Positions 1-56,808 are shown, counted from the stretch's first letter. The stretch is 56,808 nucleotides of DNA from Candidatus Brocadia sp. WS118 (GCA_007618135.1 PHFX01000012.1:1-56808); one strand, 5' to 3'. A program made the numbers and translations. The notes: generated from the letters alone by a model not told the origin.

Positions 1-51
1 TATTATACTTATACGTATTATTAATAAACACTATACATGGAGGAATACCTT

Positions 52-333
52 ATGAGTGTAAAAAATATGTTAAATAACTTAGAAGCCACTAAAGAAGCAA
101 ACGAACACTATGACGATTTGTTTATTCCACTCAGCTTAAGGCTTGAAAGGGACAGTTATGCTTTTCTGATAGCACTTTCAAGGAAATATGACATTGCAAA
201 AGCCGCTATGGCAGCAGACCTTCTAAAAGAGGCCATAGGCGAGGCTATGGGTTACGTAGGAGAGGATGAGACAATTAAAATGATAAAACAGGGCGAAAAA
301 GAGTTATATGCTAAAAAAAGAAAAAAGGATTGA
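52..333 (+). CDS. Small ribbon-helix-helix-like protein
   Basis: A 93-residue protein beginning at the second in-frame ATG, because a good Shine-Dalgarno (GGAGG, 39-43) sits just before it and overlaps the earlier ATG at 37. Residues about 24-63 have the pattern of a ribbon-helix-helix DNA-binding fold: a short beta strand (PLSLRL), then two helices with a regular hydrophobic spacing and many alanines. The C-terminus is strongly basic (KKRKKD). RHH proteins of this size are commonly repressors or antitoxins on mobile elements, and this one lies on an integrative element. No partner toxin is visible. Fold assignment is by pattern only. Confidence 0.5.
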   Translation: MSVKNMLNNLEATKEANEHYDDLFIPLSLRLERDSYAFLIALSRKYDIAKAAMAADLLKEAIGEAMGYVGEDETIKMIKQGEKELYAKKRKKD

Positions 334-406
334 ACGTATACGAATTATTACCAAGAGGAAAATTATGGAATAAGTGAAAAATTGACTATCAAAAGAGGGT
401 AGACTC

Positions 407-586
407 ATGGGAGATATTATTCATAAGATTCTAGCAAACGGAAGATGTTCTAACTGTAAGATACAAATTAGTAAAATTTATTCTGACTATACTATTTACA
501 AAACAAGGCTATTAAAATTACTTAAAACTGACAAAATGTTACAGATAAAATGCCCTCAATGTAAAAAGATGCTTACTGTTTGTTAA
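407..586 (+). CDS. Com-like small zinc-ribbon protein
   Basis: A 59-residue ORF with a Shine-Dalgarno (AGAGGGT, 394-400) seven bases before ATG. It has two CxxC pairs, one near residue 14 (GRCSNCK) and one near residue 49 (KCPQCKK), separated by a basic stretch, which would bind one zinc. Layout and length resemble the Com family (phage Mu Com, a 62-residue zinc-finger regulator that binds mRNA), and the setting on an integrative element fits. A generic zinc ribbon is the alternative. It is followed by a strong terminator at 632-682. Confidence 0.55.
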   Translation: MGDIIHKILANGRCSNCKIQISKIYSDYTIYKTRLLKLLKTDKMLQIKCPQCKKMLTVC

Positions 587-631
587 AGGGCAACAATATC
601 TAAAAGGCAAAGAAGTCTCTCGAAGACAAAG

Positions 632-682
632 AAGCCAATATGTATGGTTGATAAGGTCGACCATAGGTATTGGCTTTTTTTA
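632..682 (+). terminator. Rho-independent terminator after the Com-like gene
   Basis: A long nearly perfect hairpin (left arm 634-648, right arm 659-674, sharing the GCCAATA/TATTGGC outer arms) is followed directly by eight T residues. It lies about 45 bases after the Com-like stop codon and separates that gene from the replication-initiator gene downstream. Confidence 0.8.
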
Positions 683-1417
683 TTGTTAATTTTCTGAGAT
701 TGCAAGAAAAAACTCTATTTTAAGCATGAGTATTTGTATTGCATGGAGATACCTATCACAGCCTTCTTTTGTTTTCTGTAGTGTAGAAATCTAAAGAAGG
801 CTGTGACCAGGCAGGAAATAAAAGGTTGCCTAAGAAATTGGCTCAAAACCTTCTCTCTTTGCGTAGTGTCTTGTACGAAGCGAAGAGGGAAGGGAATCAA
901 TTGGGGTAATTAGGGGTTCTTTTTACGGCAGATAAGTGTAAGAGCGTAAAATATCTGAGTGTTTCATCTGGATATTAGCAGTGAAAGATATGAGAAATAA
1001 ATGTACTCGGCTTCTGAAAGTATGAAGAAATTTAGTAAGGTGTGTTAGGTTCAAAGCTGATGGTACGCGTGCTGAGTGGAGCGAAGCGTGAGCGAGAGCA
1101 CAACGAAGCACGCACGCGTACGTACCGGAAGAAAAGCAGAGGTATGACATTATTTTAAAAAGTGTGTAAATATCCATATCCTGGTACAACAATTTGCTTG
1201 CGCCATTCCTTAGGCGTACTGCCCCAGAAACGGCAAGTACGCAGGTATCACAGATATGCAGGCGCAAGTAAACCTGTATTGGGTTTGCAGGACAAAAATA
1301 AAGGTTAGATCAATGATGCAAGTTACTTTTAGGACTAGCAAAAATATCAAAAGCTTCATGAGGTGCGAAGGCTAGTAACCACAGCACCTCTGAATTACAT
1401 TTAGGGAATAGTTAGGT
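683..1417. other. Non-coding stretch with a GC-rich hairpin, possible replication origin
   Basis: About 730 bases without a convincing gene. The notable structure is a perfect 10-bp inverted repeat (GTACGCGTGC at 1063-1072, GCACGCGTAC at 1112-1121) enclosing a purine-rich loop of repeated GAGCGA/AGCGAA-type words. Because a rolling-circle-type initiator gene starts at 1418, this hairpin is a candidate double-strand origin or regulatory structure. That role is inference; no nick-site consensus was recognised. Confidence 0.35.
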
Positions 1418-2563
1418 ATGGAGTTTAAGGAACTATTTAAAGGCATAGATAGTCTGTATGTTTCATACAAGGGTACACTTAAACAGGGTTTAAGAGAACT
1501 CCTTGATGAAAAAAAGACACTTGCCCAGTCGGACAATGAAAAGGAACGGGCGTTGGCAACGATGGACATTGATGATCACCACTTTGAGGTAAAGGATAGA
1601 GGGGCTAGGTACTATTCTTATATTTTAGAGGATAATTGGTATCACATCCAGATAACAGCAAGTAAGAAAAATACCGTTCCAACAATGTATGTCCAGATTG
1701 CAAGTGAACTCTTAAACCGTCTTGGGCATGAATATGCAATTTACAAATTAAGGGAATTAGTAAATAAAATGCTGATTGTGATAGAAGCGGAGACAATAAG
1801 CAGGGCAGATATCTTTGTTGATTTTGCTACAAATATGGACTTTGAAAAGATTGAAAAGCAATCATGGATAACCAGGGCAGAGGATACCTTAAAACGTTGG
1901 AAAAGAGAGACATTTACCGGTTGGTCAATAGGCTATGGTGGACATATTTCAGCAAGGCTATATAACAAGACTGTCGAAATAAAAAAGAGCGGTAAAGAAT
2001 ATCTAGAGGAAATTTGGGCTAATCAGGGTTGGGATAAAGAACAAGGGGTATGGAGACTCGAATTTCAGCTAAGAAGAGAATTTTTGGGCCAGATGTCCAT
2101 AAAAATGTTTTCAGACCTTTTGAGTAAAGTTAATGATATTTGGAGATACTGTACATGCGATTGGCTAAGGCTTGCCATAGATGACAACACACAAAATCGG
2201 ACACGGTGGAAAACAGACCCACTATGGGAAATAATTCAGCAGATCAGTTTCTTAGATGGCACTTACACAGGAGTAACAAGAGAGGTAAATAAGGCGCGGA
2301 TTCCTAGCGATAAGATATTATACCAAAATGGCATAGTCGGCTATATGACTTCCTTTGCAGCAAGAGAGGGGTTAGATGTTGTTGATGAAGAAGCCGTAAT
2401 GAAGTGTTGGAAAGAAGCGCAAGACCATCTGAAAAGGGAAACACGGGGTAAATATAACGATTATTTAAGCACAAAGATAAATCTGAAAAAGAAGAAATAT
2501 AATAAGGTATTAAGTAAGATAGTAGGCCATATAACTAATTTGAGCGAAAACAATCAGCAATGA
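1418..2563 (+). CDS. Replication initiation protein, Rep_trans (rolling-circle) type
   Basis: A 381-residue protein. The central part carries the signature pattern of the Rep_trans family used by small plasmids and integrative elements: an SRADIFVDF segment (about residue 129), the RLYNKTVEI segment (about 181-189) with the candidate nicking tyrosine, and a WRLEFQLRREF segment (about 213) resembling the RLE motif. Such proteins nick one strand at the element's origin and stay covalently attached. The stop codon overlaps the start of the excisionase gene (ATGA at 2560), so the two are translationally coupled. The initiator may replicate the excised form of the element. Confidence 0.7.
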   Translation: MEFKELFKGIDSLYVSYKGTLKQGLRELLDEKKTLAQSDNEKERALATMDIDDHHFEVKDRGARYYSYILEDNWYHIQITASKKNTVPTMYVQIASELLNRLGHEYAIYKLRELVNKMLIVIEAETISRADIFVDFATNMDFEKIEKQSWITRAEDTLKRWKRETFTGWSIGYGGHISARLYNKTVEIKKSGKEYLEEIWANQGWDKEQGVWRLEFQLRREFLGQMSIKMFSDLLSKVNDIWRYCTCDWLRLAIDDNTQNRTRWKTDPLWEIIQQISFLDGTYTGVTREVNKARIPSDKILYQNGIVGYMTSFAAREGLDVVDEEAVMKCWKEAQDHLKRETRGKYNDYLSTKINLKKKKYNKVLSKIVGHITNLSENNQQ

Positions 2564-2787
2564 AAAAGCGTTACGCAAATATTAAAGAAGTTTCTGAATA
2601 TACCTCTTTGCCTGTAAAGACATTGTACGATTGGGCAAGTCAGGGAAGAATTCCATCTATCAAATACGGCAGACGCGTTCTTTTTGATCTGGAAGACATA
2701 GACAGAATAATGACGTCCTTGAAACGGAATATGGGTGAAAATACCGTTAATAAAATCATTGGAGATATTTTTTGTGGAAATGTATAA
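2560..2787 (+). CDS. xis: Excisionase-like helix-turn-helix protein
   Basis: A 75-residue protein with a MerR/excisionase-type helix-turn-helix over residues 8-50: a 'wing-helix' pattern in which TSLPVKTLYDWASQGRIP gives the recognition helix and YGRRVLFDLEDID the wing. It starts inside the stop codon of the replication gene and is followed 50 bases later by the tyrosine integrase. In integrative elements this order is typical of Rep-Xis-Int modules, with Xis setting the direction of recombination. Identity as Xis rests on motif plus context. Confidence 0.75.
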   Translation: MKKRYANIKEVSEYTSLPVKTLYDWASQGRIPSIKYGRRVLFDLEDIDRIMTSLKRNMGENTVNKIIGDIFCGNV

Positions 2788-2837
2788 TTCCCGGTACAGT
2801 CGTACAGGCACAATGAGCCGCATGAAAGGAGGTGTAT

Positions 2838-3890
2838 ATGTTTAAGCGCGGCGGTGTCTGGTGGACTTCTGTCACTTATAAAGGGAAAAGAAGCCGAAAA
2901 AGCCTGGATACAGATGATAAGAAACTTGCCCAGACAATAGAGGCGAAGATAAGAACTGAGATTGTAGAGGGGAAATATTTTGAAAGGTTTTCAAGCGAAA
3001 GCAAGACTGTTAATGACATGATGGAAAAGTTTATGAAAGAGCATGCTCCAAAAGTAGCAATCAATACGCAACGGAGTTATTTAGCTTCTTTAAAGCACCT
3101 TTCGCCATATTTTGGCGATGCTAAGTTAACGGCAGTAACGCCCAAAAAGATTTATGATTACAAAGTTCTAAGGTACAGCGAAGAGGCAAAACCTGCTACC
3201 ATTAACAGAGAGCTTGCAATGCTGTCAAAGGCTTTTAACCTGTCAGTCAAACAATGGGAATGGGTTAATGAAAATCCAGTCTCTAAAGCACCAAAGGAAA
3301 AAGAGAATAACGAGCGAGACCGTTGGTTGACCGATGATGAGGAAAAGAGATTGCTTGAAAATTCCCCTCAATGGCTTAAGAGAATAATCGTTTTTGATTT
3401 ACATACAGGGCTACGTATAGGTGAATTGCTATCACTTCAATGGAGTAAGACGAACCTGTTACGGAGAATAATCATAATTCAGGAGTCAAAGAACGGAAAA
3501 CCAAGAACCATTCCATTGAACCAGATAGCATTTGAAATACTGGCAGAGAAGTCAAAGATAAGGAATATCAAACATGACCTTGTGTTTACCAGTAGCGTTG
3601 GCACTAAGATTGACAGTGATAATCTCAGAAGGGCGTTTGAGAAGGCTTTGCAAAAAGCTGATATTCAGGATTTCCATTTCCATGATTTGAGGCATACCTT
3701 TGCTACACGGTTAGCACAACGGGGAATTGATATTTATAAAATATCAAAACTATTAGGTCACAAAGATATTAGAATGACGCAAAGGTACGCCCATCATTGC
3801 CCGGAAAGTTTGCGTGATGGTGTTCAAATTTTAGAGGTCGGTCACAATTTGGTCACAGTAGGGGAAAACAGAAATATGTCGAATGCCTGA
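2838..3890 (+). CDS. int: Tyrosine recombinase / site-specific integrase
   Basis: A 350-residue phage-type integrase. The ATG at 2838 is chosen because a strong AAAGGAGG Shine-Dalgarno lies just upstream; a GTG at 2832 lies inside it. The N-terminal ~50 residues form an arm-binding-like beta domain, residues ~57-150 a SAM-like core-binding domain, and the rest the catalytic domain. All catalytic residues are visible: Arg of TGLRIGE (~193), Lys of the beta hairpin (~220), HxxR of HDLRHTF (~282-285), His of LLGHKD (~308) and nucleophile Tyr of QRYAH (~317). The gene ends 15 bases from the encoded CCA of tRNA-Ala, so the element uses the tRNA 3' end as its attachment site. Confidence 0.95.
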   Translation: MFKRGGVWWTSVTYKGKRSRKSLDTDDKKLAQTIEAKIRTEIVEGKYFERFSSESKTVNDMMEKFMKEHAPKVAINTQRSYLASLKHLSPYFGDAKLTAVTPKKIYDYKVLRYSEEAKPATINRELAMLSKAFNLSVKQWEWVNENPVSKAPKEKENNERDRWLTDDEEKRLLENSPQWLKRIIVFDLHTGLRIGELLSLQWSKTNLLRRIIIIQESKNGKPRTIPLNQIAFEILAEKSKIRNIKHDLVFTSSVGTKIDSDNLRRAFEKALQKADIQDFHFHDLRHTFATRLAQRGIDIYKISKLLGHKDIRMTQRYAHHCPESLRDGVQILEVGHNLVTVGENRNMSNA

Positions 3891-3904
3891 AACCCTTGAT
3901 TTTA

Positions 3905-3981
<77 letters not shown>

Positions 3982-4190
3982 ACCTGTTTAGTTTCCAGTT
4001 ATTAGAGATCAGTTGTCAGTTACCTTACGTTGAATCTTGTGATTAGTAAAAATAACATGATACATAAGTATTGTCAAGGTTTTTCGATCTGAATTTCGGT
4101 TGATTCGGGATGAAATTCTGATAGAATTCAAACTCCTCTGAGGGTGTTCAGAAGGATTTATCGTGTAATCAGATATGTAAAGGAATTTGG

Positions 4191-6692
4191 ATGGCAAAGA
4201 GGGAATATAACTTTACCGAGATCGAAGGGAAATGGCAAGGGTTTTGGGAAGGGTGCGGACTGTTCCGCGCCGATGAAGCCAGCAGGAAAGAAAAATTCTA
4301 TTGTCTCGTCATGTTCCCGTATCCATCGGGTACTTTACACGTCGGTCACGGCAGAAACTACATTATTGGTGACGTCGTTGCGCGTTACAAGATGATGAAG
4401 GGTTACAACGTGCTTTCGGCCATAGGGTGGGATGCCTTTGGTCTTCCCGCTGAGAACGCGGCAATTAAGGGTGGCACCCATCCTGCCGTCTGGACGAAAA
4501 ACAATATTAAGGTCATGAAGCGGCAACTTCACCGGTGGGGGGTTGGATACGATTGGGAACGGGAGATCACTTCCTGCAATCCTGATTACTATAAGTGGAC
4601 TCAATGGATATTCCTGAAGCTCTACGAAAATAACCTGGCTTATAAAAAGAAGGCCGCTGTAAATTGGTGTCCTTCCTGCGCTACCGTACTGGCCAACGAA
4701 CAGGTTGTGGACGGGTGTTGTGAACGCTGTGATAGCACGGTACGGCAACGAGACCTTGAGCAATGGTTCTTCCGTATCAGCCACTATGCCCAGAAGCTGT
4801 TGGATGACATTTCTCTGTTAGACGGCTGGCCTGAACGGGTCAAGACAATGCAGGCAAACTGGATCGGTCGCAGTGAAGGGATTCGGATCGATTTCAAATT
4901 AGAAGATTCAGGTAAGACACTATCCTGTTTTACCACACGCCCCGATACGCTCTATGGAGTAACCTTTATTTCTTTAGCTCCTGAACACCCCGTAGTTCAG
5001 GAATTGATTTTGGGTACTCCACAGGAAAAAGCAGTGACGGATTTTGCAGAGAGGGCGCGTAACCAGGGGATGGTGGAACGCACCGCTGAAGGGACAGAGA
5101 AAGAGGGAATGTTTACCGGCAGGTACGTTGTTAATCCTGTTAATAACGACACGGTTCCGGTTTGGATAGCCAACTATGTGCTTATGGAATATGGCACGGG
5201 GGCCGTTATGGGCGTGCCCGCCCACGACCAACGGGATTTTCTCTTTGCAAAGAAATATAATCTCCCCATAAAGATTGTTATTCAGCCAGGAGACAAGGAA
5301 CTACATGCCGAAACGATGCAAGAGGCATACGTCGATGACGGTATACAGATAAACTCAGGGAATTTCGATGGATTGCCGAATACCGAGGCGATAAATAAAA
5401 TTACCATACACCTCGAATTCAAAGGGCTTGGCACAAAGTCCGTAACTTACCGGCTGAGGGATTGGCTTATCTCCCGTCAGCGTTACTGGGGAGCGCCTAT
5501 ACCCATCATCTATTGTGAAAAATGCGGTGCGGTACCGGTCCCCGAATCAGAACTCCCCGTAATACTGCCTGAAGCGGTGGAATTTAAACCGCATGGCATG
5601 AGTCCTCTGGCGGAGGCTGATTCCTTCATCAACACGGTTTGCCCAAAATGTTCTGGAACGGCGCGGCGTGAGATCGACACCATGGACACCTTTGTTGATT
5701 CGAGCTGGTATTTCCTGAGATATCTTTCGCCCAAGGATGATCATCAACCGTTTGTCACAAAGAAAGTTAACACGTGGTTACCGGTGGATCAGTATATTGG
5801 CGGGGTAGAACATGCCATCCTGCATCTCCTCTACTCACGTTTCATTACCAAGGTGCTTTGCGACATCGGCTATCTCGATTTTCAAGAACCCTTCCGGCAT
5901 CTTTTTACCCAGGGGATGATTATCAAAGAAGGGGCCAAAATGTCCAAGTCCAGGGGTAATGTGGTAAGTCCGGATATCCTCATCGATAAATACGGGGCCG
6001 ATACCCAGCGTCTCTATATTCTGTTCATCGGTCCACCTCAGAAGGATGCCGAGTGGAATGACCGCGGTGTGATTGGCGCTTCCAGATTTCTGGGCCGTCT
6101 GTGGCAGAAGATTGCTGATTACGAAGGCGTCTATACCAGGGTACAGCGGGTGGATATTGATATGAACAAACTCTCTCCTGCGGCAAAGATCCTTTACCGG
6201 CAGATGAACCAGACGGTTAAGAAGGTTACCGAGGATATGGAAACCTCCTGGCATTTCAATACGGCCATTGCCTCTGTGATGGAGTTATTAAACAATGTAG
6301 ATGCGTTTAACGTTGTCATACCCAACAATGCCGCGGAAGAGCTTGATTTTCACGTCTACCGCCACACGATGGAAACTATCCTCTTGTTAATGGCTCCTTT
6401 CACCCCGCATATCTGTGAGGAGTTGTGGGAGGTTATGGGACACAAGCCAAGCATCTTTCGGCAACCATGGCCTGCGTACGACAATGATGCGATTCTGGAG
6501 GAGGTCATAGAGATTGTTGTTCAGATCAACAGTAAGGTCAAAAGTCGTTTATCAGTGCCGGTTGATGTGAGCGAAGAGGATTTGAAAAGACGCGTGTTGA
6601 GCGATGAACGCATTGCAGGATTTTTGCAAGGCAAGCAAGTAATGAATACCATCATAGTGCCAGGGAAATTGGTGAATATCGTGGCAAAATGA
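4191..6692 (+). CDS. leuS: Leucyl-tRNA synthetase
   Basis: An 833-residue class I aminoacyl-tRNA synthetase, the usual length for bacterial LeuRS. It charges tRNA-Leu in the cytoplasm. Visible landmarks in order: the HIGH-type motif as HVGH in YPSGTLHVGHGRN (~residue 45), a CxxC-CxxC zinc insertion (NWCPSCATVL...CCERC), the CP1 editing domain with the threonine-rich TTRPDT motif and the GTGAVMGVPAHDQRD segment, a second cysteine cluster (YCEKCGAVP...CPKCSGTA), the KMSKS loop (AKMSKSRGNVV, ~residue 580) and the C-terminal anticodon-binding domain. ATG at 4191 has an AAGGA about 8 bases upstream. Confidence 0.98.
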   Translation: MAKREYNFTEIEGKWQGFWEGCGLFRADEASRKEKFYCLVMFPYPSGTLHVGHGRNYIIGDVVARYKMMKGYNVLSAIGWDAFGLPAENAAIKGGTHPAVWTKNNIKVMKRQLHRWGVGYDWEREITSCNPDYYKWTQWIFLKLYENNLAYKKKAAVNWCPSCATVLANEQVVDGCCERCDSTVRQRDLEQWFFRISHYAQKLLDDISLLDGWPERVKTMQANWIGRSEGIRIDFKLEDSGKTLSCFTTRPDTLYGVTFISLAPEHPVVQELILGTPQEKAVTDFAERARNQGMVERTAEGTEKEGMFTGRYVVNPVNNDTVPVWIANYVLMEYGTGAVMGVPAHDQRDFLFAKKYNLPIKIVIQPGDKELHAETMQEAYVDDGIQINSGNFDGLPNTEAINKITIHLEFKGLGTKSVTYRLRDWLISRQRYWGAPIPIIYCEKCGAVPVPESELPVILPEAVEFKPHGMSPLAEADSFINTVCPKCSGTARREIDTMDTFVDSSWYFLRYLSPKDDHQPFVTKKVNTWLPVDQYIGGVEHAILHLLYSRFITKVLCDIGYLDFQEPFRHLFTQGMIIKEGAKMSKSRGNVVSPDILIDKYGADTQRLYILFIGPPQKDAEWNDRGVIGASRFLGRLWQKIADYEGVYTRVQRVDIDMNKLSPAAKILYRQMNQTVKKVTEDMETSWHFNTAIASVMELLNNVDAFNVVIPNNAAEELDFHVYRHTMETILLLMAPFTPHICEELWEVMGHKPSIFRQPWPAYDNDAILEEVIEIVVQINSKVKSRLSVPVDVSEEDLKRRVLSDERIAGFLQGKQVMNTIIVPGKLVNIVAK

Positions 6693-6775
6693 ACCGTTTT
6701 TTTCTTAACATCCAAGAGAGTTATTTGATATTCTTCCGTTATATCCGTTACTTAAAAAGGCACGCAATGAAAAAT

Positions 6776-6916
6776 CACGACAAAGGCAAACCCTGAGTAA
6801 TCAGGGGGCGCAAAATAAAGGGTCTTAGACTTACAGGGAAGTAAGAGCGGGGAAAGATAGCCTTACTGCCGAAGATGTTTTGAACAAACATTTTTGCAGT
6901 AAGGCTTTTTTATTTT
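6776..6916 (+). ncRNA. c-di-GMP-I (GEMM) riboswitch with terminator, copy 1
   Basis: The aptamer core (GGCAAACC at 6785-6792, then a stem capped by a GNRA tetraloop, GTAA, then a GCGCAAA block, and at the 3' side GATAGCC...CTGCCGAAG) matches the GEMM-I class that binds cyclic di-GMP. The G that selects c-di-GMP over cGAMP appears present. The 3' part of the aptamer (AGCCTTACTGC from 6859) is also the left arm of an intrinsic terminator whose right arm is GCAGTAAGGCT (6896-6906) plus T-run. Because aptamer and terminator compete, ligand should switch transcription on (inference). It leads into the DUF1566 genes. GGGCGCAAAA deviates slightly from the GGACGCAAAG of copies 2 and 3. Confidence 0.85.
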
Positions 6917-6955
6917 AAAAGGAGTAGACCGCGAGGGATCGGCACTGCAGGTGGT

Positions 6956-7029
6956 AAAATTCATGTGGCATGGGAGATTCACCATCGCAATGGCATAATG
7001 ATGTAGCGCGGGCGGTTTATCCCCCGCCG
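6956..7029. repeat. Dispersed repeat, GTAGCGC palindromic family, copy A
   Basis: About 74 bases that recur, with scattered differences, at 9691-9766. The 3' part holds the GTAGCGCGGGCGG...CCCCCGC palindrome seen again at 7646, 8434 and, inverted, at 24812-24840. It lies between the riboswitch terminator and the DUF1566 gene. Confidence 0.6.
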
Positions 7030-7064
7030 ATTGACAGTACACAAAGGGTAGGAATTTTATCGTG

Positions 7065-7608
7065 ATGTGGTTATTGACGGCATTGTTCATACCTGTTGGG
7101 ATACGCGGGGCTTGCCATGACCGGAAGTCTGGAGCCAACGGCTCCGTCTGGGCCCACCATGAAGACCCTGGACGAGATACCACCCGCATGGAGCCAGAAA
7201 TTGCCCGCTGCCCAGCGTTTTGTGCTGGTGCTGGATGGCGAGGCAGTGCTCGATAAGGAGACGGGGCTTGTGTGGGAAAGGTCACCGGATACAACACTGA
7301 GAAACTGGTATGTGGCTATGGACTATGGCTCTATTAAAACTGTGGGTGGGCGTAAAGGATGGCGGCTTCCAACGGTTGAGGAACTGTTAAGCCTGGTAGA
7401 TACCAGTGTATCCGGTAGTCCAAAGCTCCCCAGTGGTCATCCATTTACTATTGTGTCGTCCACCTACTGGTCGTCTACTACCCTTGCCGGTAATACCAAT
7501 AACGCATATCTCGTTGGTTTCATAGCTGGTAACAGGGACAATCTCGCTAAGACCGGCAGCTACTACACATGGTATGTACGGGGTGGACATGGGCATGATG
7601 GTCAATGA
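7065..7608 (+). pseudogene. DUF1566 secreted protein, frameshifted in the signal peptide
   Basis: Paralog of the gene at 7823. The frame open from 7096 gives GYAGLAMTGSLEP and then a DUF1566 domain (LDKETGLVWE, GWRLPTVEEL, YWSSTT), ending RGGHGHDGQ, but has no signal peptide. The hydrophobic leader (MWLLTALFIPVG) is encoded just upstream in another frame. Comparison with the intact paralog places one extra T at 7096/7097 at the join. DUF1566 domains (related to Fib_succ_major) occur in exported bacterial proteins, and the conserved W-R-L-P-T and Y-W-S-S-T blocks are visible. It follows riboswitch copy 1. A sequencing error is possible; if so the gene is intact. Confidence 0.7.
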
Positions 7609-7645
7609 TCTGGTTCTTTGAGGTATTTGATTCTGTGGAATAGAC

Positions 7646-7749
7646 GTAGCGCGGGGGTTCATCCCCCGCCTATTGGAATAATCATACGGGACAGGTGTTC
7701 CGTCGTGTTTGTTGTGCAAATAAAGCCGACCATAAAGGATCGGCGCTAC
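7646..7749. repeat. Palindromic repeat with GTAGCGC/GCGCTAC ends
   Basis: Terminal inverted words GTAGCGC (7646) and GCGCTAC (ending 7749) bracket two internal hairpins, one GCGGGGG/CCCCCGC and one GCCGACC...GGATCGGC. The same composition appears, inverted and shorter, at 24787-24840. This looks like a small non-autonomous repeat (REP/MITE-like). Confidence 0.55.
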
Positions 7750-7822
7750 ATATAAAAGGTATTTCGGACGTTGTTGTGCTGTTTTTATCTTTTTTTTAAT
7801 TTTTTGTAGGAGGAGAGGAGAA

Positions 7823-8395
7823 ATGAAGATGAGAGGGAAAAGATGGTTATGGTTGTTAACGGTGTTGATCATACCTGTGGGATATGCGGGGATTGCTCTT
7901 TCGGGTAATCTGGAACCATCAGGTACGCCGGGATCTACGATGAGGACGCTGGAAGAACTCCAACCATCGTGGAGTAAGAAGATTACTGATGCCTCTAAGC
8001 GCTTTGAATTGGTGTTGGACGGTGCAGCGGTGCTTGATAAGGAGACGGGGCTTGTGTGGGAAAAGAACCCGGATGTGACACCGAGAACTTGGAGTAATGC
8101 TATTTCCTACGCATATAATAAAACTGTAGGTGGGCGCAAGGGATGGAGGCTTCCCACAGTAGAGGAACTGGCAAGCCTTGTTGATACCAGCGGATCAGGT
8201 AGTCATAGTCTCCCCGACGGGCATCCATTTGGCGGTCTGGTGTCGTACTACTGGTCGTCTACTACCCATGTTAACGATACTAGCATCGCATGGTATGTGG
8301 TCTTCAGCAATGGTGCCGTGAGCAACAACTTTAAGAGTGACACCAACACCTCCGTATGGTGCGTACGAGGCGCACAAGGCTATGATGGTCAATGA
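7823..8395 (+). CDS. Secreted DUF1566 domain protein
   Basis: A 190-residue protein with a clear signal peptide (basic MKMRGKR, hydrophobic core WLWLLTVLIIPVGYAGIAL) and, from about residue 65, a DUF1566 domain: LDKETGLVWEK, GWRLPTVEELASLVD, YYWSSTT, and a final VWCVRGAQG. A very strong Shine-Dalgarno (AGGAGGAGAGGAG) precedes the ATG. It is a tandem paralog of the frameshifted gene before it and may share its c-di-GMP riboswitch leader, although a repeat lies between. Function is unknown; a surface or extracellular role is inferred. Confidence 0.85.
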   Translation: MKMRGKRWLWLLTVLIIPVGYAGIALSGNLEPSGTPGSTMRTLEELQPSWSKKITDASKRFELVLDGAAVLDKETGLVWEKNPDVTPRTWSNAISYAYNKTVGGRKGWRLPTVEELASLVDTSGSGSHSLPDGHPFGGLVSYYWSSTTHVNDTSIAWYVVFSNGAVSNNFKSDTNTSVWCVRGAQGYDGQ

Positions 8396-8433
8396 TCTTG
8401 CGATTTGAGATATTTGGTTATGCAAAATTAGAC

Positions 8434-8459
8434 GTAGCGCGGGGGCTTGTCACCCGCTG
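8434..8459. repeat. Dispersed GTAGCGCGGGGG palindrome
   Basis: A degenerate copy of the GTAGCGC family (GTAGCGCGGGGGC...CACCCGC), 38 bases after the DUF1566 stop codon. It could act as a transcript-end hairpin but has no T-run. Confidence 0.5.
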
Positions 8460-8489
8460 TCTGGCTGATTTTGTTACGGAGATTAAAAA

Positions 8490-9296
8490 ATGAATAAGAA
8501 AAAAATGGGTATCATGATATTAAGTATTTCCGTCATGATTGGGATGGGTGTCGTAACGGCTCGTGCCGAGAACACCGATCCTGATAATGACGATTCCCAA
8601 TATGCCTATGGAGAGAATGTAGGGTATCTCAACTTTGAGCCTGGCGGCAACGGCGGTTCCGGGGCAGAGGTAACCAATTCTGCAGTGACAGGATATGTAT
8701 GGGGAGAAAATATTGGGTGGATTAATTTGAGCCCGGTATCTTATGGTGGGGTTACAAATGATGGCGCAGGCAATTTATCTGGTTACGCATGGGGTGAAAA
8801 TGTGGGCTGGATCAACTTTAAACCTACAGGCGGTGGGGTAACCATTGGCGCTGATGGTGTATTTGACGGCTGGGCATGGGGAGAGAATATCGGGTGGATA
8901 CACCTGAAAAATGCCGCAATTCCCTATAAGGTAAAGACGGTATGGGCGCAACCTACCGCTGTTACTTTAGTTTCATTTGATGCAGAATCAGGCAATGGCA
9001 AAGCAATATTGTCCTGGCAAACGGCCACTGAGGCGGACAACGCCGGCTTCAATCTCTACCGCGTAAATACCAAAAATGGTAATTACAAAAAGATCAACGA
9101 TACACTCGTCCCTGCCAAAGGAGATGCCGTATCCGGAGCCAGCTACAATTATATAGATACACCGGGTTGCGGTACTTTCTACTACAAACTGGAGGACGTA
9201 GACTACTACGGAGTAAGCACCATGCACGGCCCTGAAAAAGTGAGGGTGAAGTCAGGGAAAAATGCGTCACGCCGTACAAAGAAGGCACGGCGTTAG
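8490..9296 (+). CDS. Secreted WGENIGW-repeat protein with C-terminal Fn3-like domain
   Basis: A 268-residue exported protein with a signal peptide cleaved after TARA (about residue 26). Residues ~38-150 hold four repeats of about 30-35 residues, each with the core Y-x-W/Y-G-E-N-x-G-W/Y-I/L-x-L/F; these occur in secreted proteins of environmental bacteria but have no assigned function. Residues ~155-250 look like a fibronectin/immunoglobulin-type beta sandwich (SWQTATEADNAGFNLYR, YYKLEDVDYYG). The tail is very basic (KKARR). RBS GGAG at 8479. It is the third exported protein in a row after riboswitch copy 1. Confidence 0.8.
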   Translation: MNKKKMGIMILSISVMIGMGVVTARAENTDPDNDDSQYAYGENVGYLNFEPGGNGGSGAEVTNSAVTGYVWGENIGWINLSPVSYGGVTNDGAGNLSGYAWGENVGWINFKPTGGGVTIGADGVFDGWAWGENIGWIHLKNAAIPYKVKTVWAQPTAVTLVSFDAESGNGKAILSWQTATEADNAGFNLYRVNTKNGNYKKINDTLVPAKGDAVSGASYNYIDTPGCGTFYYKLEDVDYYGVSTMHGPEKVRVKSGKNASRRTKKARR

Positions 9297-9913
9297 ATGC
9301 GGACTAGGTAATGTTTGATAGAAGTTAGAAGTTAGGAGTCAGAATAAAAGAAGTCGTAAGCGGTCAGGAGTCAGTTAGAAGCTGAAGGCTGGCCGCTTAC
9401 AAAAAGGGTTCTGTAGCGTATGATGGTTCGATACGCGTTGAAAAATTTTTTTAGAGAGAAAGGAGATACCAATGGAAGACAGGAAATTGCCAGAAACGAC
9501 CAAACGTAAGGGCAGGTTTGAAACCTGCCCCTTGTGCTCCTGAAAGTACGCAATGCCAGAGTGGCAACCAGCCTATGCGGTTCTGAGGGGAGGCGAAAGC
9601 CTTTCCTACCCCGCTTGTGTTGTGTGAATGGAGTCAGACCATAAAGGACTTCGTCGTGAGCTCAGTCGAACGATCGGTGTTAAGCGTGCAAAAATTCATA
9701 TGGCGTGGGAGATTTACCCCTGCAATGGTGTATTGATGTAGTGCGGGCGGTTCATCCCCCTCCCCATACGTTTTGAATTGAACCAACAGAGTTTAAATTC
9801 TTATTATGCAACGGAAACATGCCAACTGTTTCCGTTCCATCGAAGACGATTGATACCGGTGGGAAAAATAACGACACTTTGATCGCATATATTTTTCCGG
9901 GAAACGATGGTGT
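9297..9913. other. Gene-free stretch with repeat remnants
   Basis: No convincing gene. A 23-codon ORF at 9472-9543 has a good Shine-Dalgarno (AAAGGAGA) but is interrupted by a GGCAGGTTTGAAACCTGCC palindrome (9511-9529), so it looks like the stump of a gene broken by a repeat. The interval also contains copy B (9691-9766) of the dispersed repeat described at 6956. Confidence 0.5.
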
Positions 9914-9950
9914 ATAAAAAATGTAGGGGTGAATTGCTATTCACCCCTAT
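9914..9950 (-). terminator. Terminator of the ferredoxin gene
   Basis: Read on the minus strand, an 11-bp hairpin (GGGGTGAAT/ATTCACCCC, loop AGCA) is followed by ACATTTTTT. It lies about 40 bases after the ferredoxin stop codon. Confidence 0.8.
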
Positions 9951-9990
9951 CGGTTTTGATAACAGGATCCGCCTTATTTATGTAATCTCT

Positions 9991-10443
9991 TTAGACAGGT
10001 TGGTATCTAGCGTGTTTTTCGGTATATACGAGCGCTCCGGTCTTGCAAGCCTCCACACATGCCATTGTCTCGAACCCTTTGCAATCGTCACAATTGAACG
10101 CAAAATTAAGTTCGATATCCTTCGTGATGGCTCCAAACGGACATTGTGTTACGCATGCCCAGCACCCCACACATTTTTTAGTATCAATAATCACGTTCCC
10201 ATCTTCATATTTTGTAATAGCGCCGTATTCACAGGCTGCCATACACTTGGGTTTTGCACAATTCTGGCATACGGTCATATGGGGCTTGTCTTTTCTTGTC
10301 GATACTTGTAACCGGTAACGGGGCTTTGGGGTTTCTGCAAAGGCCTCGTAAATATTTTTGGATACTGAATGCCGCACACCGCATTCTATCATACACTGTT
10401 TACAGGTAACGCATTTATCTTTTACAAATTTCTTTTTTAGCAT
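9991..10443 (-). CDS. Ferredoxin-like electron-transfer subunit with four 4Fe-4S clusters
   Basis: A 150-residue protein with four cysteine groups: CVTCKQCMIEC (~11-21), CQNCAKPKCMAAC (~59-71), CVGCWACVTQC (~91-101) and CDDCKGFETMACVEAC (~118-133). This order, with the split fourth group, is that of the HycB/DmsB/CooF family of polyferredoxin subunits that pass electrons between a membrane or catalytic partner and a second enzyme. No signal peptide, so cytoplasmic side. No catalytic partner gene is adjacent; it follows cobA-hemD by 89 bases in the same direction. Confidence 0.85.
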   Translation of the reverse strand: MLKKKFVKDKCVTCKQCMIECGVRHSVSKNIYEAFAETPKPRYRLQVSTRKDKPHMTVCQNCAKPKCMAACEYGAITKYEDGNVIIDTKKCVGCWACVTQCPFGAITKDIELNFAFNCDDCKGFETMACVEACKTGALVYTEKHARYQPV

Positions 10444-10532
10444 GTATTAACACTCCTCAATCTTCGTATAAAAATTTCATATTCAAATTTTATATGATAA
10501 TGCATCACGGTGCAAACAAAAAGATACAACGT

Positions 10533-12068
10533 TCAGGATTTTTCAACGGATGAAGCAGCAGTGCTTTCCAGAATAGCGCTTACGAGTCCGGGAATGGTGT
10601 ATTCATTCGCCTTAATGGCGATACGGAGTCCCATCTCTTCTGCGGTTTGTGTCGTAATTGGGCCAATGCTGGCATACCGGACATGACTATTCAATGCCAG
10701 AAGGTTTTCCCTGCCAATGATCTCCACAAAATTCCTTACCGTTGATGAACTGGTAAATGTAACGATATGGACCTCACCATTCCTGATTTTATCAACAAGA
10801 TTAATATCCCTGGGTTGCGCCATTATGGTCTTGTAGGCAACCAAATCAGTTACCTTCCCCCCTAATTTTTGCAGTTCCTCAGGCAAAAAACTTCTGGCAA
10901 TATCTGCCCGCGGCAGCAGGAATCTTTCACCCTTTATGGTTGTCACCTTCTTTAACTCATCTACCACCGATTCTGCAACAAATTTGGGCGGCCTGCAATC
11001 GACCTTTATGTAATACTTTTGAATAGCCTCTTCAGTTGACGGGCCAATGGCACAGACCTTGATGCCTTTCAGGTTGCGAATATCCTTTCCCAGCTCAAAC
11101 ATGCGCTGGAAGAAGGCATCTACACCGTTGATACTGGTAAAGACCAGCCAATCGAAGGACTGGATGTTGTTTATCGCTTCATCCAGGGGTTGAATGGTAT
11201 CGGGCTTTGCAATCTCTATGGTAGGAAATTCAATAACCTGAGCACCGTACTCATAGAGCTGATCGGCAAACTCACTGGCCTGTTCCCTTGAACGTGTCAC
11301 AACGATCGTCTTTCCAAACAGTGGTTTTGACTCAAACCAGTTGAGCTGGTCCCGGAGTTTTACCACTTCGCCGACGATGGTAATTGCCGGCGGTTTTATA
11401 TCCTTGGTTTTTTCTACGATCGTACTGAGCGTCCCTATTACCGTTTTTTGCTGGGGCGTAGTTCCCCACCGGATGACAGCAACAGGGGTATCTTTGGAAC
11501 GGCCGTGTTTCATGAGTTGTCCAGTAATGTAGGGGAGATTTTTGATCCCCATATAAAAGGCAAGGGTACCGATTCCGGTACTGATCTTTGCCCAATCAAT
11601 GGAACTTTCGTCTTTCGTGGGGTCTTCGTGCCCGGTGATTAGCCCAAAGGTGGAGGTAAAGTCACGATGGGTAACCGGAATACCTGCGTAATTCGGGGTT
11701 GCGATAGCTGCCGTAATGCCGGGAACTACCTCAAAAGGGACGTGGTTCTCGTAAAGCACAATTGCTTCCTCCCCGCCCCTCCCAAAGATATAGGGATCAC
11801 CTCCCTTCAAACGGGTTACGATCTTGTCTTCCAATGCCTTTTTTACAAGCAGCTTATTAATATCGTCCTGTTCCATGGTATGTGCGCCTCCCTGCTTTCC
11901 GACATAGATAAATTCTGCATCCGCCCTGGCGACTTTGAGGAGGTCTACATTTACCAGATAGTCGTAAATAATAACATCGGCCTTTTTAATACATTCCAGG
12001 CCTTTTACGGTGATGAGTCGTGGGTCACCCGGACCAGCACCAACAAGGTATACCAGATTGCGCTTCAT
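10533..12068 (-). CDS. cobA-hemD: Uroporphyrinogen-III C-methyltransferase / uroporphyrinogen-III synthase fusion
   Basis: A 511-residue bifunctional protein. Residues 1-~245 are the SAM-dependent methyltransferase (CobA/SUMT): VGAGPGDPRLITVKG at the N-terminus, YVGKQGG, RLKGGDPYIFGRGGEE and the PGITAA segment are all present. It makes precorrin-2 for sirohaem, cobalamin and haem d1. Residues ~255-505 are a HemD domain (TIVVTRSREQASEF, SFDWLVFTSINGVDAF, IGPITTQTAEEMG) that closes the tetrapyrrole ring. The fusion is common in Gram-positive and planctomycete-type bacteria. It precedes the ferredoxin gene on the same strand. Confidence 0.96.
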   Translation of the reverse strand: MKRNLVYLVGAGPGDPRLITVKGLECIKKADVIIYDYLVNVDLLKVARADAEFIYVGKQGGAHTMEQDDINKLLVKKALEDKIVTRLKGGDPYIFGRGGEEAIVLYENHVPFEVVPGITAAIATPNYAGIPVTHRDFTSTFGLITGHEDPTKDESSIDWAKISTGIGTLAFYMGIKNLPYITGQLMKHGRSKDTPVAVIRWGTTPQQKTVIGTLSTIVEKTKDIKPPAITIVGEVVKLRDQLNWFESKPLFGKTIVVTRSREQASEFADQLYEYGAQVIEFPTIEIAKPDTIQPLDEAINNIQSFDWLVFTSINGVDAFFQRMFELGKDIRNLKGIKVCAIGPSTEEAIQKYYIKVDCRPPKFVAESVVDELKKVTTIKGERFLLPRADIARSFLPEELQKLGGKVTDLVAYKTIMAQPRDINLVDKIRNGEVHIVTFTSSSTVRNFVEIIGRENLLALNSHVRYASIGPITTQTAEEMGLRIAIKANEYTIPGLVSAILESTAASSVEKS

Positions 12069-12404
12069 TGAAACAAAAACCTTTCATGAGTTTAATCAAC
12101 GATATTGGATTTCATTTGGACGCAAATGAACATAATGTGGCAGTGCCACAATCAAAGAACCTGCTCCCGGATTCCACTCTTTTGCAAGGAGAAAAAATGA
12201 GGGAAGGTAAAACAACTTATAAAAAAGGTAACAATTTAGTATTTTAAAATAATATCCATGTATCATCGATATTACGGTAGTGGCAGGTTTCAAACCTGCC
12301 ACTACAGAGCGACGACATGCCGTTGTCGTTATTGAAATTTTTCAAAAAACGAAACTATTATATACAAAATAATATTGAAAATTTCCGTATTAATCAACGA
12401 TCTT
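12069..12404. other. Intergenic region with a 29-bp palindrome
   Basis: No gene seen. A perfect palindrome centred at about 12288-12289 (GTAGTGGCAGGTT arms, roughly 12274-12302) resembles the GTAG...CTAC repeats elsewhere in the window and the GGCAGGTTTGAAACCTGCC copy at 9511. Confidence 0.5.
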
Positions 12405-14372
12405 TTATGGTTTCTGAAGATGCTCTTTTTGATAGGCCATTTTTTCTTTATTTGACATAATTCTCTCCACGGCCTCAATTGCGTTTTCCCGGACATCGAT
12501 ATTTTCGTTATTCACCAGTTCCTGGAGTGCAGCAAGCGCTTTGGGACTGCCAATCCTGCCTAGCGCCCATGTTGCAGCACTTACTACAGAAGGTTCTTTA
12601 TCCTTTAATGCCCATGTGAGTGAAGTGGCGGCGCTTTCATCGCCAATCCATCCAAGGGTTTGTGCAGCTCGTTCGCGTGTTTCTTTATGAATTTCATGCA
12701 GCGAACTCATCAGTGCCCTTACTGCGGCATGCCCAATCTTTACCAGCGCCCATTCCGCCCGGCGTCTCGTTCCCTCTTCGTTATCATTCAGTGCGCTTAT
12801 CAGCAAAGGAACGGATTTTTGGCCAATCTCTGCTAATCCCCATGCGGCCTTCGTGCGCGTCCAAGCGGCATCCTCTCCGGCATCAGTAACCAGGGTTTTG
12901 GCAAGGGCATTCATAGCAGAGTCGCTACCGATGTTGCCCAGCGCCTCGGCACACCCGCTTTTGACATACCAGCTTTGCTCTTTCGCAAGTGTTTTTATGA
13001 TCGGAAAAGCCGAACCCGCGTCTCCGAGCGTTCCTAGTGTCCTGGCAATGTCATACTTAACACCCTGATCGGTTTCTTTCAGTAAAATTTCGTTAAGTGC
13101 AGGAACCGACTGTGAAGCGCCCAGTCTTTTGAGTGCAAGTACTGCCTCCCGTCGTACCGCCGTATTTTTGTCTTTCAGAAGAGGTTCTATGTTCAATGCC
13201 ACGCTGTTATCACCGCAAAATCCGAGTGACCAGACGGCATGTTGCCGTACCTGCGGGCTGTTGTCTTTGAGAAGTTTTACGAGGGGTGGTGTCGTGTATC
13301 GCGGCGGCAACACCATCAAAGCCATTGCGGCAGCCCTTGCCTTGTCATACTCTGCGTCCTCGATGGTTTTTGTCAGGGTTTTCACTTGTTCCTGTATGTG
13401 TGCGGCATGATTGTTGTCATCTTGCCGTGGATTGTTTGTTTCCCGTTTTTTGGGTTTCTTGCTGGTGCTTACCTGGTTTTTGATGTTCAGAACGTCCATG
13501 GCAACGCATGGATAGTCGACCAAAATTACGTCCACTCCCATTTTGATTCGATCTTTTACAATCTTTCTGCTGTCGTTTTCCAGGATAATCGAGAATGCAT
13601 ATTTCTTTTCCTCGTGGATAAGATCGATTTTTTCTTTTGTCATTTCTTCTGCAGATAAAAAAACCAGTTCTTTCCCATCGGAGTCAGCGTCTTCCGTCTT
13701 TAAATTTCTCAGCGTTCCCCACAAATATACCTGCGAAGACATTTCACATTCCCTGACGACCTCCAGCACCTGCTTCTCCAAACAGGTCTGTTTTACATTC
13801 AGAATCACCTTAAGGTGGTTCATTTTACAGAATTTCAGCGCATCAGAAAGGAGCGGTACCTGTTCTTTCTGAAACCCAGGGCCGCGCCACGAACCGGCAT
13901 CATATTGTTGTAATTCGGCATATAATAATTGGTCAACATGTCCTTTCCCGTCAGTCGTCCTGTCGATCGTTTCGTCACACATCAGGACAAGCTGATTATC
14001 CTTTGTTTGCCGGATGTCAATTGCAATGCCGTCGATTCCTAACTCGGCAACCCGCCGTAATGCAGCAAAGGTATTTTCCGGAACGTCCTCCAGCACACCA
14101 CGGTGCGCAAAGATTTCAACCTGCTTTATGTCTTCCGCAAAAACTGAGACATATGGCGTGAATACGAACAATGCTACAGCGGAACAGAGCCATAACCAAA
14201 TCCTCCTTCGACCCCGTTGTAATGGTTCGGCGGGATCATCATGCACGGCGATAAACCCAGTGCTTGCCGAAGGGTCAGCCTTACAAAAAGAGAGACGAAG
14301 AGGGTTGTGAAAAACCTGGATACATAAGAGTTTGTTATACAGGAATATTATTGCCATCAGCATATACCGCAT
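12405..14372 (-). CDS. Pseudo-GDPD domain fused to HEAT repeats, exported
   Basis: Up to 655 residues. A hydrophobic leader (WLWLCSAVALFVFTPYVSVFA) precedes a glycerophosphodiester phosphodiesterase-like domain (AHRG, PENTFAAL, DRTTDGKG) and, from about residue 335, seven or more HEAT/PBS-lyase-type repeats (VRREAVLALKRLG, TRRRAEWALVKIG, VVSAATWALGRIG). Key GDPD residues are changed: the second catalytic histidine (usual HD) is Cys (LMCDETIDR) and the Glu of the usual ExD is Ala (IAIDIR), so activity is doubtful. HEAT arrays bind proteins. The start is uncertain: the ATG at 14372 gives a long non-signal-like lead, while an AAGGAGG at 14202-14208 precedes only an in-frame ATT (14201-14199). 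The ATG lies 6 bases after the lpt-like stop. Confidence 0.8.
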   Translation of the reverse strand: MRYMLMAIIFLYNKLLCIQVFHNPLRLSFCKADPSASTGFIAVHDDPAEPLQRGRRRIWLWLCSAVALFVFTPYVSVFAEDIKQVEIFAHRGVLEDVPENTFAALRRVAELGIDGIAIDIRQTKDNQLVLMCDETIDRTTDGKGHVDQLLYAELQQYDAGSWRGPGFQKEQVPLLSDALKFCKMNHLKVILNVKQTCLEKQVLEVVRECEMSSQVYLWGTLRNLKTEDADSDGKELVFLSAEEMTKEKIDLIHEEKKYAFSIILENDSRKIVKDRIKMGVDVILVDYPCVAMDVLNIKNQVSTSKKPKKRETNNPRQDDNNHAAHIQEQVKTLTKTIEDAEYDKARAAAMALMVLPPRYTTPPLVKLLKDNSPQVRQHAVWSLGFCGDNSVALNIEPLLKDKNTAVRREAVLALKRLGASQSVPALNEILLKETDQGVKYDIARTLGTLGDAGSAFPIIKTLAKEQSWYVKSGCAEALGNIGSDSAMNALAKTLVTDAGEDAAWTRTKAAWGLAEIGQKSVPLLISALNDNEEGTRRRAEWALVKIGHAAVRALMSSLHEIHKETRERAAQTLGWIGDESAATSLTWALKDKEPSVVSAATWALGRIGSPKALAALQELVNNENIDVRENAIEAVERIMSNKEKMAYQKEHLQKP

Positions 14373-14377
14373 ATCCT

Positions 14378-16360
14378 TTATTTATTTGAACGCGTTGTTT
14401 CGTTGCTCATAATCTGCCAGTGTGGCCTGCCTTCCCAGGTAACCCGATTCTCTGCCATATTAAAAAAGACCTTTTCCGAAAATGTCCGTGACCCTTCTTT
14501 TCGTAATTCCGCTTTTGGGTTGCCGGTCAATAAGGCGTTATCCTGGGCCAGATCCCAGGTGAAAAGCGATCCAAATCCCTCACTGTTCTCCAGACGCTTA
14601 CTGGAAAAGTGAACATTGCCAGTGGCGATAATCTTATGGATGTTCTTATTGTTGTCCAGGTAGGCATCAATCTGGTCTCCCTGTAATTTTTGTCCACCCC
14701 GCGTTGCTTCTGCCTCTTCATAAAAGCTTACCTTCCTGAGCGTATCATAGTACAGCATTTTTTTTGTCCAATTGACTTTGAGATCAGTTTCTTCTGTGCT
14801 TTGATTGGGGAACTTCTCTTCTCCTCTTTCATATAAACTTCCTTTACCTTCACATAATACTGTTTTTCCGTCTTCATAAAATAAAACCCGGGGAACGAGA
14901 ATTTGTCTTCTATTTCCTTCTTTCAGAAGGGCAAAGGGTTGTCCTCGTAAGATGGTGACTCTGTTTTTTGCATCCCACGTGACCCGATCTCCGACAGCCT
15001 CACTGAACAGGTTATCCCGTTTATCGATAATATGGATTTTTTCTGTGGCCTTTAACGACTGGATATTATAATCACGGTCGTTAAACGTTACATTCAGATT
15101 ATCGCAGAAGAGAGTGGAATTTTCTCTTTGAACTTCAATGTTCTTTTCGAAACTGGCCTCCCGCGTGTTGTCCAGAAAATTCATTTTCCCTTCCCATGTT
15201 ACGGCGATATTATTGTCGGCTTTGTCTGTCCCGGCTGAGGCCTTTTTTTTGCCGGTCTTTTCCCTGAGCTTTGCTTTTAAATTGCCGGGACTTGGGATGT
15301 CTATTTTCCCGGTGTCTTTATAAAAAATTATTTTCTGTGCATCAATATTGAGATCGTCTTTTATAAATTCTGCCTTTTGGGAGTCCTCCAGGATGGCGCT
15401 TTGGGTGTTCACATCCCACGTCAGAAAATTTCCTTTAGCGATTTTTGTCCCCTGTGATGCAAGCACATTTCCGCTGGCAATGGCCTGTTTTGTCTGTTTC
15501 GTCTGAGGGTCAAGGAAAATGACCAGTTTGTCGGAAAAGACGGTTGAACTGCCTTTCCTGACCTCCACGTTGTCGTTAAAGGTCATGATGTTTGCTTCGG
15601 GTTGTCTGTCAAAGGTAAGTTGTCCGCTGGACCGGATAAAAGTTTTTTCACCTGGTGTTGCCGGTGTGCCGGTTTCTCCGGAAGATGTGGTGTTGTTTTC
15701 CGGCGCTTGTGTAAGGGACGGTGTGCTGTCCGTGGACATGAAAAAGAGGTCGTTTTTAATGCCATCCATCTCCATCTCTGCATCTTTTTTGATCCACATC
15801 TTTTTGTTAACAAGGTCTATTTCGCAACCTTGTCCGACAATTTGTATGCCTTTCCCGTGGATGGTAACGGGTTCATCGGTGCACACAAACTTTTTTTCAG
15901 GTAAATAGCGCAGATAGTCTGTATTGAGCTGGGTATCAGGGTCGAATTGTACGACCACATTGTCTGAGAGGGAGCCTTCGTCTGAAGTGCTGTTCATCTC
16001 CCCCTCCTTGGAGGTAATGAAAACGGATTGCGTGCCCTGCTCGGAATGGGTATAGTCCATGACTTCAATTTCCGGGGTGACAATTTTGTAGACATTATCA
16101 TTGAGCAGTAAGGTATTTTCGCCGCGCATAATTACCACCTCTTTTCCCTCTCCGTCGTAGCTCGGCATAGTTAAACCCTGTACCGTTTGTGTCACGGTAT
16201 CTGTGCCACTCCCGGGGATATGCTGTAATGGCTGGACAGGAGCGGTGTTTTCTTTTTTGCTCTTTGTTTCTCCTTTTGGCTTGGATATAACCAAAGATAT
16301 GATAATGGCGAGCATGCAAGCTACCGGGATGCCAATGAGTATGTATCTTCGTAGGGTCAT
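14378..16360 (-). CDS. LptC/LptA (OstA)-like LPS transport protein, very long
   Basis: A 660-residue protein with one N-terminal membrane anchor (residues 6-25), then a periplasmic part made of repeating OstA/LptC-like beta modules. The repeat is a hallmark pattern of 'xxFxDNVxVxxxxSTLFSDxLxIxxD' type: DNVVVQFDP, DNVEVRKGSSTVFSDKLVIF, KNIEVQRENSTLFCDNLNVTF, GNVHFSSKRLEN, GKIDIPSPGNLKAK. LptC (about 190 residues) and LptA (about 180) together bridge LPS from inner to outer membrane; this protein could span the bridge alone. It follows the kdsD-kdsC block, where lptC-lptA normally sit, and precedes the GDPD/HEAT gene by 5 bases. Confidence 0.8.
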   Translation of the reverse strand: MTLRRYILIGIPVACMLAIIISLVISKPKGETKSKKENTAPVQPLQHIPGSGTDTVTQTVQGLTMPSYDGEGKEVVIMRGENTLLLNDNVYKIVTPEIEVMDYTHSEQGTQSVFITSKEGEMNSTSDEGSLSDNVVVQFDPDTQLNTDYLRYLPEKKFVCTDEPVTIHGKGIQIVGQGCEIDLVNKKMWIKKDAEMEMDGIKNDLFFMSTDSTPSLTQAPENNTTSSGETGTPATPGEKTFIRSSGQLTFDRQPEANIMTFNDNVEVRKGSSTVFSDKLVIFLDPQTKQTKQAIASGNVLASQGTKIAKGNFLTWDVNTQSAILEDSQKAEFIKDDLNIDAQKIIFYKDTGKIDIPSPGNLKAKLREKTGKKKASAGTDKADNNIAVTWEGKMNFLDNTREASFEKNIEVQRENSTLFCDNLNVTFNDRDYNIQSLKATEKIHIIDKRDNLFSEAVGDRVTWDAKNRVTILRGQPFALLKEGNRRQILVPRVLFYEDGKTVLCEGKGSLYERGEEKFPNQSTEETDLKVNWTKKMLYYDTLRKVSFYEEAEATRGGQKLQGDQIDAYLDNNKNIHKIIATGNVHFSSKRLENSEGFGSLFTWDLAQDNALLTGNPKAELRKEGSRTFSEKVFFNMAENRVTWEGRPHWQIMSNETTRSNK

Positions 16361-16544
16361 GATAGTCTAAAAAATAAGATTAGGTATCATGTTTAATCCT
16401 CTAATTCGCCTTGTCTCAGTTTCCACAAAATCCATATAAAATAACTTCATAGTTATATTAACAATTCTTTTCTTATTTTTGTTGCTACAGAATCCAGTCT
16501 TTTTTAATCATTATCAAACTCTTCGAATACATCTTTAACTCTTT

Positions 16545-16880
16545 TTAAGCATCGAGCACACTGCGATGCTCAATTAAAGAGGAAATAATATGTTTGCCTT
16601 TCGTTGAATTAGCAAAACAGTATCCTTTAATGGCAAGATTGTTTGATTCCGTTGCCCCACCGGTGAAAATAATCTCCTGTGGTTTTGCCCCGATTAATTT
16701 GGCACATTGTAAACGGCTTTTCTCGACAGCCTTCTTCGCAAATTCGGCTTGGGGATAGTATCGGCTGGATGGATTACCATAATGCTGAGTAAAAAAGGGT
16801 ATCATTTCAGCAAGCACCATTTCATCTACCTGTGTTGTTGCATTATTATCAAGATAAACAATTCCATTTTCGTCTTTCAT
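16545..16880 (-). pseudogene. Cysteine desulfurase (NifS/IscS) N-terminal fragment
   Basis: 111 residues matching the first quarter of a group I cysteine desulfurase: YLDNNATTQVDEMVLAEMIPF, HYGNPSSRY, GATESNNLAIKG and SSLIEHRSVLDA. The full family is about 380-400 residues; the PLP-binding lysine, the active-site cysteine and the whole C-terminal domain are missing, and nothing in the following 165 bases continues it. It therefore cannot be active and is a gene fragment, with toxin-antitoxin debris next to it. Confidence 0.85.
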
Positions 16881-16998
16881 TTATTTGTATACTTTTTAAT
16901 TCTTCTCCAAAATATCCTTCTTTTACTAAGAACTCTTTAACTTTTACTAGTTGAATTTCATCGATTGTTACATTTGTGTCTAAAACGACCCTTTTCAA
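16849..16998 (-). pseudogene. PIN-domain (VapC) toxin N-terminal remnant
   Basis: A TTG-started ORF overlapping the antitoxin stop (TTGA at 16998-16995). Its first ten residues, MKRVVLDTNV, are the classic PIN-domain opening with the first catalytic aspartate. After that the sequence (DEIQLVKVKEFLVKEG...) no longer resembles a PIN domain, and the frame ends at residue 49 inside the NifS fragment. This looks like a VapC gene cut by recombination close to its start and joined to foreign sequence. Confidence 0.55.
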
Positions 16999-17225
16999 TG
17001 TATACCTCGTGACTCATGAATGATCTTTTCGATATCATATTCTGTCAAGTCTGAAAATCCTTTCTCTCTTGCAAGTGCCTCCGCATAGCTGAATATATCA
17101 GGTTCTTCTACCGGCAGTAAAATAACATCAAAAACACTCCCTACCGCCTTTGCTGTATCTTCAGGTAAAGAAAGATGTCCGTCAGGTAATACTTTACCAA
17201 TAAATCTTTTTGCAGTAGTTTTCAT
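16995..17225 (-). CDS. Antitoxin-like protein of a broken VapBC pair
   Basis: 76 residues from an ATG with a GAGGGGA Shine-Dalgarno. The N-terminal part (FIGKVLPDGHLSLPEDTAKAVG) has the beta-strand-rich pattern of small AbrB/SpoVT-type antitoxins, and the C-terminal part (YAEALAREKGFSDLTEYDIEKIIHESRG) is helical and acidic, as in toxin-neutralising tails. It directly precedes and overlaps the PIN remnant. With the toxin truncated, it is an orphan antitoxin. Confidence 0.6.
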   Translation of the reverse strand: MKTTAKRFIGKVLPDGHLSLPEDTAKAVGSVFDVILLPVEEPDIFSYAEALAREKGFSDLTEYDIEKIIHESRGIH

Positions 17226-17259
17226 AAAATCCCCTCTTTTCTCATTATTCATTAAACAA

Positions 17260-17679
17260 TTAATCAAGAATCTTTAGAATTGCGTCTCTATAGGCTGTAA
17301 AATTATTGAGGTTGGTTCTCAATATCCCGATAACAATCGCTTCTTCATGTATCTTATCATATTGATGTACTACGATATTTCTAAACCTTGCCATTTTTAA
17401 CATAATTTCAAAAAGGTCATTTTTCAGTACGCCATTTTCGTGGAGAACCCGAAAGGTATCTCCGTAATTGTCAGGGGTGCGATACCCTCTATCCGAAATG
17501 ATATGATTGGCTATATCTGCGCATGTCTCTATCATCATTTGCAGCGTTCTTTCCACAATACGCTGCACCTTCCAATCACGCGAATACTCTTCACGGGTAA
17601 CGGATGAGAACTCTCCCATCTGTTTCAGGTATTCGTCCAACTCCGTGAGCTTTCTGAGGATGAGAGGCTTATCGACCAA
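17260..17679 (-). CDS. hepT: HepT-like HEPN toxin (DUF86)
   Basis: About 139 residues from a TTG start (17679) that has a GGGAGA ribosome site and overlaps the end of mntA; the longer frame to 17727 would overlap far more. It is helical and contains the HEPN signature Rx4-6H as RNIVVHQY (about residue 98-105). HepT is an RNase-type toxin that cleaves tRNA or mRNA and is silenced when its partner MntA adenylylates the tyrosine next to the HEPN motif; that Tyr is present (HQY). Both halves are intact here, so this looks like a working type VII pair. Confidence 0.88.
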   Translation of the reverse strand: MVDKPLILRKLTELDEYLKQMGEFSSVTREEYSRDWKVQRIVERTLQMMIETCADIANHIISDRGYRTPDNYGDTFRVLHENGVLKNDLFEIMLKMARFRNIVVHQYDKIHEEAIVIGILRTNLNNFTAYRDAILKILD

Positions 17680-18094
17680 GCTTATATCTCCCTTCGAAGA
17701 TATCCATCTCTTTTCTTGAGAAATCAAAATATTCCCGCATGGTTAAAGATTCGAATGCGTGCCTCGTAAAGGGCATTTTATCCACCAGGATTATTTTATT
17801 CTTAATTATCCTCGCTGCAAGGGGAAGCGGTGCCGTATTTAAACCTACCAGGTCAACTTCGTCCGTTCTCAAAAGTTCATTCAATTTCCCCAGTATTTCG
17901 AGTTTTTCCTGCACTATATCCGCCCCGTCTGCCGTATATATGGCAATATCCACGTCACTGAGAGGAGAAACCCTGCCCCGTGCAAGGCCGCCAAAGAGGT
18001 ATGCAAAAATCACCTTCGGATGTTTATTCAGGTATTCCCGGACATCTGGCAGCAAATGGCTAACATTTTCAGGTAATCTACGGTATTTCATCAT
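17669..18094 (-). CDS. mntA: MntA-like minimal nucleotidyltransferase antitoxin
   Basis: About 141 residues. The polymerase-beta-type nucleotidyltransferase motif GGLARGRVSPLSDVDIAIY (a GSx10DxD variant with GG in place of GS) begins near residue 35, with a third acidic residue in EVDLVGLN (~84). MntA transfers AMP to the HepT toxin to neutralise it. The start is ATG at 18094, with a weak GGTGA upstream. The gene overlaps hepT by 11 bases. The pair stands between kdsC and the lpt gene in the same orientation. Confidence 0.88.
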   Translation of the reverse strand: MMKYRRLPENVSHLLPDVREYLNKHPKVIFAYLFGGLARGRVSPLSDVDIAIYTADGADIVQEKLEILGKLNELLRTDEVDLVGLNTAPLPLAARIIKNKIILVDKMPFTRHAFESLTMREYFDFSRKEMDIFEGRYKLGR

Positions 18095-18173
18095 TATTTT
18101 ATCACCAAACACTACATATCCTGCACGATGCTATCTATAGCTCAAAGAATAATTCTTTTTTTCTGCGGATACC

Positions 18174-18680
18174 TTATTTTTGATATCGTTCCATGATAAG
18201 GTGCCATTTATCCTGAAATTTGAGTATCTTTTCTGCAACCTCTCTTACCGCGCCACAACCCCCTTTCACCCTGGTAACATAAGCAGAGTGCCTTTTGACA
18301 AGTGGGGATGCATTGGCAACTGCAACGGGAAATCCTACGCGATACAGTATGGGGAGGTCGATAAGGTCATCGCCAATATAGCATATCTCTTCATCATGAA
18401 GAGCATATTTTTCCAGGATATCTTTATAGGCATCTATCTTGTTCGTAGCCCCCTGATAAATGTCCTCAATTCCCAATTCCTTTGCCCGATGGATTACGGC
18501 ATCACAGGTTCTTCCGCTGATAATGGCCGTTTTGATGCCAGCCCGATGGAGGTATGAGATGCCGGTGCCGTCCAATACATGAAATGCCTTTGATTCACAC
18601 CCCTGGGAGTCAATATGAATAGCGCCGTCTGTCAAAACGCCATCAACATCAACAATGACGAGCTTTATGTTTTTTATCAA
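18174..18680 (-). CDS. kdsC: 3-deoxy-D-manno-octulosonate-8-phosphate phosphatase
   Basis: A 168-residue HAD-family phosphatase without a cap domain, the usual KdsC length. Motif I is DVDGVLTDG (~9-17), motif II the ISGR Ser (~55), and motifs III/IV the conserved Lys and GDDLIDLPIL (~102-111). The enzyme removes phosphate from Kdo-8-phosphate in LPS inner-core synthesis in the cytoplasm. It sits 3 bases after kdsD on the same strand, the standard kdsD-kdsC pairing. Confidence 0.95.
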   Translation of the reverse strand: MIKNIKLVIVDVDGVLTDGAIHIDSQGCESKAFHVLDGTGISYLHRAGIKTAIISGRTCDAVIHRAKELGIEDIYQGATNKIDAYKDILEKYALHDEEICYIGDDLIDLPILYRVGFPVAVANASPLVKRHSAYVTRVKGGCGAVREVAEKILKFQDKWHLIMERYQK

Positions 18681-18683
18681 GTT

Positions 18684-19658
18684 TTAAAATCCAACCTCCA
18701 GCAAATCCTGCACATCGATGATACCGATGGGTGTGTTGGAACCATCAACAACGGGAATCTGATCAATCTTGTACTCTTTGAGTATTTTGTATGCCTCAGC
18801 GACCAAACAATGGGCATGGATGACCTTCGGCGATTGTGTCATAACCTCCTTTGCGCTGCAATGCAAAAATGAGATGCCATTTTTCAAATGTCTTCTCAGG
18901 TCTCCGTCAGTAAAAAATCCCACGAGTTTATTTTGCTTGTCGACAATACTTACTGCGCCTGGTTTACCCGCGGTTTCCGTCATAATAGCAAGAACGTCCA
19001 GTAAAGGCGTATCTTCATCGGCGACGGGATTCTCTTCATTCTTGCGCATGACCATTTCTACGGTCAGCAATTTTCTGCCGAGTTCTCCTCCCGGATGATA
19101 GAAGGCATAATCTTCTTTTTTGAGATTCCGTTTTTTAAATATGGTAAGGGCCAAAGCGTCGCCAAGGGCGAGCATGGCTGTTGAACTTGCCGATGGGGCA
19201 AGACCTAAAGGGCACGGTTCCTCAATCTTTCCGATGTCAAGAACGACGTCGCTGTGCATGGCCAGAGAGGATTTATTATTCCCCGTAATGGCAAGCACTT
19301 TTGCCCCGATCTGTTTCACAAAGGGCAAGAGGGTAACAACCTCAGTTTCCCCGCTGTTCGAAAGCACCAAAACGATATCATCCGAAACAATACGTCCAAG
19401 GTCGCCATGTCTTGCCTCCGACGAGTGAATCCAGTAGGAAGGAGTCCCCGTGCTGGCAAGGGTAGCAGAGATTTTCTGGCCAATAATCCCTGCCTTTCCG
19501 ATACCGGTAACTACCACCCGTCCCTTGCAGTGAAAGATCAAATCGACTGCCTTTTGAAAAGTAAAATCGAGACGATTGACCAGGTTTTTAATTGCTTCCG
19601 CTTCGAGCAGGAGTACATCCTTTGCGAAATCAGTATCAGACACAAGATTTTCTTTCAT
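18684..19658 (-). CDS. kdsD: D-arabinose-5-phosphate isomerase (KpsF/GutQ family)
   Basis: A 324-residue enzyme: residues ~35-170 form the SIS sugar-isomerase domain (VVTGIGKAGIIGQKISATLAS, IHSSEARHGDLG, LVLSNSGETEV, LAPSASSTAMLALGDALA) and residues ~205-324 two CBS domains. It converts ribulose-5-phosphate to arabinose-5-phosphate, the first step toward Kdo. Order kdsD then kdsC, 3 bases apart, indicates an LPS operon that would have continued into lptC/lptA but is now interrupted by toxin-antitoxin genes. Confidence 0.95.
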   Translation of the reverse strand: MKENLVSDTDFAKDVLLLEAEAIKNLVNRLDFTFQKAVDLIFHCKGRVVVTGIGKAGIIGQKISATLASTGTPSYWIHSSEARHGDLGRIVSDDIVLVLSNSGETEVVTLLPFVKQIGAKVLAITGNNKSSLAMHSDVVLDIGKIEEPCPLGLAPSASSTAMLALGDALALTIFKKRNLKKEDYAFYHPGGELGRKLLTVEMVMRKNEENPVADEDTPLLDVLAIMTETAGKPGAVSIVDKQNKLVGFFTDGDLRRHLKNGISFLHCSAKEVMTQSPKVIHAHCLVAEAYKILKEYKIDQIPVVDGSNTPIGIIDVQDLLEVGF

Positions 19659-19893
19659 CGGGGTTTCTTCATTCTGTAAAGTCGCGCATCGCTGTGAAAT
19701 GAAATCGATGGTTTCTACACGCAGCCGGATTGATTATAGTGGTCATCCCTGCAACATTCAAGAGAAAAGAGCGACGGTATCAGGGAAGAAGATGAATTCT
19801 GTGTTCTGCGCTTGACAACGTATTTCCATTGTGTTAGGATGTTTTCCACGTATTGCTCTTACCGCTTCAATGAAGGGAGAACGTGCATAATCG

Positions 19894-20523
19894 GTGGATT
19901 TCAATAATTTACTCATCTCAATTCCCGCAATACTTTATGCGCTCACCATTCATGAGTATTTTCATGGCTGGACGGCAAATAAGTTTGGGGACCCAACAGC
20001 AAAGCTCCAGGGCCGGTTGACATTAAATCCACTTGCTCACATTGATATCCTTGGGGCATTATGTTTTGTCTTTGCGCATTTTGGGTGGGGTAAGCCTGTT
20101 CCCATAAACCCTTATAATTTTAAAAATCCCCGCCGAGATAATGTGCTCGTGTCCTTTGCGGGCCCCGCCTCTAATTTCGTTTCCGCTTTTTTATTTGGTG
20201 TAATCTTTCAGCTCCTGCGCAACGCGACGTTCATACCGATGAACGTATCTACCAATTTGTTTAATTTACTCCTGTCGGGGATTATGATGAATCTCTCGCT
20301 GGCATTTTTTAATATGATTCCTTTATTTCCTCTGGACGGTTCACACATTCTGGAGGGTTTACTGCCCTCTGCGATGACGCAGAAATATAAGGAGATCGAA
20401 CGGTACAGCCCCTTTATTTTGTTGGGGCTAATCATTATGGGAAATTATGGGGGCATTTCGATCTTCAGCGTGGTGCTCGGTCCGCCGATACACTACTTTC
20501 TCAGGTTGTTTACCGGTTTATAG
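19894..20523 (+). CDS. Site-2-protease-like M50 membrane metallopeptidase
   Basis: A 209-residue polytopic membrane protein starting at GTG. The zinc motif HEYFH (about residue 19-23) lies in the first hydrophobic segment, and the second metal motif NMIPLFPLDGS lies near residue 147, both as in small M50 peptidases (YwhC/FwrP group). An AGPASN segment precedes a long hydrophobic helix. The substrate is unknown; the family processes membrane proteins within the bilayer. It is followed 52 bases later by scpA, a frequent neighbour in bacteria. Confidence 0.9.
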   Translation: MDFNNLLISIPAILYALTIHEYFHGWTANKFGDPTAKLQGRLTLNPLAHIDILGALCFVFAHFGWGKPVPINPYNFKNPRRDNVLVSFAGPASNFVSAFLFGVIFQLLRNATFIPMNVSTNLFNLLLSGIMMNLSLAFFNMIPLFPLDGSHILEGLLPSAMTQKYKEIERYSPFILLGLIIMGNYGGISIFSVVLGPPIHYFLRLFTGL

Positions 20524-20575
20524 CCGTAACAGGTGCTCAATTTCCTCATCACCATTTTTCTGCAAGGCATGAGAA

Positions 20576-21307
20576 ATGACAAATGAATATAAAGTAGACC
20601 TGGATATTTACAACGGCCCCCTTGATTTACTCCTGTACCTGATCCGAAGGGAGGAAGTTAATATCTGCGACATCCCCATTGCACGGATTACCGATCAGTA
20701 CTTACAATATGTAGAAGCTTTACAGGCTTTGGATATGAATATTGTCGGCGACTTTTTAGTAATGGCTGCAACGCTTATGTATGTGAAATCGTATATGCTT
20801 CTTCCCCGTACCGGGATGAAAGAAGATGAAGAGGAAGTGGAAGATCCCCGGTCATCTCTGGTGAAACAATTGCTGGAATATAAACGATACAAGGAACGCA
20901 CGTTCGTTCTGGCTGACCGGGCTGCTGAGTGGGAAAGGAAATGTTCACGAATACCCAGTGAGTTCGTCATTGAAACAGCAGAAGAGAACCATGAGCAACT
21001 GCCGCTGGAAGGTGTCAGTGTGTGGGACCTTTTGCAAAGGTTTTCCCTCCTCATGAAGCAGATATCGCTTGATGTATCCACCACGGTAACGTACGACGAC
21101 ACGCCAATACAGGAATATATGAACGATGTCCTCGAAAAGGTGCATCTCCATACTTCGATATCGTTTGCAGATCTTTTTGCGGGAATACGTGAAAGGAAAC
21201 GCATTATTGGGTTCTTTTTAGCCTTGTTGGAACTGGTTCGACTTAACAGGGTAAAGATTGAACAGGCGGTAACCTACTCAGATATTCATATCTCCCTCTT
21301 TTCCTAA
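20576..21307 (+). CDS. scpA: Segregation and condensation protein A
   Basis: A 243-residue kleisin. The N-terminal signature (YNGPLDLLLYLIRREEVNICDIPIARITDQYL) and the winged-helix C-terminus (GIRERKRIIGFFLALLELVRLNRVKIEQ) are both present. ScpA bridges the SMC heads and, with ScpB, forms the bacterial condensin loader. No scpB is adjacent. The gene follows the M50 protease in the same direction. Confidence 0.95.
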   Translation: MTNEYKVDLDIYNGPLDLLLYLIRREEVNICDIPIARITDQYLQYVEALQALDMNIVGDFLVMAATLMYVKSYMLLPRTGMKEDEEEVEDPRSSLVKQLLEYKRYKERTFVLADRAAEWERKCSRIPSEFVIETAEENHEQLPLEGVSVWDLLQRFSLLMKQISLDVSTTVTYDDTPIQEYMNDVLEKVHLHTSISFADLFAGIRERKRIIGFFLALLELVRLNRVKIEQAVTYSDIHISLFS

Positions 21308-21447
21308 ACGGTACCTTGTGAACGAAATAATCGAAGAATTTCTGCCTGAACACGAATCACGGTTTTCATAATCGTAGTTTTAATTTGAAATTCTGGAGAT
21401 AGTTTGTTAGCATGCTAAACTTATGATAATTCATTGAGGGTTTACCA

Positions 21448-21630
21448 ATGGTTGCGAAAGAATTGCTGGATATCCTTGTCTGCCCGCTCTGTAAGGCGGA
21501 TGTCCGTTTAGAAGGTGATAGAATTGTCTGTATCAAGTGCGGACGGCGATATCCGATAAGAGACGATATTCCTGTTATGCTTATTGATGAGGCCGAATTG
21601 CCGGAGGAACCAAAAAGGATTCATGGATAA
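21448..21630 (+). CDS. Trm112-family zinc-ribbon protein
   Basis: 60 residues with two CxxC pairs (ILVCPLCKADVRL and IVCIKCGRRYPIRDDIPVML), the standard pattern of the UPF0434/YcaR-Trm112 family. Eukaryotic Trm112 activates methyltransferases; the bacterial function is unclear. Its stop overlaps the start of yidC (ATGGATAA at 21623-21630), so the two are translationally coupled. Confidence 0.9.
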   Translation: MVAKELLDILVCPLCKADVRLEGDRIVCIKCGRRYPIRDDIPVMLIDEAELPEEPKRIHG

Positions 21631-23308
21631 AAAGGCGCTTATTGCTGTGGTTGTGTGCGGGATAATTATGATCTTGTATTATCCATTCATATTACCCCTG
21701 ATGACGAAAAAGGCTAAAGTTACCGAAGAAATAACGGAAGAGGTTGTTCCGCAAAAAACCCAGGAGGTAAAGACTGTCGAACCCCCCCGGCCTGTGCCGG
21801 CACAGACTATTGAGCCTCAAAAAGATATTCCGGTGCAGGAATTTGTTCTAGAAAACGAATTCGTAAAAACAGTATGGACGAACGATGGGGCGGCGCTCAA
21901 GACGATTCAGCTCAAACATTTCAAAGATGCAGAGGCAAAAAACGTCCTTAATTTATTAAAGACCGATGTAACCACTGAATACCGCCCCCTTGCCATTGAT
22001 GCCATCCTTCAGCAAACGAATTTTTACCGGCAGCGATACCATATTACTGAACACAGTGCAGACAAGATCGTATTTACTGCCAGACTGGGAGAAGGGATCA
22101 ATCTGGTTAAAACGGTTACCGTGCCTCCCGACAAATATCATATCAATATGGATGTCGCCTTAGAAAATACTACCGGTGACGAAACTTCTGTATCGTACAG
22201 TGTTATTGCATCTTCCTTGATTACCCTTGAAGGTGAACCTTCTGCTGACATAGCAGCCGTGGCAGGAGTGGATATGGGAAATAAAAGGACAAAACTAATA
22301 AGGATGGCGCCAAAGGAATTACCTTCGAAAAATGAATCGGTTGGTATTCTCTGGGCCGGTTCAACGAATAAGTATTTCTCCACGATCCTGAAACCCGCTT
22401 CCGGCGATTTAGTTGCATCTATCAATGCGCAGCCATTAAATGCTGAGGGAATGCCCACGAATGAAAAGACAGGGCTTGCCGACTTTCTGGTCACCGTGCA
22501 GACAAACAAATTCCGGATTCCACCACATGAGACAGTCAGGCACAGCTATGTCTATTTTGTGGGGCCGAAAAAAGAGGAAATTTTGGGACAATATGAGACG
22601 TTAGGTGCCCTTTTAAGCTATGGTTGGTTTACGGTAATAAGCAAAGTGCTGTTAACATTTTTAAATGCTGTCTACCATGTCGTTCCCAACTATGGCATCT
22701 CTATCATCCTGTTAACCATCATAATCAAGGCCATCCTTTTCCCCCTTACCAGGAAAAGTCAGGTCTCTATGTTTCGAATGCAGCAACTGCAGCCCATGAT
22801 TAATCAAATGAAAGAAAAATACAAACATGATAAACAGAAGATGGGAAGAGAGCAGATGTTGTTATTTAAGAAATACGGCGTTAATCCTATGAGCGGTTGT
22901 TTGCCTATGCTCTTGCAACTGCCCGTGTTTTTTGCGCTCTTTCGCACCTTGCAGCTTTCTTTCGAAATGAGACAGGCATCTTTCATGTTTTGGATCAATG
23001 ACCTTTCAAGGCCGGATACCCTGATGATGCTTCCCTTTAGTATCCCTTTTATCGGGAGCGCCCTCAATATCCTGCCGTTAATTATGACCGGAGCTTCCTT
23101 TGCCCAGATGAAGGTTACCCCCAAGGCCCCGGCGGCAGATCCCCAGGCGCAGGCGCAGCAGAAGATGATGTCGTTTATGCCGATTATGTTCGCCTTTATT
23201 CTCTATCATATGCCATCAGGACTCACGGTTTACTGGACTACGAGCACCATATTCAGCATTATCGAAGGTATCGTGATTCGAAAAACCATTAAAAAAATAA
23301 AAACCTAA
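21623..23308 (+). CDS. yidC: Membrane protein insertase YidC
   Basis: 561 residues from ATG 21623, chosen because the protein then opens directly with the N-terminal transmembrane anchor (ALIAVVVCGIIMILYYPFI). A periplasmic beta-super-sandwich domain follows (~55-330), then the conserved Oxa1/YidC five-helix core (~345-555) with NYGISIILLTIIIKAILFPLT, KYGVNPMSGCLPMLLQLPVFFALF and LTVYWTTSTIFSI. It inserts and folds inner-membrane proteins. The order yidC-mnmE, 17 bases apart, is a classic chromosomal arrangement near the origin in many bacteria. Confidence 0.97.
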   Translation: MDKKALIAVVVCGIIMILYYPFILPLMTKKAKVTEEITEEVVPQKTQEVKTVEPPRPVPAQTIEPQKDIPVQEFVLENEFVKTVWTNDGAALKTIQLKHFKDAEAKNVLNLLKTDVTTEYRPLAIDAILQQTNFYRQRYHITEHSADKIVFTARLGEGINLVKTVTVPPDKYHINMDVALENTTGDETSVSYSVIASSLITLEGEPSADIAAVAGVDMGNKRTKLIRMAPKELPSKNESVGILWAGSTNKYFSTILKPASGDLVASINAQPLNAEGMPTNEKTGLADFLVTVQTNKFRIPPHETVRHSYVYFVGPKKEEILGQYETLGALLSYGWFTVISKVLLTFLNAVYHVVPNYGISIILLTIIIKAILFPLTRKSQVSMFRMQQLQPMINQMKEKYKHDKQKMGREQMLLFKKYGVNPMSGCLPMLLQLPVFFALFRTLQLSFEMRQASFMFWINDLSRPDTLMMLPFSIPFIGSALNILPLIMTGASFAQMKVTPKAPAADPQAQAQQKMMSFMPIMFAFILYHMPSGLTVYWTTSTIFSIIEGIVIRKTIKKIKT

Positions 23309-23325
23309 TACCCCGATCTTCTTTT

Positions 23326-24732
23326 ATGTACCCCGGAATCCAGGATACGATCGTTGCGGTTTCCACGCCGTCGGGGAGATCGTTTCATGCAGTCATCAAG
23401 ATCAGCGGACCTGAAGCCGTTCCGTGTGTGAAAAGCCTTTTTGTTCCCACCACGCACATCGATGCAGAAGATATTCCGTCCTACAGTTCAATAAGGGGAT
23501 ATATTCATTCCTCAAGGGAAGGCGTCAATATTCCCGCGTTTGTGTATATCATGAAAAAGCCCTATTCTTACACAAAAGAGGACGTAGTAGAAATTCATAC
23601 CATGGGCTCTCCACCGCTCTTGGAAATGCTATTAGAAACCCTTCTATCAGATAGGATTCAAACACAAAGGTGTGTCCGGTTTTCACAGCCGGGAGAATTT
23701 ACCAAACGCGCCTTTTTGCACGGCCGGATCGACCTTGCCCAGGCCGAGGCTACTATGCGCATCATTCGGGCACATACCGACCTTGAACTGACGACAGCCA
23801 TTGCGCAACTGACAGGAAACGTTTCACAGCAGATCAAACAGGTACAAGACAAGGCAGTTTCTCTTTGCGTACACATAGAGGCAGCTATCGATTTTTCAGA
23901 CCAGGATATTGAACTGATAACAACGGTTGAAATTACCCATGAGTTGGATGAACTGAAAGCAGCTATTTCCCGTCTTTTGTATCAGCCGGAAACCGGTAAG
24001 GTTTCTCCGGAAGGGATTGATACCGTCTTCTACGGCAAGCCTAACGTGGGGAAATCGAGTCTGATTAATGCTTTTTTAGGGAAAAGAAGATCGATCGTTA
24101 GCGATATACCGGGGACGACGCGGGATATGGTTGCCGACATTTTAGTGATTGACGGAATTCGGTTTAATCTGACGGATACAGCAGGGGTGGAAGACGGGGG
24201 CAACAACAGCATAGCAGGGTTGACGGAAAAGGTGCAATCTGTCCTGAAGAGGGCGCAGATCGTGTTGCTCGTTTTTGATGGCAGCGCCGATTTGGCTGAA
24301 CAATTCAGAGAAATAAAGGCGGACAATTTAACCGCTACTACGATTGTTATAGTCAACAAGGCCGATCTTAAAAAAAATCTTACCCGTTATGAATTTCCGC
24401 CTGAGCTTACACCGTATCCCATCGTACATACCTCCGCACAAACCGGAGAGGGGTTGGAAAGATTGAAAGACCTGTTGTTAGAGACAGTCCTGGGCGGCAG
24501 GATAGAGACATTAACCATGCCTTGTCTCATGAACGTACGCCAGAAAGACGCACTGCAGCGATCCCTCCAATTGGTTCAATCTGCCTTGGAATCGGCGCAA
24601 CAGAATGAAAGCCACGAATTTATTGCATTAGATATGCGTGCAGCAGTAGATGCCATGGGTGAGGTTTTGGGGTCGGTTACGACGGAAGATATTTTATCAA
24701 AGATATTTTCAGAATTTTGTATCGGGAAATAA
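23326..24732 (+). CDS. mnmE: tRNA modification GTPase MnmE
   Basis: A 468-residue protein. Residues 1-~120 are the folate-binding TrmE-N domain (DTIVAVSTPSGRS, PGEFTKRAFLHGRIDLAQAEA). A helical domain is interrupted by the G domain, with P-loop GKPNVGKSSLINAFLG (~230), DIPGTTRD and DTAG motifs, and NKAD (~346). The C-terminus is the catalytic FCIGK. MnmE with MnmG makes the cmnm5 modification on wobble uridines. Its last codons are also the left copy of a 32-bp direct repeat; the repeat does not change the coding sequence. The 3' end of mnmE (thdF/trmE) is a known island insertion site (SGI1). Confidence 0.97.
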   Translation: MYPGIQDTIVAVSTPSGRSFHAVIKISGPEAVPCVKSLFVPTTHIDAEDIPSYSSIRGYIHSSREGVNIPAFVYIMKKPYSYTKEDVVEIHTMGSPPLLEMLLETLLSDRIQTQRCVRFSQPGEFTKRAFLHGRIDLAQAEATMRIIRAHTDLELTTAIAQLTGNVSQQIKQVQDKAVSLCVHIEAAIDFSDQDIELITTVEITHELDELKAAISRLLYQPETGKVSPEGIDTVFYGKPNVGKSSLINAFLGKRRSIVSDIPGTTRDMVADILVIDGIRFNLTDTAGVEDGGNNSIAGLTEKVQSVLKRAQIVLLVFDGSADLAEQFREIKADNLTATTIVIVNKADLKKNLTRYEFPPELTPYPIVHTSAQTGEGLERLKDLLLETVLGGRIETLTMPCLMNVRQKDALQRSLQLVQSALESAQQNESHEFIALDMRAAVDAMGEVLGSVTTEDILSKIFSEFCIGK

Positions 24733-24735
24733 GAT
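24704..24735. repeat. Left 32-bp direct repeat at mnmE 3' end (attL-like)
   Basis: Encodes the last residues of MnmE (FSEFCIGK-stop) plus a few bases. It is identical over 32 bases to 43175-43206. The distance between equivalent bases is 18,471 bp, delimiting a putative island. Confidence 0.9.
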
Positions 24736-24786
24736 TTTGATTTTCAACCGGTTCTTTATTTGTAGCAATTTGGCTTTTTGAAAAAG

Positions 24787-24840
24787 GTAGCGCCGATCCC
24801 TTGTGGTCGGCTTGTGCGGGGGATAAACCGCCCGCGCTAC
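24787..24840. repeat. GTAGCGC/GCGCTAC palindromic repeat
   Basis: Bounded by GTAGCGC and GCGCTAC, with internal hairpins GCCGATCC/GGTCGGC and GCGGGGG/CCGCCCGC. It is the inverted, shorter form of the repeat at 7646-7749. Confidence 0.6.
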
Positions 24841-24930
24841 GCATTCTGTTTCGTGTAGTACGGATTTTTCAAAAAGCTAAATTGTTACCTTTATTTTAAA
24901 AACCACGCTGCTTAAGTCTTCCATCAAAAA

Positions 24931-24980
24931 GTGTGACATGGCACACATTGTAACTGTCACGCTTGTGTGACATGGCACAC
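24931..24980. promoter_or_regulatory. Two identical 16-bp palindromes, possible enhancer sites
   Basis: GTGTGACATGGCACAC occurs at 24931-24946 and again at 24965-24980, 34 bases apart centre to centre, about three helical turns. Each is a near-perfect dyad. They lie 150-200 bases before a possible sigma-54 promoter, where enhancer-binding proteins usually bind. Autoregulation by the activator gene downstream is a reasonable guess, not shown. Confidence 0.5.
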
Positions 24981-25101
24981 TTTTTCTAGCTTGCTTGAAA
25001 AACGCCACTGTTGTTCACCTCTGTTTCCATCTGTTCATAAGTAATTGAAATTTAATGCGTAGTGGGATAATTACAGAAAATTTTTTCCTTTATCCAGATT
25101 C

Positions 25102-25117
25102 TGGCATTTCTTTTGTG
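25102..25117 (+). promoter_or_regulatory. Possible sigma-54 (-24/-12) promoter
   Basis: TGGCATTTCTTTTGTG has the GG at -24 and the right spacing to a GT at -12 (consensus GG-N10-GC, one mismatch in the essential pair). Transcription would start near 25128, about a dozen bases before the riboswitch. Suggestive only. Confidence 0.35.
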
Positions 25118-25140
25118 AATCTTTTCTCTCAGATATATTT

Positions 25141-25310
25141 CGATAAGGGCAAACCCTGAGTGATCAGGGGACGCAAAGTAATAGGGTCTTCTTAATACAG
25201 GGATGTAGTTGAAGAGAAGACAATTATATCCTTGTAGTAAGTCGTAAAAAGACAGCCTTACTGCCGAAGATGTTGAGAAAAAATCTTTGCAGTAAGGCTT
25301 TTTTGTTTTT
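25141..25310 (+). ncRNA. c-di-GMP-I (GEMM) riboswitch with terminator, copy 2
   Basis: Same class as copy 1: GGGCAAACC (25147-25155), a stem capped by the GNRA loop GTGA, GGACGCAAAG, an enlarged variable stem, then AGCCTTACTGCCGAAGATG. AGCCTTACTGC (25254-25264) pairs perfectly with GCAGTAAGGCT (25289-25299), which is followed by T6, forming the terminator. The shared strand predicts antitermination when c-di-GMP binds. The controlled gene is the activator beginning at 25388. Confidence 0.92.
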
Positions 25311-25387
25311 ACGGAACCCCGCAGATATTTTCGAAAAATATGTTGTGTAGGTAACAGTTATTTCAGAAAAGGACTAGGAGCGCCTTT

Positions 25388-26746
25388 ATGAAGACACCAA
25401 CAATTTTAATCGTGGAACGGAATGATACGTTACGGGAAGAACTGAAACGGTTTTTGCTTCAGCAGGGGTATAATAGTATCGAATCGTCTAATAAAACAGA
25501 AGCCCTCAAAATCATTCAATGCAGCGTTATACATCTGGTCATCGTTGGATTGCTTGATAGTGGCCGGGATAGTTTACAGGTGGTACAGGAGATCCGTCGG
25601 TGGAATAGCGTCATTCCCCTTATCCTGATCGCGCACGATAGTACTGAAGAACTTGCCATTGCTGCCTTAAAGGTTGGGATTAGCGATTATTTCAAACAGC
25701 CCGTTTCGTTTGAGGAGTTTGCTGCAAGTCTTCGCAGATGCCTTTTCGGTGCTTCTTTTCACACATCCTCTGAGATACAAGAAACTCCATGTCAGGGCCT
25801 TTTCGACACAGAGAAATTCATCGGTGACTGTTTACCGATGAAAGAGATCAGGACATGCATTGGTAAGGTAGCACAGACGGATAGTAACGTGCTCATCACG
25901 GGGGAAACCGGTACGGGTAAGGAACTGACGGCTGAGCTCATTCACAAGAACAGCTCAAGGAATAAGAACCCTTTTGTCTGCATCAATTGTACGGCCATAC
26001 CTGATAGCCTGCTGGAAAGTGAGCTCTTTGGTTATGAACGGGGGGCATTTACGGGTGCAGATACCCTCAAAGAGGGCAAGCTGAAACAGTCGGAGGGCGG
26101 CACTGTCTTCCTCGATGAAATTGGAGACATGAGCCTTTACCACCAGGCAAAGATTCTGAGGGTTATTGAAAGCAAGGAGATACAACGGTTAGGCGGGAAG
26201 GGGAATATCTCTTTAGACATCAGGATCGTTGCGGCAACCAATAAAAATCTGGAGGAGATGGTATCGGAAGGCACATTCAGGAAGGATCTCTATTACCGGC
26301 TCAATGTGGCGAACATTCATTTGCCGCCGCTGAGACAACGGAGGGAGGATATCGCGGTACTGCTGGACCACTACGTACTCGAAATAAGCAGGCGTTTCGG
26401 ACGTGATATCAAGGGGTTCTCCGGTGATACCCTGGAGTTTTTCCACACCTATGATTGGCCTGGCAACATCCGGGAGATGAAGAATCTTTTAGAGGCAGTT
26501 ATTATCAGTACTCACTCCCAATGGATATTATTACACGACCTGCCGGAAACATTCCGCCATCGGGTCATCGATGCGAGAATGCATTCTGAGGATGAAAAGG
26601 ATCGTTTGCTTGCCGTTCTCTTATCTACAAATTGGAACAAGGCTAAGGCGGCCAGAAAGCTCAACTGGTCCAGGATGACCCTCTACCGGAAGATGGAAAG
26701 GTATCAAATCAGTCAACCGAAGAGTAGTATGGTCACATGTCCATAA
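25388..26746 (+). CDS. Sigma-54 enhancer-binding activator with degenerate receiver domain
   Basis: 452 residues in NtrC order: receiver (4-120), AAA+ domain (~145-385), Fis-type helix-turn-helix (~410-440). The AAA+ part looks active: Walker A GETGTGKE (173-180), GAFTGA loop (220-225) for sigma-54 contact, Walker B GGTVFLDEIGDM (238-249) and the R-finger region LRQRREDI. The receiver cannot be phosphorylated normally: residue 54, the usual aspartate, is Gly (LVIVGLL), and the upstream acidic pair is Glu-Arg. The lysine near 104 remains. It lies on the island directly behind a c-di-GMP riboswitch, so expression level rather than phosphorylation may set its activity. Targets are unknown. Confidence 0.92.
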   Translation: MKTPTILIVERNDTLREELKRFLLQQGYNSIESSNKTEALKIIQCSVIHLVIVGLLDSGRDSLQVVQEIRRWNSVIPLILIAHDSTEELAIAALKVGISDYFKQPVSFEEFAASLRRCLFGASFHTSSEIQETPCQGLFDTEKFIGDCLPMKEIRTCIGKVAQTDSNVLITGETGTGKELTAELIHKNSSRNKNPFVCINCTAIPDSLLESELFGYERGAFTGADTLKEGKLKQSEGGTVFLDEIGDMSLYHQAKILRVIESKEIQRLGGKGNISLDIRIVAATNKNLEEMVSEGTFRKDLYYRLNVANIHLPPLRQRREDIAVLLDHYVLEISRRFGRDIKGFSGDTLEFFHTYDWPGNIREMKNLLEAVIISTHSQWILLHDLPETFRHRVIDARMHSEDEKDRLLAVLLSTNWNKAKAARKLNWSRMTLYRKMERYQISQPKSSMVTCP

Positions 26747-26780
26747 AGCAACAAAGCCGCATCAAATCCCCCTTATCGGT

Positions 26781-26839
26781 AGGACAAGCGTCCCCCGCTT
26801 GTCAATATGATGTCAACAGGGGACGGTTGACCTACCGTA
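26781..26839. repeat. GGTAGG/CCTACC-bounded palindromic repeat
   Basis: Outer inverted words GGTAGG and CCTACC enclose two hairpins, ACAAGCG...CGCTTGT and GTCAAC...GTTGAC. The architecture is the same as the GTAGCGC family but with different sequence. Confidence 0.5.
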
Positions 26840-26884
26840 ATGGGTTTTAGGGGGTTGTAAAAAAGATGCAATATTATCAATCGA

Positions 26885-27059
26885 TGTTACACTGTTACAC
26901 TAAATGTTACACTTTTTGTTACACTTCGTTTCGTCGTATGAATCGTTCATCTTGCATCGTCTAACCAGTTATTTTTACGAATCTTAACGACATCCCCCTG
27001 TTTTTTTTGCCCTTCATTATCCGATTTTTCAGCTAGAGGATGTTACACAAGCTGTTACA
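26885..27059. promoter_or_regulatory. Array of TGTTACAC boxes
   Basis: TGTTACAC occurs at 26885, 26893, 26905 and 26917, then again at 27041 with a TGTTACAT at 27053. Most neighbouring copies are 12 bases apart (one interval is 8). Directly repeated boxes with fixed spacing suggest a DNA-binding array (operator or iteron) in the 750-base gap between the activator and the DUF3467 gene. No known consensus was recognised. Confidence 0.5.
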
Positions 27060-27495
27060 TTTTCAGTTTTCTCCAGATATTTGGGAAAATTCAAAACTGG
27101 AGCAAAGCCAGTAAATACAAGGATTACGAGGTGATATTCATTTTAAGTCTGATTTGGCATCGACATTGCTCGTCTCCAAATAACGAGGGAATTCAAAGTT
27201 GTTGCCTCCCCTGTATTCTCCCCATTGAGTGGGGCAACTATTTTGTCCCCCGCTGGCGGGGGGTGGGGGGCGGATGACCGATGAATTAACAAAACCCTTT
27301 GTTCGATTGTACGTTCACGACGAAATCTCAAGAGGGGAAGGAACACCGCCCCTCTCTTCCTGAGAAGGGAGTATAAAAATTCTCTTGGGAGGGGATTCAG
27401 GGGTGGGTAAAAAAGCCATTGGGTTTTACCATGTAAAACCTGATCTATTGGAAACGCATAAAGAAAGTAAACGTCTGAAAAGAAAAGAATCGTTC
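27060..27495. other. Intergenic stretch, no gene supported
   Basis: The rest of the gap before the DUF3467 gene. It has a G-rich segment at 27240-27275 and no start with a convincing ribosome site. A longer in-frame ORF could extend the DUF3467 protein upstream to a TTG at 27385, without support. Confidence 0.4.
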
Positions 27496-27771
27496 ATGGA
27501 CTGTGATAGAGATAAAGGTTTTCAGGAAGGCGAAGAACTAGAAGGACGGTATGCGAATGTCTTCAAGGTTGGGCAAAATGCCTTTGAATTTGTGATCGAC
27601 TTTGGTCAGTCGTATGTTGAAGGGAAGAGGGAAATATTCCATACGAGGATCGTCAGCAGTCCCTTTTATGCAAATGTCCTGTTAAAGACACTGCAGGAGT
27701 CGATAGAACGGTATGAAAAGGTATTCGAGTCAATACCGGAAGAAGATGAGGGCGGAGAAAAATCCTCATAA
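27496..27771 (+). CDS. DUF3467 family protein
   Basis: 91 residues from ATG 27496. The family pattern is clear: EGRYANVFKVGQNAFEFVIDFGQ, HTRIVSSPFYANVLLKTLQESIERYE, followed by an acidic tail. DUF3467 proteins are short, probably cytoplasmic, and of unknown function. It precedes the third riboswitch by about 90 bases. In other genomes the family is scattered, so context rather than homology suggests a link to the downstream set. Confidence 0.75.
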   Translation: MDCDRDKGFQEGEELEGRYANVFKVGQNAFEFVIDFGQSYVEGKREIFHTRIVSSPFYANVLLKTLQESIERYEKVFESIPEEDEGGEKSS

Positions 27772-27861
27772 ATCCCTCTTAACTAGAGGGATGAAGGGGG
27801 GTTGTTAAAAATGTTTATACGAAAAGAAGTTTTTACATAGTAATAAATTAACAGTTGTACC

Positions 27862-28003
27862 ATCACGATAAGGGCAAACCCTGAGTGATCAGGGGACGCA
27901 AAGGAGAGGATCTTTAACATATTTCCTGCAAAGGCAGGAAAGTATAAAGATGGCCTTACTACCGAAGATGTTTGTGGAAAATCTTTGCAGTAAGGTTTTT
28001 TTG
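27862..28003 (+). ncRNA. c-di-GMP-I (GEMM) riboswitch with terminator, copy 3
   Basis: Aptamer core GGGCAAACC (27872-27880), a GNRA-capped stem (GTGA), GGACGCAAAG, a hairpin TTTCCTGC...GCAGGAAA and a 3' part GGCCTTACTACCGAAGATG. The terminator pairs CCTTACTAC with GCAGTAAGG (one A-C mismatch) and ends in T7. It lies directly upstream of the subtilisin gene and so probably gates the whole 28-40 kb gene set. Confidence 0.9.
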
Positions 28004-28115
28004 TTTTTGTAATCTTTGAACAAGGCATAGATGAGAAGGGTAAACAGGGCCATCTGTTTTTTACTAAAACAAGAGGCGAAATTTTTCAGAAACGTTTTTT
28101 AACAAAACAATGCTC

Positions 28116-28145
28116 AAAAACGTAGATATTGCGCGTACAGAGTCT
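28116..28145. repeat. Degenerate GTAGA-TTGC palindrome copy
   Basis: Thirty bases that recur with five mismatches at 31452-31481. The second copy folds as TAGATGTTG...CAACGTCTA, a REP-like palindrome. Both flank genes of the island set. Confidence 0.45.
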
Positions 28146-28206
28146 AAACAGACCCGTTTCTGATGATCTCCCCCATCCAGTGGGGATAAAGAGGAACATC
28201 TGGACT

Positions 28207-29517
28207 ATGAAAAGGCATATGATCGTCCGTCTCTACCAGACGCTTTCTGATGACCTAAAGATCCCGGACTGGATCGATTTTATCAATAATAAATCGGTGA
28301 TAAAAGAAGATCTTAACCCTGACATAGATCGTTTGTTTGAAGAGATGGGTTTAAAGTTCTGGTTGACCCGGGAATATAAGCCGGAGGGCGCGCAATGGAA
28401 CGCGGAAGAAATACGTGAAGGATTGAACCGGACCTACCGGATTATTTTACAACAAGATTATGCCCTCCCGAAAAATTTAGTGGAACAGATCAAGCTTATT
28501 CCTTCTGTTGAGGACGTTCGGGAGATTATGATTGCCGAATCGTATCTTCCCTCCCAGCGGTTCCCGAAAGAGGTTTCGTCTGCAATGGTATTGGGGATGC
28601 GGAAGGGGTCAGATCTGATCTATTTGCCTTATGCGAAAGCGATCACGAAAGGGGACCCTGCTATAAAGATCGCCGTGTTGGATACCGGAGTCGACCTGGA
28701 CCACAAGGAATTACAAGGAAAAATCGTTAAACGCGCTGATTTTGTTCATTTAGAAGGTCTGGATACCTCCCGTTTTATCGGGGATGTCATGGGCTATGAC
28801 GATCTCCCTGAAGATGAGGTCGGCCATGGGACCCATGTCTCAGGCATTCTTGTAAGTAAAGGAATCGAAATGGAGGAAGGGGTTTCACCCGGGTGTAGTC
28901 TCATGGCCATTCGGGTGTTGGGCACCATGAAAAGCGGCAATCGTTTTGTTGGTGCAGGGATCGTGGACAATATCAACACTGGGATCAAGTGGGCGGTCGA
29001 TCAGGGGGCCGATATTATTAATATGAGTCTGGGCATTCGGCATACGGGAGGAGGGCTGCCCCATGAAGAGGTGATCCGATATGCCCTGAGTAAAAACGTG
29101 ACGGTGGTTGCGGCCAGCGGCAATGACGGAACATCCGAACGATATTATCCCGGTGCCCTGCCCGGTGTCATTGCCGTGGGGGCTGTGGATGACATCGGAA
29201 AGGTGGCCGGTTTCACGTCGTTTGGAGCCAATATCATGGTGGTCGCTCCGGGTGTTAACATCTACAGTGCACTTGCGAATAATCGTTATGGTCTTGCCTC
29301 CGGAACTTCCCAAGCGTCTCCCTGTGTTGCGGGCGCCGTGGGATTGATGAAATCTTATGCGCTGGAACAGGGAAAAAGACTCACAAATCGAGAAATTTTC
29401 TCGATTTTGAAGAACACCTCCGATCGCGTGGATACCCGCTTACGGAATGAACAGGCAGGCTATGGCCTCATCAACTTGGCAGATGGTCTGAAGTTGCTGA
29501 CTCACATGTTAAATTAA
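28207..29517 (+). CDS. Subtilisin-like S8 serine protease
   Basis: 436 residues from ATG 28207 (AGAGGA about 11 bases upstream); an earlier TTG at 28129 is open but lies in a repeat. The catalytic triad is complete: Asp in AVLDTGVDLDH (~159), His in GHGTHVSGIL (~207), Ser in ASGTSQASPCVAG (~368), with oxyanion Asn in AASGNDG (~306). About 150 residues precede the catalytic domain and include an I9-like segment (RIILQQDYALP...SVEDVREIMIA) that may be an inhibitory propeptide. No signal peptide is visible, so it may act in the cytoplasm or on co-produced proteins. It leads the riboswitch-controlled set and may mature one of them. Confidence 0.93.
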   Translation: MKRHMIVRLYQTLSDDLKIPDWIDFINNKSVIKEDLNPDIDRLFEEMGLKFWLTREYKPEGAQWNAEEIREGLNRTYRIILQQDYALPKNLVEQIKLIPSVEDVREIMIAESYLPSQRFPKEVSSAMVLGMRKGSDLIYLPYAKAITKGDPAIKIAVLDTGVDLDHKELQGKIVKRADFVHLEGLDTSRFIGDVMGYDDLPEDEVGHGTHVSGILVSKGIEMEEGVSPGCSLMAIRVLGTMKSGNRFVGAGIVDNINTGIKWAVDQGADIINMSLGIRHTGGGLPHEEVIRYALSKNVTVVAASGNDGTSERYYPGALPGVIAVGAVDDIGKVAGFTSFGANIMVVAPGVNIYSALANNRYGLASGTSQASPCVAGAVGLMKSYALEQGKRLTNREIFSILKNTSDRVDTRLRNEQAGYGLINLADGLKLLTHMLN

Positions 29518-29536
29518 ATTAAAAAAGGGGGGGAAA

Positions 29537-31453
29537 ATGGCAAACATCGGATCTTTAACAAATGGCGGTTCAGTCACGTTGTCATCAGCGAGAATCAGAA
29601 GGCCTCTCGTCACAACAAGCGGCTTTAGTTCCGATCTGGACGAAACCGTCAAGAGACACCTGGACGAGTTGAATGAGTTGTTGAATAAAAGAATTTTTGA
29701 GGTGGATGATAAAAACAGGGTAACCTTGAAGGTTGATTTCAACAGAAAATCGCAGAATATAGAAATCACAACCCTTCTAAAAAAGTCACTAACTCCTAAA
29801 AGAACGATTCCGGATGCCTGGGATAATGCCAGTCTCCTCGACTTTTTTGATAAGGGGAAGGAAAATCTCAATAAAAGCACTTTATCAGAGTATGTGGACG
29901 GCACTCCGGAACTTTCCATCTTGAAATCGACCTTTTTGGACTACCTTTCTAAAAGTGGCTCCAGTCTCGAGTACAACGTCCAAGCGGTCCTTACCGATTA
30001 TCCGGCGATCACAAACTATTTGGTGGCGGTCGCGTTTTATATCGGAGAACGAAAGGAGTTTCACGGGCTGAAGAACTTCATTGTGAGCCACAGTCAGGGC
30101 ACGAAAAACGTTGCCCGCTACGCAATCGTCAGCGGGGCGCGAACCCTCATTGAAAAGAAACAACTGGAGGTTCCCCATCTTAATAACGACAACAGCGAAA
30201 TTGTGAATAAGATCAAAGCGGCAAAGGTATCACTTTCATCGGCGTCATTTGAAACGGACGTTCAGTCCGTTATTGATGACCAGATCTTCTATAACAAGGA
30301 ATACGCACTGATTGAGGATGCGGAGAAACATTTGGGGAAAATCCCCTCCGAAATCAAGCCGTTGCTCGTTCAGTATATCAAACATTCTCCCGTGCTGGTT
30401 ACAAAACAGAACAACGAGTATTTTCTTCCCCTGTTCATCTCACAAATCAAAGGGGAAATACAAATTGCCGATACGACACAAGCCGACAAAGCAGAATCCG
30501 AAAGAGACTTTGACGTCTCGTTCCTGGAAGACGATAAGTCATCGATTCAGGTGAACAAACTCGCCGTCAAGTGTGCCGCTCAGTTGTACTACAGTATGGT
30601 ATTGGGCGACCAACTGGGCGTGTTCGATATCATGAACTACTTCTCGCACAAATATCTGATTCGGGGAGGAATCCTGATCGAAGATCGCCGTTTGCGAGAG
30701 GATATCCAACAGTATGTCTTTTCCAATAAATTCACCAACCTCAAGACAAAGAAGTTAACCGATCGCACCAGGCCGGCGGAACGACAGATGTTCTACCGAC
30801 AGGCCTTCAATGAGGGAAGCGCAGAGGTGACGGAAGATCTGATCGTTAACCGGGAGTTTTCGCGGCTCTGGAAAGTGCTCATGCTGGAGACGGCAAAATA
30901 TATTGAACGAGCACAGGACAGCCCGAATCCGGAACGGTTCGTCTCCCCGCAAAACATCATGCAGGCCGTGGAAGACCTTCAATACAACCTATCGACTCAT
31001 GCCACGGGAATGGTGAACGTTATCACACCGCTGATCTATGCGGAGATTGAGTTTGTAATCCGGCGCATCCTGAAGCACCCGGAGGTGCTCCGGCAAATCG
31101 TTCCGTCCGGGGGAACCTGGTGGCGGGTCGTTGAGACATTGTATATGGCTATGAAGAATGTACGGCCGAAAGCAACCGTCTTTAATAATAAGGCGAGGCT
31201 GGGCTATGCCATTATCCAATCGATCGCGAATTACACCCCCTCCAAGTTCGAGGAAGACAAGACCTTGCTCGCTTTCATCAGCGATGTGGACGCCTTCATT
31301 ACGACCCAAAGCATCTTACAGGAAGCGCTTACAGACGAGTTGATCCGGGGAGAAAAAGAGGAAGAAGAGGAGGAATCAAATGGGGATCAAACAGAAAAAA
31401 GGGTACCGGTGTCCCCCGGCTCGAAAGCAGAACAAGACGAATGGGATTTTTAA
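29537..31453 (+). CDS. Unrecognised 638-residue protein of the island set
   Basis: The start has a strong AAGGGGGGG ribosome site. No family was recognised. The protein is largely helical in appearance, with no signal peptide or transmembrane segment. The N-terminus is Ser/Thr-Gly rich (residues 1-30). Segments of possible interest: NYFSHKYLIRGGILIEDRRLREDIQQ (~405-430) and VPSGGTWWRVVETLYMAM (~540). The C-terminus ends in an acidic run (GEKEEEEEESNGDQTE) and polar tail. It lies 19 bases after the S8 protease gene and belongs to the same transcript. It could be the protease's substrate or a structural component; neither is shown. Confidence 0.8.
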   Translation: MANIGSLTNGGSVTLSSARIRRPLVTTSGFSSDLDETVKRHLDELNELLNKRIFEVDDKNRVTLKVDFNRKSQNIEITTLLKKSLTPKRTIPDAWDNASLLDFFDKGKENLNKSTLSEYVDGTPELSILKSTFLDYLSKSGSSLEYNVQAVLTDYPAITNYLVAVAFYIGERKEFHGLKNFIVSHSQGTKNVARYAIVSGARTLIEKKQLEVPHLNNDNSEIVNKIKAAKVSLSSASFETDVQSVIDDQIFYNKEYALIEDAEKHLGKIPSEIKPLLVQYIKHSPVLVTKQNNEYFLPLFISQIKGEIQIADTTQADKAESERDFDVSFLEDDKSSIQVNKLAVKCAAQLYYSMVLGDQLGVFDIMNYFSHKYLIRGGILIEDRRLREDIQQYVFSNKFTNLKTKKLTDRTRPAERQMFYRQAFNEGSAEVTEDLIVNREFSRLWKVLMLETAKYIERAQDSPNPERFVSPQNIMQAVEDLQYNLSTHATGMVNVITPLIYAEIEFVIRRILKHPEVLRQIVPSGGTWWRVVETLYMAMKNVRPKATVFNNKARLGYAIIQSIANYTPSKFEEDKTLLAFISDVDAFITTQSILQEALTDELIRGEKEEEEEESNGDQTEKRVPVSPGSKAEQDEWDF

Positions 31454-31724
31454 AACGTAGATGTTGCACATACAACGTCTAGCGGGGCGTTGCCGTGAGG
31501 CTGTGGTGAAAACCCACCCTCACTAACCTCTACACTGAGTGAGAGGAATTTCCCCCCTTCAAGGGGAGATTACGTGTTTAATTTCTCCCCTTCAGGATTG
31601 CAGAACCCACGAGGAGGTGAGGAGGGGATGGGTTTTGATAACGGCGAGTAAAATGGTTGCCTTAGAAACTCATTTACAACAACTTTTGCACGTTCAGTAC
31701 ACTAACTAATGTAGGAGTAAAGCG
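31454..31724. other. Gap within the island set
   Basis: A 270-base gap between two co-oriented genes. It contains the second REP-like copy (31452-31481) and a hairpin-forming CCCCTTCAAGGGG segment (around 31557-31567); no T-run terminator was seen, so read-through is possible. Confidence 0.4.
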
Positions 31725-32756
31725 ATGAATGTGACTACCATTCCAAGCGAAGTGCAGATGAATGATTCTGCCCGTGCACATGCCCGAGAGGTCTTAGGGG
31801 ATTGCGAGTCGTTTAAGTTTCTTCCCCTGGCAGAACAAAAGAGCCTTTATTTTTCACTGATACAAGACTATCTTGACAAAGAGAAAGAGAAGTACGGCCT
31901 TTCCAAACCGATGGCAACCGATTCTGGGAAAGAAATGGGGTACAAGGGATACGATCCCGGATTTGGAGGGGATACGAAAGCCTTTCGTGAGTTGGTCGAT
32001 TCCGTCGATTTCCCACAATTCGTCGCTGACTTATTGAAAGCAGTCTTCGACGCCAATTTAAAGGTGATGAAGCAACAGACTGACAGTTACATCAAGCTAA
32101 TGAAAGAAGCAACGAAATCGTCCGCTGATTTTATCAAAAAGGTGAAGGACGAAGAGTCCTTTATGAAGCTTGCTGAAACAAAAGGAAATCAATACAACGT
32201 CACAGCGGAAAAGAATGCCGATGGAAGCAGCAAACTGGTGTTGACAAATCCGGAGGGAGAGAAAGTTGATACGGAAGACGCACAGGTGAAGGCCCATATC
32301 ATGGATGCGAAGATCCGGATGGCACAGGAACATCGCGCGGCCCTTCGAGAGGTGTTGCTCATGGGCGTGACACGGCTGGTTGTTGAAAAGGGTGAAATCG
32401 AAGCGGGTGTGGAATTCAGCGTTAAGGCAAGCCGCGAAAGTAAGGCACATCACGAAGATCAGAACATCAATGTGACAAATTTGGAGATGGAATATGGGGG
32501 GGGGCTTGCCGGTTTGTTTGGCGGTCCTAGCGGCAGTCTCTCCGTATCCAATACGAACATCCAGGTCAATACATCAGATAAGAAGGCAACGGATGATTTG
32601 TCAGCCACTTTGAAAGGCAAGGTCAATATCAAGTTCAAAACAGACTATTTCAAACTGGATAATTTTGCCAATATGTATGCCGATGGAGGTGTGGCGGCAC
32701 TGAAACAAGGCACGCCGGTACAAGGGCAACCGGCCGCGCCTGTGCCGGCTCGATAG
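31725..32756 (+). CDS. Unrecognised 343-residue protein of the island set
   Basis: Start ATG 31725 with GTAGGAG upstream. No family name can be given. The middle (residues ~70-160) is helical and rich in Lys/Glu; residues ~200-235 (QEHRAALREVLLMGVTRLVVEKGEIEAGVEF) form a helix then strands. Residues ~255-320 are Gly/Ser/Asn-rich and beta-like (GGGLAGLFGGPSG, SNTNIQVNTSD), and the tail is Pro/Ala-rich (PVQGQPAAPVPAR). No signal peptide. The helix-plus-beta layout could suit an assembly or scaffold protein, which is guesswork. It lies 15 bases before the next gene. Confidence 0.8.
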   Translation: MNVTTIPSEVQMNDSARAHAREVLGDCESFKFLPLAEQKSLYFSLIQDYLDKEKEKYGLSKPMATDSGKEMGYKGYDPGFGGDTKAFRELVDSVDFPQFVADLLKAVFDANLKVMKQQTDSYIKLMKEATKSSADFIKKVKDEESFMKLAETKGNQYNVTAEKNADGSSKLVLTNPEGEKVDTEDAQVKAHIMDAKIRMAQEHRAALREVLLMGVTRLVVEKGEIEAGVEFSVKASRESKAHHEDQNINVTNLEMEYGGGLAGLFGGPSGSLSVSNTNIQVNTSDKKATDDLSATLKGKVNIKFKTDYFKLDNFANMYADGGVAALKQGTPVQGQPAAPVPAR

Positions 32757-32768
32757 GAGACGATCGCT

Positions 32769-34865
32769 ATGGCATTAGCGATTCTGGAACTGGTTGCACT
32801 GGAAGAGGCCAATGTACGATTTAAGATTGATACAGGAACCAACAGGTACTATCAACTCAAGATTGGAAGGGCGATAAGGCGTAAAAACGGGATTGACTGG
32901 GTTGACGATCTCTATTTTTCCTCCCCGCTGAGCATCAATCCAGCGGGGGGGGAGCTGCTCCGTTCAGTCAGTGAGATCTCAATACCGCTCAAACAGTTTG
33001 ATCGAGGGAGGGCGTATGTCCAATTGTTTAGTTTTAAGACACGTGAGAAAACATCGCCTGCCTTTTCACGGGTCATCGAAATCCCAATGGGGGCATCTGC
33101 CCTTCTGGCCGATCCTCCTGCCGATTTTGCCTTGCCCTTTTCAAGGAGAAGCCCCATGACAACAATCGCATCGTTTCATGCCCCACGGACTATCCCCTGC
33201 CGATCGGAGGGAGGGACCTATTCGCAGGCGGCCTCTTTGGACGATATCCTCGGCACACTCCTGAAGGTCGCTGTCCCCGTGGTCCAAAATTTATTAGGGG
33301 GAGCACAAAACAATCCTCCGGCGGGTGCACCAGCCGGTACGACAGCACCGGCTGGGGAGACGGCCCTGCCTGCTCTTCTGGCGCGATGGCTCACTTCCAT
33401 TGTTGGCGGTCTCGGAGCGGGAGGTGCAACAATGAGTCAGCCGCAATCGATAGGGGTTCCAATCATTCACAGCAACCGTTTCATCAGGCCAGAGGCCGAG
33501 TTTTCACAACCATTTTTTTGGCAGGCCCTGTTAGGCGCGGCCATCGGCCCACTGATTCAGGCACTCCCGCAACTGGCGAATGCAGCCATCCAAAAGAGAA
33601 TACAGATGAAGCAGGCGGATAATAAGCTCATCACCGACATTCTTTCCACTGTCAACCAAAGGAGGCTATTGGAACAATTGCTGGAAGCACAGCGGCAAGT
33701 CCCTTCCGGCGGCTCGTCTGAGAATGCTGCCAATCTCACGCCGCTCATTCAATTGTTGCAACAGATGCCTGCCGCATCTCAGCAACCGGCTGCTGAAGCA
33801 ACGCCCCCGCCTGTCGCCGTTTCGACATCGCAAAGCAGGCCCAGTGCCGGCTATGCTTACACCTTCAGCAACAAGGCCGTTTTATCGTTTGTAACGGCCG
33901 ATCCCGTTCGCTGGAATGGTACAGACCGACTCCTGTTCTCAAAAAATCAGGGGGTGCAATTGAAAATCCGGTTCACCGTCGGAGAACCTGCTCCCAAAAC
34001 ACCACTGCCCAAGGCTATTTTAAAGGTCGTTTTTAAGAACAATGCCGATCAGTCGGTTTTATACGAAAAACAATTCCAGCAAAAGAATCTAGAGCCAAAC
34101 AGTGTGCTGCCGTTCTCGTTCTCTCCAGAGGAGTTGGCCCCTCTACCCCTGAACAGACCGATTGCCGTATTTGCGGAAATCCGCTGGTTAAGTCCAAAAA
34201 CCAGCCGCGAATATAGAGCGCTGGGCTCTTCGGAAATGGTCATGGTTGACAAGCATTTCCTGAAAGAAAAGGGGAATGCCCTCCGTTCAGAACAGGAGCT
34301 GACCGATATGAATCGATTCAGGGTCTTCTGGAACAAGGTGTGGGAAGCGCCTTTACTCAATAGAGCAGGAACGGACCAAGGTGAAAAGAAATACCTCTGG
34401 GAGGCCAATCTAAATCTAAAGTATTTTGTGTACCTTTCCATCGACCAGGAATCGAATGGATTGATGGAAACAAAAATCTTACGCGAACAACCGGATGAAG
34501 AAAGCCTTTCAGAAAAGATTGCCGGGCGAATGAAGTCCGGAATTGAACTGAGCCTCTCTGAATTGAATCAGCTGATTCCCTTATGGAATGGAGCACCGGC
34601 TCTTAATCGCGATCAATTGGATGCGTTTAAAACGGATCTTTTTAGGAGAGACAACGCGGGTGAATTCCAATATCACGTTCGGCTCAAAGGGAAAGCCGGC
34701 CAGCGGGGAATGGTCTGGGTTGTGCCGATCTTCAAGCTCTTTGAATTCATATTGGGTACTGTTCAAAAGGCTGATGACGCGGGTCAGGTCATTTCAGTAT
34801 CAGAGGAAACCGTTCGATTCCCCTTACCGATAGCGGCGCGTGTCATCGGGTTGAAATCCACGTAG
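32769..34865 (+). CDS. Unrecognised 698-residue protein with amphipathic helical segments
   Basis: Start ATG 32769 follows AGGAGACG. Residues 1-~110 are a beta-rich domain (LKIGRAIRRKNGIDWVDDLYF, ISIPLKQFDRGRAYVQLFSF). Residues ~155-300 hold several hydrophobic or amphipathic helices (ILGTLLKVAVPVVQNLLGG, LPALLARWLTSIVGGLGAGG, WQALLGAAIGPLIQALPQL) separated by Pro/Ala/Gly linkers; residues ~340-365 are Pro/Gln/Ala-rich. Residues ~370-490 again look beta-rich, and the rest is mixed. No signal peptide. The helices could insert in or coat a membrane, but this is only a possibility. It is co-transcribed with its neighbours. Confidence 0.8.
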   Translation: MALAILELVALEEANVRFKIDTGTNRYYQLKIGRAIRRKNGIDWVDDLYFSSPLSINPAGGELLRSVSEISIPLKQFDRGRAYVQLFSFKTREKTSPAFSRVIEIPMGASALLADPPADFALPFSRRSPMTTIASFHAPRTIPCRSEGGTYSQAASLDDILGTLLKVAVPVVQNLLGGAQNNPPAGAPAGTTAPAGETALPALLARWLTSIVGGLGAGGATMSQPQSIGVPIIHSNRFIRPEAEFSQPFFWQALLGAAIGPLIQALPQLANAAIQKRIQMKQADNKLITDILSTVNQRRLLEQLLEAQRQVPSGGSSENAANLTPLIQLLQQMPAASQQPAAEATPPPVAVSTSQSRPSAGYAYTFSNKAVLSFVTADPVRWNGTDRLLFSKNQGVQLKIRFTVGEPAPKTPLPKAILKVVFKNNADQSVLYEKQFQQKNLEPNSVLPFSFSPEELAPLPLNRPIAVFAEIRWLSPKTSREYRALGSSEMVMVDKHFLKEKGNALRSEQELTDMNRFRVFWNKVWEAPLLNRAGTDQGEKKYLWEANLNLKYFVYLSIDQESNGLMETKILREQPDEESLSEKIAGRMKSGIELSLSELNQLIPLWNGAPALNRDQLDAFKTDLFRRDNAGEFQYHVRLKGKAGQRGMVWVVPIFKLFEFILGTVQKADDAGQVISVSEETVRFPLPIAARVIGLKST

Positions 34866-34875
34866 GAGGGAGAAG

Positions 34876-35049
34876 ATGATGGGAAAATCGTTGTCAGAAG
34901 AGGAACCCGTAGAAGAGAATGCGTCTGGCCAGGATTCGAAACCCGAATATGCTTTCGAAGGGTTTGAAATCGAATTCTCAGAAAAGATCATGCTGACTCC
35001 CCTCGCTACCATACAACGGGGAAAACAGAAAAGTGGACCTATGCCATGA
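34876..35049 (+). CDS. Small 57-residue protein of the island set
   Basis: A short ORF with an excellent ribosome site (GGAGGGAGAAG) just before tandem ATG codons (34876, 34879). It is acidic at the N-terminus (SEEEPVEEN) and ends KSGPMP. Its stop overlaps the next start (ATGA at 35046-35049), showing translational coupling. No family was recognised. Confidence 0.6.
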   Translation: MMGKSLSEEEPVEENASGQDSKPEYAFEGFEIEFSEKIMLTPLATIQRGKQKSGPMP

Positions 35050-35309
35050 TCGACGAAGCATTCCTGACATTTCGACAAGTCATCGAGAAACTGTTCACTT
35101 TTAAGGGAGAAATCACCGACGAGGAGATGGGGGTTCGTTCGTTCATTTATGCATGCGAAATTGATTCACCTGTCGAACTCGATATTGTGCGAGATGAGGC
35201 AGGCCGATTGCAGATCGGGACCACGCCACCACTCTACTCTGTCAAGACCACCTTTCTCCCTTCGTTTCACAGATTAGTGGTTACAGCACAAAGATCAGGA
35301 GATTTTTAA
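35046..35309 (+). CDS. Small 87-residue protein of the island set
   Basis: Starts within the stop of the 57-residue gene and ends overlapping the next start (TAATG at 35307-35311), so three small genes are coupled in series. The protein is alpha/beta in appearance: a helical start (FRQVIEKLFTF) and then strands (VELDIVRDEAGRLQIGTTPP). No family was recognised. Being conserved in such a tight chain suggests it acts with the Trypco2-like protein. Confidence 0.7.
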   Translation: MIDEAFLTFRQVIEKLFTFKGEITDEEMGVRSFIYACEIDSPVELDIVRDEAGRLQIGTTPPLYSVKTTFLPSFHRLVVTAQRSGDF

Positions 35310-36094
35310 TGGCCGCTGAAAACACCGCATGGCAATTAGAAGAGTTTGTCGATTCGCTGGTTGTCGAATTGGACAAGACGCGGGAGACCTTAGCTGTAAA
35401 GGCCATTAACAAGCCGCTCAGCTATACCGTGAAAGAGATGGCGCTCGATTTAAATGCCTTTCCCTCCTATGACGGTGATCAAGTAAAGTTTGTCACGGCT
35501 CAGCCAGGACAACAGGGGGCATCCAAGGTCACGATTCAATTGGGCTCGATCACCGATCAACAGGTGCGAGCAACGACAAAAACGCCCGGGGCAAAGGGTG
35601 ATGTAACGATTCAGGAGACCGATGTAGACAAGGCCACGAAAAAAAAGTTGCGAAAGCTTGGCGTGAATACCCTTGACGATCTCAAACAGATCGAAAAGAA
35701 AGAGGTCGATTTGCAGAAGGCATCGGATGATACCATTGACTACCGAAAGCTGGCCAACCTGATTCAAAAGTCGAAGCGCAACCAAAACCCTCCTCAGATT
35801 CATCGGGTCAGCCTCTCGATGGATCAGGACAAGAAACCGTCTCTGGTAATCGAAGGGAAAAACCTGGCCATTGATCCGAATTTTTCTCCTGTTGCCGTCG
35901 TGAATCAGACCCTGTCGGAGGTTCTATCGAGTCATCCTAATGAGATCAAGATTCAACTGAATCCGGCCCATCATTTTTTAGAGAGCAACGAACTCATTGT
36001 AACGTGTGACCCTTTTGCAGTTGTCAAAGTCAACGTGAAAGGAAAAGGTCTAAAACCAGATGAAGAAGAAAACGAAAAAAAAGATCTCGTTTGA
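35309..36094 (+). CDS. Trypco2-like domain protein, 261 residues
   Basis: Residues ~5-85 have the layout of the trypsin-co-occurring domain 2 (Trypco2): an N-terminal helix (QLEEFVDSLVVELDKTRETLA), strand VKEMALDLNAF, then VKFVTAQPGQQGASKVTIQLG. That domain accompanies trypsin-like proteases and NTPases in proposed bacterial conflict systems; here a subtilisin is in the same gene set. The rest (~120-261) has a helical segment with many lysines and a beta-rich C-terminal part (LVIEGKNLAID, FAVVKVNVKGKG). The gene starts in the previous stop codon and ends 35 bases inside the following gene. Trypco2 assignment is by eye. Confidence 0.6.
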   Translation: MAAENTAWQLEEFVDSLVVELDKTRETLAVKAINKPLSYTVKEMALDLNAFPSYDGDQVKFVTAQPGQQGASKVTIQLGSITDQQVRATTKTPGAKGDVTIQETDVDKATKKKLRKLGVNTLDDLKQIEKKEVDLQKASDDTIDYRKLANLIQKSKRNQNPPQIHRVSLSMDQDKKPSLVIEGKNLAIDPNFSPVAVVNQTLSEVLSSHPNEIKIQLNPAHHFLESNELIVTCDPFAVVKVNVKGKGLKPDEEENEKKDLV

Positions 36095-38312
36095 CGAGAT
36101 CATAAAAACCTATTACGGCCGCCCCGACAAGGAGCGTTCAACCCTTGCGATAAAAATGGAAGAGCGGCTTTTCCATGATTACGGCAAACCGCAAGTCCCA
36201 AAAGGCAAGAATGGGAAGCGGTTATCCCCGGTTGTTCTCTCGTTGAGTTATGATCAAGGGGAAACGCTTCTGCAATACAAGAGGGACAAACCGTTTGAGG
36301 AGTATATCGTTCCGCCGAGGACGGAAGAACGGTTTGAGGAATATGTAGTTCCCTGTTTGATGGCAGATCACGAATTGGAAGAATATGTTGTGAGGAAGGA
36401 TGCGGTTTCCGGAGAGGGTCATGTTGATACAGCGGTGGAAGTCATCCCTGCCGAAAAGGTGAGCGCCTCGCAGGAATATGCAGTCGATCTTCTCTATCCC
36501 CTCAAAGAAGGCAAGCCGGCTCGTTCGGTAATGCCATCAATCGAACCGTCTCTTGGCGAAGAAAAACCACAGAAACAAGCGTCCCTTACTGTTTTTTCAC
36601 CCCCGCCTTCCCAAACTAATCAGGCTAAGACCTTAGACGATGATTTTGTTGCCGATATGAAGTCGATCTTATCGGGTAAGAAGGTTTTCGATCCGGCAAC
36701 AAAGAAGGCGATAGGGAAAGACCAGATTGGGCCATCGGTTCCACGACTTGGTGAAGAAGCCAGTGCCGAGCGTCCTGTAGCCGCTGCGAATAATGATCAG
36801 GCCATCTTTGACAAAATTGCTCAGAGCATGCAATATGCGAATGCCTATAATCTCGGCACGGTTGAATTGGAAAACCGCTTTGCCGATTTTGACCGAATCG
36901 CTGATTTGGAGAAAAGGGCAGCAGAGCAGAAGAAAGGCAAGGAGGTCAAAAGGCCGGAGGAGGCAGTATCTTCCAATATTCAGGTGGAGACCAAGGAATT
37001 TCTCCAGGATCTGGACGCAATGCGGAAACAAGGGTTCGAGATGAGATTACCTTCTTCTTTTTCCTCGGCGTTTGCTCTTCATACATTGGAAGGGGTAACA
37101 GAGTATTATAGCCGTCCGTTTTTTGATACCGGTGAACATGTATTGGGAGGAGAAGATCTTTACGTTGATCAACTACGAGTTGGGAAAGCCCCAGGTGTAC
37201 TTTTTTCATACGGACAGATTATTGCAATGGGGGGGGACCTCTACGGAACTCTTGATGAAATGATGAATGCAGATGTTGCCGAATTAAAAAAACTGAAATC
37301 GTTTATCGAGCGGAATACAGCGTACTACAAGGGGAACAAGACTGATCCATCAAAGTCGGTCTCTAACAAACAGTGGGACGATGCAACGAACGGCCGTTAT
37401 CTCAAACTTGCCGAAGAAAACTATTCGCATTTTTCCCCGGATATTTTACTGAAAACTACAAGTGGAGGGGCAAGAAATACCAATCAGTCCGAATGGGAAG
37501 ATCATCATGCCAGGGCAATTAAAGCTGCACAGGAGATGATGGCAGACCCACAAAGTGCGAATCGGCCGGCTTTTCTGGAACGGCCTTTGATCATCAACGC
37601 CTTCGGCGACCATTTCCTGACAGATGCCTTTTCTTCAGGGCACCTCCTTAATAAGGAGGGAGTCATCAGACGTTTCAAGGACCATTTCTTTGATGGAAAC
37701 TCACTTAAGCCGGAGGGAAAAAAGTTTTTTGCTACAGTCGCAAAATTGGCATTCAAAGGGAACATCGCAAAGAAATTTAGCCGGTTAGAGACTTACAAAC
37801 CCCTTGAGGGGTGGTGGAATATCATCAATTGGAATCCGAATATAGACAGCGTAAGCAGATTTGAAGAACTGCTCATAGGGGTTGCCGAACAACGGCCCGA
37901 TTCCATTGGCAACATCGCTGCAAAGTCATTACATGACCATCTCAACAAAAATGGAATTAAAGTGACAAACGATGCGGGTGATGGGCCCTGGATACTAAAA
38001 GGTGACGGCTTTCTTGACCCAACTACACTGGAAATCCTGCGAAAAGCTGTTCGGCAATCGATTGATAACCTCCATGATCCATCGATTCAAGTCAGGAGTG
38101 TTCCTTTTGATTTGCATCCTTATTTTTCGAAGGTCTGGAAATATGTTCCGAAGCTTACGAAAACGTCTGAGCATGCGTTCAGGCAACTGGTAGAGGAGTA
38201 TACCACTCCTACTTCAGAAGTTTTGCAAAAGGCTGCGGCGCAGGTGATTCATGACCAAGTAGATTTACTCATTAAGAAGCTCATAGAAGAGAAGGCACTT
38301 AAGTATGCGTGA
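36060..38312 (+). CDS. 750-residue protein with zinc phospholipase C / P1-nuclease-like motif
   Basis: Start ATG 36060 lies inside the previous gene (35-base overlap). Residues 1-~240 are low-complexity and include three spaced copies of an EEY[IV]V motif (80, 93, 107) and a related QEYAV at 138. Residues ~247-282 hold a segment (NAYNLGTVELENRFADFDRI) that looks like a linker or docking element. Residues ~335-640 form the main domain with GDLYG (392-396), YSHFSP (455-460), WEDHHARA (479-486) and DHFLTDAFSSGHL (517-529). The last is HxxxDxxxxxH, the metal-binding pattern of zinc-dependent phospholipase C and S1/P1 nucleases. Activity on lipid or nucleic acid is plausible but unproven. No signal peptide. 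Confidence 0.75.
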   Translation: MKKKTKKKISFDEIIKTYYGRPDKERSTLAIKMEERLFHDYGKPQVPKGKNGKRLSPVVLSLSYDQGETLLQYKRDKPFEEYIVPPRTEERFEEYVVPCLMADHELEEYVVRKDAVSGEGHVDTAVEVIPAEKVSASQEYAVDLLYPLKEGKPARSVMPSIEPSLGEEKPQKQASLTVFSPPPSQTNQAKTLDDDFVADMKSILSGKKVFDPATKKAIGKDQIGPSVPRLGEEASAERPVAAANNDQAIFDKIAQSMQYANAYNLGTVELENRFADFDRIADLEKRAAEQKKGKEVKRPEEAVSSNIQVETKEFLQDLDAMRKQGFEMRLPSSFSSAFALHTLEGVTEYYSRPFFDTGEHVLGGEDLYVDQLRVGKAPGVLFSYGQIIAMGGDLYGTLDEMMNADVAELKKLKSFIERNTAYYKGNKTDPSKSVSNKQWDDATNGRYLKLAEENYSHFSPDILLKTTSGGARNTNQSEWEDHHARAIKAAQEMMADPQSANRPAFLERPLIINAFGDHFLTDAFSSGHLLNKEGVIRRFKDHFFDGNSLKPEGKKFFATVAKLAFKGNIAKKFSRLETYKPLEGWWNIINWNPNIDSVSRFEELLIGVAEQRPDSIGNIAAKSLHDHLNKNGIKVTNDAGDGPWILKGDGFLDPTTLEILRKAVRQSIDNLHDPSIQVRSVPFDLHPYFSKVWKYVPKLTKTSEHAFRQLVEEYTTPTSEVLQKAAAQVIHDQVDLLIKKLIEEKALKYA

Positions 38313-38402
38313 TGAATGCATCGGTGCACACCGGAGGGGATAGTCTCTTTCACCTGAGGTGTTGCGCAAGCAGAGTGTAAACAACACCCGAAGGAGGAAA
38401 TT

Positions 38403-40160
38403 ATGGAAAATCGATTTATGGAAATGGATCAGTATCTGAAACGGATTTGTGGGAAAAAAGGCCGTCGGGGAGCGGTGAGGTCCGGTCATTCTGCCGTTGA
38501 ATTGGCCGACACGGGTGAGGCTGTGCCGGGTGCAAGGAATATTGTTACCCAGCAATCAGGTTATGCGTTTGCTCAAAACCCTGTGGCCATTGCAGGTCTG
38601 GGGGTGGCCGTCTTCAATACGGGACGGACCATCGCCACGAGCGGGAGTTTTTCTACGCAATCGACGCCCGCCAGTTATATCCACCAGAATACGCCTGCCG
38701 GCTCAAAGTTTCGGCGTCGCACCATCGAGTTCACCATCACGGCACACCATCCCCGATATGGAATCGGGACTCAAACATTCTGGTTTAAGCTGTCGTTTGA
38801 ATTTAATGGAAACGATATCAGAGACGCGAGTATTAATCCCCTGATCGATAAATCGAGTTCCATGATATCGTCCACCTTTTCCATTAAATTTGAACCTACC
38901 TCTTACAGTCTAAACTCGGATCCTGTCGCCATCATTCGCTACAAGATCAGCGGAGAATGGGATCCGGTCGGCACTGGCCATGTGTCCTTTGAGGGCAATT
39001 TCGATCTGAAAGCCGACGGAGCAGTGACCTATATTATCAATTCAGAAAAAAATTGGGTTCAAAATGGACAATTTCATCATGACGCGATCAGTGAGCCCCA
39101 ATCTCTTGCCTATTCTCACAGTTACCCGGAAGAGGAATTCCAACAAATTATCAATCAGAGTGTCACGGTGCCGCTTAATCAGAACCAAAAGGATGCCCTA
39201 CTCCGTTTTGTTTCTGACATCGGCGGTGAGCGGTTCAGGAAATCGATGCTTTTAAGGCTTTTAAACCAAGGCAGCTATGATGCCGTGCCTGCGGAGCTAA
39301 AGAAGTGGACCAAAGCTCGTCGTAACGGAAACTTAGTGGATTTGCCGGAGCTGGTCAGTAAAAGAAAGGCCGAGGCGGAACTGTTCCAGAAGCCTGGGAC
39401 CTCCGCGGCACAGAGCCTGCTATTCCTTTCTACGGCCTATTCTTATCGGTATGAGAGCCCAAGCCGCGTGGTCGCCCATCAGTTGGATTACTCTTATGCG
39501 ATGAATCCCCTGGTCATCGCCGGGGTGACAGTATCTGATGCCATTCAAATCGGTTTGGGGGCCATTGCGGTGGTACAAGCACAGGTCTCGGCATCGCAAG
39601 GCTCTTTCACCTTGTCTTATGACAAGGTACAACGGCTTTTAACCTCTGAAGCGCGGGCCGCCATGCCGGGTTCGCAGTCCTCCAAGAAAAGTTATTCGCG
39701 ACGACTGCTTTACTTAGGTATCGGCGCGGTCAATGCGGCCGAAGCCGATGTAATCATAGAGTGGGAAGGGAATCCATACGGTGAAATCGGGACCCCCGTT
39801 ATCCGGAGAAACCTAGGAACGTCCACCGAATGGTCAAAATCCTCTGCCAACATTACCATAACAAAAGTGGACCGCATTCCATTGCCTAATACGGATCCCC
39901 GTGTATGGCCGATTGTCTATACTTATGACGGCACGTACGATCCGTATGGAAATGGTTACTTCGAGTTTAGCGGGGAGTTTGAAATCAATGCGTTTGGCGG
40001 CATGAAGTTCAACCGGCATGAAGTGGTGTCTCGTTCCCTTGCGGATTGGGCCATCGGAGGCACACCAGAGGACAAGGTGCAAAAGGGGGCAGATAATATT
40101 GTTTCCGTTCCTCCCATTCCTCAGGATCAGATCAATTATCTCAAAACGCGATTGCCCTAA
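38403..40160 (+). CDS. 585-residue protein: duplicated beta domain around a GH24 lysozyme-like segment
   Basis: ATG 38403 follows GAAGGAGG. Residues ~52-215 and ~362-537 are two divergent copies of one domain: each opens with Y-A-x-N-P-x-x-I-A-G and ends with a Y/W-D-P-x-G-x-G-x-x-x-F-x-G-x-F-x-I/L block. Between them, residues ~243-331 match the C-terminal half of phage GH24 lysozymes (VPLNQNQKDALLRFV, FRKSMLLRLLNQGSYDAV, LPELVSKRKAEAELF). The N-terminal half with the catalytic Glu (ExG...YxD...T) is not present, so it is probably a binding or structural module rather than an enzyme. No signal peptide. It is the last gene of the set. Confidence 0.8.
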   Translation: MENRFMEMDQYLKRICGKKGRRGAVRSGHSAVELADTGEAVPGARNIVTQQSGYAFAQNPVAIAGLGVAVFNTGRTIATSGSFSTQSTPASYIHQNTPAGSKFRRRTIEFTITAHHPRYGIGTQTFWFKLSFEFNGNDIRDASINPLIDKSSSMISSTFSIKFEPTSYSLNSDPVAIIRYKISGEWDPVGTGHVSFEGNFDLKADGAVTYIINSEKNWVQNGQFHHDAISEPQSLAYSHSYPEEEFQQIINQSVTVPLNQNQKDALLRFVSDIGGERFRKSMLLRLLNQGSYDAVPAELKKWTKARRNGNLVDLPELVSKRKAEAELFQKPGTSAAQSLLFLSTAYSYRYESPSRVVAHQLDYSYAMNPLVIAGVTVSDAIQIGLGAIAVVQAQVSASQGSFTLSYDKVQRLLTSEARAAMPGSQSSKKSYSRRLLYLGIGAVNAAEADVIIEWEGNPYGEIGTPVIRRNLGTSTEWSKSSANITITKVDRIPLPNTDPRVWPIVYTYDGTYDPYGNGYFEFSGEFEINAFGGMKFNRHEVVSRSLADWAIGGTPEDKVQKGADNIVSVPPIPQDQINYLKTRLP

Positions 40161-40193
40161 CCTTTGTAGGCAACAGCATGGTGTTGTATGGGC

Positions 40194-40364
40194 TCACCCA
40201 TTAGAAGGCTTTTGTCAAGCGAAAAAAATTTTCCATAGCAAAAAATCGCAGATTATTTGCCCTATCAAATGAAAAAATTATAATGCCCAAAAGCATTTAT
40301 CCCATTGACCGCACCCGTATTTTCAGGTTTCTTAGTTACGGATTAGAGAAATTCGCACCAGTCA
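40194..40364. repeat. Imperfect direct repeat, copy 1 (~171 bp)
   Basis: From TCACCCATTAGAAGGC to CACCAGTCA. The same sequence recurs with about a dozen or more differences at 40940-41109, 746 bases away. Confidence 0.8.
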
Positions 40365-40939
40365 CCCATCCGGTTCAAGGCGTTGTTTTCGAGATCGTTT
40401 TTTGTGATCGCTCTCGTTGCCCCTGGCAAGTATCTGTCCCAGAAAATCGTTGGTATCATGCTGTATCCAATTGTTTGTCACAAACCTGCGGTTCTACGGC
40501 CAACCCCTTGTGGCTCGCAGCATAGGCGGATTTTGAAGGTCATGCCTTTCAGACTCCGTTTTATGAATGGAACAGCTTCCCAATCAAACCTCATGGATTG
40601 ATTACCAACCCCTCTGCCGGCTCGCTGTCCCATTCTTTCGTTCCTTTACCTACTTCTGCGTCTCTGTTCTTTCATCTCCTTGATCTTGTCCTCCTCTTTT
40701 GCAATTTATCCTTTGCCTTTGCTCTTCACATTACTCCCTCTTTAAATGTCTCTTTTTTTCTGGTATTGAATAACCCATGAATGGCTTTTTTAATCTGCTT
40801 TTAACCGATTTTTTTAACAGGAAAATCTTTTATTACCTCCTATTTCTGATCCCCGATCCCTGATAAAAGTAGCCTTATTCCCTTACTCCTTTCTCTGGTG
40901 AGTGGAACAGTTTTCATAATTGTTTGGGAGTACCGCGGG

Positions 40940-41109
40940 TCACCCATTAGAAGGCCTTTGTCAAGCTAAAAAATATTTCCATGGCAAAAAATTGCAGATT
41001 TTTTGCCTTATCAAATGAAAAATTATAATGTCCAAAAGCATTTATCCCAATGGCCGCACCCGTATTTTCAGGTTTTTCAGTTACGGATTATAGAAATCCG
41101 CACCAGTCA
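40940..41109. repeat. Imperfect direct repeat, copy 2 (~170 bp)
   Basis: Partner of 40194-40364. The two copies bracket about 575 bases that carry no gene, so they may be the ends of a decayed insertion or a segmental duplication. Confidence 0.8.
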
Positions 41110-41439
41110 GACCTTGAAAATAGAATGCAAAAACCTTCACTTTATTCTTGCCGAGGTAAGGGTGCAGTATGGTTGCACATTGCAGAAGCGGGTGCGGGTG
41201 AAGGGTGTATAGTGAAAAGGCAAAGGTCAAAAGTGAGGGATGAAAGAGGAAATGTGAAGATGTGCGATGGAGGATGGGAAGAGGGACGAGGGAGGAGAGA
41301 AGACAGAAGTGAGGCGAGAGAAGACGGAAGATGGCAGGGAAAGGTGAAAAATAAATATCAGGATGGCAGGAAAATTATTCATGCCTGGTTTGACGTTGGG
41401 CTAGGCTATTATTTCTAAAATTTTCGTAAATCCTGAAAA

Positions 41440-41856
41440 TTATCCCAAGAGTTTGTGTGGTATGTTTACAAGCGATAGCTGTTTAGAAAATGGTTTATCA
41501 AAGGTTAATACGGGAATTCTGAGTTCGAAAGCAGCGGCGGCTAACACCGCACCCCCGTAATCCTTAATTTTATTAGGCCACAAGGATAAAATGTTACTCA
41601 TAAAATACCCGTGTTGATGTCTTATCCCTGGATTTTTCAGCAGATCGCGAAGCATATGGTTTATGAATATTGAATCGACTTTGTAAATTGATTGCAAAGT
41701 GTAGACAAATTCGGTAATGACATTTGAGATAATGATTATCTCCGACTTTAAGTTTGATGCATCTTCTATGTACCCAGCTATCTTTTCAGATTGAATCTTG
41801 CTCCTGGTTGTGGTATACGAAATCAGGCAATTGATATCGATAAGAAAGGAGTTCAT
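41440..41856 (-). CDS. PIN-domain toxin (VapC-like)
   Basis: About 138 residues from the ATG at 41856, chosen because it overlaps the stop of the antitoxin frame (ATGA). Acidic residues of a PIN nuclease are visible: Asp in FLIDINCLISY (~7), Glu in VITEFVYTL (~49), and Asp in IKDYGGAVLAAAAFE and TFDKPF near the C-terminus. VapC toxins cleave tRNA or rRNA and are neutralised by VapB. The pair stands near the right end of the island, on the minus strand, a typical stabilisation position. Confidence 0.8.
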   Translation of the reverse strand: MNSFLIDINCLISYTTTRSKIQSEKIAGYIEDASNLKSEIIIISNVITEFVYTLQSIYKVDSIFINHMLRDLLKNPGIRHQHGYFMSNILSLWPNKIKDYGGAVLAAAAFELRIPVLTFDKPFSKQLSLVNIPHKLLG

Positions 41857-42085
41857 GTGTTCTTTAACATCCACATTCTTCGAGCTTTCAGAATGTCCTC
41901 TTTAATATTGCCGGCTTCGACTTTAATGGATCCTTTATACTTAAGAAAGGGTTTGTTTGCAGGTTCAACGAATATCCTGTTTTCTTCAATTTTCCATTCG
42001 ATTGAATCTGAAACACTTAAATGAAGTCTCTCTCGTATTTCTCTTGGGATGGCGATTTGGAATTTGGAGGTAATTTAGATTTCAT
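41853..42085 (-). pseudogene. AbrB-type antitoxin (VapB-like), frameshifted at codon 4-5
   Basis: From ATG 42085 (AAGGAGAAG upstream) the frame ends after 22 codons. One frame over, the sequence reads FQIAIPREIRERLHLSVSD, then IEWKIEENRIFVEPANK and LKARRMWMLKNT: a good AbrB/SpoVT domain with an acidic tail. Adding a single A to the AAA run near 42073 restores one continuous 77-78-residue antitoxin whose stop overlaps vapC. Either the antitoxin is truly inactivated while the toxin survives, or this is a one-base sequencing error. Confidence 0.7.
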
Positions 42086-42357
42086 AAGTCTTCTCCTTAA
42101 CGATACACGTTTAATAATTTGTGCCATTCTGCATTCCTTACAACAATATAATAAAGTAAGGTGAAAAATTTGTCAATAAAATACAAAGAGAGTCCTGAGG
42201 GTTGCACCTTTAAAAAAATAAGTTTAAATAGGAGATAATCGATGACAATGAATATTTGGATAAAAAAGTATATGCTATGACCTGTGGCTCATTGCAAAAA
42301 CGGATGTTTGTTAAGAGAATAGTCTACCGCAAAGGCACAAAGGACGCAGAGGAAATA

Positions 42358-42571
42358 ATGAAAAAAGAGAAATTCTTTTTTGGGAGAACTTGTATCCTGC
42401 GGGTGCTGTTTTATTCACTGGGTAGCGTTTATGCTGGTAGCGGCCTATCAGCCGAAGCTCTTTGAGTCATGGTGGCTGTTTGATTACTTTTGTACGGCAA
42501 CAGTAATTGCCTGGCTCAGTTCCTTTCAGCGGGCTGTTATGTGCTGGCTCATGGAAAAGGCGGGAAAGTAA
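42358..42571 (+). pseudogene. Small membrane protein, frameshifted in a T6 run
   Basis: ATG 42358 follows AGAGGAAATA. The frame opens MKKEKFFF and soon diverges; dropping one T from the T6 run at about 42375-42380 joins it to a frame reading LGELVSCGCCFIHWVAFMLVAAYQ, then LFDYFCTATVIAWLSSFQRAV, ending EKAGK. The product would be about 70 residues with two transmembrane helices. Unknown function. Real frameshift or homopolymer error. Confidence 0.5.
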
Positions 42572-43174
42572 TTTTGTTGGTATTGTTCTATAACATTAAC
42601 ATTGAATCCTTTTGCAAGTTGTCAATAGGTGATTCCTGCGAGTAAAACGGTTCTTAAAACCGGCGGGATAGCAAAATCAGAGAATTGCCGCGATTCTGTA
42701 TCATAATAAATAACACTACGACGACACGCCTCTTTCTTGCGCTTTGCCACGTTCCTCTCCTTCGTAATGGTCTTCGAGATACTCAAGGGTCTCGAAATGT
42801 GCGATTGATAAACAATATCGTACAAGTCCACCACGGACAAACAGGGTTTGTCCGTGCCACCCACGGATCAATGTTCAATTCCGGCAACCACAGTCAGGGG
42901 TGTTTTCCCGGCGCATTGGCTCGTCTATGGGAACGGTCATGATTCCTGTTATCTCTCCGGAAGACAGCATACATCTGATGCGCGTTAGATCCTCTGTTTG
43001 ATTTGGCGCTGAAATGTAAGTCGTGTATAAGGCGTAGCTAATCTTCGATATCTATCGAAAGTAACGAATCGAGTCAAAAATCATTTTTTCTTGAATGGCT
43101 TGAAATTACTGATAGAATCAAAGGGATTGAAGAACGGCAAAACAGGGAAAAACCCTTGAATAGGGTATTAACAC
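42572..43174. other. Gap before the right island end
   Basis: About 600 bases. It holds a possible 42-codon gene on the minus strand (42622-42750, separate entry) and an ACGGACAAAC...GTTTGTCCGT palindrome at about 42834-42856. No transposase or recombinase was found. Confidence 0.4.
42622..42750 (-). CDS. Possible 42-residue protein
   Basis: A GTG start with a strong AAGGAGAGGAAC upstream (minus strand) opens MAKRKKEACRRSVIYYDTES... and ends LLAGITY. It is short and basic, with no family recognised. It could be the leftover start of a larger gene. Confidence 0.3.
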   Translation of the reverse strand: MAKRKKEACRRSVIYYDTESRQFSDFAIPPVLRTVLLAGITY

Positions 43175-43206
43175 TATTTTCAGAATTTTGTATCGGGAAA
43201 TAAGAT
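43175..43206. repeat. Right 32-bp direct repeat (attR-like)
   Basis: Identical to 24704-24735 at the mnmE 3' end. Its last bases include the A and T of the deaminase start codon (43205). No mnmE coding sequence precedes it; upstream frames are closed by stops. Confidence 0.9.
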
Positions 43207-43657
43207 GTCAAAAAGACCTTCGTGGGATGAGTATTTTTTGCGAATCACCCGGGAGGTAGCTCAACGGGCTACCTGCTTGCGGAGACAGGTGGGGGCGCTG
43301 CTGGTGATGGAGAAACACATTCTCACGACGGGTTATAACGGGGCGCCAAGCGGACTTCAGCATTGTCTGGAGATCGGCTGCCTGCGGGAACAGCTCAAGA
43401 TTCCCCCCGGAGAACGACACGAACTATGCCGCGGCCTCCATGCCGAGATGAATGCCCTCATTCAGGCCGCACATTATGGCATAAAGATTTCCGGGGCAAC
43501 GCTGTACAGCACTACGTATCCTTGCTCTCTCTGTGCTAAAATGCTGGTGAATGCCGGGATCAAGCGGATCGTTACCCTTACCGATTACCCCGATCCCCTC
43601 GCGAAGGAGATTCTCTCCCTGGCGAACGTTGCGGTGGAAATTGTAAAACTGGAATAA
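43205..43657 (+). CDS. dCMP/cytidine deaminase family protein (ComEB-like)
   Basis: 150 residues. The zinc site is complete: HAEMNAL (His and catalytic Glu, ~79-85) and the PCSLC pair (~104-108), in the order of deoxycytidylate deaminases, which supply dUMP for thymidylate synthesis. An extra N-terminal segment holds [11 protein letters not shown], and a [10 protein letters not shown] insert has further cysteines, as in ComEB. The start codon overlaps the right repeat. If the island is removed, this gene would follow mnmE directly (stop TAA, G, then ATG). Confidence 0.92.
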
Positions 43658-43952
43658 ACCTTATGGAAAGGGATGGCGGCTTATTTAAAGCGAAGATCGA
43701 ACCGCAGAACAAGGAATATCGAATAGTGAAGTAAGAATACTTCATCATTTAACATTCCTTGTTCGATATTCGTTATTCGGCGTACTGCTTTTCAATGGAG
43801 AACGAAGAAGCCCTTCGCTCTGCAACAACTTTGAAATTCCTTAACATTAACATTAAAAGAATTAAGATTGCCTTGCTATCGCTCGCAATGACGATAACGT
43901 ATGTAGACACTTTAATGAAATGCTATACTGAACCAGTGAAAGGAAAACAATT
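43658..43952. other. Intergenic region with an inverted repeat
   Basis: No gene seen. A long, imperfect inverted repeat (AACAAGGAATATCGAA around 43709-43724, its complement near 43755-43772) with an inner AGTGAAGTA/TACTTCATC hairpin is present. Confidence 0.4.
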
Positions 43953-44930
43953 ATGAAAACAGCGCTGTCTTTATCTGTCGGCTTCTTACTAGCCGTATAT
44001 CTGTTATTTTCTGTTCATCATACCCTTGCAGGCGAGTGGGGTCTCGGAGAACAGGCAGAGGAGTTGGATGCATGTGATAGTGTAATCCTTCATTTTGACG
44101 GGAAGACGTGGAATTATATGTATCACGGGTTCGGGATGTGGCTCAATGACATCTATGGTTTTGATTCCAATGATATCTTTGCGGTGGGTGAGCAGGGGGT
44201 TATTCTCCACTACGATGGCCAGTCGTGGATAAAACAAAAAAGCCCCACCAAGCATAGATTAAACAGGATTTGGGGCAGCAGCCGCAAAGACATCTATGTT
44301 TGCGGTGACTTTGGAACCATGCTTCATTTCAACGGTATGGAATGGGAAAAATATGATACTTCCATAGTTGATTGGTGCAGGGGTATCTGGGGTTTCGATG
44401 AAAAACATATCTTGGTTACCGGCAATTTGGGCAAGGTATTCCGGTACAATGGGGAAACATGGCTGGAGCGAACGATTGGTACCGTGGATTCCATGTATGA
44501 CATCAGCGGTAGCAGTATGAAAAATGTATATGCAGTGGGTGAATATGGCACCGTTGTTTACTATGATGGCAAGAACCTGAAAAAGCTTAAACCGTTTACC
44601 AGCAAAACACTCACCAGTGTATGGACGCTAGACCAGAAAAATGTATACGTTGCCGGTGCGGACGGCTTTATTTCCCATTATGATGGTTCAAAATGGACGC
44701 GACAGATGAGCGGAACGTCCCACTGGCTGAGAAAAATTTGGGGTATCGATGCCCAAAACATCTTTGTCGTAGGGGATCATGCAACGATTCTTTACTACGA
44801 TGGAAAAACCTGGAAGACCCATAAAAGTGGCACGAATTACTCTTTTTCTGGCATATGGGGAAACAGAAGGGATAATGTATATGTTGTTGGGGTTAATCCT
44901 GCGGATCTCTACGATCACTTGACGCAGTAA
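43953..44930 (+). CDS. Secreted beta-propeller-like repeat protein
   Basis: 325 residues with a signal peptide (MKTALSLSVGFLLAVYLLFSVHHTLA). The rest is about seven repeats of roughly 40-42 residues, each with the core L/I-x-x-I-W/Y-G-x-x-x-x-(D/N)-I/V-Y/F-V/A-x-G-(D/E)-x-G-x-(V/I)-L/V-H/Y-Y/F-(D/N)-G. This is the pattern of a beta-propeller of the BNR/YCF48-like sort, usually a protein- or ligand-binding surface. Start ATG 43953 with AAAGGAAAAC upstream. Exported; partner unknown. Confidence 0.8.
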   Translation: MKTALSLSVGFLLAVYLLFSVHHTLAGEWGLGEQAEELDACDSVILHFDGKTWNYMYHGFGMWLNDIYGFDSNDIFAVGEQGVILHYDGQSWIKQKSPTKHRLNRIWGSSRKDIYVCGDFGTMLHFNGMEWEKYDTSIVDWCRGIWGFDEKHILVTGNLGKVFRYNGETWLERTIGTVDSMYDISGSSMKNVYAVGEYGTVVYYDGKNLKKLKPFTSKTLTSVWTLDQKNVYVAGADGFISHYDGSKWTRQMSGTSHWLRKIWGIDAQNIFVVGDHATILYYDGKTWKTHKSGTNYSFSGIWGNRRDNVYVVGVNPADLYDHLTQ

Positions 44931-44984
44931 GAAATGGTATTGAGACACTTTTAACACAAGTATGATTTGGGAAGGAGAATTACT

Positions 44985-46004
44985 ATGCAACTTGGAATGA
45001 TCGGTCTTGGAAGGATGGGTGGAAATATGGTGCGGCGGTTGATGCGCACCGGTCATGAGGTTATCGTTTATTCTGCTACGGCAAAGACGAGGGAAACCTT
45101 TGCGAAGGAGACCGGGGCTTTCGCAGCCGCGTCGATTAAAGAGCTTGTGGCCAGGCTTAAACCACCCCGGGTGGTTTGGCTGATGGTGCCAGCAGCCGCA
45201 GTTGATGCGACACTGAAGGAGGTTGTGAGTCTGGTGCAAAAAGGAGATATTCTTGTCGATGGCGGAAATTCCCACTATATTGACGACATCCGCCGTGCCA
45301 AAGAACTTGCGCCGCAGGGAATCCATTACGTGGACTGCGGAACAAGCGGAGGCATCTGGGGATTGGAACGCGGGTATTGTCTCATGATTGGCGGTCCACA
45401 AGAGGCCGTCCGGTATCTGGATCCGGTTTTCAAATCCCTCGCCCCCGGGCGGGGACCGGTTCCCAAAACACCGGGGCGGGAAAAAACCGGCGGCACGGCC
45501 GAGGAGGGATATCTCCACTGTGGGCCTGCCGGCGGGGGACATTTTGTCAAAATGGTTCACAATGGAATTGAGTACGGCCTTATGGCAGCCTATGCAGAAG
45601 GACTCAATATCCTGCGGCATGCCAACGTGGGAAAGAAGGAGCATGCGATTGACGCGGAAACAACCCCTCTGCGCCATCCTGAGCATTATCAGTATGATTT
45701 TAACCTGGCCGATATTACGGAACTGTGGCGACGGGGAAGCGTGATTGCCTCGTGGTTGCTTGATCTCTGCGCCATGGAGTTTGCCGGAGATCAGGATTTG
45801 TCCAAATTCGCCGGTAGTGTAGCGGATTCGGGGGAGGGGCGATGGACGATCTCCGCTGCCATTGAAGAAGGGTCGCCGGCTCCGGTGCTGAGCGCTGCGC
45901 TTTATCAGAGGTTCAGTTCCCGTGGTGAGGATGACTTTGCGCGAAAGGTGCTCTCCGCCATGCGCTTCGGCTTCGGAGGTCACGTGGAAAAATCTGAGAA
46001 ATAA
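44985..46004 (+). CDS. gnd: 6-phosphogluconate dehydrogenase, decarboxylating (short form)
   Basis: 339 residues from ATG 44985 (GGAAGGAG just upstream; an earlier in-frame start at 44967 is less likely). The Rossmann motif [13 protein letters not shown] is at the N-terminus, then [17 protein letters not shown], the substrate motif [19 protein letters not shown], and the catalytic [21 protein letters not shown]. The length fits the short GndA/YqeC type, which is often NAD-linked. It makes ribulose-5-phosphate, which also feeds kdsD. Confidence 0.95.
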
Positions 46005-46328
46005 GGAGGCAGATGATGACTGCAGACCATTCGTCATTCCTTCAGCGTCATGCCTGACAAGCGCTGAATACGAATCACCAGAAAGTGCGCACGACCTTTA
46101 CCGCATTACTGATGAAACGCTTTTCATCATCTCCTCAAAAACCTTTACGACTCTGGAGAGACCATGACAAACGCACGGAAGCGTCGCGCACATGGTTGCT
46201 CAATAGCCTTGGTGGGGATGTGTTAAGGGCTTATTACACATCCCCTTGATTCCCTCTCGAGAGAGGACTAAGGGGTGTGTTTCCTCTTTGTAGCGGGAAA
46301 TCACAAAAGATTGAAATTTCCCTCTGCT
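46005..46328. other. Possible gene stump after gnd
   Basis: Six bases after gnd a good ribosome site (AAGGAGG) and ATGATG open a frame that stops after 14 codons (MMTADHSSFLQRHA). In-frame coding-like sequence resumes afterward. It may be the ruined start of a gene that once followed gnd, perhaps zwf. No firm identity. Confidence 0.3.
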
Positions 46329-48395
46329 TCAAGAGTTGCTCTGATAAAAGCAAAAACCATTACGTCCTTTTTCTTTTGCAAGGTACATCGCCTGATCAGC
46401 GCAGACAAGCAGGGATTGTGCTTCGCCACTGTGGGTAGGAAACAAGGCAATGCCAATACTAGCGGTAACGTTCGTCAGATGCCCTTGGGTAAATTTGCCT
46501 TTCTGAGATATGATTTCGATCATTTGTTTCGCAATAACTTCTGCCTGTTTTCTATCAACCTGACACAAGAGTGCGGCGAATTCATCTCCGCCAAGCCTTG
46601 CTAAAATATCCGTTTTACGTAATCGTTGTTTGAGGACTGCAGTAATAGTGATAAGCAGCTCATCGCCTGCCTGATGTCCGTAAGTATCATTCACCTGTTT
46701 GAAGTGATCTAAGTCAATAAACAATAATGCTCCATACGTACCGTATCGGCGTGAATACGCAAGCCAACTCTCCAATTCTTCATGAAGACGGCGCCGGTTA
46801 AAAAGGCCTGTGAGCGGATCATGGGTTGCCAGGTGTACGAGTTGTTCTTCAAATTGCTTGCGTTTGAAAAATTGTCCAATGTGGTCACCGATTGCATTCA
46901 GGCAATCGAGCAGGTACGTATCAACGTGTTGCCTTTCATGCATGAAAAATTCAAATACCCCCAAGAGTTCTTTATCGCTTATTACGGGGAAAGCAAGAGC
47001 TCCCGTCAGTTTGTATTTCGAGGCAATTGAGGAACGGGAAAAGTCCGGGTCAGATAACACATCGGGAATCCAGACGGGTTTTCTGAGAACAGAAGCAATC
47101 CCTGGTATCTCTGTTTTGGAGGTAAGAGAAATGTGATGAGGAGATACTTCGGCAGAGTCAAGGAGAACAGACATCGTATGCCACGTTTCTTTACACAACA
47201 AGAGGTGGTTTTTTTTATCTGCATCCCAAAAGAATCCTAAGGTGCAGTTCAGGGTTTCCCCTATTGCCGGAAGGAGCTCTTGTACGGTCGCTCCGATGTT
47301 ATGTGAATTTGCCAATACCCTGGTAACCGCATATTGAACGTCGGTGCGCCGCTTGGCGCGTTTTTGTTCGGTAAAATCACGTACAATCATTAAATACAAT
47401 AATTGACCATCCTGATAAAATGTGCTGAGGTTGAATTCCATGGGAAATAGGGTGCCATCATTTCGACGCCCTTCAGCTTCAAAAGCAGTTAATTTGGATG
47501 CAGGAATGGTATCTGTCTGAATGGCGTTGTTAAGCCAGTTGACGGTTTTTTCGTGATAAGGTTCGGTTAAAATACGGTTAAGGTGTTTTTCAATGATTTC
47601 GGGAGGTTGATACCCAAACATTCTTCCTGCGGCAGGATTAAAGGACTTGATGGTGCCGTCGTGCGTAAAGGTGATAATTCCGTTTGTTGCGTTATCAATG
47701 ATGAGACGCGTACGGGCCTCGCTTTTTACCAAGTTACTGCTTTCCTGCTTTATCCTGTTGACCATGGGCCGAAAAATAAACATTCCAATAATGACTAAGG
47801 CAAATAATGTTACCCCTAAAACGACCGTTTCCAGTAACTGTAACTTTTTATTGTCGCTTTCACTTTCTTTTTGTAATTGATTTACGATGACATTGAGAGA
47901 ATCTACTAAATCCGCTGCAAATTCGTTAAGGATATTGTGCACGTGTGGGTTCTGTGGCGTGAGTTCCTCTTGTGGATCATGAGCAAGGGCTTTTGCTTCT
48001 GCAAGATAATGATACATTTTTTTATCTAAATGTACCGGCTGTTCAAAATACAGGGTATGGATTTGCGGGGATTGTTTTCCGGTCAAATTCAGGGATTGGT
48101 CTCCGTTAATAAGCCCTTTATGCACGGTTTCTATGGTACTTATGGTGGTGAGGATGTCCTGTCTGAGCGCCTCCGTTTCGGCGCGATCTTTTGCATTTAC
48201 CAGACACAGTGAATAGATGGCAATGTTTTGTGACAAAAAACGCTGTTTGCTGGTTAAATTAATTACCGCTGCATTCGTCTCCTGTGAAGAGATGCCTTTG
48301 TTGAGGGTAACATAGGAGGCAATGCCGAGCATGGCGATCATGCTTAAAGCAATGACGTAAGTAAGGGTCATGTTGCCCGTGAAATTCTTTTTCAT
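46329..48395 (-). CDS. Membrane-bound diguanylate cyclase: PilJ-type sensor, PAS, GAF, GGDEF
   Basis: 688 residues. Two transmembrane helices (~10-30 and ~190-210) flank a periplasmic helical domain with the PilJ/type IV pili MCP-like pattern (INLTSKQRFLSQNIAIYSL). A PAS domain (~225-345), a GAF domain (~365-515) and a C-terminal GGDEF domain (~525-688) follow. The active site is intact (RLGGDEFAALL) and the RxxD inhibitory site stands five residues before it (RKTDILARL), so product feedback is expected. It makes c-di-GMP, the ligand of the three riboswitches in this window, although it lies outside the island. Its stimulus is unknown. Confidence 0.93.
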   Translation of the reverse strand: MKKNFTGNMTLTYVIALSMIAMLGIASYVTLNKGISSQETNAAVINLTSKQRFLSQNIAIYSLCLVNAKDRAETEALRQDILTTISTIETVHKGLINGDQSLNLTGKQSPQIHTLYFEQPVHLDKKMYHYLAEAKALAHDPQEELTPQNPHVHNILNEFAADLVDSLNVIVNQLQKESESDNKKLQLLETVVLGVTLFALVIIGMFIFRPMVNRIKQESSNLVKSEARTRLIIDNATNGIITFTHDGTIKSFNPAAGRMFGYQPPEIIEKHLNRILTEPYHEKTVNWLNNAIQTDTIPASKLTAFEAEGRRNDGTLFPMEFNLSTFYQDGQLLYLMIVRDFTEQKRAKRRTDVQYAVTRVLANSHNIGATVQELLPAIGETLNCTLGFFWDADKKNHLLLCKETWHTMSVLLDSAEVSPHHISLTSKTEIPGIASVLRKPVWIPDVLSDPDFSRSSIASKYKLTGALAFPVISDKELLGVFEFFMHERQHVDTYLLDCLNAIGDHIGQFFKRKQFEEQLVHLATHDPLTGLFNRRRLHEELESWLAYSRRYGTYGALLFIDLDHFKQVNDTYGHQAGDELLITITAVLKQRLRKTDILARLGGDEFAALLCQVDRKQAEVIAKQMIEIISQKGKFTQGHLTNVTASIGIALFPTHSGEAQSLLVCADQAMYLAKEKGRNGFCFYQSNS

Positions 48396-48555
48396 GTTTC
48401 ATGCAAAGACGCGTTTCAAGTGTTTAGTAGGTACTGAAGGCAGCGAATACCCTGGAGGCTGAAAAAATGATTTATAAACTCTTTGCCGGTACAACCGGCG
48501 ACCAGCATGCGGGGTAATCTATTTGAAATCCGGGATTTGGCTTCTTTGTGTAAGG

Positions 48556-50010
48556 TCATTTTGCTGGTTCGACGCCGGGTAATTTCCATTTGCCTTTGAG
48601 GACATTGTCTTTTGGTTGCCACAGATGGAGCACCAACCAGAATTCCCCTTTCGGGGCGGGAAGCCAGTTGTGCTTTTCCTGTGGGTCTGTGGGTTCATCT
48701 GCCTGAATGAGGATGGTCAGACTGCCGTCTTTCTGGTACTCAAGTCCGCTGGTAATGCTGCTTATGCTGTAGCGGTTTGCTGGATTTTCGAACATTATAC
48801 CATGTTTATCATACAGGGTAAGCGCCCATGCCCCGTCAACGGGGGGTAATCCGTCTTTAAAATGGAGTTTGTATTGTTTCTTTGCGCCATCCAATTTTTC
48901 ACCCTGAGCATCGATGTTCGTGCGTGGGCAAAACTGCTCAACGGCAAGACCCGCAAAGGGGTCGAATGCATAACACATGGCTGCACGGTCAAGGAACCGT
49001 AATCCCGACCACCCTGTTGCCAGGGTTGGGTAAAACCAGCCGCTGGTATAGGTAAAGAGAGACTGTGCGCGCGAAACCATCATCTGCCGGGCTTCCGGAA
49101 CGGCCTTTTTTAATCCGGCCTTTGTGTGATCCCCAAGTGTGCCGTAATCAAATCCATGCTCGGAAAGGCCGATGGTCTTGAACAACGCATACATACCACG
49201 CTCTTCTTCCCGGGGTGGCACGATTTTCATTGCTTCGCCCAGGATGTGAAAAAACTGCAGATCCTGCGGTATGATACCCGGATTCAGTTTTTCGGAGGAT
49301 TGGTACGGCTTGGAAGGCAAAGAAGGGTCAAGCCAGCGGCTGTAAGGAATCACGCGGTAATACTGCCGCATGATATTTACCACGGTTGCGATCTCAGCGG
49401 GGTATTCCTTGTTTACCACGATCCTTCCCTGTCCGTATACATATCGGGTCGGACATGGAATAACGTTCAACGTCGGGAACAATTCTCCCCTGAAATGCGG
49501 GCTAACCAAGAGATATTCCCCGCCTTTGCCTCCTGTGGCGCGTGTTCCAATTGTCCGAATAAGGTCTCCCCGGTAATCGTAAAAAGCCATACTGAAATAT
49601 CGTTTGCCGTGATCATCAGGAATTTCCACCACCACCGGCTCTTCTGACAGATCGAACCAGACCTGGCCAAAGATGGCCTCATGACTGGCGAAACGGGCCT
49701 TCCATTCCGGCCCTAACAATCTTCTGCTGGGGTTTAACACATTTAAGGGTGCGTAAATTCCGCTTGGCAGTGGCTTTTCAACCGCACTCATGGTCAGGCG
49801 ATGATTATGATTCATTACCAGGGGATAACCCCACAGGTAAGCCAGTACACCAATATGGAAAGCCTCCGTTTCCTGGAGTTGTTCTTTTGAAAGCGCCGCC
49901 GGTTCCTTTTCTTGGTCTTTGAGTATTTGGGCAAATGACATGGATGCCGTTATGCTTATGCTCAGCACAAAGATACCCGCAGTAACGGCTCTTTTGAATT
50001 TTTGTTTCAT
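48556..50010 (-). CDS. Exported DUF1254/DUF1214 protein
   Basis: 484 residues with a signal peptide (RAVTAGIFVLSISITASMSFA). Residues ~50-180 match DUF1254 (AYLWGYPLVMNHNH, FGQVWFDLSEEPVVVEIPD, YFSMAFYDYRGD) and residues ~365-480 DUF1214 (GAWALTLYDKHGIMFENPANRYSI, GEFWLVLHLWQPKD). These domains always travel together in periplasmic proteins of unknown function. It is read in the same direction as the diguanylate cyclase, 160 bases before it. Confidence 0.9.
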   Translation of the reverse strand: MKQKFKRAVTAGIFVLSISITASMSFAQILKDQEKEPAALSKEQLQETEAFHIGVLAYLWGYPLVMNHNHRLTMSAVEKPLPSGIYAPLNVLNPSRRLLGPEWKARFASHEAIFGQVWFDLSEEPVVVEIPDDHGKRYFSMAFYDYRGDLIRTIGTRATGGKGGEYLLVSPHFRGELFPTLNVIPCPTRYVYGQGRIVVNKEYPAEIATVVNIMRQYYRVIPYSRWLDPSLPSKPYQSSEKLNPGIIPQDLQFFHILGEAMKIVPPREEERGMYALFKTIGLSEHGFDYGTLGDHTKAGLKKAVPEARQMMVSRAQSLFTYTSGWFYPTLATGWSGLRFLDRAAMCYAFDPFAGLAVEQFCPRTNIDAQGEKLDGAKKQYKLHFKDGLPPVDGAWALTLYDKHGIMFENPANRYSISSITSGLEYQKDGSLTILIQADEPTDPQEKHNWLPAPKGEFWLVLHLWQPKDNVLKGKWKLPGVEPAK

Positions 50011-50185
50011 ATCGGTTTTCCTTTCTGAAAAATGCCCGGACGATGCCTATTCCTCAACGGCTAATTCTTTCTGTAACGTTTTCAATTGTAAAAATTGACC
50101 CGGTGATTTTCAATTTATTTTTAGAGAATTGGAAAGTATAATAATTGATTATTAGCACATGATGAGATAAAATGTGGAGAAAAAA

Positions 50186-50728
50186 ATGAGCGATGCGTTA
50201 AGAGAGATAAAATCACTTGCACTGCAGATGGAGACAGACGGAGTGAAGTTTTACAGCGAATTGGCAGACAAAACCCTGCATCCTATGGGACGGGCTATGT
50301 TCAGATCGTTTGTGGAAGACGAAAAATCACATATCAAAAGACTTCGCGCCCTGTTGTCTGGCCACAGCGAAAAAAATCAAACGCCGGAAAAGGGACAGAC
50401 AAGTCCCCGCAAGAGATTAATCACCATTTTCAAACAAATGGGTGAAGAGATGAAAAAAAAGGTGGATGCCGGCACAAACGATATTGCGGCCGTTAAGCTT
50501 GCCATGGAGCTTGAGGAAAAAGGAATGGAATTTTACGAAAAGGCTGCCCGTGAGGCGCATGATGCCGTTGATAGGGAGACCTATCGCTTCCTTGCAGATG
50601 AAGAGAAAGTGCATTTCGGCATATTGAAAAACACCCTCGAATTTTTGGAAAAAACAGAATTGTGGGAGGCCGAACATGAGGGTCGTATTTATGATATGTG
50701 GATCAATATGATAAATAAGAACAGGTAG
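50186..50728 (+). CDS. Ferritin-like (rubrerythrin family) protein
   Basis: 180 residues from ATG 50186 (GGAGA 6 bases upstream; the GTG at 50174 lies ahead of that site). Two halves of a ferritin-like four-helix bundle carry the di-iron ligands: E in MEKDG/METDGVKFYSELA and EDEKSH in the first half, ELEEKGMEFYEKAA and LADEEKVHFG in the second. There is no rubredoxin domain. Such proteins reduce hydrogen peroxide or store iron in anaerobes. It heads the redox cluster 50.2-55.3 kb. Confidence 0.88.
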   Translation: MSDALREIKSLALQMETDGVKFYSELADKTLHPMGRAMFRSFVEDEKSHIKRLRALLSGHSEKNQTPEKGQTSPRKRLITIFKQMGEEMKKKVDAGTNDIAAVKLAMELEEKGMEFYEKAAREAHDAVDRETYRFLADEEKVHFGILKNTLEFLEKTELWEAEHEGRIYDMWINMINKNR

Positions 50729-50789
50729 AGGAAATGCCCCGGTTAGCCCGATTTGCTAAAAATCGGGAATTCATCCGGGACAAAGGGCA

Positions 50790-52217
50790 ATGGTGCGTGG
50801 TGGTATGAACAAGAACAGGATCGGTGCATTTCGGATAGAAAAAGATTATCTCGGTGAGATGAACGTGCCAGTAACGGCTTATTACGGGGTTCAAACTGCC
50901 CGGGCGCGGGAAAATTTTCCCATCAGTGGACAAACATCGCTGACGGTGTTTACTTTGGCCATGGTTTCCATCAAGAAGGCAGCAGCTATGGTTAATATGG
51001 AACTTGGCTGTATCGACGAGAAGATTGGCAATATGATAATCCTGGCATGTGATCGCATATTAAACGGTGAGTTTCATGATCAGTTTTTGGTGGATGTGTA
51101 TCAGGCCGGCGCAGGGACTTCTCATCATATGAATGTCAATGAAGTCATTGCCAATATTGCAATTGAAATGCTTGGCGGGGTAAAAGGGGACTATTCAGTT
51201 GTCCATCCGAATGATCATGTCAATTACGGTCAGTCAACCAATGACGTATATCCTACCGCCATGCGCATTGCTGCCTTGCAATTGTCTGAAAAGCTGGTGA
51301 AGAATCTGGATGACCTGACGAAGACGTTTAAGGAAAAGGCGCAATCTTTTGATTCCATAGTAAAGTCCGGGCGCACCCACTTGCAGGATGCAGTACCCAT
51401 TCGTGTGGGGCAGGAATTTTCTGGTTATGCAGATTCCCTCGAGAAGGCAACCAGGGGGATTGAAAAGGCCGGTGAATCGTTAAAAGAATTAGGAATTGGT
51501 GGAAGTGCGGCGGGCACGGGTATTAATACCCACCCGGAATACGCTGACAGGGTTGTAGAGGTACTGAGAAAAATTGTCAACCTGGACATCAGGCGGGCAA
51601 AAAACCGGTTTGAGGCTATGCAAAGTAATTCCCCGTGCGTTGAACTCTCCGGCGCGCTTCGCACCCTTGCCGTGGAACTTATCCGTATTGCGAATGACCT
51701 CAGACTGATGAACTCAGGACCGAATACCGGGCTGTCTGAGATTGAGCTTCCGGCAGTGCAGCCGGGGTCTTCCATTATGCCGGGGAAGGTGAATCCTGTT
51801 ATTCCTGAAATGATGAACATGGTGTGTTTTTCGGTTATGGGTAATGATCTTTCGGTTGCGCTGGCGGCACAAGCCGGACAATTTGAGCTGAACGTTATGA
51901 TGCCCGTTATTCAATATAAATTGCTCGACTCTCTCTCGATTCTGAGCAGCGCCTCGAAAATATTCCATGAAAAATGTATAAAAGGCCTGTCCGTCAACGA
52001 AAAGAGATGCCAGGATTATGCCCTGCGAAGCCTCGGCATTGTTACCGTCTTAAATCCGATCATCGGCTATGCAAAGGCGTCAGAAGTGGTTAAGGAATCA
52101 ATGAGGACAGGGAAATCGGCACGGGAGATCATTCTGGAACAAGATATCCTCTCTGAGGAAAAGGTAAATGAGGTGTTATCTCCCATGTCCATGACTGAGC
52201 CCTGTATTCGAACGTAA
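50790..52217 (+). CDS. aspA: Aspartate ammonia-lyase (or class II fumarase)
   Basis: 475 residues; the start may be ATG 50790 or the ATG at 50805 (MNKNRIGAFRIEKDYLG), which gives a family-like N-terminus. The superfamily signature GSSIMPGKVNPVIPEMM (~325) and the TSTN-like motif in SGRTHLQDAVP (~190) are visible, as is the opening YYGVQTARARENFPISG. AspA converts aspartate to fumarate and ammonia; the N-terminal sequence favours aspartase over FumC. Confidence 0.9.
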   Translation: MVRGGMNKNRIGAFRIEKDYLGEMNVPVTAYYGVQTARARENFPISGQTSLTVFTLAMVSIKKAAAMVNMELGCIDEKIGNMIILACDRILNGEFHDQFLVDVYQAGAGTSHHMNVNEVIANIAIEMLGGVKGDYSVVHPNDHVNYGQSTNDVYPTAMRIAALQLSEKLVKNLDDLTKTFKEKAQSFDSIVKSGRTHLQDAVPIRVGQEFSGYADSLEKATRGIEKAGESLKELGIGGSAAGTGINTHPEYADRVVEVLRKIVNLDIRRAKNRFEAMQSNSPCVELSGALRTLAVELIRIANDLRLMNSGPNTGLSEIELPAVQPGSSIMPGKVNPVIPEMMNMVCFSVMGNDLSVALAAQAGQFELNVMMPVIQYKLLDSLSILSSASKIFHEKCIKGLSVNEKRCQDYALRSLGIVTVLNPIIGYAKASEVVKESMRTGKSAREIILEQDILSEEKVNEVLSPMSMTEPCIRT

Positions 52218-52276
52218 TAAGGCAAATGGTGTTTTAATTTATTTCTTTGTGGTTATTTTAAGGAAAGGGGTGGAAT

Positions 52277-52804
52277 GTGAAGAAAGTAACTCTGTTGATT
52301 GCTGGTATCTGTAGCATAGGTTTTGCTGGATTGACACACAGCATTTGCGCGCGTACGGTAAGTGCGGCAGAGGAAACGGCTAGTTTACATGAAGGGGTTG
52401 CGCTTCCAACCAGGATGTTGATGAGTAATATAGCGAGGCGGGTTAGCAACATACTCGAGGGAACGCTGGCAGGCAGTTTTAAATACGTTGCCCAGGAGGC
52501 CGGTGCCATAGTAGATGAAAGTTACAGGATAAACGAAGTCTTTTTCCCAATCGATCCAAAGGAAAATAAGTGGTTCCTACGAGCAAAAATCGACCCCAAT
52601 GACTCAAAAAAGATCACAAAACTGAAAGAAGGGTTCGACGTCTATCTGAAAAACATAGCGTCTTCCGCGCTCGAAATTCAAAGGGCTGCAAAGTCGGAAG
52701 ATCAGAAAGCAACGTTTAAAGCCTTTACGAATATGGTGGAAAAGACGTGTTTTGAGTGCCATGCAGAGATTCGTGATAAAATGATACCGATTGAAAATCG
52801 ATAA
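52277..52804 (+). CDS. Cytochrome c'-like monohaem protein
   Basis: 175 residues, GTG start with AAAGGGGTGG upstream. A signal peptide (LIAGICSIGFAGLTHSICA) is followed by a mostly helical protein and a single haem site CFECH near the C-terminus (~160). A four-helix body with the haem motif near the end fits the cytochrome c' fold, which binds NO or CO. Periplasmic or, in an anammox-type cell, anammoxosomal. Confidence 0.75.
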   Translation: MKKVTLLIAGICSIGFAGLTHSICARTVSAAEETASLHEGVALPTRMLMSNIARRVSNILEGTLAGSFKYVAQEAGAIVDESYRINEVFFPIDPKENKWFLRAKIDPNDSKKITKLKEGFDVYLKNIASSALEIQRAAKSEDQKATFKAFTNMVEKTCFECHAEIRDKMIPIENR

Positions 52805-52833
52805 TCGTCAACGATCGGGTGCGATGGGGCAGG

Positions 52834-52876
52834 AAAGAAAGTGCAGATGATGAGGATTCTGCACTTTCTTTATTTT
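52834..52876 (+). terminator. Terminator after the cytochrome c'-like gene
   Basis: A 13-bp hairpin (AAGAAAGTGCAGA/TCTGCACTTTCTT) around a ten-base loop, then TATTTT. Confidence 0.75.
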
Positions 52877-52939
52877 AAAGATTGATTACAGAAGAGAAAG
52901 TAGTGTAAAATATTTCAAATTTCTCATTGGGGAGGACCT

Positions 52940-53104
52940 ATGTCGAAGTGGGAATGCCGTGTGTGCGGTTACGTATACGACCCGGAAAAGGGTGATCCGG
53001 ATAACGGTGTAAAACCGGGAACTTCATTCGATCAGTTGCCGGATGACTGGATTTGTCCCTCTTGTGGCGCAAGCAAAGACCTTTTTGATAAGCTCGACTC
53101 GTAA
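52940..53104 (+). CDS. Rubredoxin
   Basis: 54 residues with a GGGGAGGA ribosome site. The two CxxC pairs of the iron site are in the standard places (CRVCGY at 6-11 and CPSCGA at 39-44), with the family core [16 protein letters not shown] and DDWICPSCG. It is a small one-electron carrier, probably for the peroxide-reducing rubrerythrin-like proteins next to it. Confidence 0.97.
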
Positions 53105-53149
53105 CGCTTTTTGCATTCATGTTTTTTAAGGAAAATATTTCGTGTTAGC

Positions 53150-53737
53150 ATGTGTAAACAGACATTTGCAACAGCTTGTCTCATAATTACAGGTTTTATA
53201 ATATATTTTTCTCTGAAAGGCCTTTCCCTGTCTCGTGCTGAACCGGGAGAGAAAGGTATGCCCAATGTCACCTATTCAAACCCGTACTTTAAGGGTACGA
53301 AAGAAGAGAAGGACGCGCAAATCAAGAGGATGACGTCGCTCTTCGGTGTCGAATGCAATTTTTGCCATAACGAAGATTTAACCGTCTTTACCGATGAAGG
53401 GAAAAAATCAAAGGAGATGATGCGGGCATCCGTTGCATTAGGGGTTGAATGTGACTACTGTCATCTGGACCGGAAGCGATATAAAGAAAACGAACAGGAA
53501 GCAAAAAAAATGTTTGAGCTCAATGAAATTATGGGTACGGAGTGTAATTTTTGCCATGCTGGAAAGGGCAAACTTACTCCAAAAGGGGAGACATCGAAAA
53601 CGGCGTTTGTGACGCGTGATTGGGCAACCGAAGGGACGAAGCGGTGCCTGGAGTGCCATATCGAGAAAAAACAGTTTGCATTGAATTTCTATGGATGGCA
53701 GGTCTTAAATGCTCTGAAGGGACTCAGGGGAATGTGA
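53150..53737 (+). CDS. Tetrahaem c-type cytochrome
   Basis: About 195 residues from ATG 53150 (no good ribosome site; the start could differ). A signal anchor (ATACLIITGFIIYFSLKG) precedes four CxxCH haem sites: CNFCH, CDYCH, CNFCH and CLECH, with spacing resembling the reaction-centre-type cytochrome family. Its stop overlaps the thioredoxin reductase start (GTGA at 53734-53737), so they are translationally coupled, an unusual pairing. Confidence 0.88.
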   Translation: MCKQTFATACLIITGFIIYFSLKGLSLSRAEPGEKGMPNVTYSNPYFKGTKEEKDAQIKRMTSLFGVECNFCHNEDLTVFTDEGKKSKEMMRASVALGVECDYCHLDRKRYKENEQEAKKMFELNEIMGTECNFCHAGKGKLTPKGETSKTAFVTRDWATEGTKRCLECHIEKKQFALNFYGWQVLNALKGLRGM

Positions 53738-54684
53738 ACACTGATTACGACGTGATTATTGTCGGCGGAGGACCTGCTGCCCTTGCTGCGGCTGTGTATA
53801 CCTGCCGTGCCTTGTTGAAGACCGTGATCTTTGAAAAACAATTTGTGGGTGGGCAGTTAGTTGGTACCGATCTGATTGAAAATTATCCGGGTTTTCCTGA
53901 AGTCATCAGTGGTGTTGACCTGATACAGCGCATGGAAGCCCAGGCCAGGCGATTCGGTGTCGAAATACGGTACGAAGAAGTCTTAAAGTTACAGGTAGAA
54001 AACGGTTTCAAGATCGTGACGACCGATACGGGCACCTACGGAAGCCATGCAGTTATTTTAGCCGCCGGTGCAGAACCAAAAAAATTGGGCGTGTCTGGTG
54101 AAAAAGAAATGTATGGAAAAGGGGTGAGTTATTGTGCTACCTGTGACGGCGCTTTCTTCCGGGGGAAAGACGTTGTTGTCGTTGGAGGAGGTGATTCTGC
54201 CATAACGGAGGCCATCTTCCTGACCAAGTATGCAAACACAGTGCAAATTATCCACAGAAGGGATGAATTCAGGGCTACAAAAATTTATCTGGATGAAGCG
54301 CTGACAAACCCAAAGATCAAGGTTGTCTTTAATACCATCGTTGAAGGTATTCATGGGCAGGATAAGGTGGATGGTATCGTGGCACAGAATGTTATAACGA
54401 AAGAAAAGAAAGAGATGCCGTGTCAGGGGGTGTTTATTTTCATAGGAAGTGTGCCCAACACGGGGTTTTTAGGCAACTTGCTTTGTGTGGATGTCGGGTG
54501 TCATATTGAAACGAATATCCACATGGAAACAGCTATAGAGGGGTTGTATGCCGTTGGTGACATTCGGAAAAATTCGTACCGGCAGATTGCAACTGCCATA
54601 GGAGAGGGAGTTACCGCTGCTATTGCTGCAGAACATAAGCTTTCTGAATTAAGGGCCTTAGGCAAGATAAAAAAGAAGACATAG
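53734..54684 (+). CDS. trxB: Thioredoxin reductase-like flavoprotein
   Basis: 316 residues from GTG 53734, which has AGGGG upstream and gives the right N-terminus (NTDYDVIIVGGGPAALAAAVYT). FAD motif GGGPAALAA, second dinucleotide motif VVVGGGDSAITEA, redox pair CATCDG (~135-138) and C-terminal FAD motif VGDIRKN are all present. The reading frame is open further upstream to 53620, but that part overlaps the cytochrome gene and is not coding. No thioredoxin gene is in view. Confidence 0.93.
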   Translation: MNTDYDVIIVGGGPAALAAAVYTCRALLKTVIFEKQFVGGQLVGTDLIENYPGFPEVISGVDLIQRMEAQARRFGVEIRYEEVLKLQVENGFKIVTTDTGTYGSHAVILAAGAEPKKLGVSGEKEMYGKGVSYCATCDGAFFRGKDVVVVGGGDSAITEAIFLTKYANTVQIIHRRDEFRATKIYLDEALTNPKIKVVFNTIVEGIHGQDKVDGIVAQNVITKEKKEMPCQGVFIFIGSVPNTGFLGNLLCVDVGCHIETNIHMETAIEGLYAVGDIRKNSYRQIATAIGEGVTAAIAAEHKLSELRALGKIKKKT

Positions 54685-54823
54685 AAATTGTTTTTTTAAA
54701 TTAGTCTTGTCGGGGTTTAAGACCATGACAGGATTGACGCAGAAATATTGTGCTTTGGGTTTTGTCTTTTCCGACTCGTTCGGGTTAGGTTTTGATGTAC
54801 TTTAAGATGATAAGGAGGATTGA

Positions 54824-55276
54824 ATGGTTACGTTGGATGTAAAAGAAATTATAAAACAGGCTGCACAACAAGAAGATAAGGCATATAAATTTTATATGGA
54901 TGCATTGAAATTTGTCAAAGATCCGGCCTCGCAGATATGGTTAAAGGAACTTGCCGCTGAAGAGCTAAAACATAAGGAGATGTTGCAGAATTTTGATGTT
55001 GCCAAGGTAAAAAAATTTAAGCCGGAAAAAATCCATGACCTGCATATTACCGAATATCTGGTAGATAAAGATATCTCTGAAGTCAAAAATTTTCAGGATG
55101 TGTTGATTGTCGCGATGAAGAAGGAACAGAAATCCTATAATTTCTATGTAGGCATGGCCAAATCCTCTGATAATCCAGATATGAAAAACTTATGTAAAAT
55201 TCTGGCCCAGGAAGAACTCAAACACAAACACAAGCTTGAACTGTATTACGATGATAACGTCTATCAATGGGACTAA
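54824..55276 (+). CDS. Ferritin-like di-iron protein (rubrerythrin family)
   Basis: 150 residues with AAGGAGG upstream. Two ferritin-like repeats, each with E...ExxH: EDKAYKFYMDALK and AAEELKHKEM in the first, EQKSYNFYVGMAK and AQEELKHKHKLE in the second. No rubredoxin domain. Likely a peroxide-detoxifying or iron-binding protein. It is distinct from, but related to, the gene at 50186. Confidence 0.88.
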   Translation: MVTLDVKEIIKQAAQQEDKAYKFYMDALKFVKDPASQIWLKELAAEELKHKEMLQNFDVAKVKKFKPEKIHDLHITEYLVDKDISEVKNFQDVLIVAMKKEQKSYNFYVGMAKSSDNPDMKNLCKILAQEELKHKHKLELYYDDNVYQWD

Positions 55277-55387
55277 TAAACTGTTGTGATCTTACGCTTT
55301 CCTTTTCTCCCAAAACAGCCTACTGAAATATCTGTGATTTGATAAGCATTTCACAGCCGATACGATGCATGCCCGCAATACAAAAGT

Positions 55388-55439
55388 TTAGCTGGCAAAC
55401 CGGAGTCTCAGCACTCCGGACTGCCAGCTAGTTTTTGCC
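55388..55439 (+). terminator. Strong terminator after the rubrerythrin-like gene
   Basis: Outer arms AGCTGGC/GCCAGCT and inner arms CCGGAGT/ACTCCGG make a long stem, followed by AGTTTTTGCC. It closes the redox cluster. Confidence 0.75.
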
Positions 55440-55454
55440 TCTTTTTTCGTAATT

Positions 55455-55587
55455 AAAAATATTCTACACCCTTTCCTTGTTTGATAACATTTCGTTTACT
55501 GGAAAAAATTCTTAAAAGCACCAGCAGGAGCATGATCGTCATACCGTAAAAAGGTAATCCAGATATACTCCCACCCCTGTCGTACAT
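55455..55587 (-). pseudogene. C-terminal membrane sorting-signal remnant
   Basis: On the minus strand a 44-codon frame reads MYDRGGSISGLPFYGMTIML... and continues as a hydrophobic helix ending FSSKRN: Gly-Gly-Ser, hydrophobic stretch, then basic residues. That is the layout of C-terminal signals such as GlyGly-CTERM. There is no upstream coding body, so it is probably the tail of a lost exported protein. Confidence 0.3.
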
Positions 55588-55898
55588 TTGCTCAGAAAAC
55601 TTGTATGGTTAATATTCCAACGCAAATGTTTGAAAGTTGTACAAAGGTTTAAATGAAAGACATCGGTAAATAGGACGAAAATGCCTATCAATCAGAGTCT
55701 TTTCCATAACAAGCTATAGAGTTTTCACATCCTTTACCAAATAGACACGGAGTAACGTATACCTTTCATGCTTTTTAGTGGGTTAGTAAATTGTTAATAG
55801 TCATAACGGTTTACCTTAGGAGGGTATAAGGTGATTATTCCTAAAAAATAAACGGGTACGGTTATTGGGCATTTTATGAGGGTAGAGCTATTGGTATA

Positions 55899-56325
55899 TT
55901 GGTTGCTACCATAAAAAAGCCTGTCCGATTTAAAATTTTCGTGAAAGAGTATTTCTTTATACCGTCAAAATATTTTTACAATCATATCGATGATCTCATC
56001 GCCCTACGCACTTCGGAATCAAACCCAAATGTCTCGGTTTTTGAAAATGTCGGCGAGGCATGGGTTCAGGGTATCGAAATGGAGACGAAGATCGATATCA
56101 GCAAAGGCACTTATCTATTTATGAATTATAGTTTCCAGGATTCAGGAGTTGACGATGGGGGAGCTCTACCATTTGTTGTGTAGCACAAGGGCAACTTTGG
56201 AGTAAATGTGCATTACAGGAAGTACATTAATACCAATATGAGTATTTTTGTGAGTGGGGCAGATTTCCATCGAGGACGACCTGCCCGGGCCGGGAAGAAC
56301 ATTCTTCGGAGCCTCAAAATATGAG
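55899..56325 (+). pseudogene. TonB-dependent receptor barrel fragment
   Basis: The frame has ~75 residues with barrel-strand character (YFYNHIDDLIALRTSES, FENVGEAWVQGIEMETKIDI, YLFMNYSFQDS), then a TAG at 56181-56183, after which the same frame continues HKGNFGVNVHYRKYINTNMS to 56325. Both parts match the C-terminal strands of outer-membrane TonB receptors. The N-terminal plug and most of the barrel are absent. Confidence 0.65.
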
Positions 56326-56704
56326 CAGAAGGTAACCGAAGCCCCCTCGTTTCTCTACTTTACGCTGAATAACGAAAAGTATAGGTTTTGAAAAATATTG
56401 GGGTTTGAAGGGTACTCTGCGTCTTGAATTGGTGCAGTCAAGGGTAGGTATCGCCTACCTTTAATATATTGGAATTTCAAGTACCCCCCCCATAATCCCC
56501 CCGTTTACGGGGGGAAACAGGGGGGAAAGTAGCCGAAGTCCCAATTTAACAATTACGATAATGTGTGCTTTCAAAACAATGAGTATTCCTAAAAGAGCGT
56601 TGGTTACGTTCTTTGCGGTATGTGTCATAGTTGTCAAGGTACAGGCTGGAAATGCTCATAATATTGGGTCTTCAGGCAAGCGAGTGGGTAAAATTGAGCA
56701 GTAA
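56318..56704 (+). pseudogene. Scrambled TonB-receptor N-terminal fragments
   Basis: A short frame (KYEQKVTEAPSFLYF...) resembles the plug-domain opening of TonB receptors, but it lies after the barrel remnant. From ATG 56579 another frame (MSIPKRALVTFFAVCVIVVK...) looks like a signal peptide plus the GKRVGKIEQ lead of a receptor and stops at 56704 after 41 codons. A G/C-homopolymer palindrome (CCCCCC...GGGGGG at ~56498-56515) lies between them. Confidence 0.45.
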
Positions 56705-56749
56705 ATTGGTTATAATATAGCATAAAATAAGGGGGAAAAGAAGTTTTAT

Positions 56750-56808
56750 ATGAGCAAAAAAATCTGTAAGATTTCTCTATGGGAAAAAAGAGGAGACTGC
56801 TGGACGAA
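56750..56808 (+). CDS. Start of a gene running off the window
   Basis: ATG 56750 follows GGGGGAAAAG by a normal distance and is open to the end of the window (MSKKICKISLWEKRGDCW...). Too short to identify. Confidence 0.35.
   Translation, partial: MSKKICKISLWEKRGDCWT

What the first reader, a model, noticed from the sequence alone, without database searches (positions are those of the whole stretch)
28207..40160. A riboswitch-gated gene set of unknown purpose: subtilisin, Trypco2-like, zinc-PLC/P1-like and lysozyme-like proteins
Eight or nine co-oriented genes, several overlapping, follow c-di-GMP riboswitch copy 3. They combine an S8 protease, three large unrecognised proteins, two tiny coupled proteins, a Trypco2-like protein, a metal-motif protein aimed at lipid or nucleic acid, and a protein carrying a broken lysozyme fold. 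None has a signal peptide, and there are no phage tail, sheath or baseplate genes. The mix of protease, membrane-active and cell-wall modules suggests an effector or conflict system, or a large protein assembly matured by the protease. I know of no named system with this layout.
Basis: partly seen in the sequence, partly recalled or inferred. Interest (0 to 1): 0.9.

Follow-up and report, generated by a model that had tools for sequence, protein, structure and literature searches.

The report
Unnamed modular cargo-carrying gene cassette
A block of nine genes that no database names turns out to be a complete cassette carried, almost all-or-nothing and in the same order, by scattered bacteria of at least six phyla; its fixed core goes with swappable enzymes (cell-wall cutters, proteases, toxin-like domains) that carry short shared tags, which suggests an undescribed protein-delivery or lysis device.

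Summary
Nine co-oriented genes (28207-40160) follow a c-di-GMP-I riboswitch that has a terminator-like platform. The window cassette (S8 protease, p638, p343, p698, p57, p87, p261, p750, p585) recurs in the same order in Cyanobacteriota, Bacteroidota, Actinomycetota, Acidobacteriota, Chloroflexota and Pseudomonadota. A sister layout is commonest in Pseudomonadota. Searching with p261 alone in three taxonomic groups found it in 1-2% of genomes; the seven strong hits examined all carry p343 and S8 beside it, six with the whole core in order. The core families have no usable Pfam, NCBIfam, PHROGs, PADLOC or PDB match. Genes in the p750/p585 slots vary: fixed N-terminal tags (FDxLxxxYYG; NRFxxLD) precede unrelated enzyme domains (Zn-PLC-like, GH24, M15, GH73, amidase, C70 protease, PAD, Ntox11, Tae4). 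The tiny p57 is itself a tag, fused elsewhere to the C-terminus of p698 or of variable proteins. p343 has two conserved amphipathic strands around a variable loop, like ring- or pore-forming proteins; that model is weak. Best reading: a core assembly that docks exchangeable cargo and acts on envelopes. Cassette and tags are shown; delivery and pore are inferred.

The parts
25138..25268 (+). c-di-GMP-I riboswitch aptamer upstream of the sigma-54 activator
   Evidence: Rfam RF01051, 57.8 bits
25388..26746 (+). Response regulator - sigma-54 AAA - Fis-type HTH activator; likely regulator of the cassette
   Evidence: Pfam Response_reg 1.8e-12, Sigma54_activat 3.9e-69, HTH_8 2.8e-13; a similar activator lies next to cassettes in L005, L022, L023, L035, L068, L074
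27496..27771 (+). DUF3467 protein, accessory gene seen in five cassette loci
   Evidence: PF11950 E 7.2e-12; relatives in L005, L022, L068, L074
27863..27966 (+). c-di-GMP-I riboswitch aptamer upstream of the cassette
   Evidence: Rfam RF01051, 56.0 bits
27952..28002 (+). Terminator-like hairpin with U run, overlapping the aptamer's 3' end (expression platform)
   Evidence: -16 kcal/mol, z -3.1
28207..29517 (+). S8 subtilase, core gene; D/H/S triad motifs present (VLDTG, GHGTHV, GTSQASP), extra N-terminal domain, no signal peptide
   Evidence: PF00082 2.3e-45, triad, 49% identical to the Tolypothrix cassette S8
29537..31453 (+). p638, core gene, all-helical; second short paralogue in type II cassettes
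   Evidence: found in 82 of 83 loci; AF2 pLDDT 74, no significant fold match
31725..32756 (+). p343, most conserved core gene (up to 73% identity across phyla); N-terminal helices, then two long amphipathic strands around a variable Gly/Ser/Asn loop; four paralogues in type II
32769..34865 (+). p698, core gene of type I; Ala/Gly/Leu-rich apolar middle between better conserved ends
   Evidence: 34 loci; apolar stretches; no profile match
34876..35049 (+). p57, free-standing docking-tag module (consensus hxGxxVxFxxKVxLxPVxL)
   Evidence: fused to the C-terminus of p698 or of variable proteins in other phyla
35046..35309 (+). p87, small core gene
   Evidence: 74 loci, alignment A8
35309..36094 (+). 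p261, core gene: weak Trypco2-like N-domain, HhH-like middle, IPT/TIG-like C-domain
   Evidence: 75 loci, weak profile hits in relatives
36060..38312 (+). p750, cargo gene 1: N-terminal tag SFDEIIKTYYG, internal ENRFADFD, then a Zn-PLC/P1-like motif domain (GDHFLTDAFSSGH)
   Evidence: enzyme part also in Rhizobium without the cassette
38403..40160 (+). p585, cargo gene 2: N-terminal tag MENRFMEMD, internal duplication with apolar segments, GH24 C-lobe without the catalytic lobe
   Evidence: PF00959 residues 229-324, alignment A13, motif count

Best explanation
The genes 28207-40160 form one horizontally spreading cassette that makes a multi-protein assembly carrying exchangeable cargo. SHOWN: a fixed core (S8, p638, p343, p698, p87, p261) is inherited nearly all-or-none in fixed order; the slots behind it hold unrelated enzymes that share short terminal tags (FDxLxxxYYG, NRFxxLD, and the C-terminal p57 tag), the two N-terminal ones absent from core proteins. 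INFERRED: the tags dock cargo on the core; p343 oligomerises into a ring or barrel through its amphipathic hairpin and gives the assembly its membrane passage; the S8 protease matures or releases parts; the cargo (peptidoglycan hydrolases, phospholipase-like and toxin-like domains) breaches or poisons an envelope, either a neighbour's after the device leaves the producer by lysis, or the producer's own. In this organism c-di-GMP, through two riboswitches and a sigma-54 activator, probably sets when it is made.
For: Order and co-occurrence. Reverse test with p261 alone: 3/299, 5/300 and 3/291 genomes; of the strong hits fetched wide, six have the whole core in order and one (L105) only S8/p343/p261. 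p261 and p343 occur in the same 4 of 72,556 plasmid records. Single copy in 5 of 5 genomes. N-terminal tag NR[FLM]xx[LMIFY][DEN] in 28 of 81 cargo genes against 0 of 629 core and 0 of 255 other ORFs, shuffles mean 0.07; YYG tag 11 of 81 against 0 and 0. p57 tag within 14 residues of the C-terminus of p698 in L014, L032-L034 and of variable proteins in cyanobacteria. Cargo and accessory domains. p343 strands 217-240 and 287-309 have the highest beta-amphipathic moments of the family profile with a length-variable loop between; many of the best Foldseek rows are ring or barrel proteins with long hairpins. Spread across phyla: window p343 in a 99/98-supported clade of 14 rows from five named phyla; absent from 59 relatives and 392 genomes of the phylum.
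Against: No fold match is significant (best E 3.4e-3 for p343, none for p638), and the p343 hairpin has pLDDT under 50 in large part, so ring or pore is a guess from pattern. No secretion signal, receptor-binding or immunity gene was recognised. The tag test was made after seeing the motif, and related loci are not independent. Motifs are missing from some cargo. Most cargo attacks peptidoglycan, which would also suit self-lysis.
Confidence: 0.45

Rival explanations
1. Intracellular conflict or abortive-infection system: on a trigger the S8 protease cuts core proteins and frees a membrane-active p343 ring and lytic cargo, killing the infected cell.
For: No signal peptides; protease next to a weakly Trypco2-like protein, Trypco2 being named for protease-linked conflict systems (PMC7159879); sparse, horizontally spread.
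Against: No sensor NTPase, vWA/MoxR, TIR or CARF part in the cassette; no PADLOC match beyond subtilase/IetS models hit by the S8 protein and one marginal hit of p261; peptidoglycan enzymes act outside the cytoplasm; c-di-GMP control is unlike phage sensing; the locus lies beside housekeeping genes (YidC, MnmE).
Confidence: 0.2
2. Self-directed envelope device: a developmental, biofilm-linked machine that opens or remodels the producer's own wall to release cells, matrix or contents.
For: c-di-GMP control at two points; prevalence of wall enzymes; no immunity genes seen.
Against: Cargo or accessory domains such as Ntox11, Tae4, C70 protease and PAD are typical of attack on other cells; rapid exchange of cargo fits an arms race; found in very different wall types.
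Confidence: 0.17
3. Remnant or relative of a phage-tail-derived particle (eCIS, tailocin) too diverged to recognise.
For: N-terminal loading tags are also used by eCIS (PMC11495950); lysozyme is common in tails; some p343 fold rows are phage collar proteins.
Against: No sheath, tube, baseplate or fibre match worth the name in any core family by Pfam or PHROGs (one E 0.37 sheath-domain row for p343 is noise level); no relative of p343 among 50,697 phage records, none of p638 or p343 in viral contigs.
Confidence: 0.1
4. A modified-peptide (RiPP) pathway: S8 as leader protease, p57 as precursor, with a prenyltransferase-like gene in type II.
For: S8 scores against PatA; p57 is tiny; B350 has a weak Trp_DMAT hit, best E 5.6e-4.
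Against: The p57 motif is fused to the C-termini of large proteins; no cyclodehydratase; B350 and p57 occur in different cassette types.
Confidence: 0.04

Closest known systems
Extracellular contractile injection systems (eCIS, PVC/Afp)
   Same: Chromosomal cassette, sparse in environmental bacteria, variable effectors with N-terminal loading signals (PMC8213781, PMC11495950)
   Different: No sheath, tube, baseplate, fibre or loading ATPase recognised; core families unrelated by profile search
Polymorphic toxin systems
   Same: Constant sorting part followed by exchangeable toxin domains, including Ntox11 and Tae4
   Different: Short tags that go with a multi-gene core in cis instead of Rhs/LXG/WXG100 carriers; no immunity genes seen
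VMAP/MoxR-vWA ternary conflict systems with Trypco1/Trypco2
   Same: A protease encoded with a weakly Trypco2-like protein
   Different: Protease is S8, not trypsin or caspase; no vWA, MoxR or VMAP gene
Oligomeric beta-hairpin ring and pore proteins (binary-toxin pores, aerolysin, FliF/SpoIIIAG collars)
   Same: Long amphipathic hairpin attached to a soluble domain
   Different: No significant structural or sequence match; only the pattern is alike
T7SS mycosin (S8)
   Same: Mycosin is the best NCBIfam model for this S8
   Different: Below the mycosin cut-off; no ESX components

Membership tests
Peptidase S8 (28207-29517) | Subtilase fold with Asp/His/Ser triad motifs | tested here: met
   PF00082 E 2.3e-45; VLDTG, GHGTHV, GTSQASP
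GH24 lysozyme (p585) | Catalytic N-lobe with Glu and the TxGYG region | tested here: not met
   p585 aligns only to the C-lobe; L036, L037, L020 and others hold the full region
Zinc-dependent PLC / P1 nuclease (p750) | Profile match to PF00882 or PF02265 | tested here: not met
   No such Pfam hit at E up to 1 for p750
Zinc-dependent PLC / P1 nuclease (p750) | H-x3-D-x5-H metal motif with further His/Asp ligands | tested here: inconclusive
   GDHFLTDAFSSGH, HF and GD motifs conserved in relatives; the remaining ligands not placed
Trypco2 (p261) | Match to PF19631 above the curated cut-off | tested here: inconclusive
   5 of 33 relatives reach E<0.1, best 0.0098; window protein none
eCIS / T6SS / tailocin | Sheath, tube and baseplate proteins in the cassette | tested here: not met
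   Pfam and PHROGs scans of the window proteins and 23 core members; fold searches inconclusive
eCIS | AAA ATPase for loading | tested here: not met
   No AAA gene between 28207 and 40160; the only AAA nearby is the sigma-54 activator
MoxR-vWA / VMAP conflict systems | vWA and MoxR genes | tested here: not met
   None among the nine genes
Type VII secretion (mycosin) | Mycosin score above cut-off and ESX genes | tested here: not met
   163 bits against a cut-off of 279; no WXG100 or EccC gene among the nine
Pore-forming protein (p343) | Oligomeric barrel or ring that inserts in membranes | not testable with these tools
   Amphipathic hairpin pattern only
c-di-GMP-I riboswitch (27863-27966) | Aptamer above the gathering score plus expression platform | tested here: met
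   56 bits against 35; terminator-like hairpin

The most novel reading that the evidence does not exclude
A previously unnamed class of bacterial protein-delivery device, unrelated to phage tails, known multi-part toxins or secretion systems, in which a p343 ring or barrel with p638/p698/p261/p87 carries interchangeable enzymes docked by three kinds of short tag, one of which (p57) can be a free-standing protein or a C-terminal extension.
Probability: 0.35. Interest if true: 0.95.

Novelty: categorically new. Interest (0 to 1): 0.84.

Why it matters
If the reading holds, it adds a delivery principle that does not descend from phage tails or known toxin complexes, present in easily grown genera (Chitinophaga, Lysobacter, Sphingomonas). 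It comes with testable loading tags and a way to find new lytic and toxin-like enzymes by searching for the tags. It would also link c-di-GMP signalling to that device in at least one organism. Even if delivery is wrong, a conserved nine-gene unit with core families outside the main libraries across at least six phyla is a gap worth closing.

Tried and rejected
Relatives in the same genus, family and phylum: none for p638 or p343. Viral contigs and phage genomes: no relatives. Genome-contig scan with p750 alone: nothing, probably because its enzyme part varies. PDB sequence searches with p750, p343, p638, p698 and p261: nothing meaningful. Fold searches of p343 (PDB, BFVD) and p638 (PDB): no significant match; rows are listed only as leads. 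DUF6683 and Focal_AT hits of p343 relatives, best E 8e-5 and 1.5e-3, were set aside as weak. c-di-GMP riboswitch as a system part: rejected, absent from 8 other loci. Sigma-54 promoter pattern: not above chance in the window. Literature: no paper found for the cassette, for DUF6683, or on what DUF3467 does here; the library holds open-access papers only. The S8 triad regex over all relatives was too crude to use.

Full report
What is there. Nine genes on the + strand follow a c-di-GMP-I riboswitch: S8 subtilase 28207-29517, p638, p343, p698, p57, p87, p261, p750 and p585 to 40160. Only the S8 protease and a Phage_lysozyme piece in p585 are recognised by Pfam, NCBIfam, PHROGs or PADLOC. Downstream of the aptamer a stable hairpin with a U run (27952-28002) overlaps its last bases, as in a terminator platform. 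A DUF3467 gene and a response-regulator sigma-54 activator lie just upstream, and a second c-di-GMP-I aptamer precedes the activator.

It is one unit. A tblastn of p343 against plasmids found only Tolypothrix and close kin (three records) and Burkholderia pyrrocinia. In both, the neighbours are relatives of the window genes, including S8, p638, p87 and p261, and in Burkholderia also DUF3467 and a sigma-54 activator. An alignment of three p343 relatives then found 79 loci in a collection of 84,980 species genomes. In 83 loci examined, p343 and p638 occur in 82, S8 and p261 in 75 and p87 in 74, the missing ones lying mostly at contig or locus ends. Type I (as here: S8-p638-p343-p698-p57-p87-p261-cargo) is found in Cyanobacteriota, Bacteroidota, Actinomycetota, Acidobacteriota, Chloroflexota and Pseudomonadota. 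Type II (amidase-p343-p87-p261-S8-p638-B350-p343-p343-p638 short-p343) is commonest in Pseudomonadota, with members in Acidobacteriota, Chloroflexota and one cyanobacterium.

Reverse test. Searching with p261 alone found 3 of 299 genomes of the order of Chitinophaga, 5 of 300 of the order of Burkholderia and 3 of 291 of the phylum of a cyanobacterium, the last including one genome with only weak fragments. Of seven strong hits fetched with 20 kb around them (one of them, L106, on a contig of the same length as that of L043 and probably the same organism), six have the whole core in order; the seventh (L105) has S8, p343 and p261 in a diverged form. p261 and p343 also occur in the same 4 of 72,556 plasmid records, and p261 is single-copy in five of five genomes. 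So the core is close to all-or-none and is carried by roughly 1-2% of genomes in these groups.

Transfer. No relative was found in 59 kin genomes or 392 genomes of the window's phylum. The window p343 lies in a 99/98-supported clade with Bacteroidota, Actinomycetota, Pseudomonadota, Chloroflexota and Acidobacteriota, at up to 73% identity. Spread between phyla is the simplest reading; I did not compare with species trees.

Fixed core, variable cargo. After p261 the genes differ from clade to clade but start alike. The p750 slot begins with SFDEIIKTYYG-like sequence (11 of 81 cargo genes, 0 of 629 core, 0 of 255 other ORFs) and, behind a low-complexity stretch, carries ENRFADFD. The p585 slot begins with MENRFMEMD-like sequence, and cyanobacterial cargo with NRLLALEKEL-like sequence: the motif NR[FLM]xx[LMIFY][DEN] is in the first 60 residues of 28 of 81 cargo genes and in none of the 629 core or 255 other ORFs; shuffled N-termini give 0.07 on average. 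The motif was seen before it was counted, and loci are related, but it recurs in cyanobacteria, Bacteroidota, Actinomycetota, Pseudomonadota and the window. Behind the tags lie Zn-PLC-like, M15, C92/NlpC-like or GH24 domains, and in cassette-borne accessory genes more widely also GH73, amidase, Peptidase C70, protein-arginine deiminase, Ntox11 and Tae4. The Zn-PLC-like part occurs without the core genes beside it on a Rhizobium plasmid.

The tiny gene is a tag. p57 holds FEGFEIEFSEKIMLTPL. The same short pattern is free-standing in Bacteroidota, Acidobacteriota, Chloroflexota and others, is the C-terminus of p698 in Mycobacterium, Agromyces, Microbacterium and an acidobacterium, and is the C-terminus of large variable proteins in cyanobacteria at the same place in the cassette. 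This is gene-fusion evidence that p57, p698 and cargo meet.

p343 and p638. The p343 model (pLDDT 68) has confident helices and two long strands that are uncertain as folded (pLDDT under 50 over 235-289) but supported as a pattern: over 55 relatives the segments 217-240 and 287-309 have the highest beta-amphipathic moments in the protein, with a loop of variable length between them. Many of Foldseek's best rows are ring or barrel proteins with long hairpins (a phage upper-tail protein, binary-toxin pores, FliF, aerolysin, lysenin), none significant. p638 is helical (pLDDT 74) without a match. I read p343 as a likely oligomeric ring or barrel; this is inference.

Mechanism, step by step. Shown: core, order, single copy, cargo exchange, tags, riboswitch. 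Inferred from fusion and pattern: tags dock cargo on the core. Inferred from composition only: p343 passes or opens membranes, S8 matures or frees parts, cargo attacks an envelope. Unknown: how the device leaves the cell, and what it binds. Self-lysis and intracellular suicide remain open.

Compared with the known. It works like eCIS in that a constant device has exchangeable N-terminally tagged effectors (PMC11495950; PMC8213781), but the defining tail parts were searched for by profile and not found. It is not a Trypco/vWA-MoxR system (PMC7159879). No paper naming it was found in an open-access library, so a description elsewhere cannot be excluded.

Noticed in passing
whole genome G000; window 6776-6874, 25138-25268, 27863-27966: 36 c-di-GMP-I riboswitches over the cut-off in one 5.0 Mb genome, three of them in this window: an unusually heavy use of this riboswitch class.
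   Followed up: partly
L005:20374-21426 and 41 further type II loci: The B350 gene of type II cassettes has a weak hit to tryptophan dimethylallyltransferase (best E 5.6e-4), so it may be an aromatic-prenyltransferase-like protein in a cassette with no known biosynthetic role.
   Followed up: partly
27155-27170 +: TGGCATcgacaTTGCT, one mismatch from a sigma-54 -24/-12 site, lies between the sigma-54 activator and the DUF3467 gene; such matches are not above chance in the window as a whole.
   Followed up: partly
L105 (G1277:C16:1-19999): A diverged third form of the cassette in a genome of the cyanobacterial sample: S8, p343 and p261 recognised with unrecognised genes between.
   Followed up: no
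L039, L040, L041, L083: Alphaproteobacterial cassettes of type I order in which a stretch with unrecognised ORFs (up to 792 aa) takes the place of p698.
   Followed up: no
L006:14800-16410: Rhizobium plasmid protein with the Zn-PLC-like domain of p750, next to a vWA protein and without the cassette.
   Followed up: partly
46329-48395 -: PilJ-PAS-GAF-GGDEF diguanylate cyclase 6 kb downstream of the cassette, a possible local source of c-di-GMP.
   Followed up: no
43953-46037: Two sizeable ORFs (325 aa +, 449 aa -) that overlap on opposite strands and have no Pfam match.
   Followed up: no
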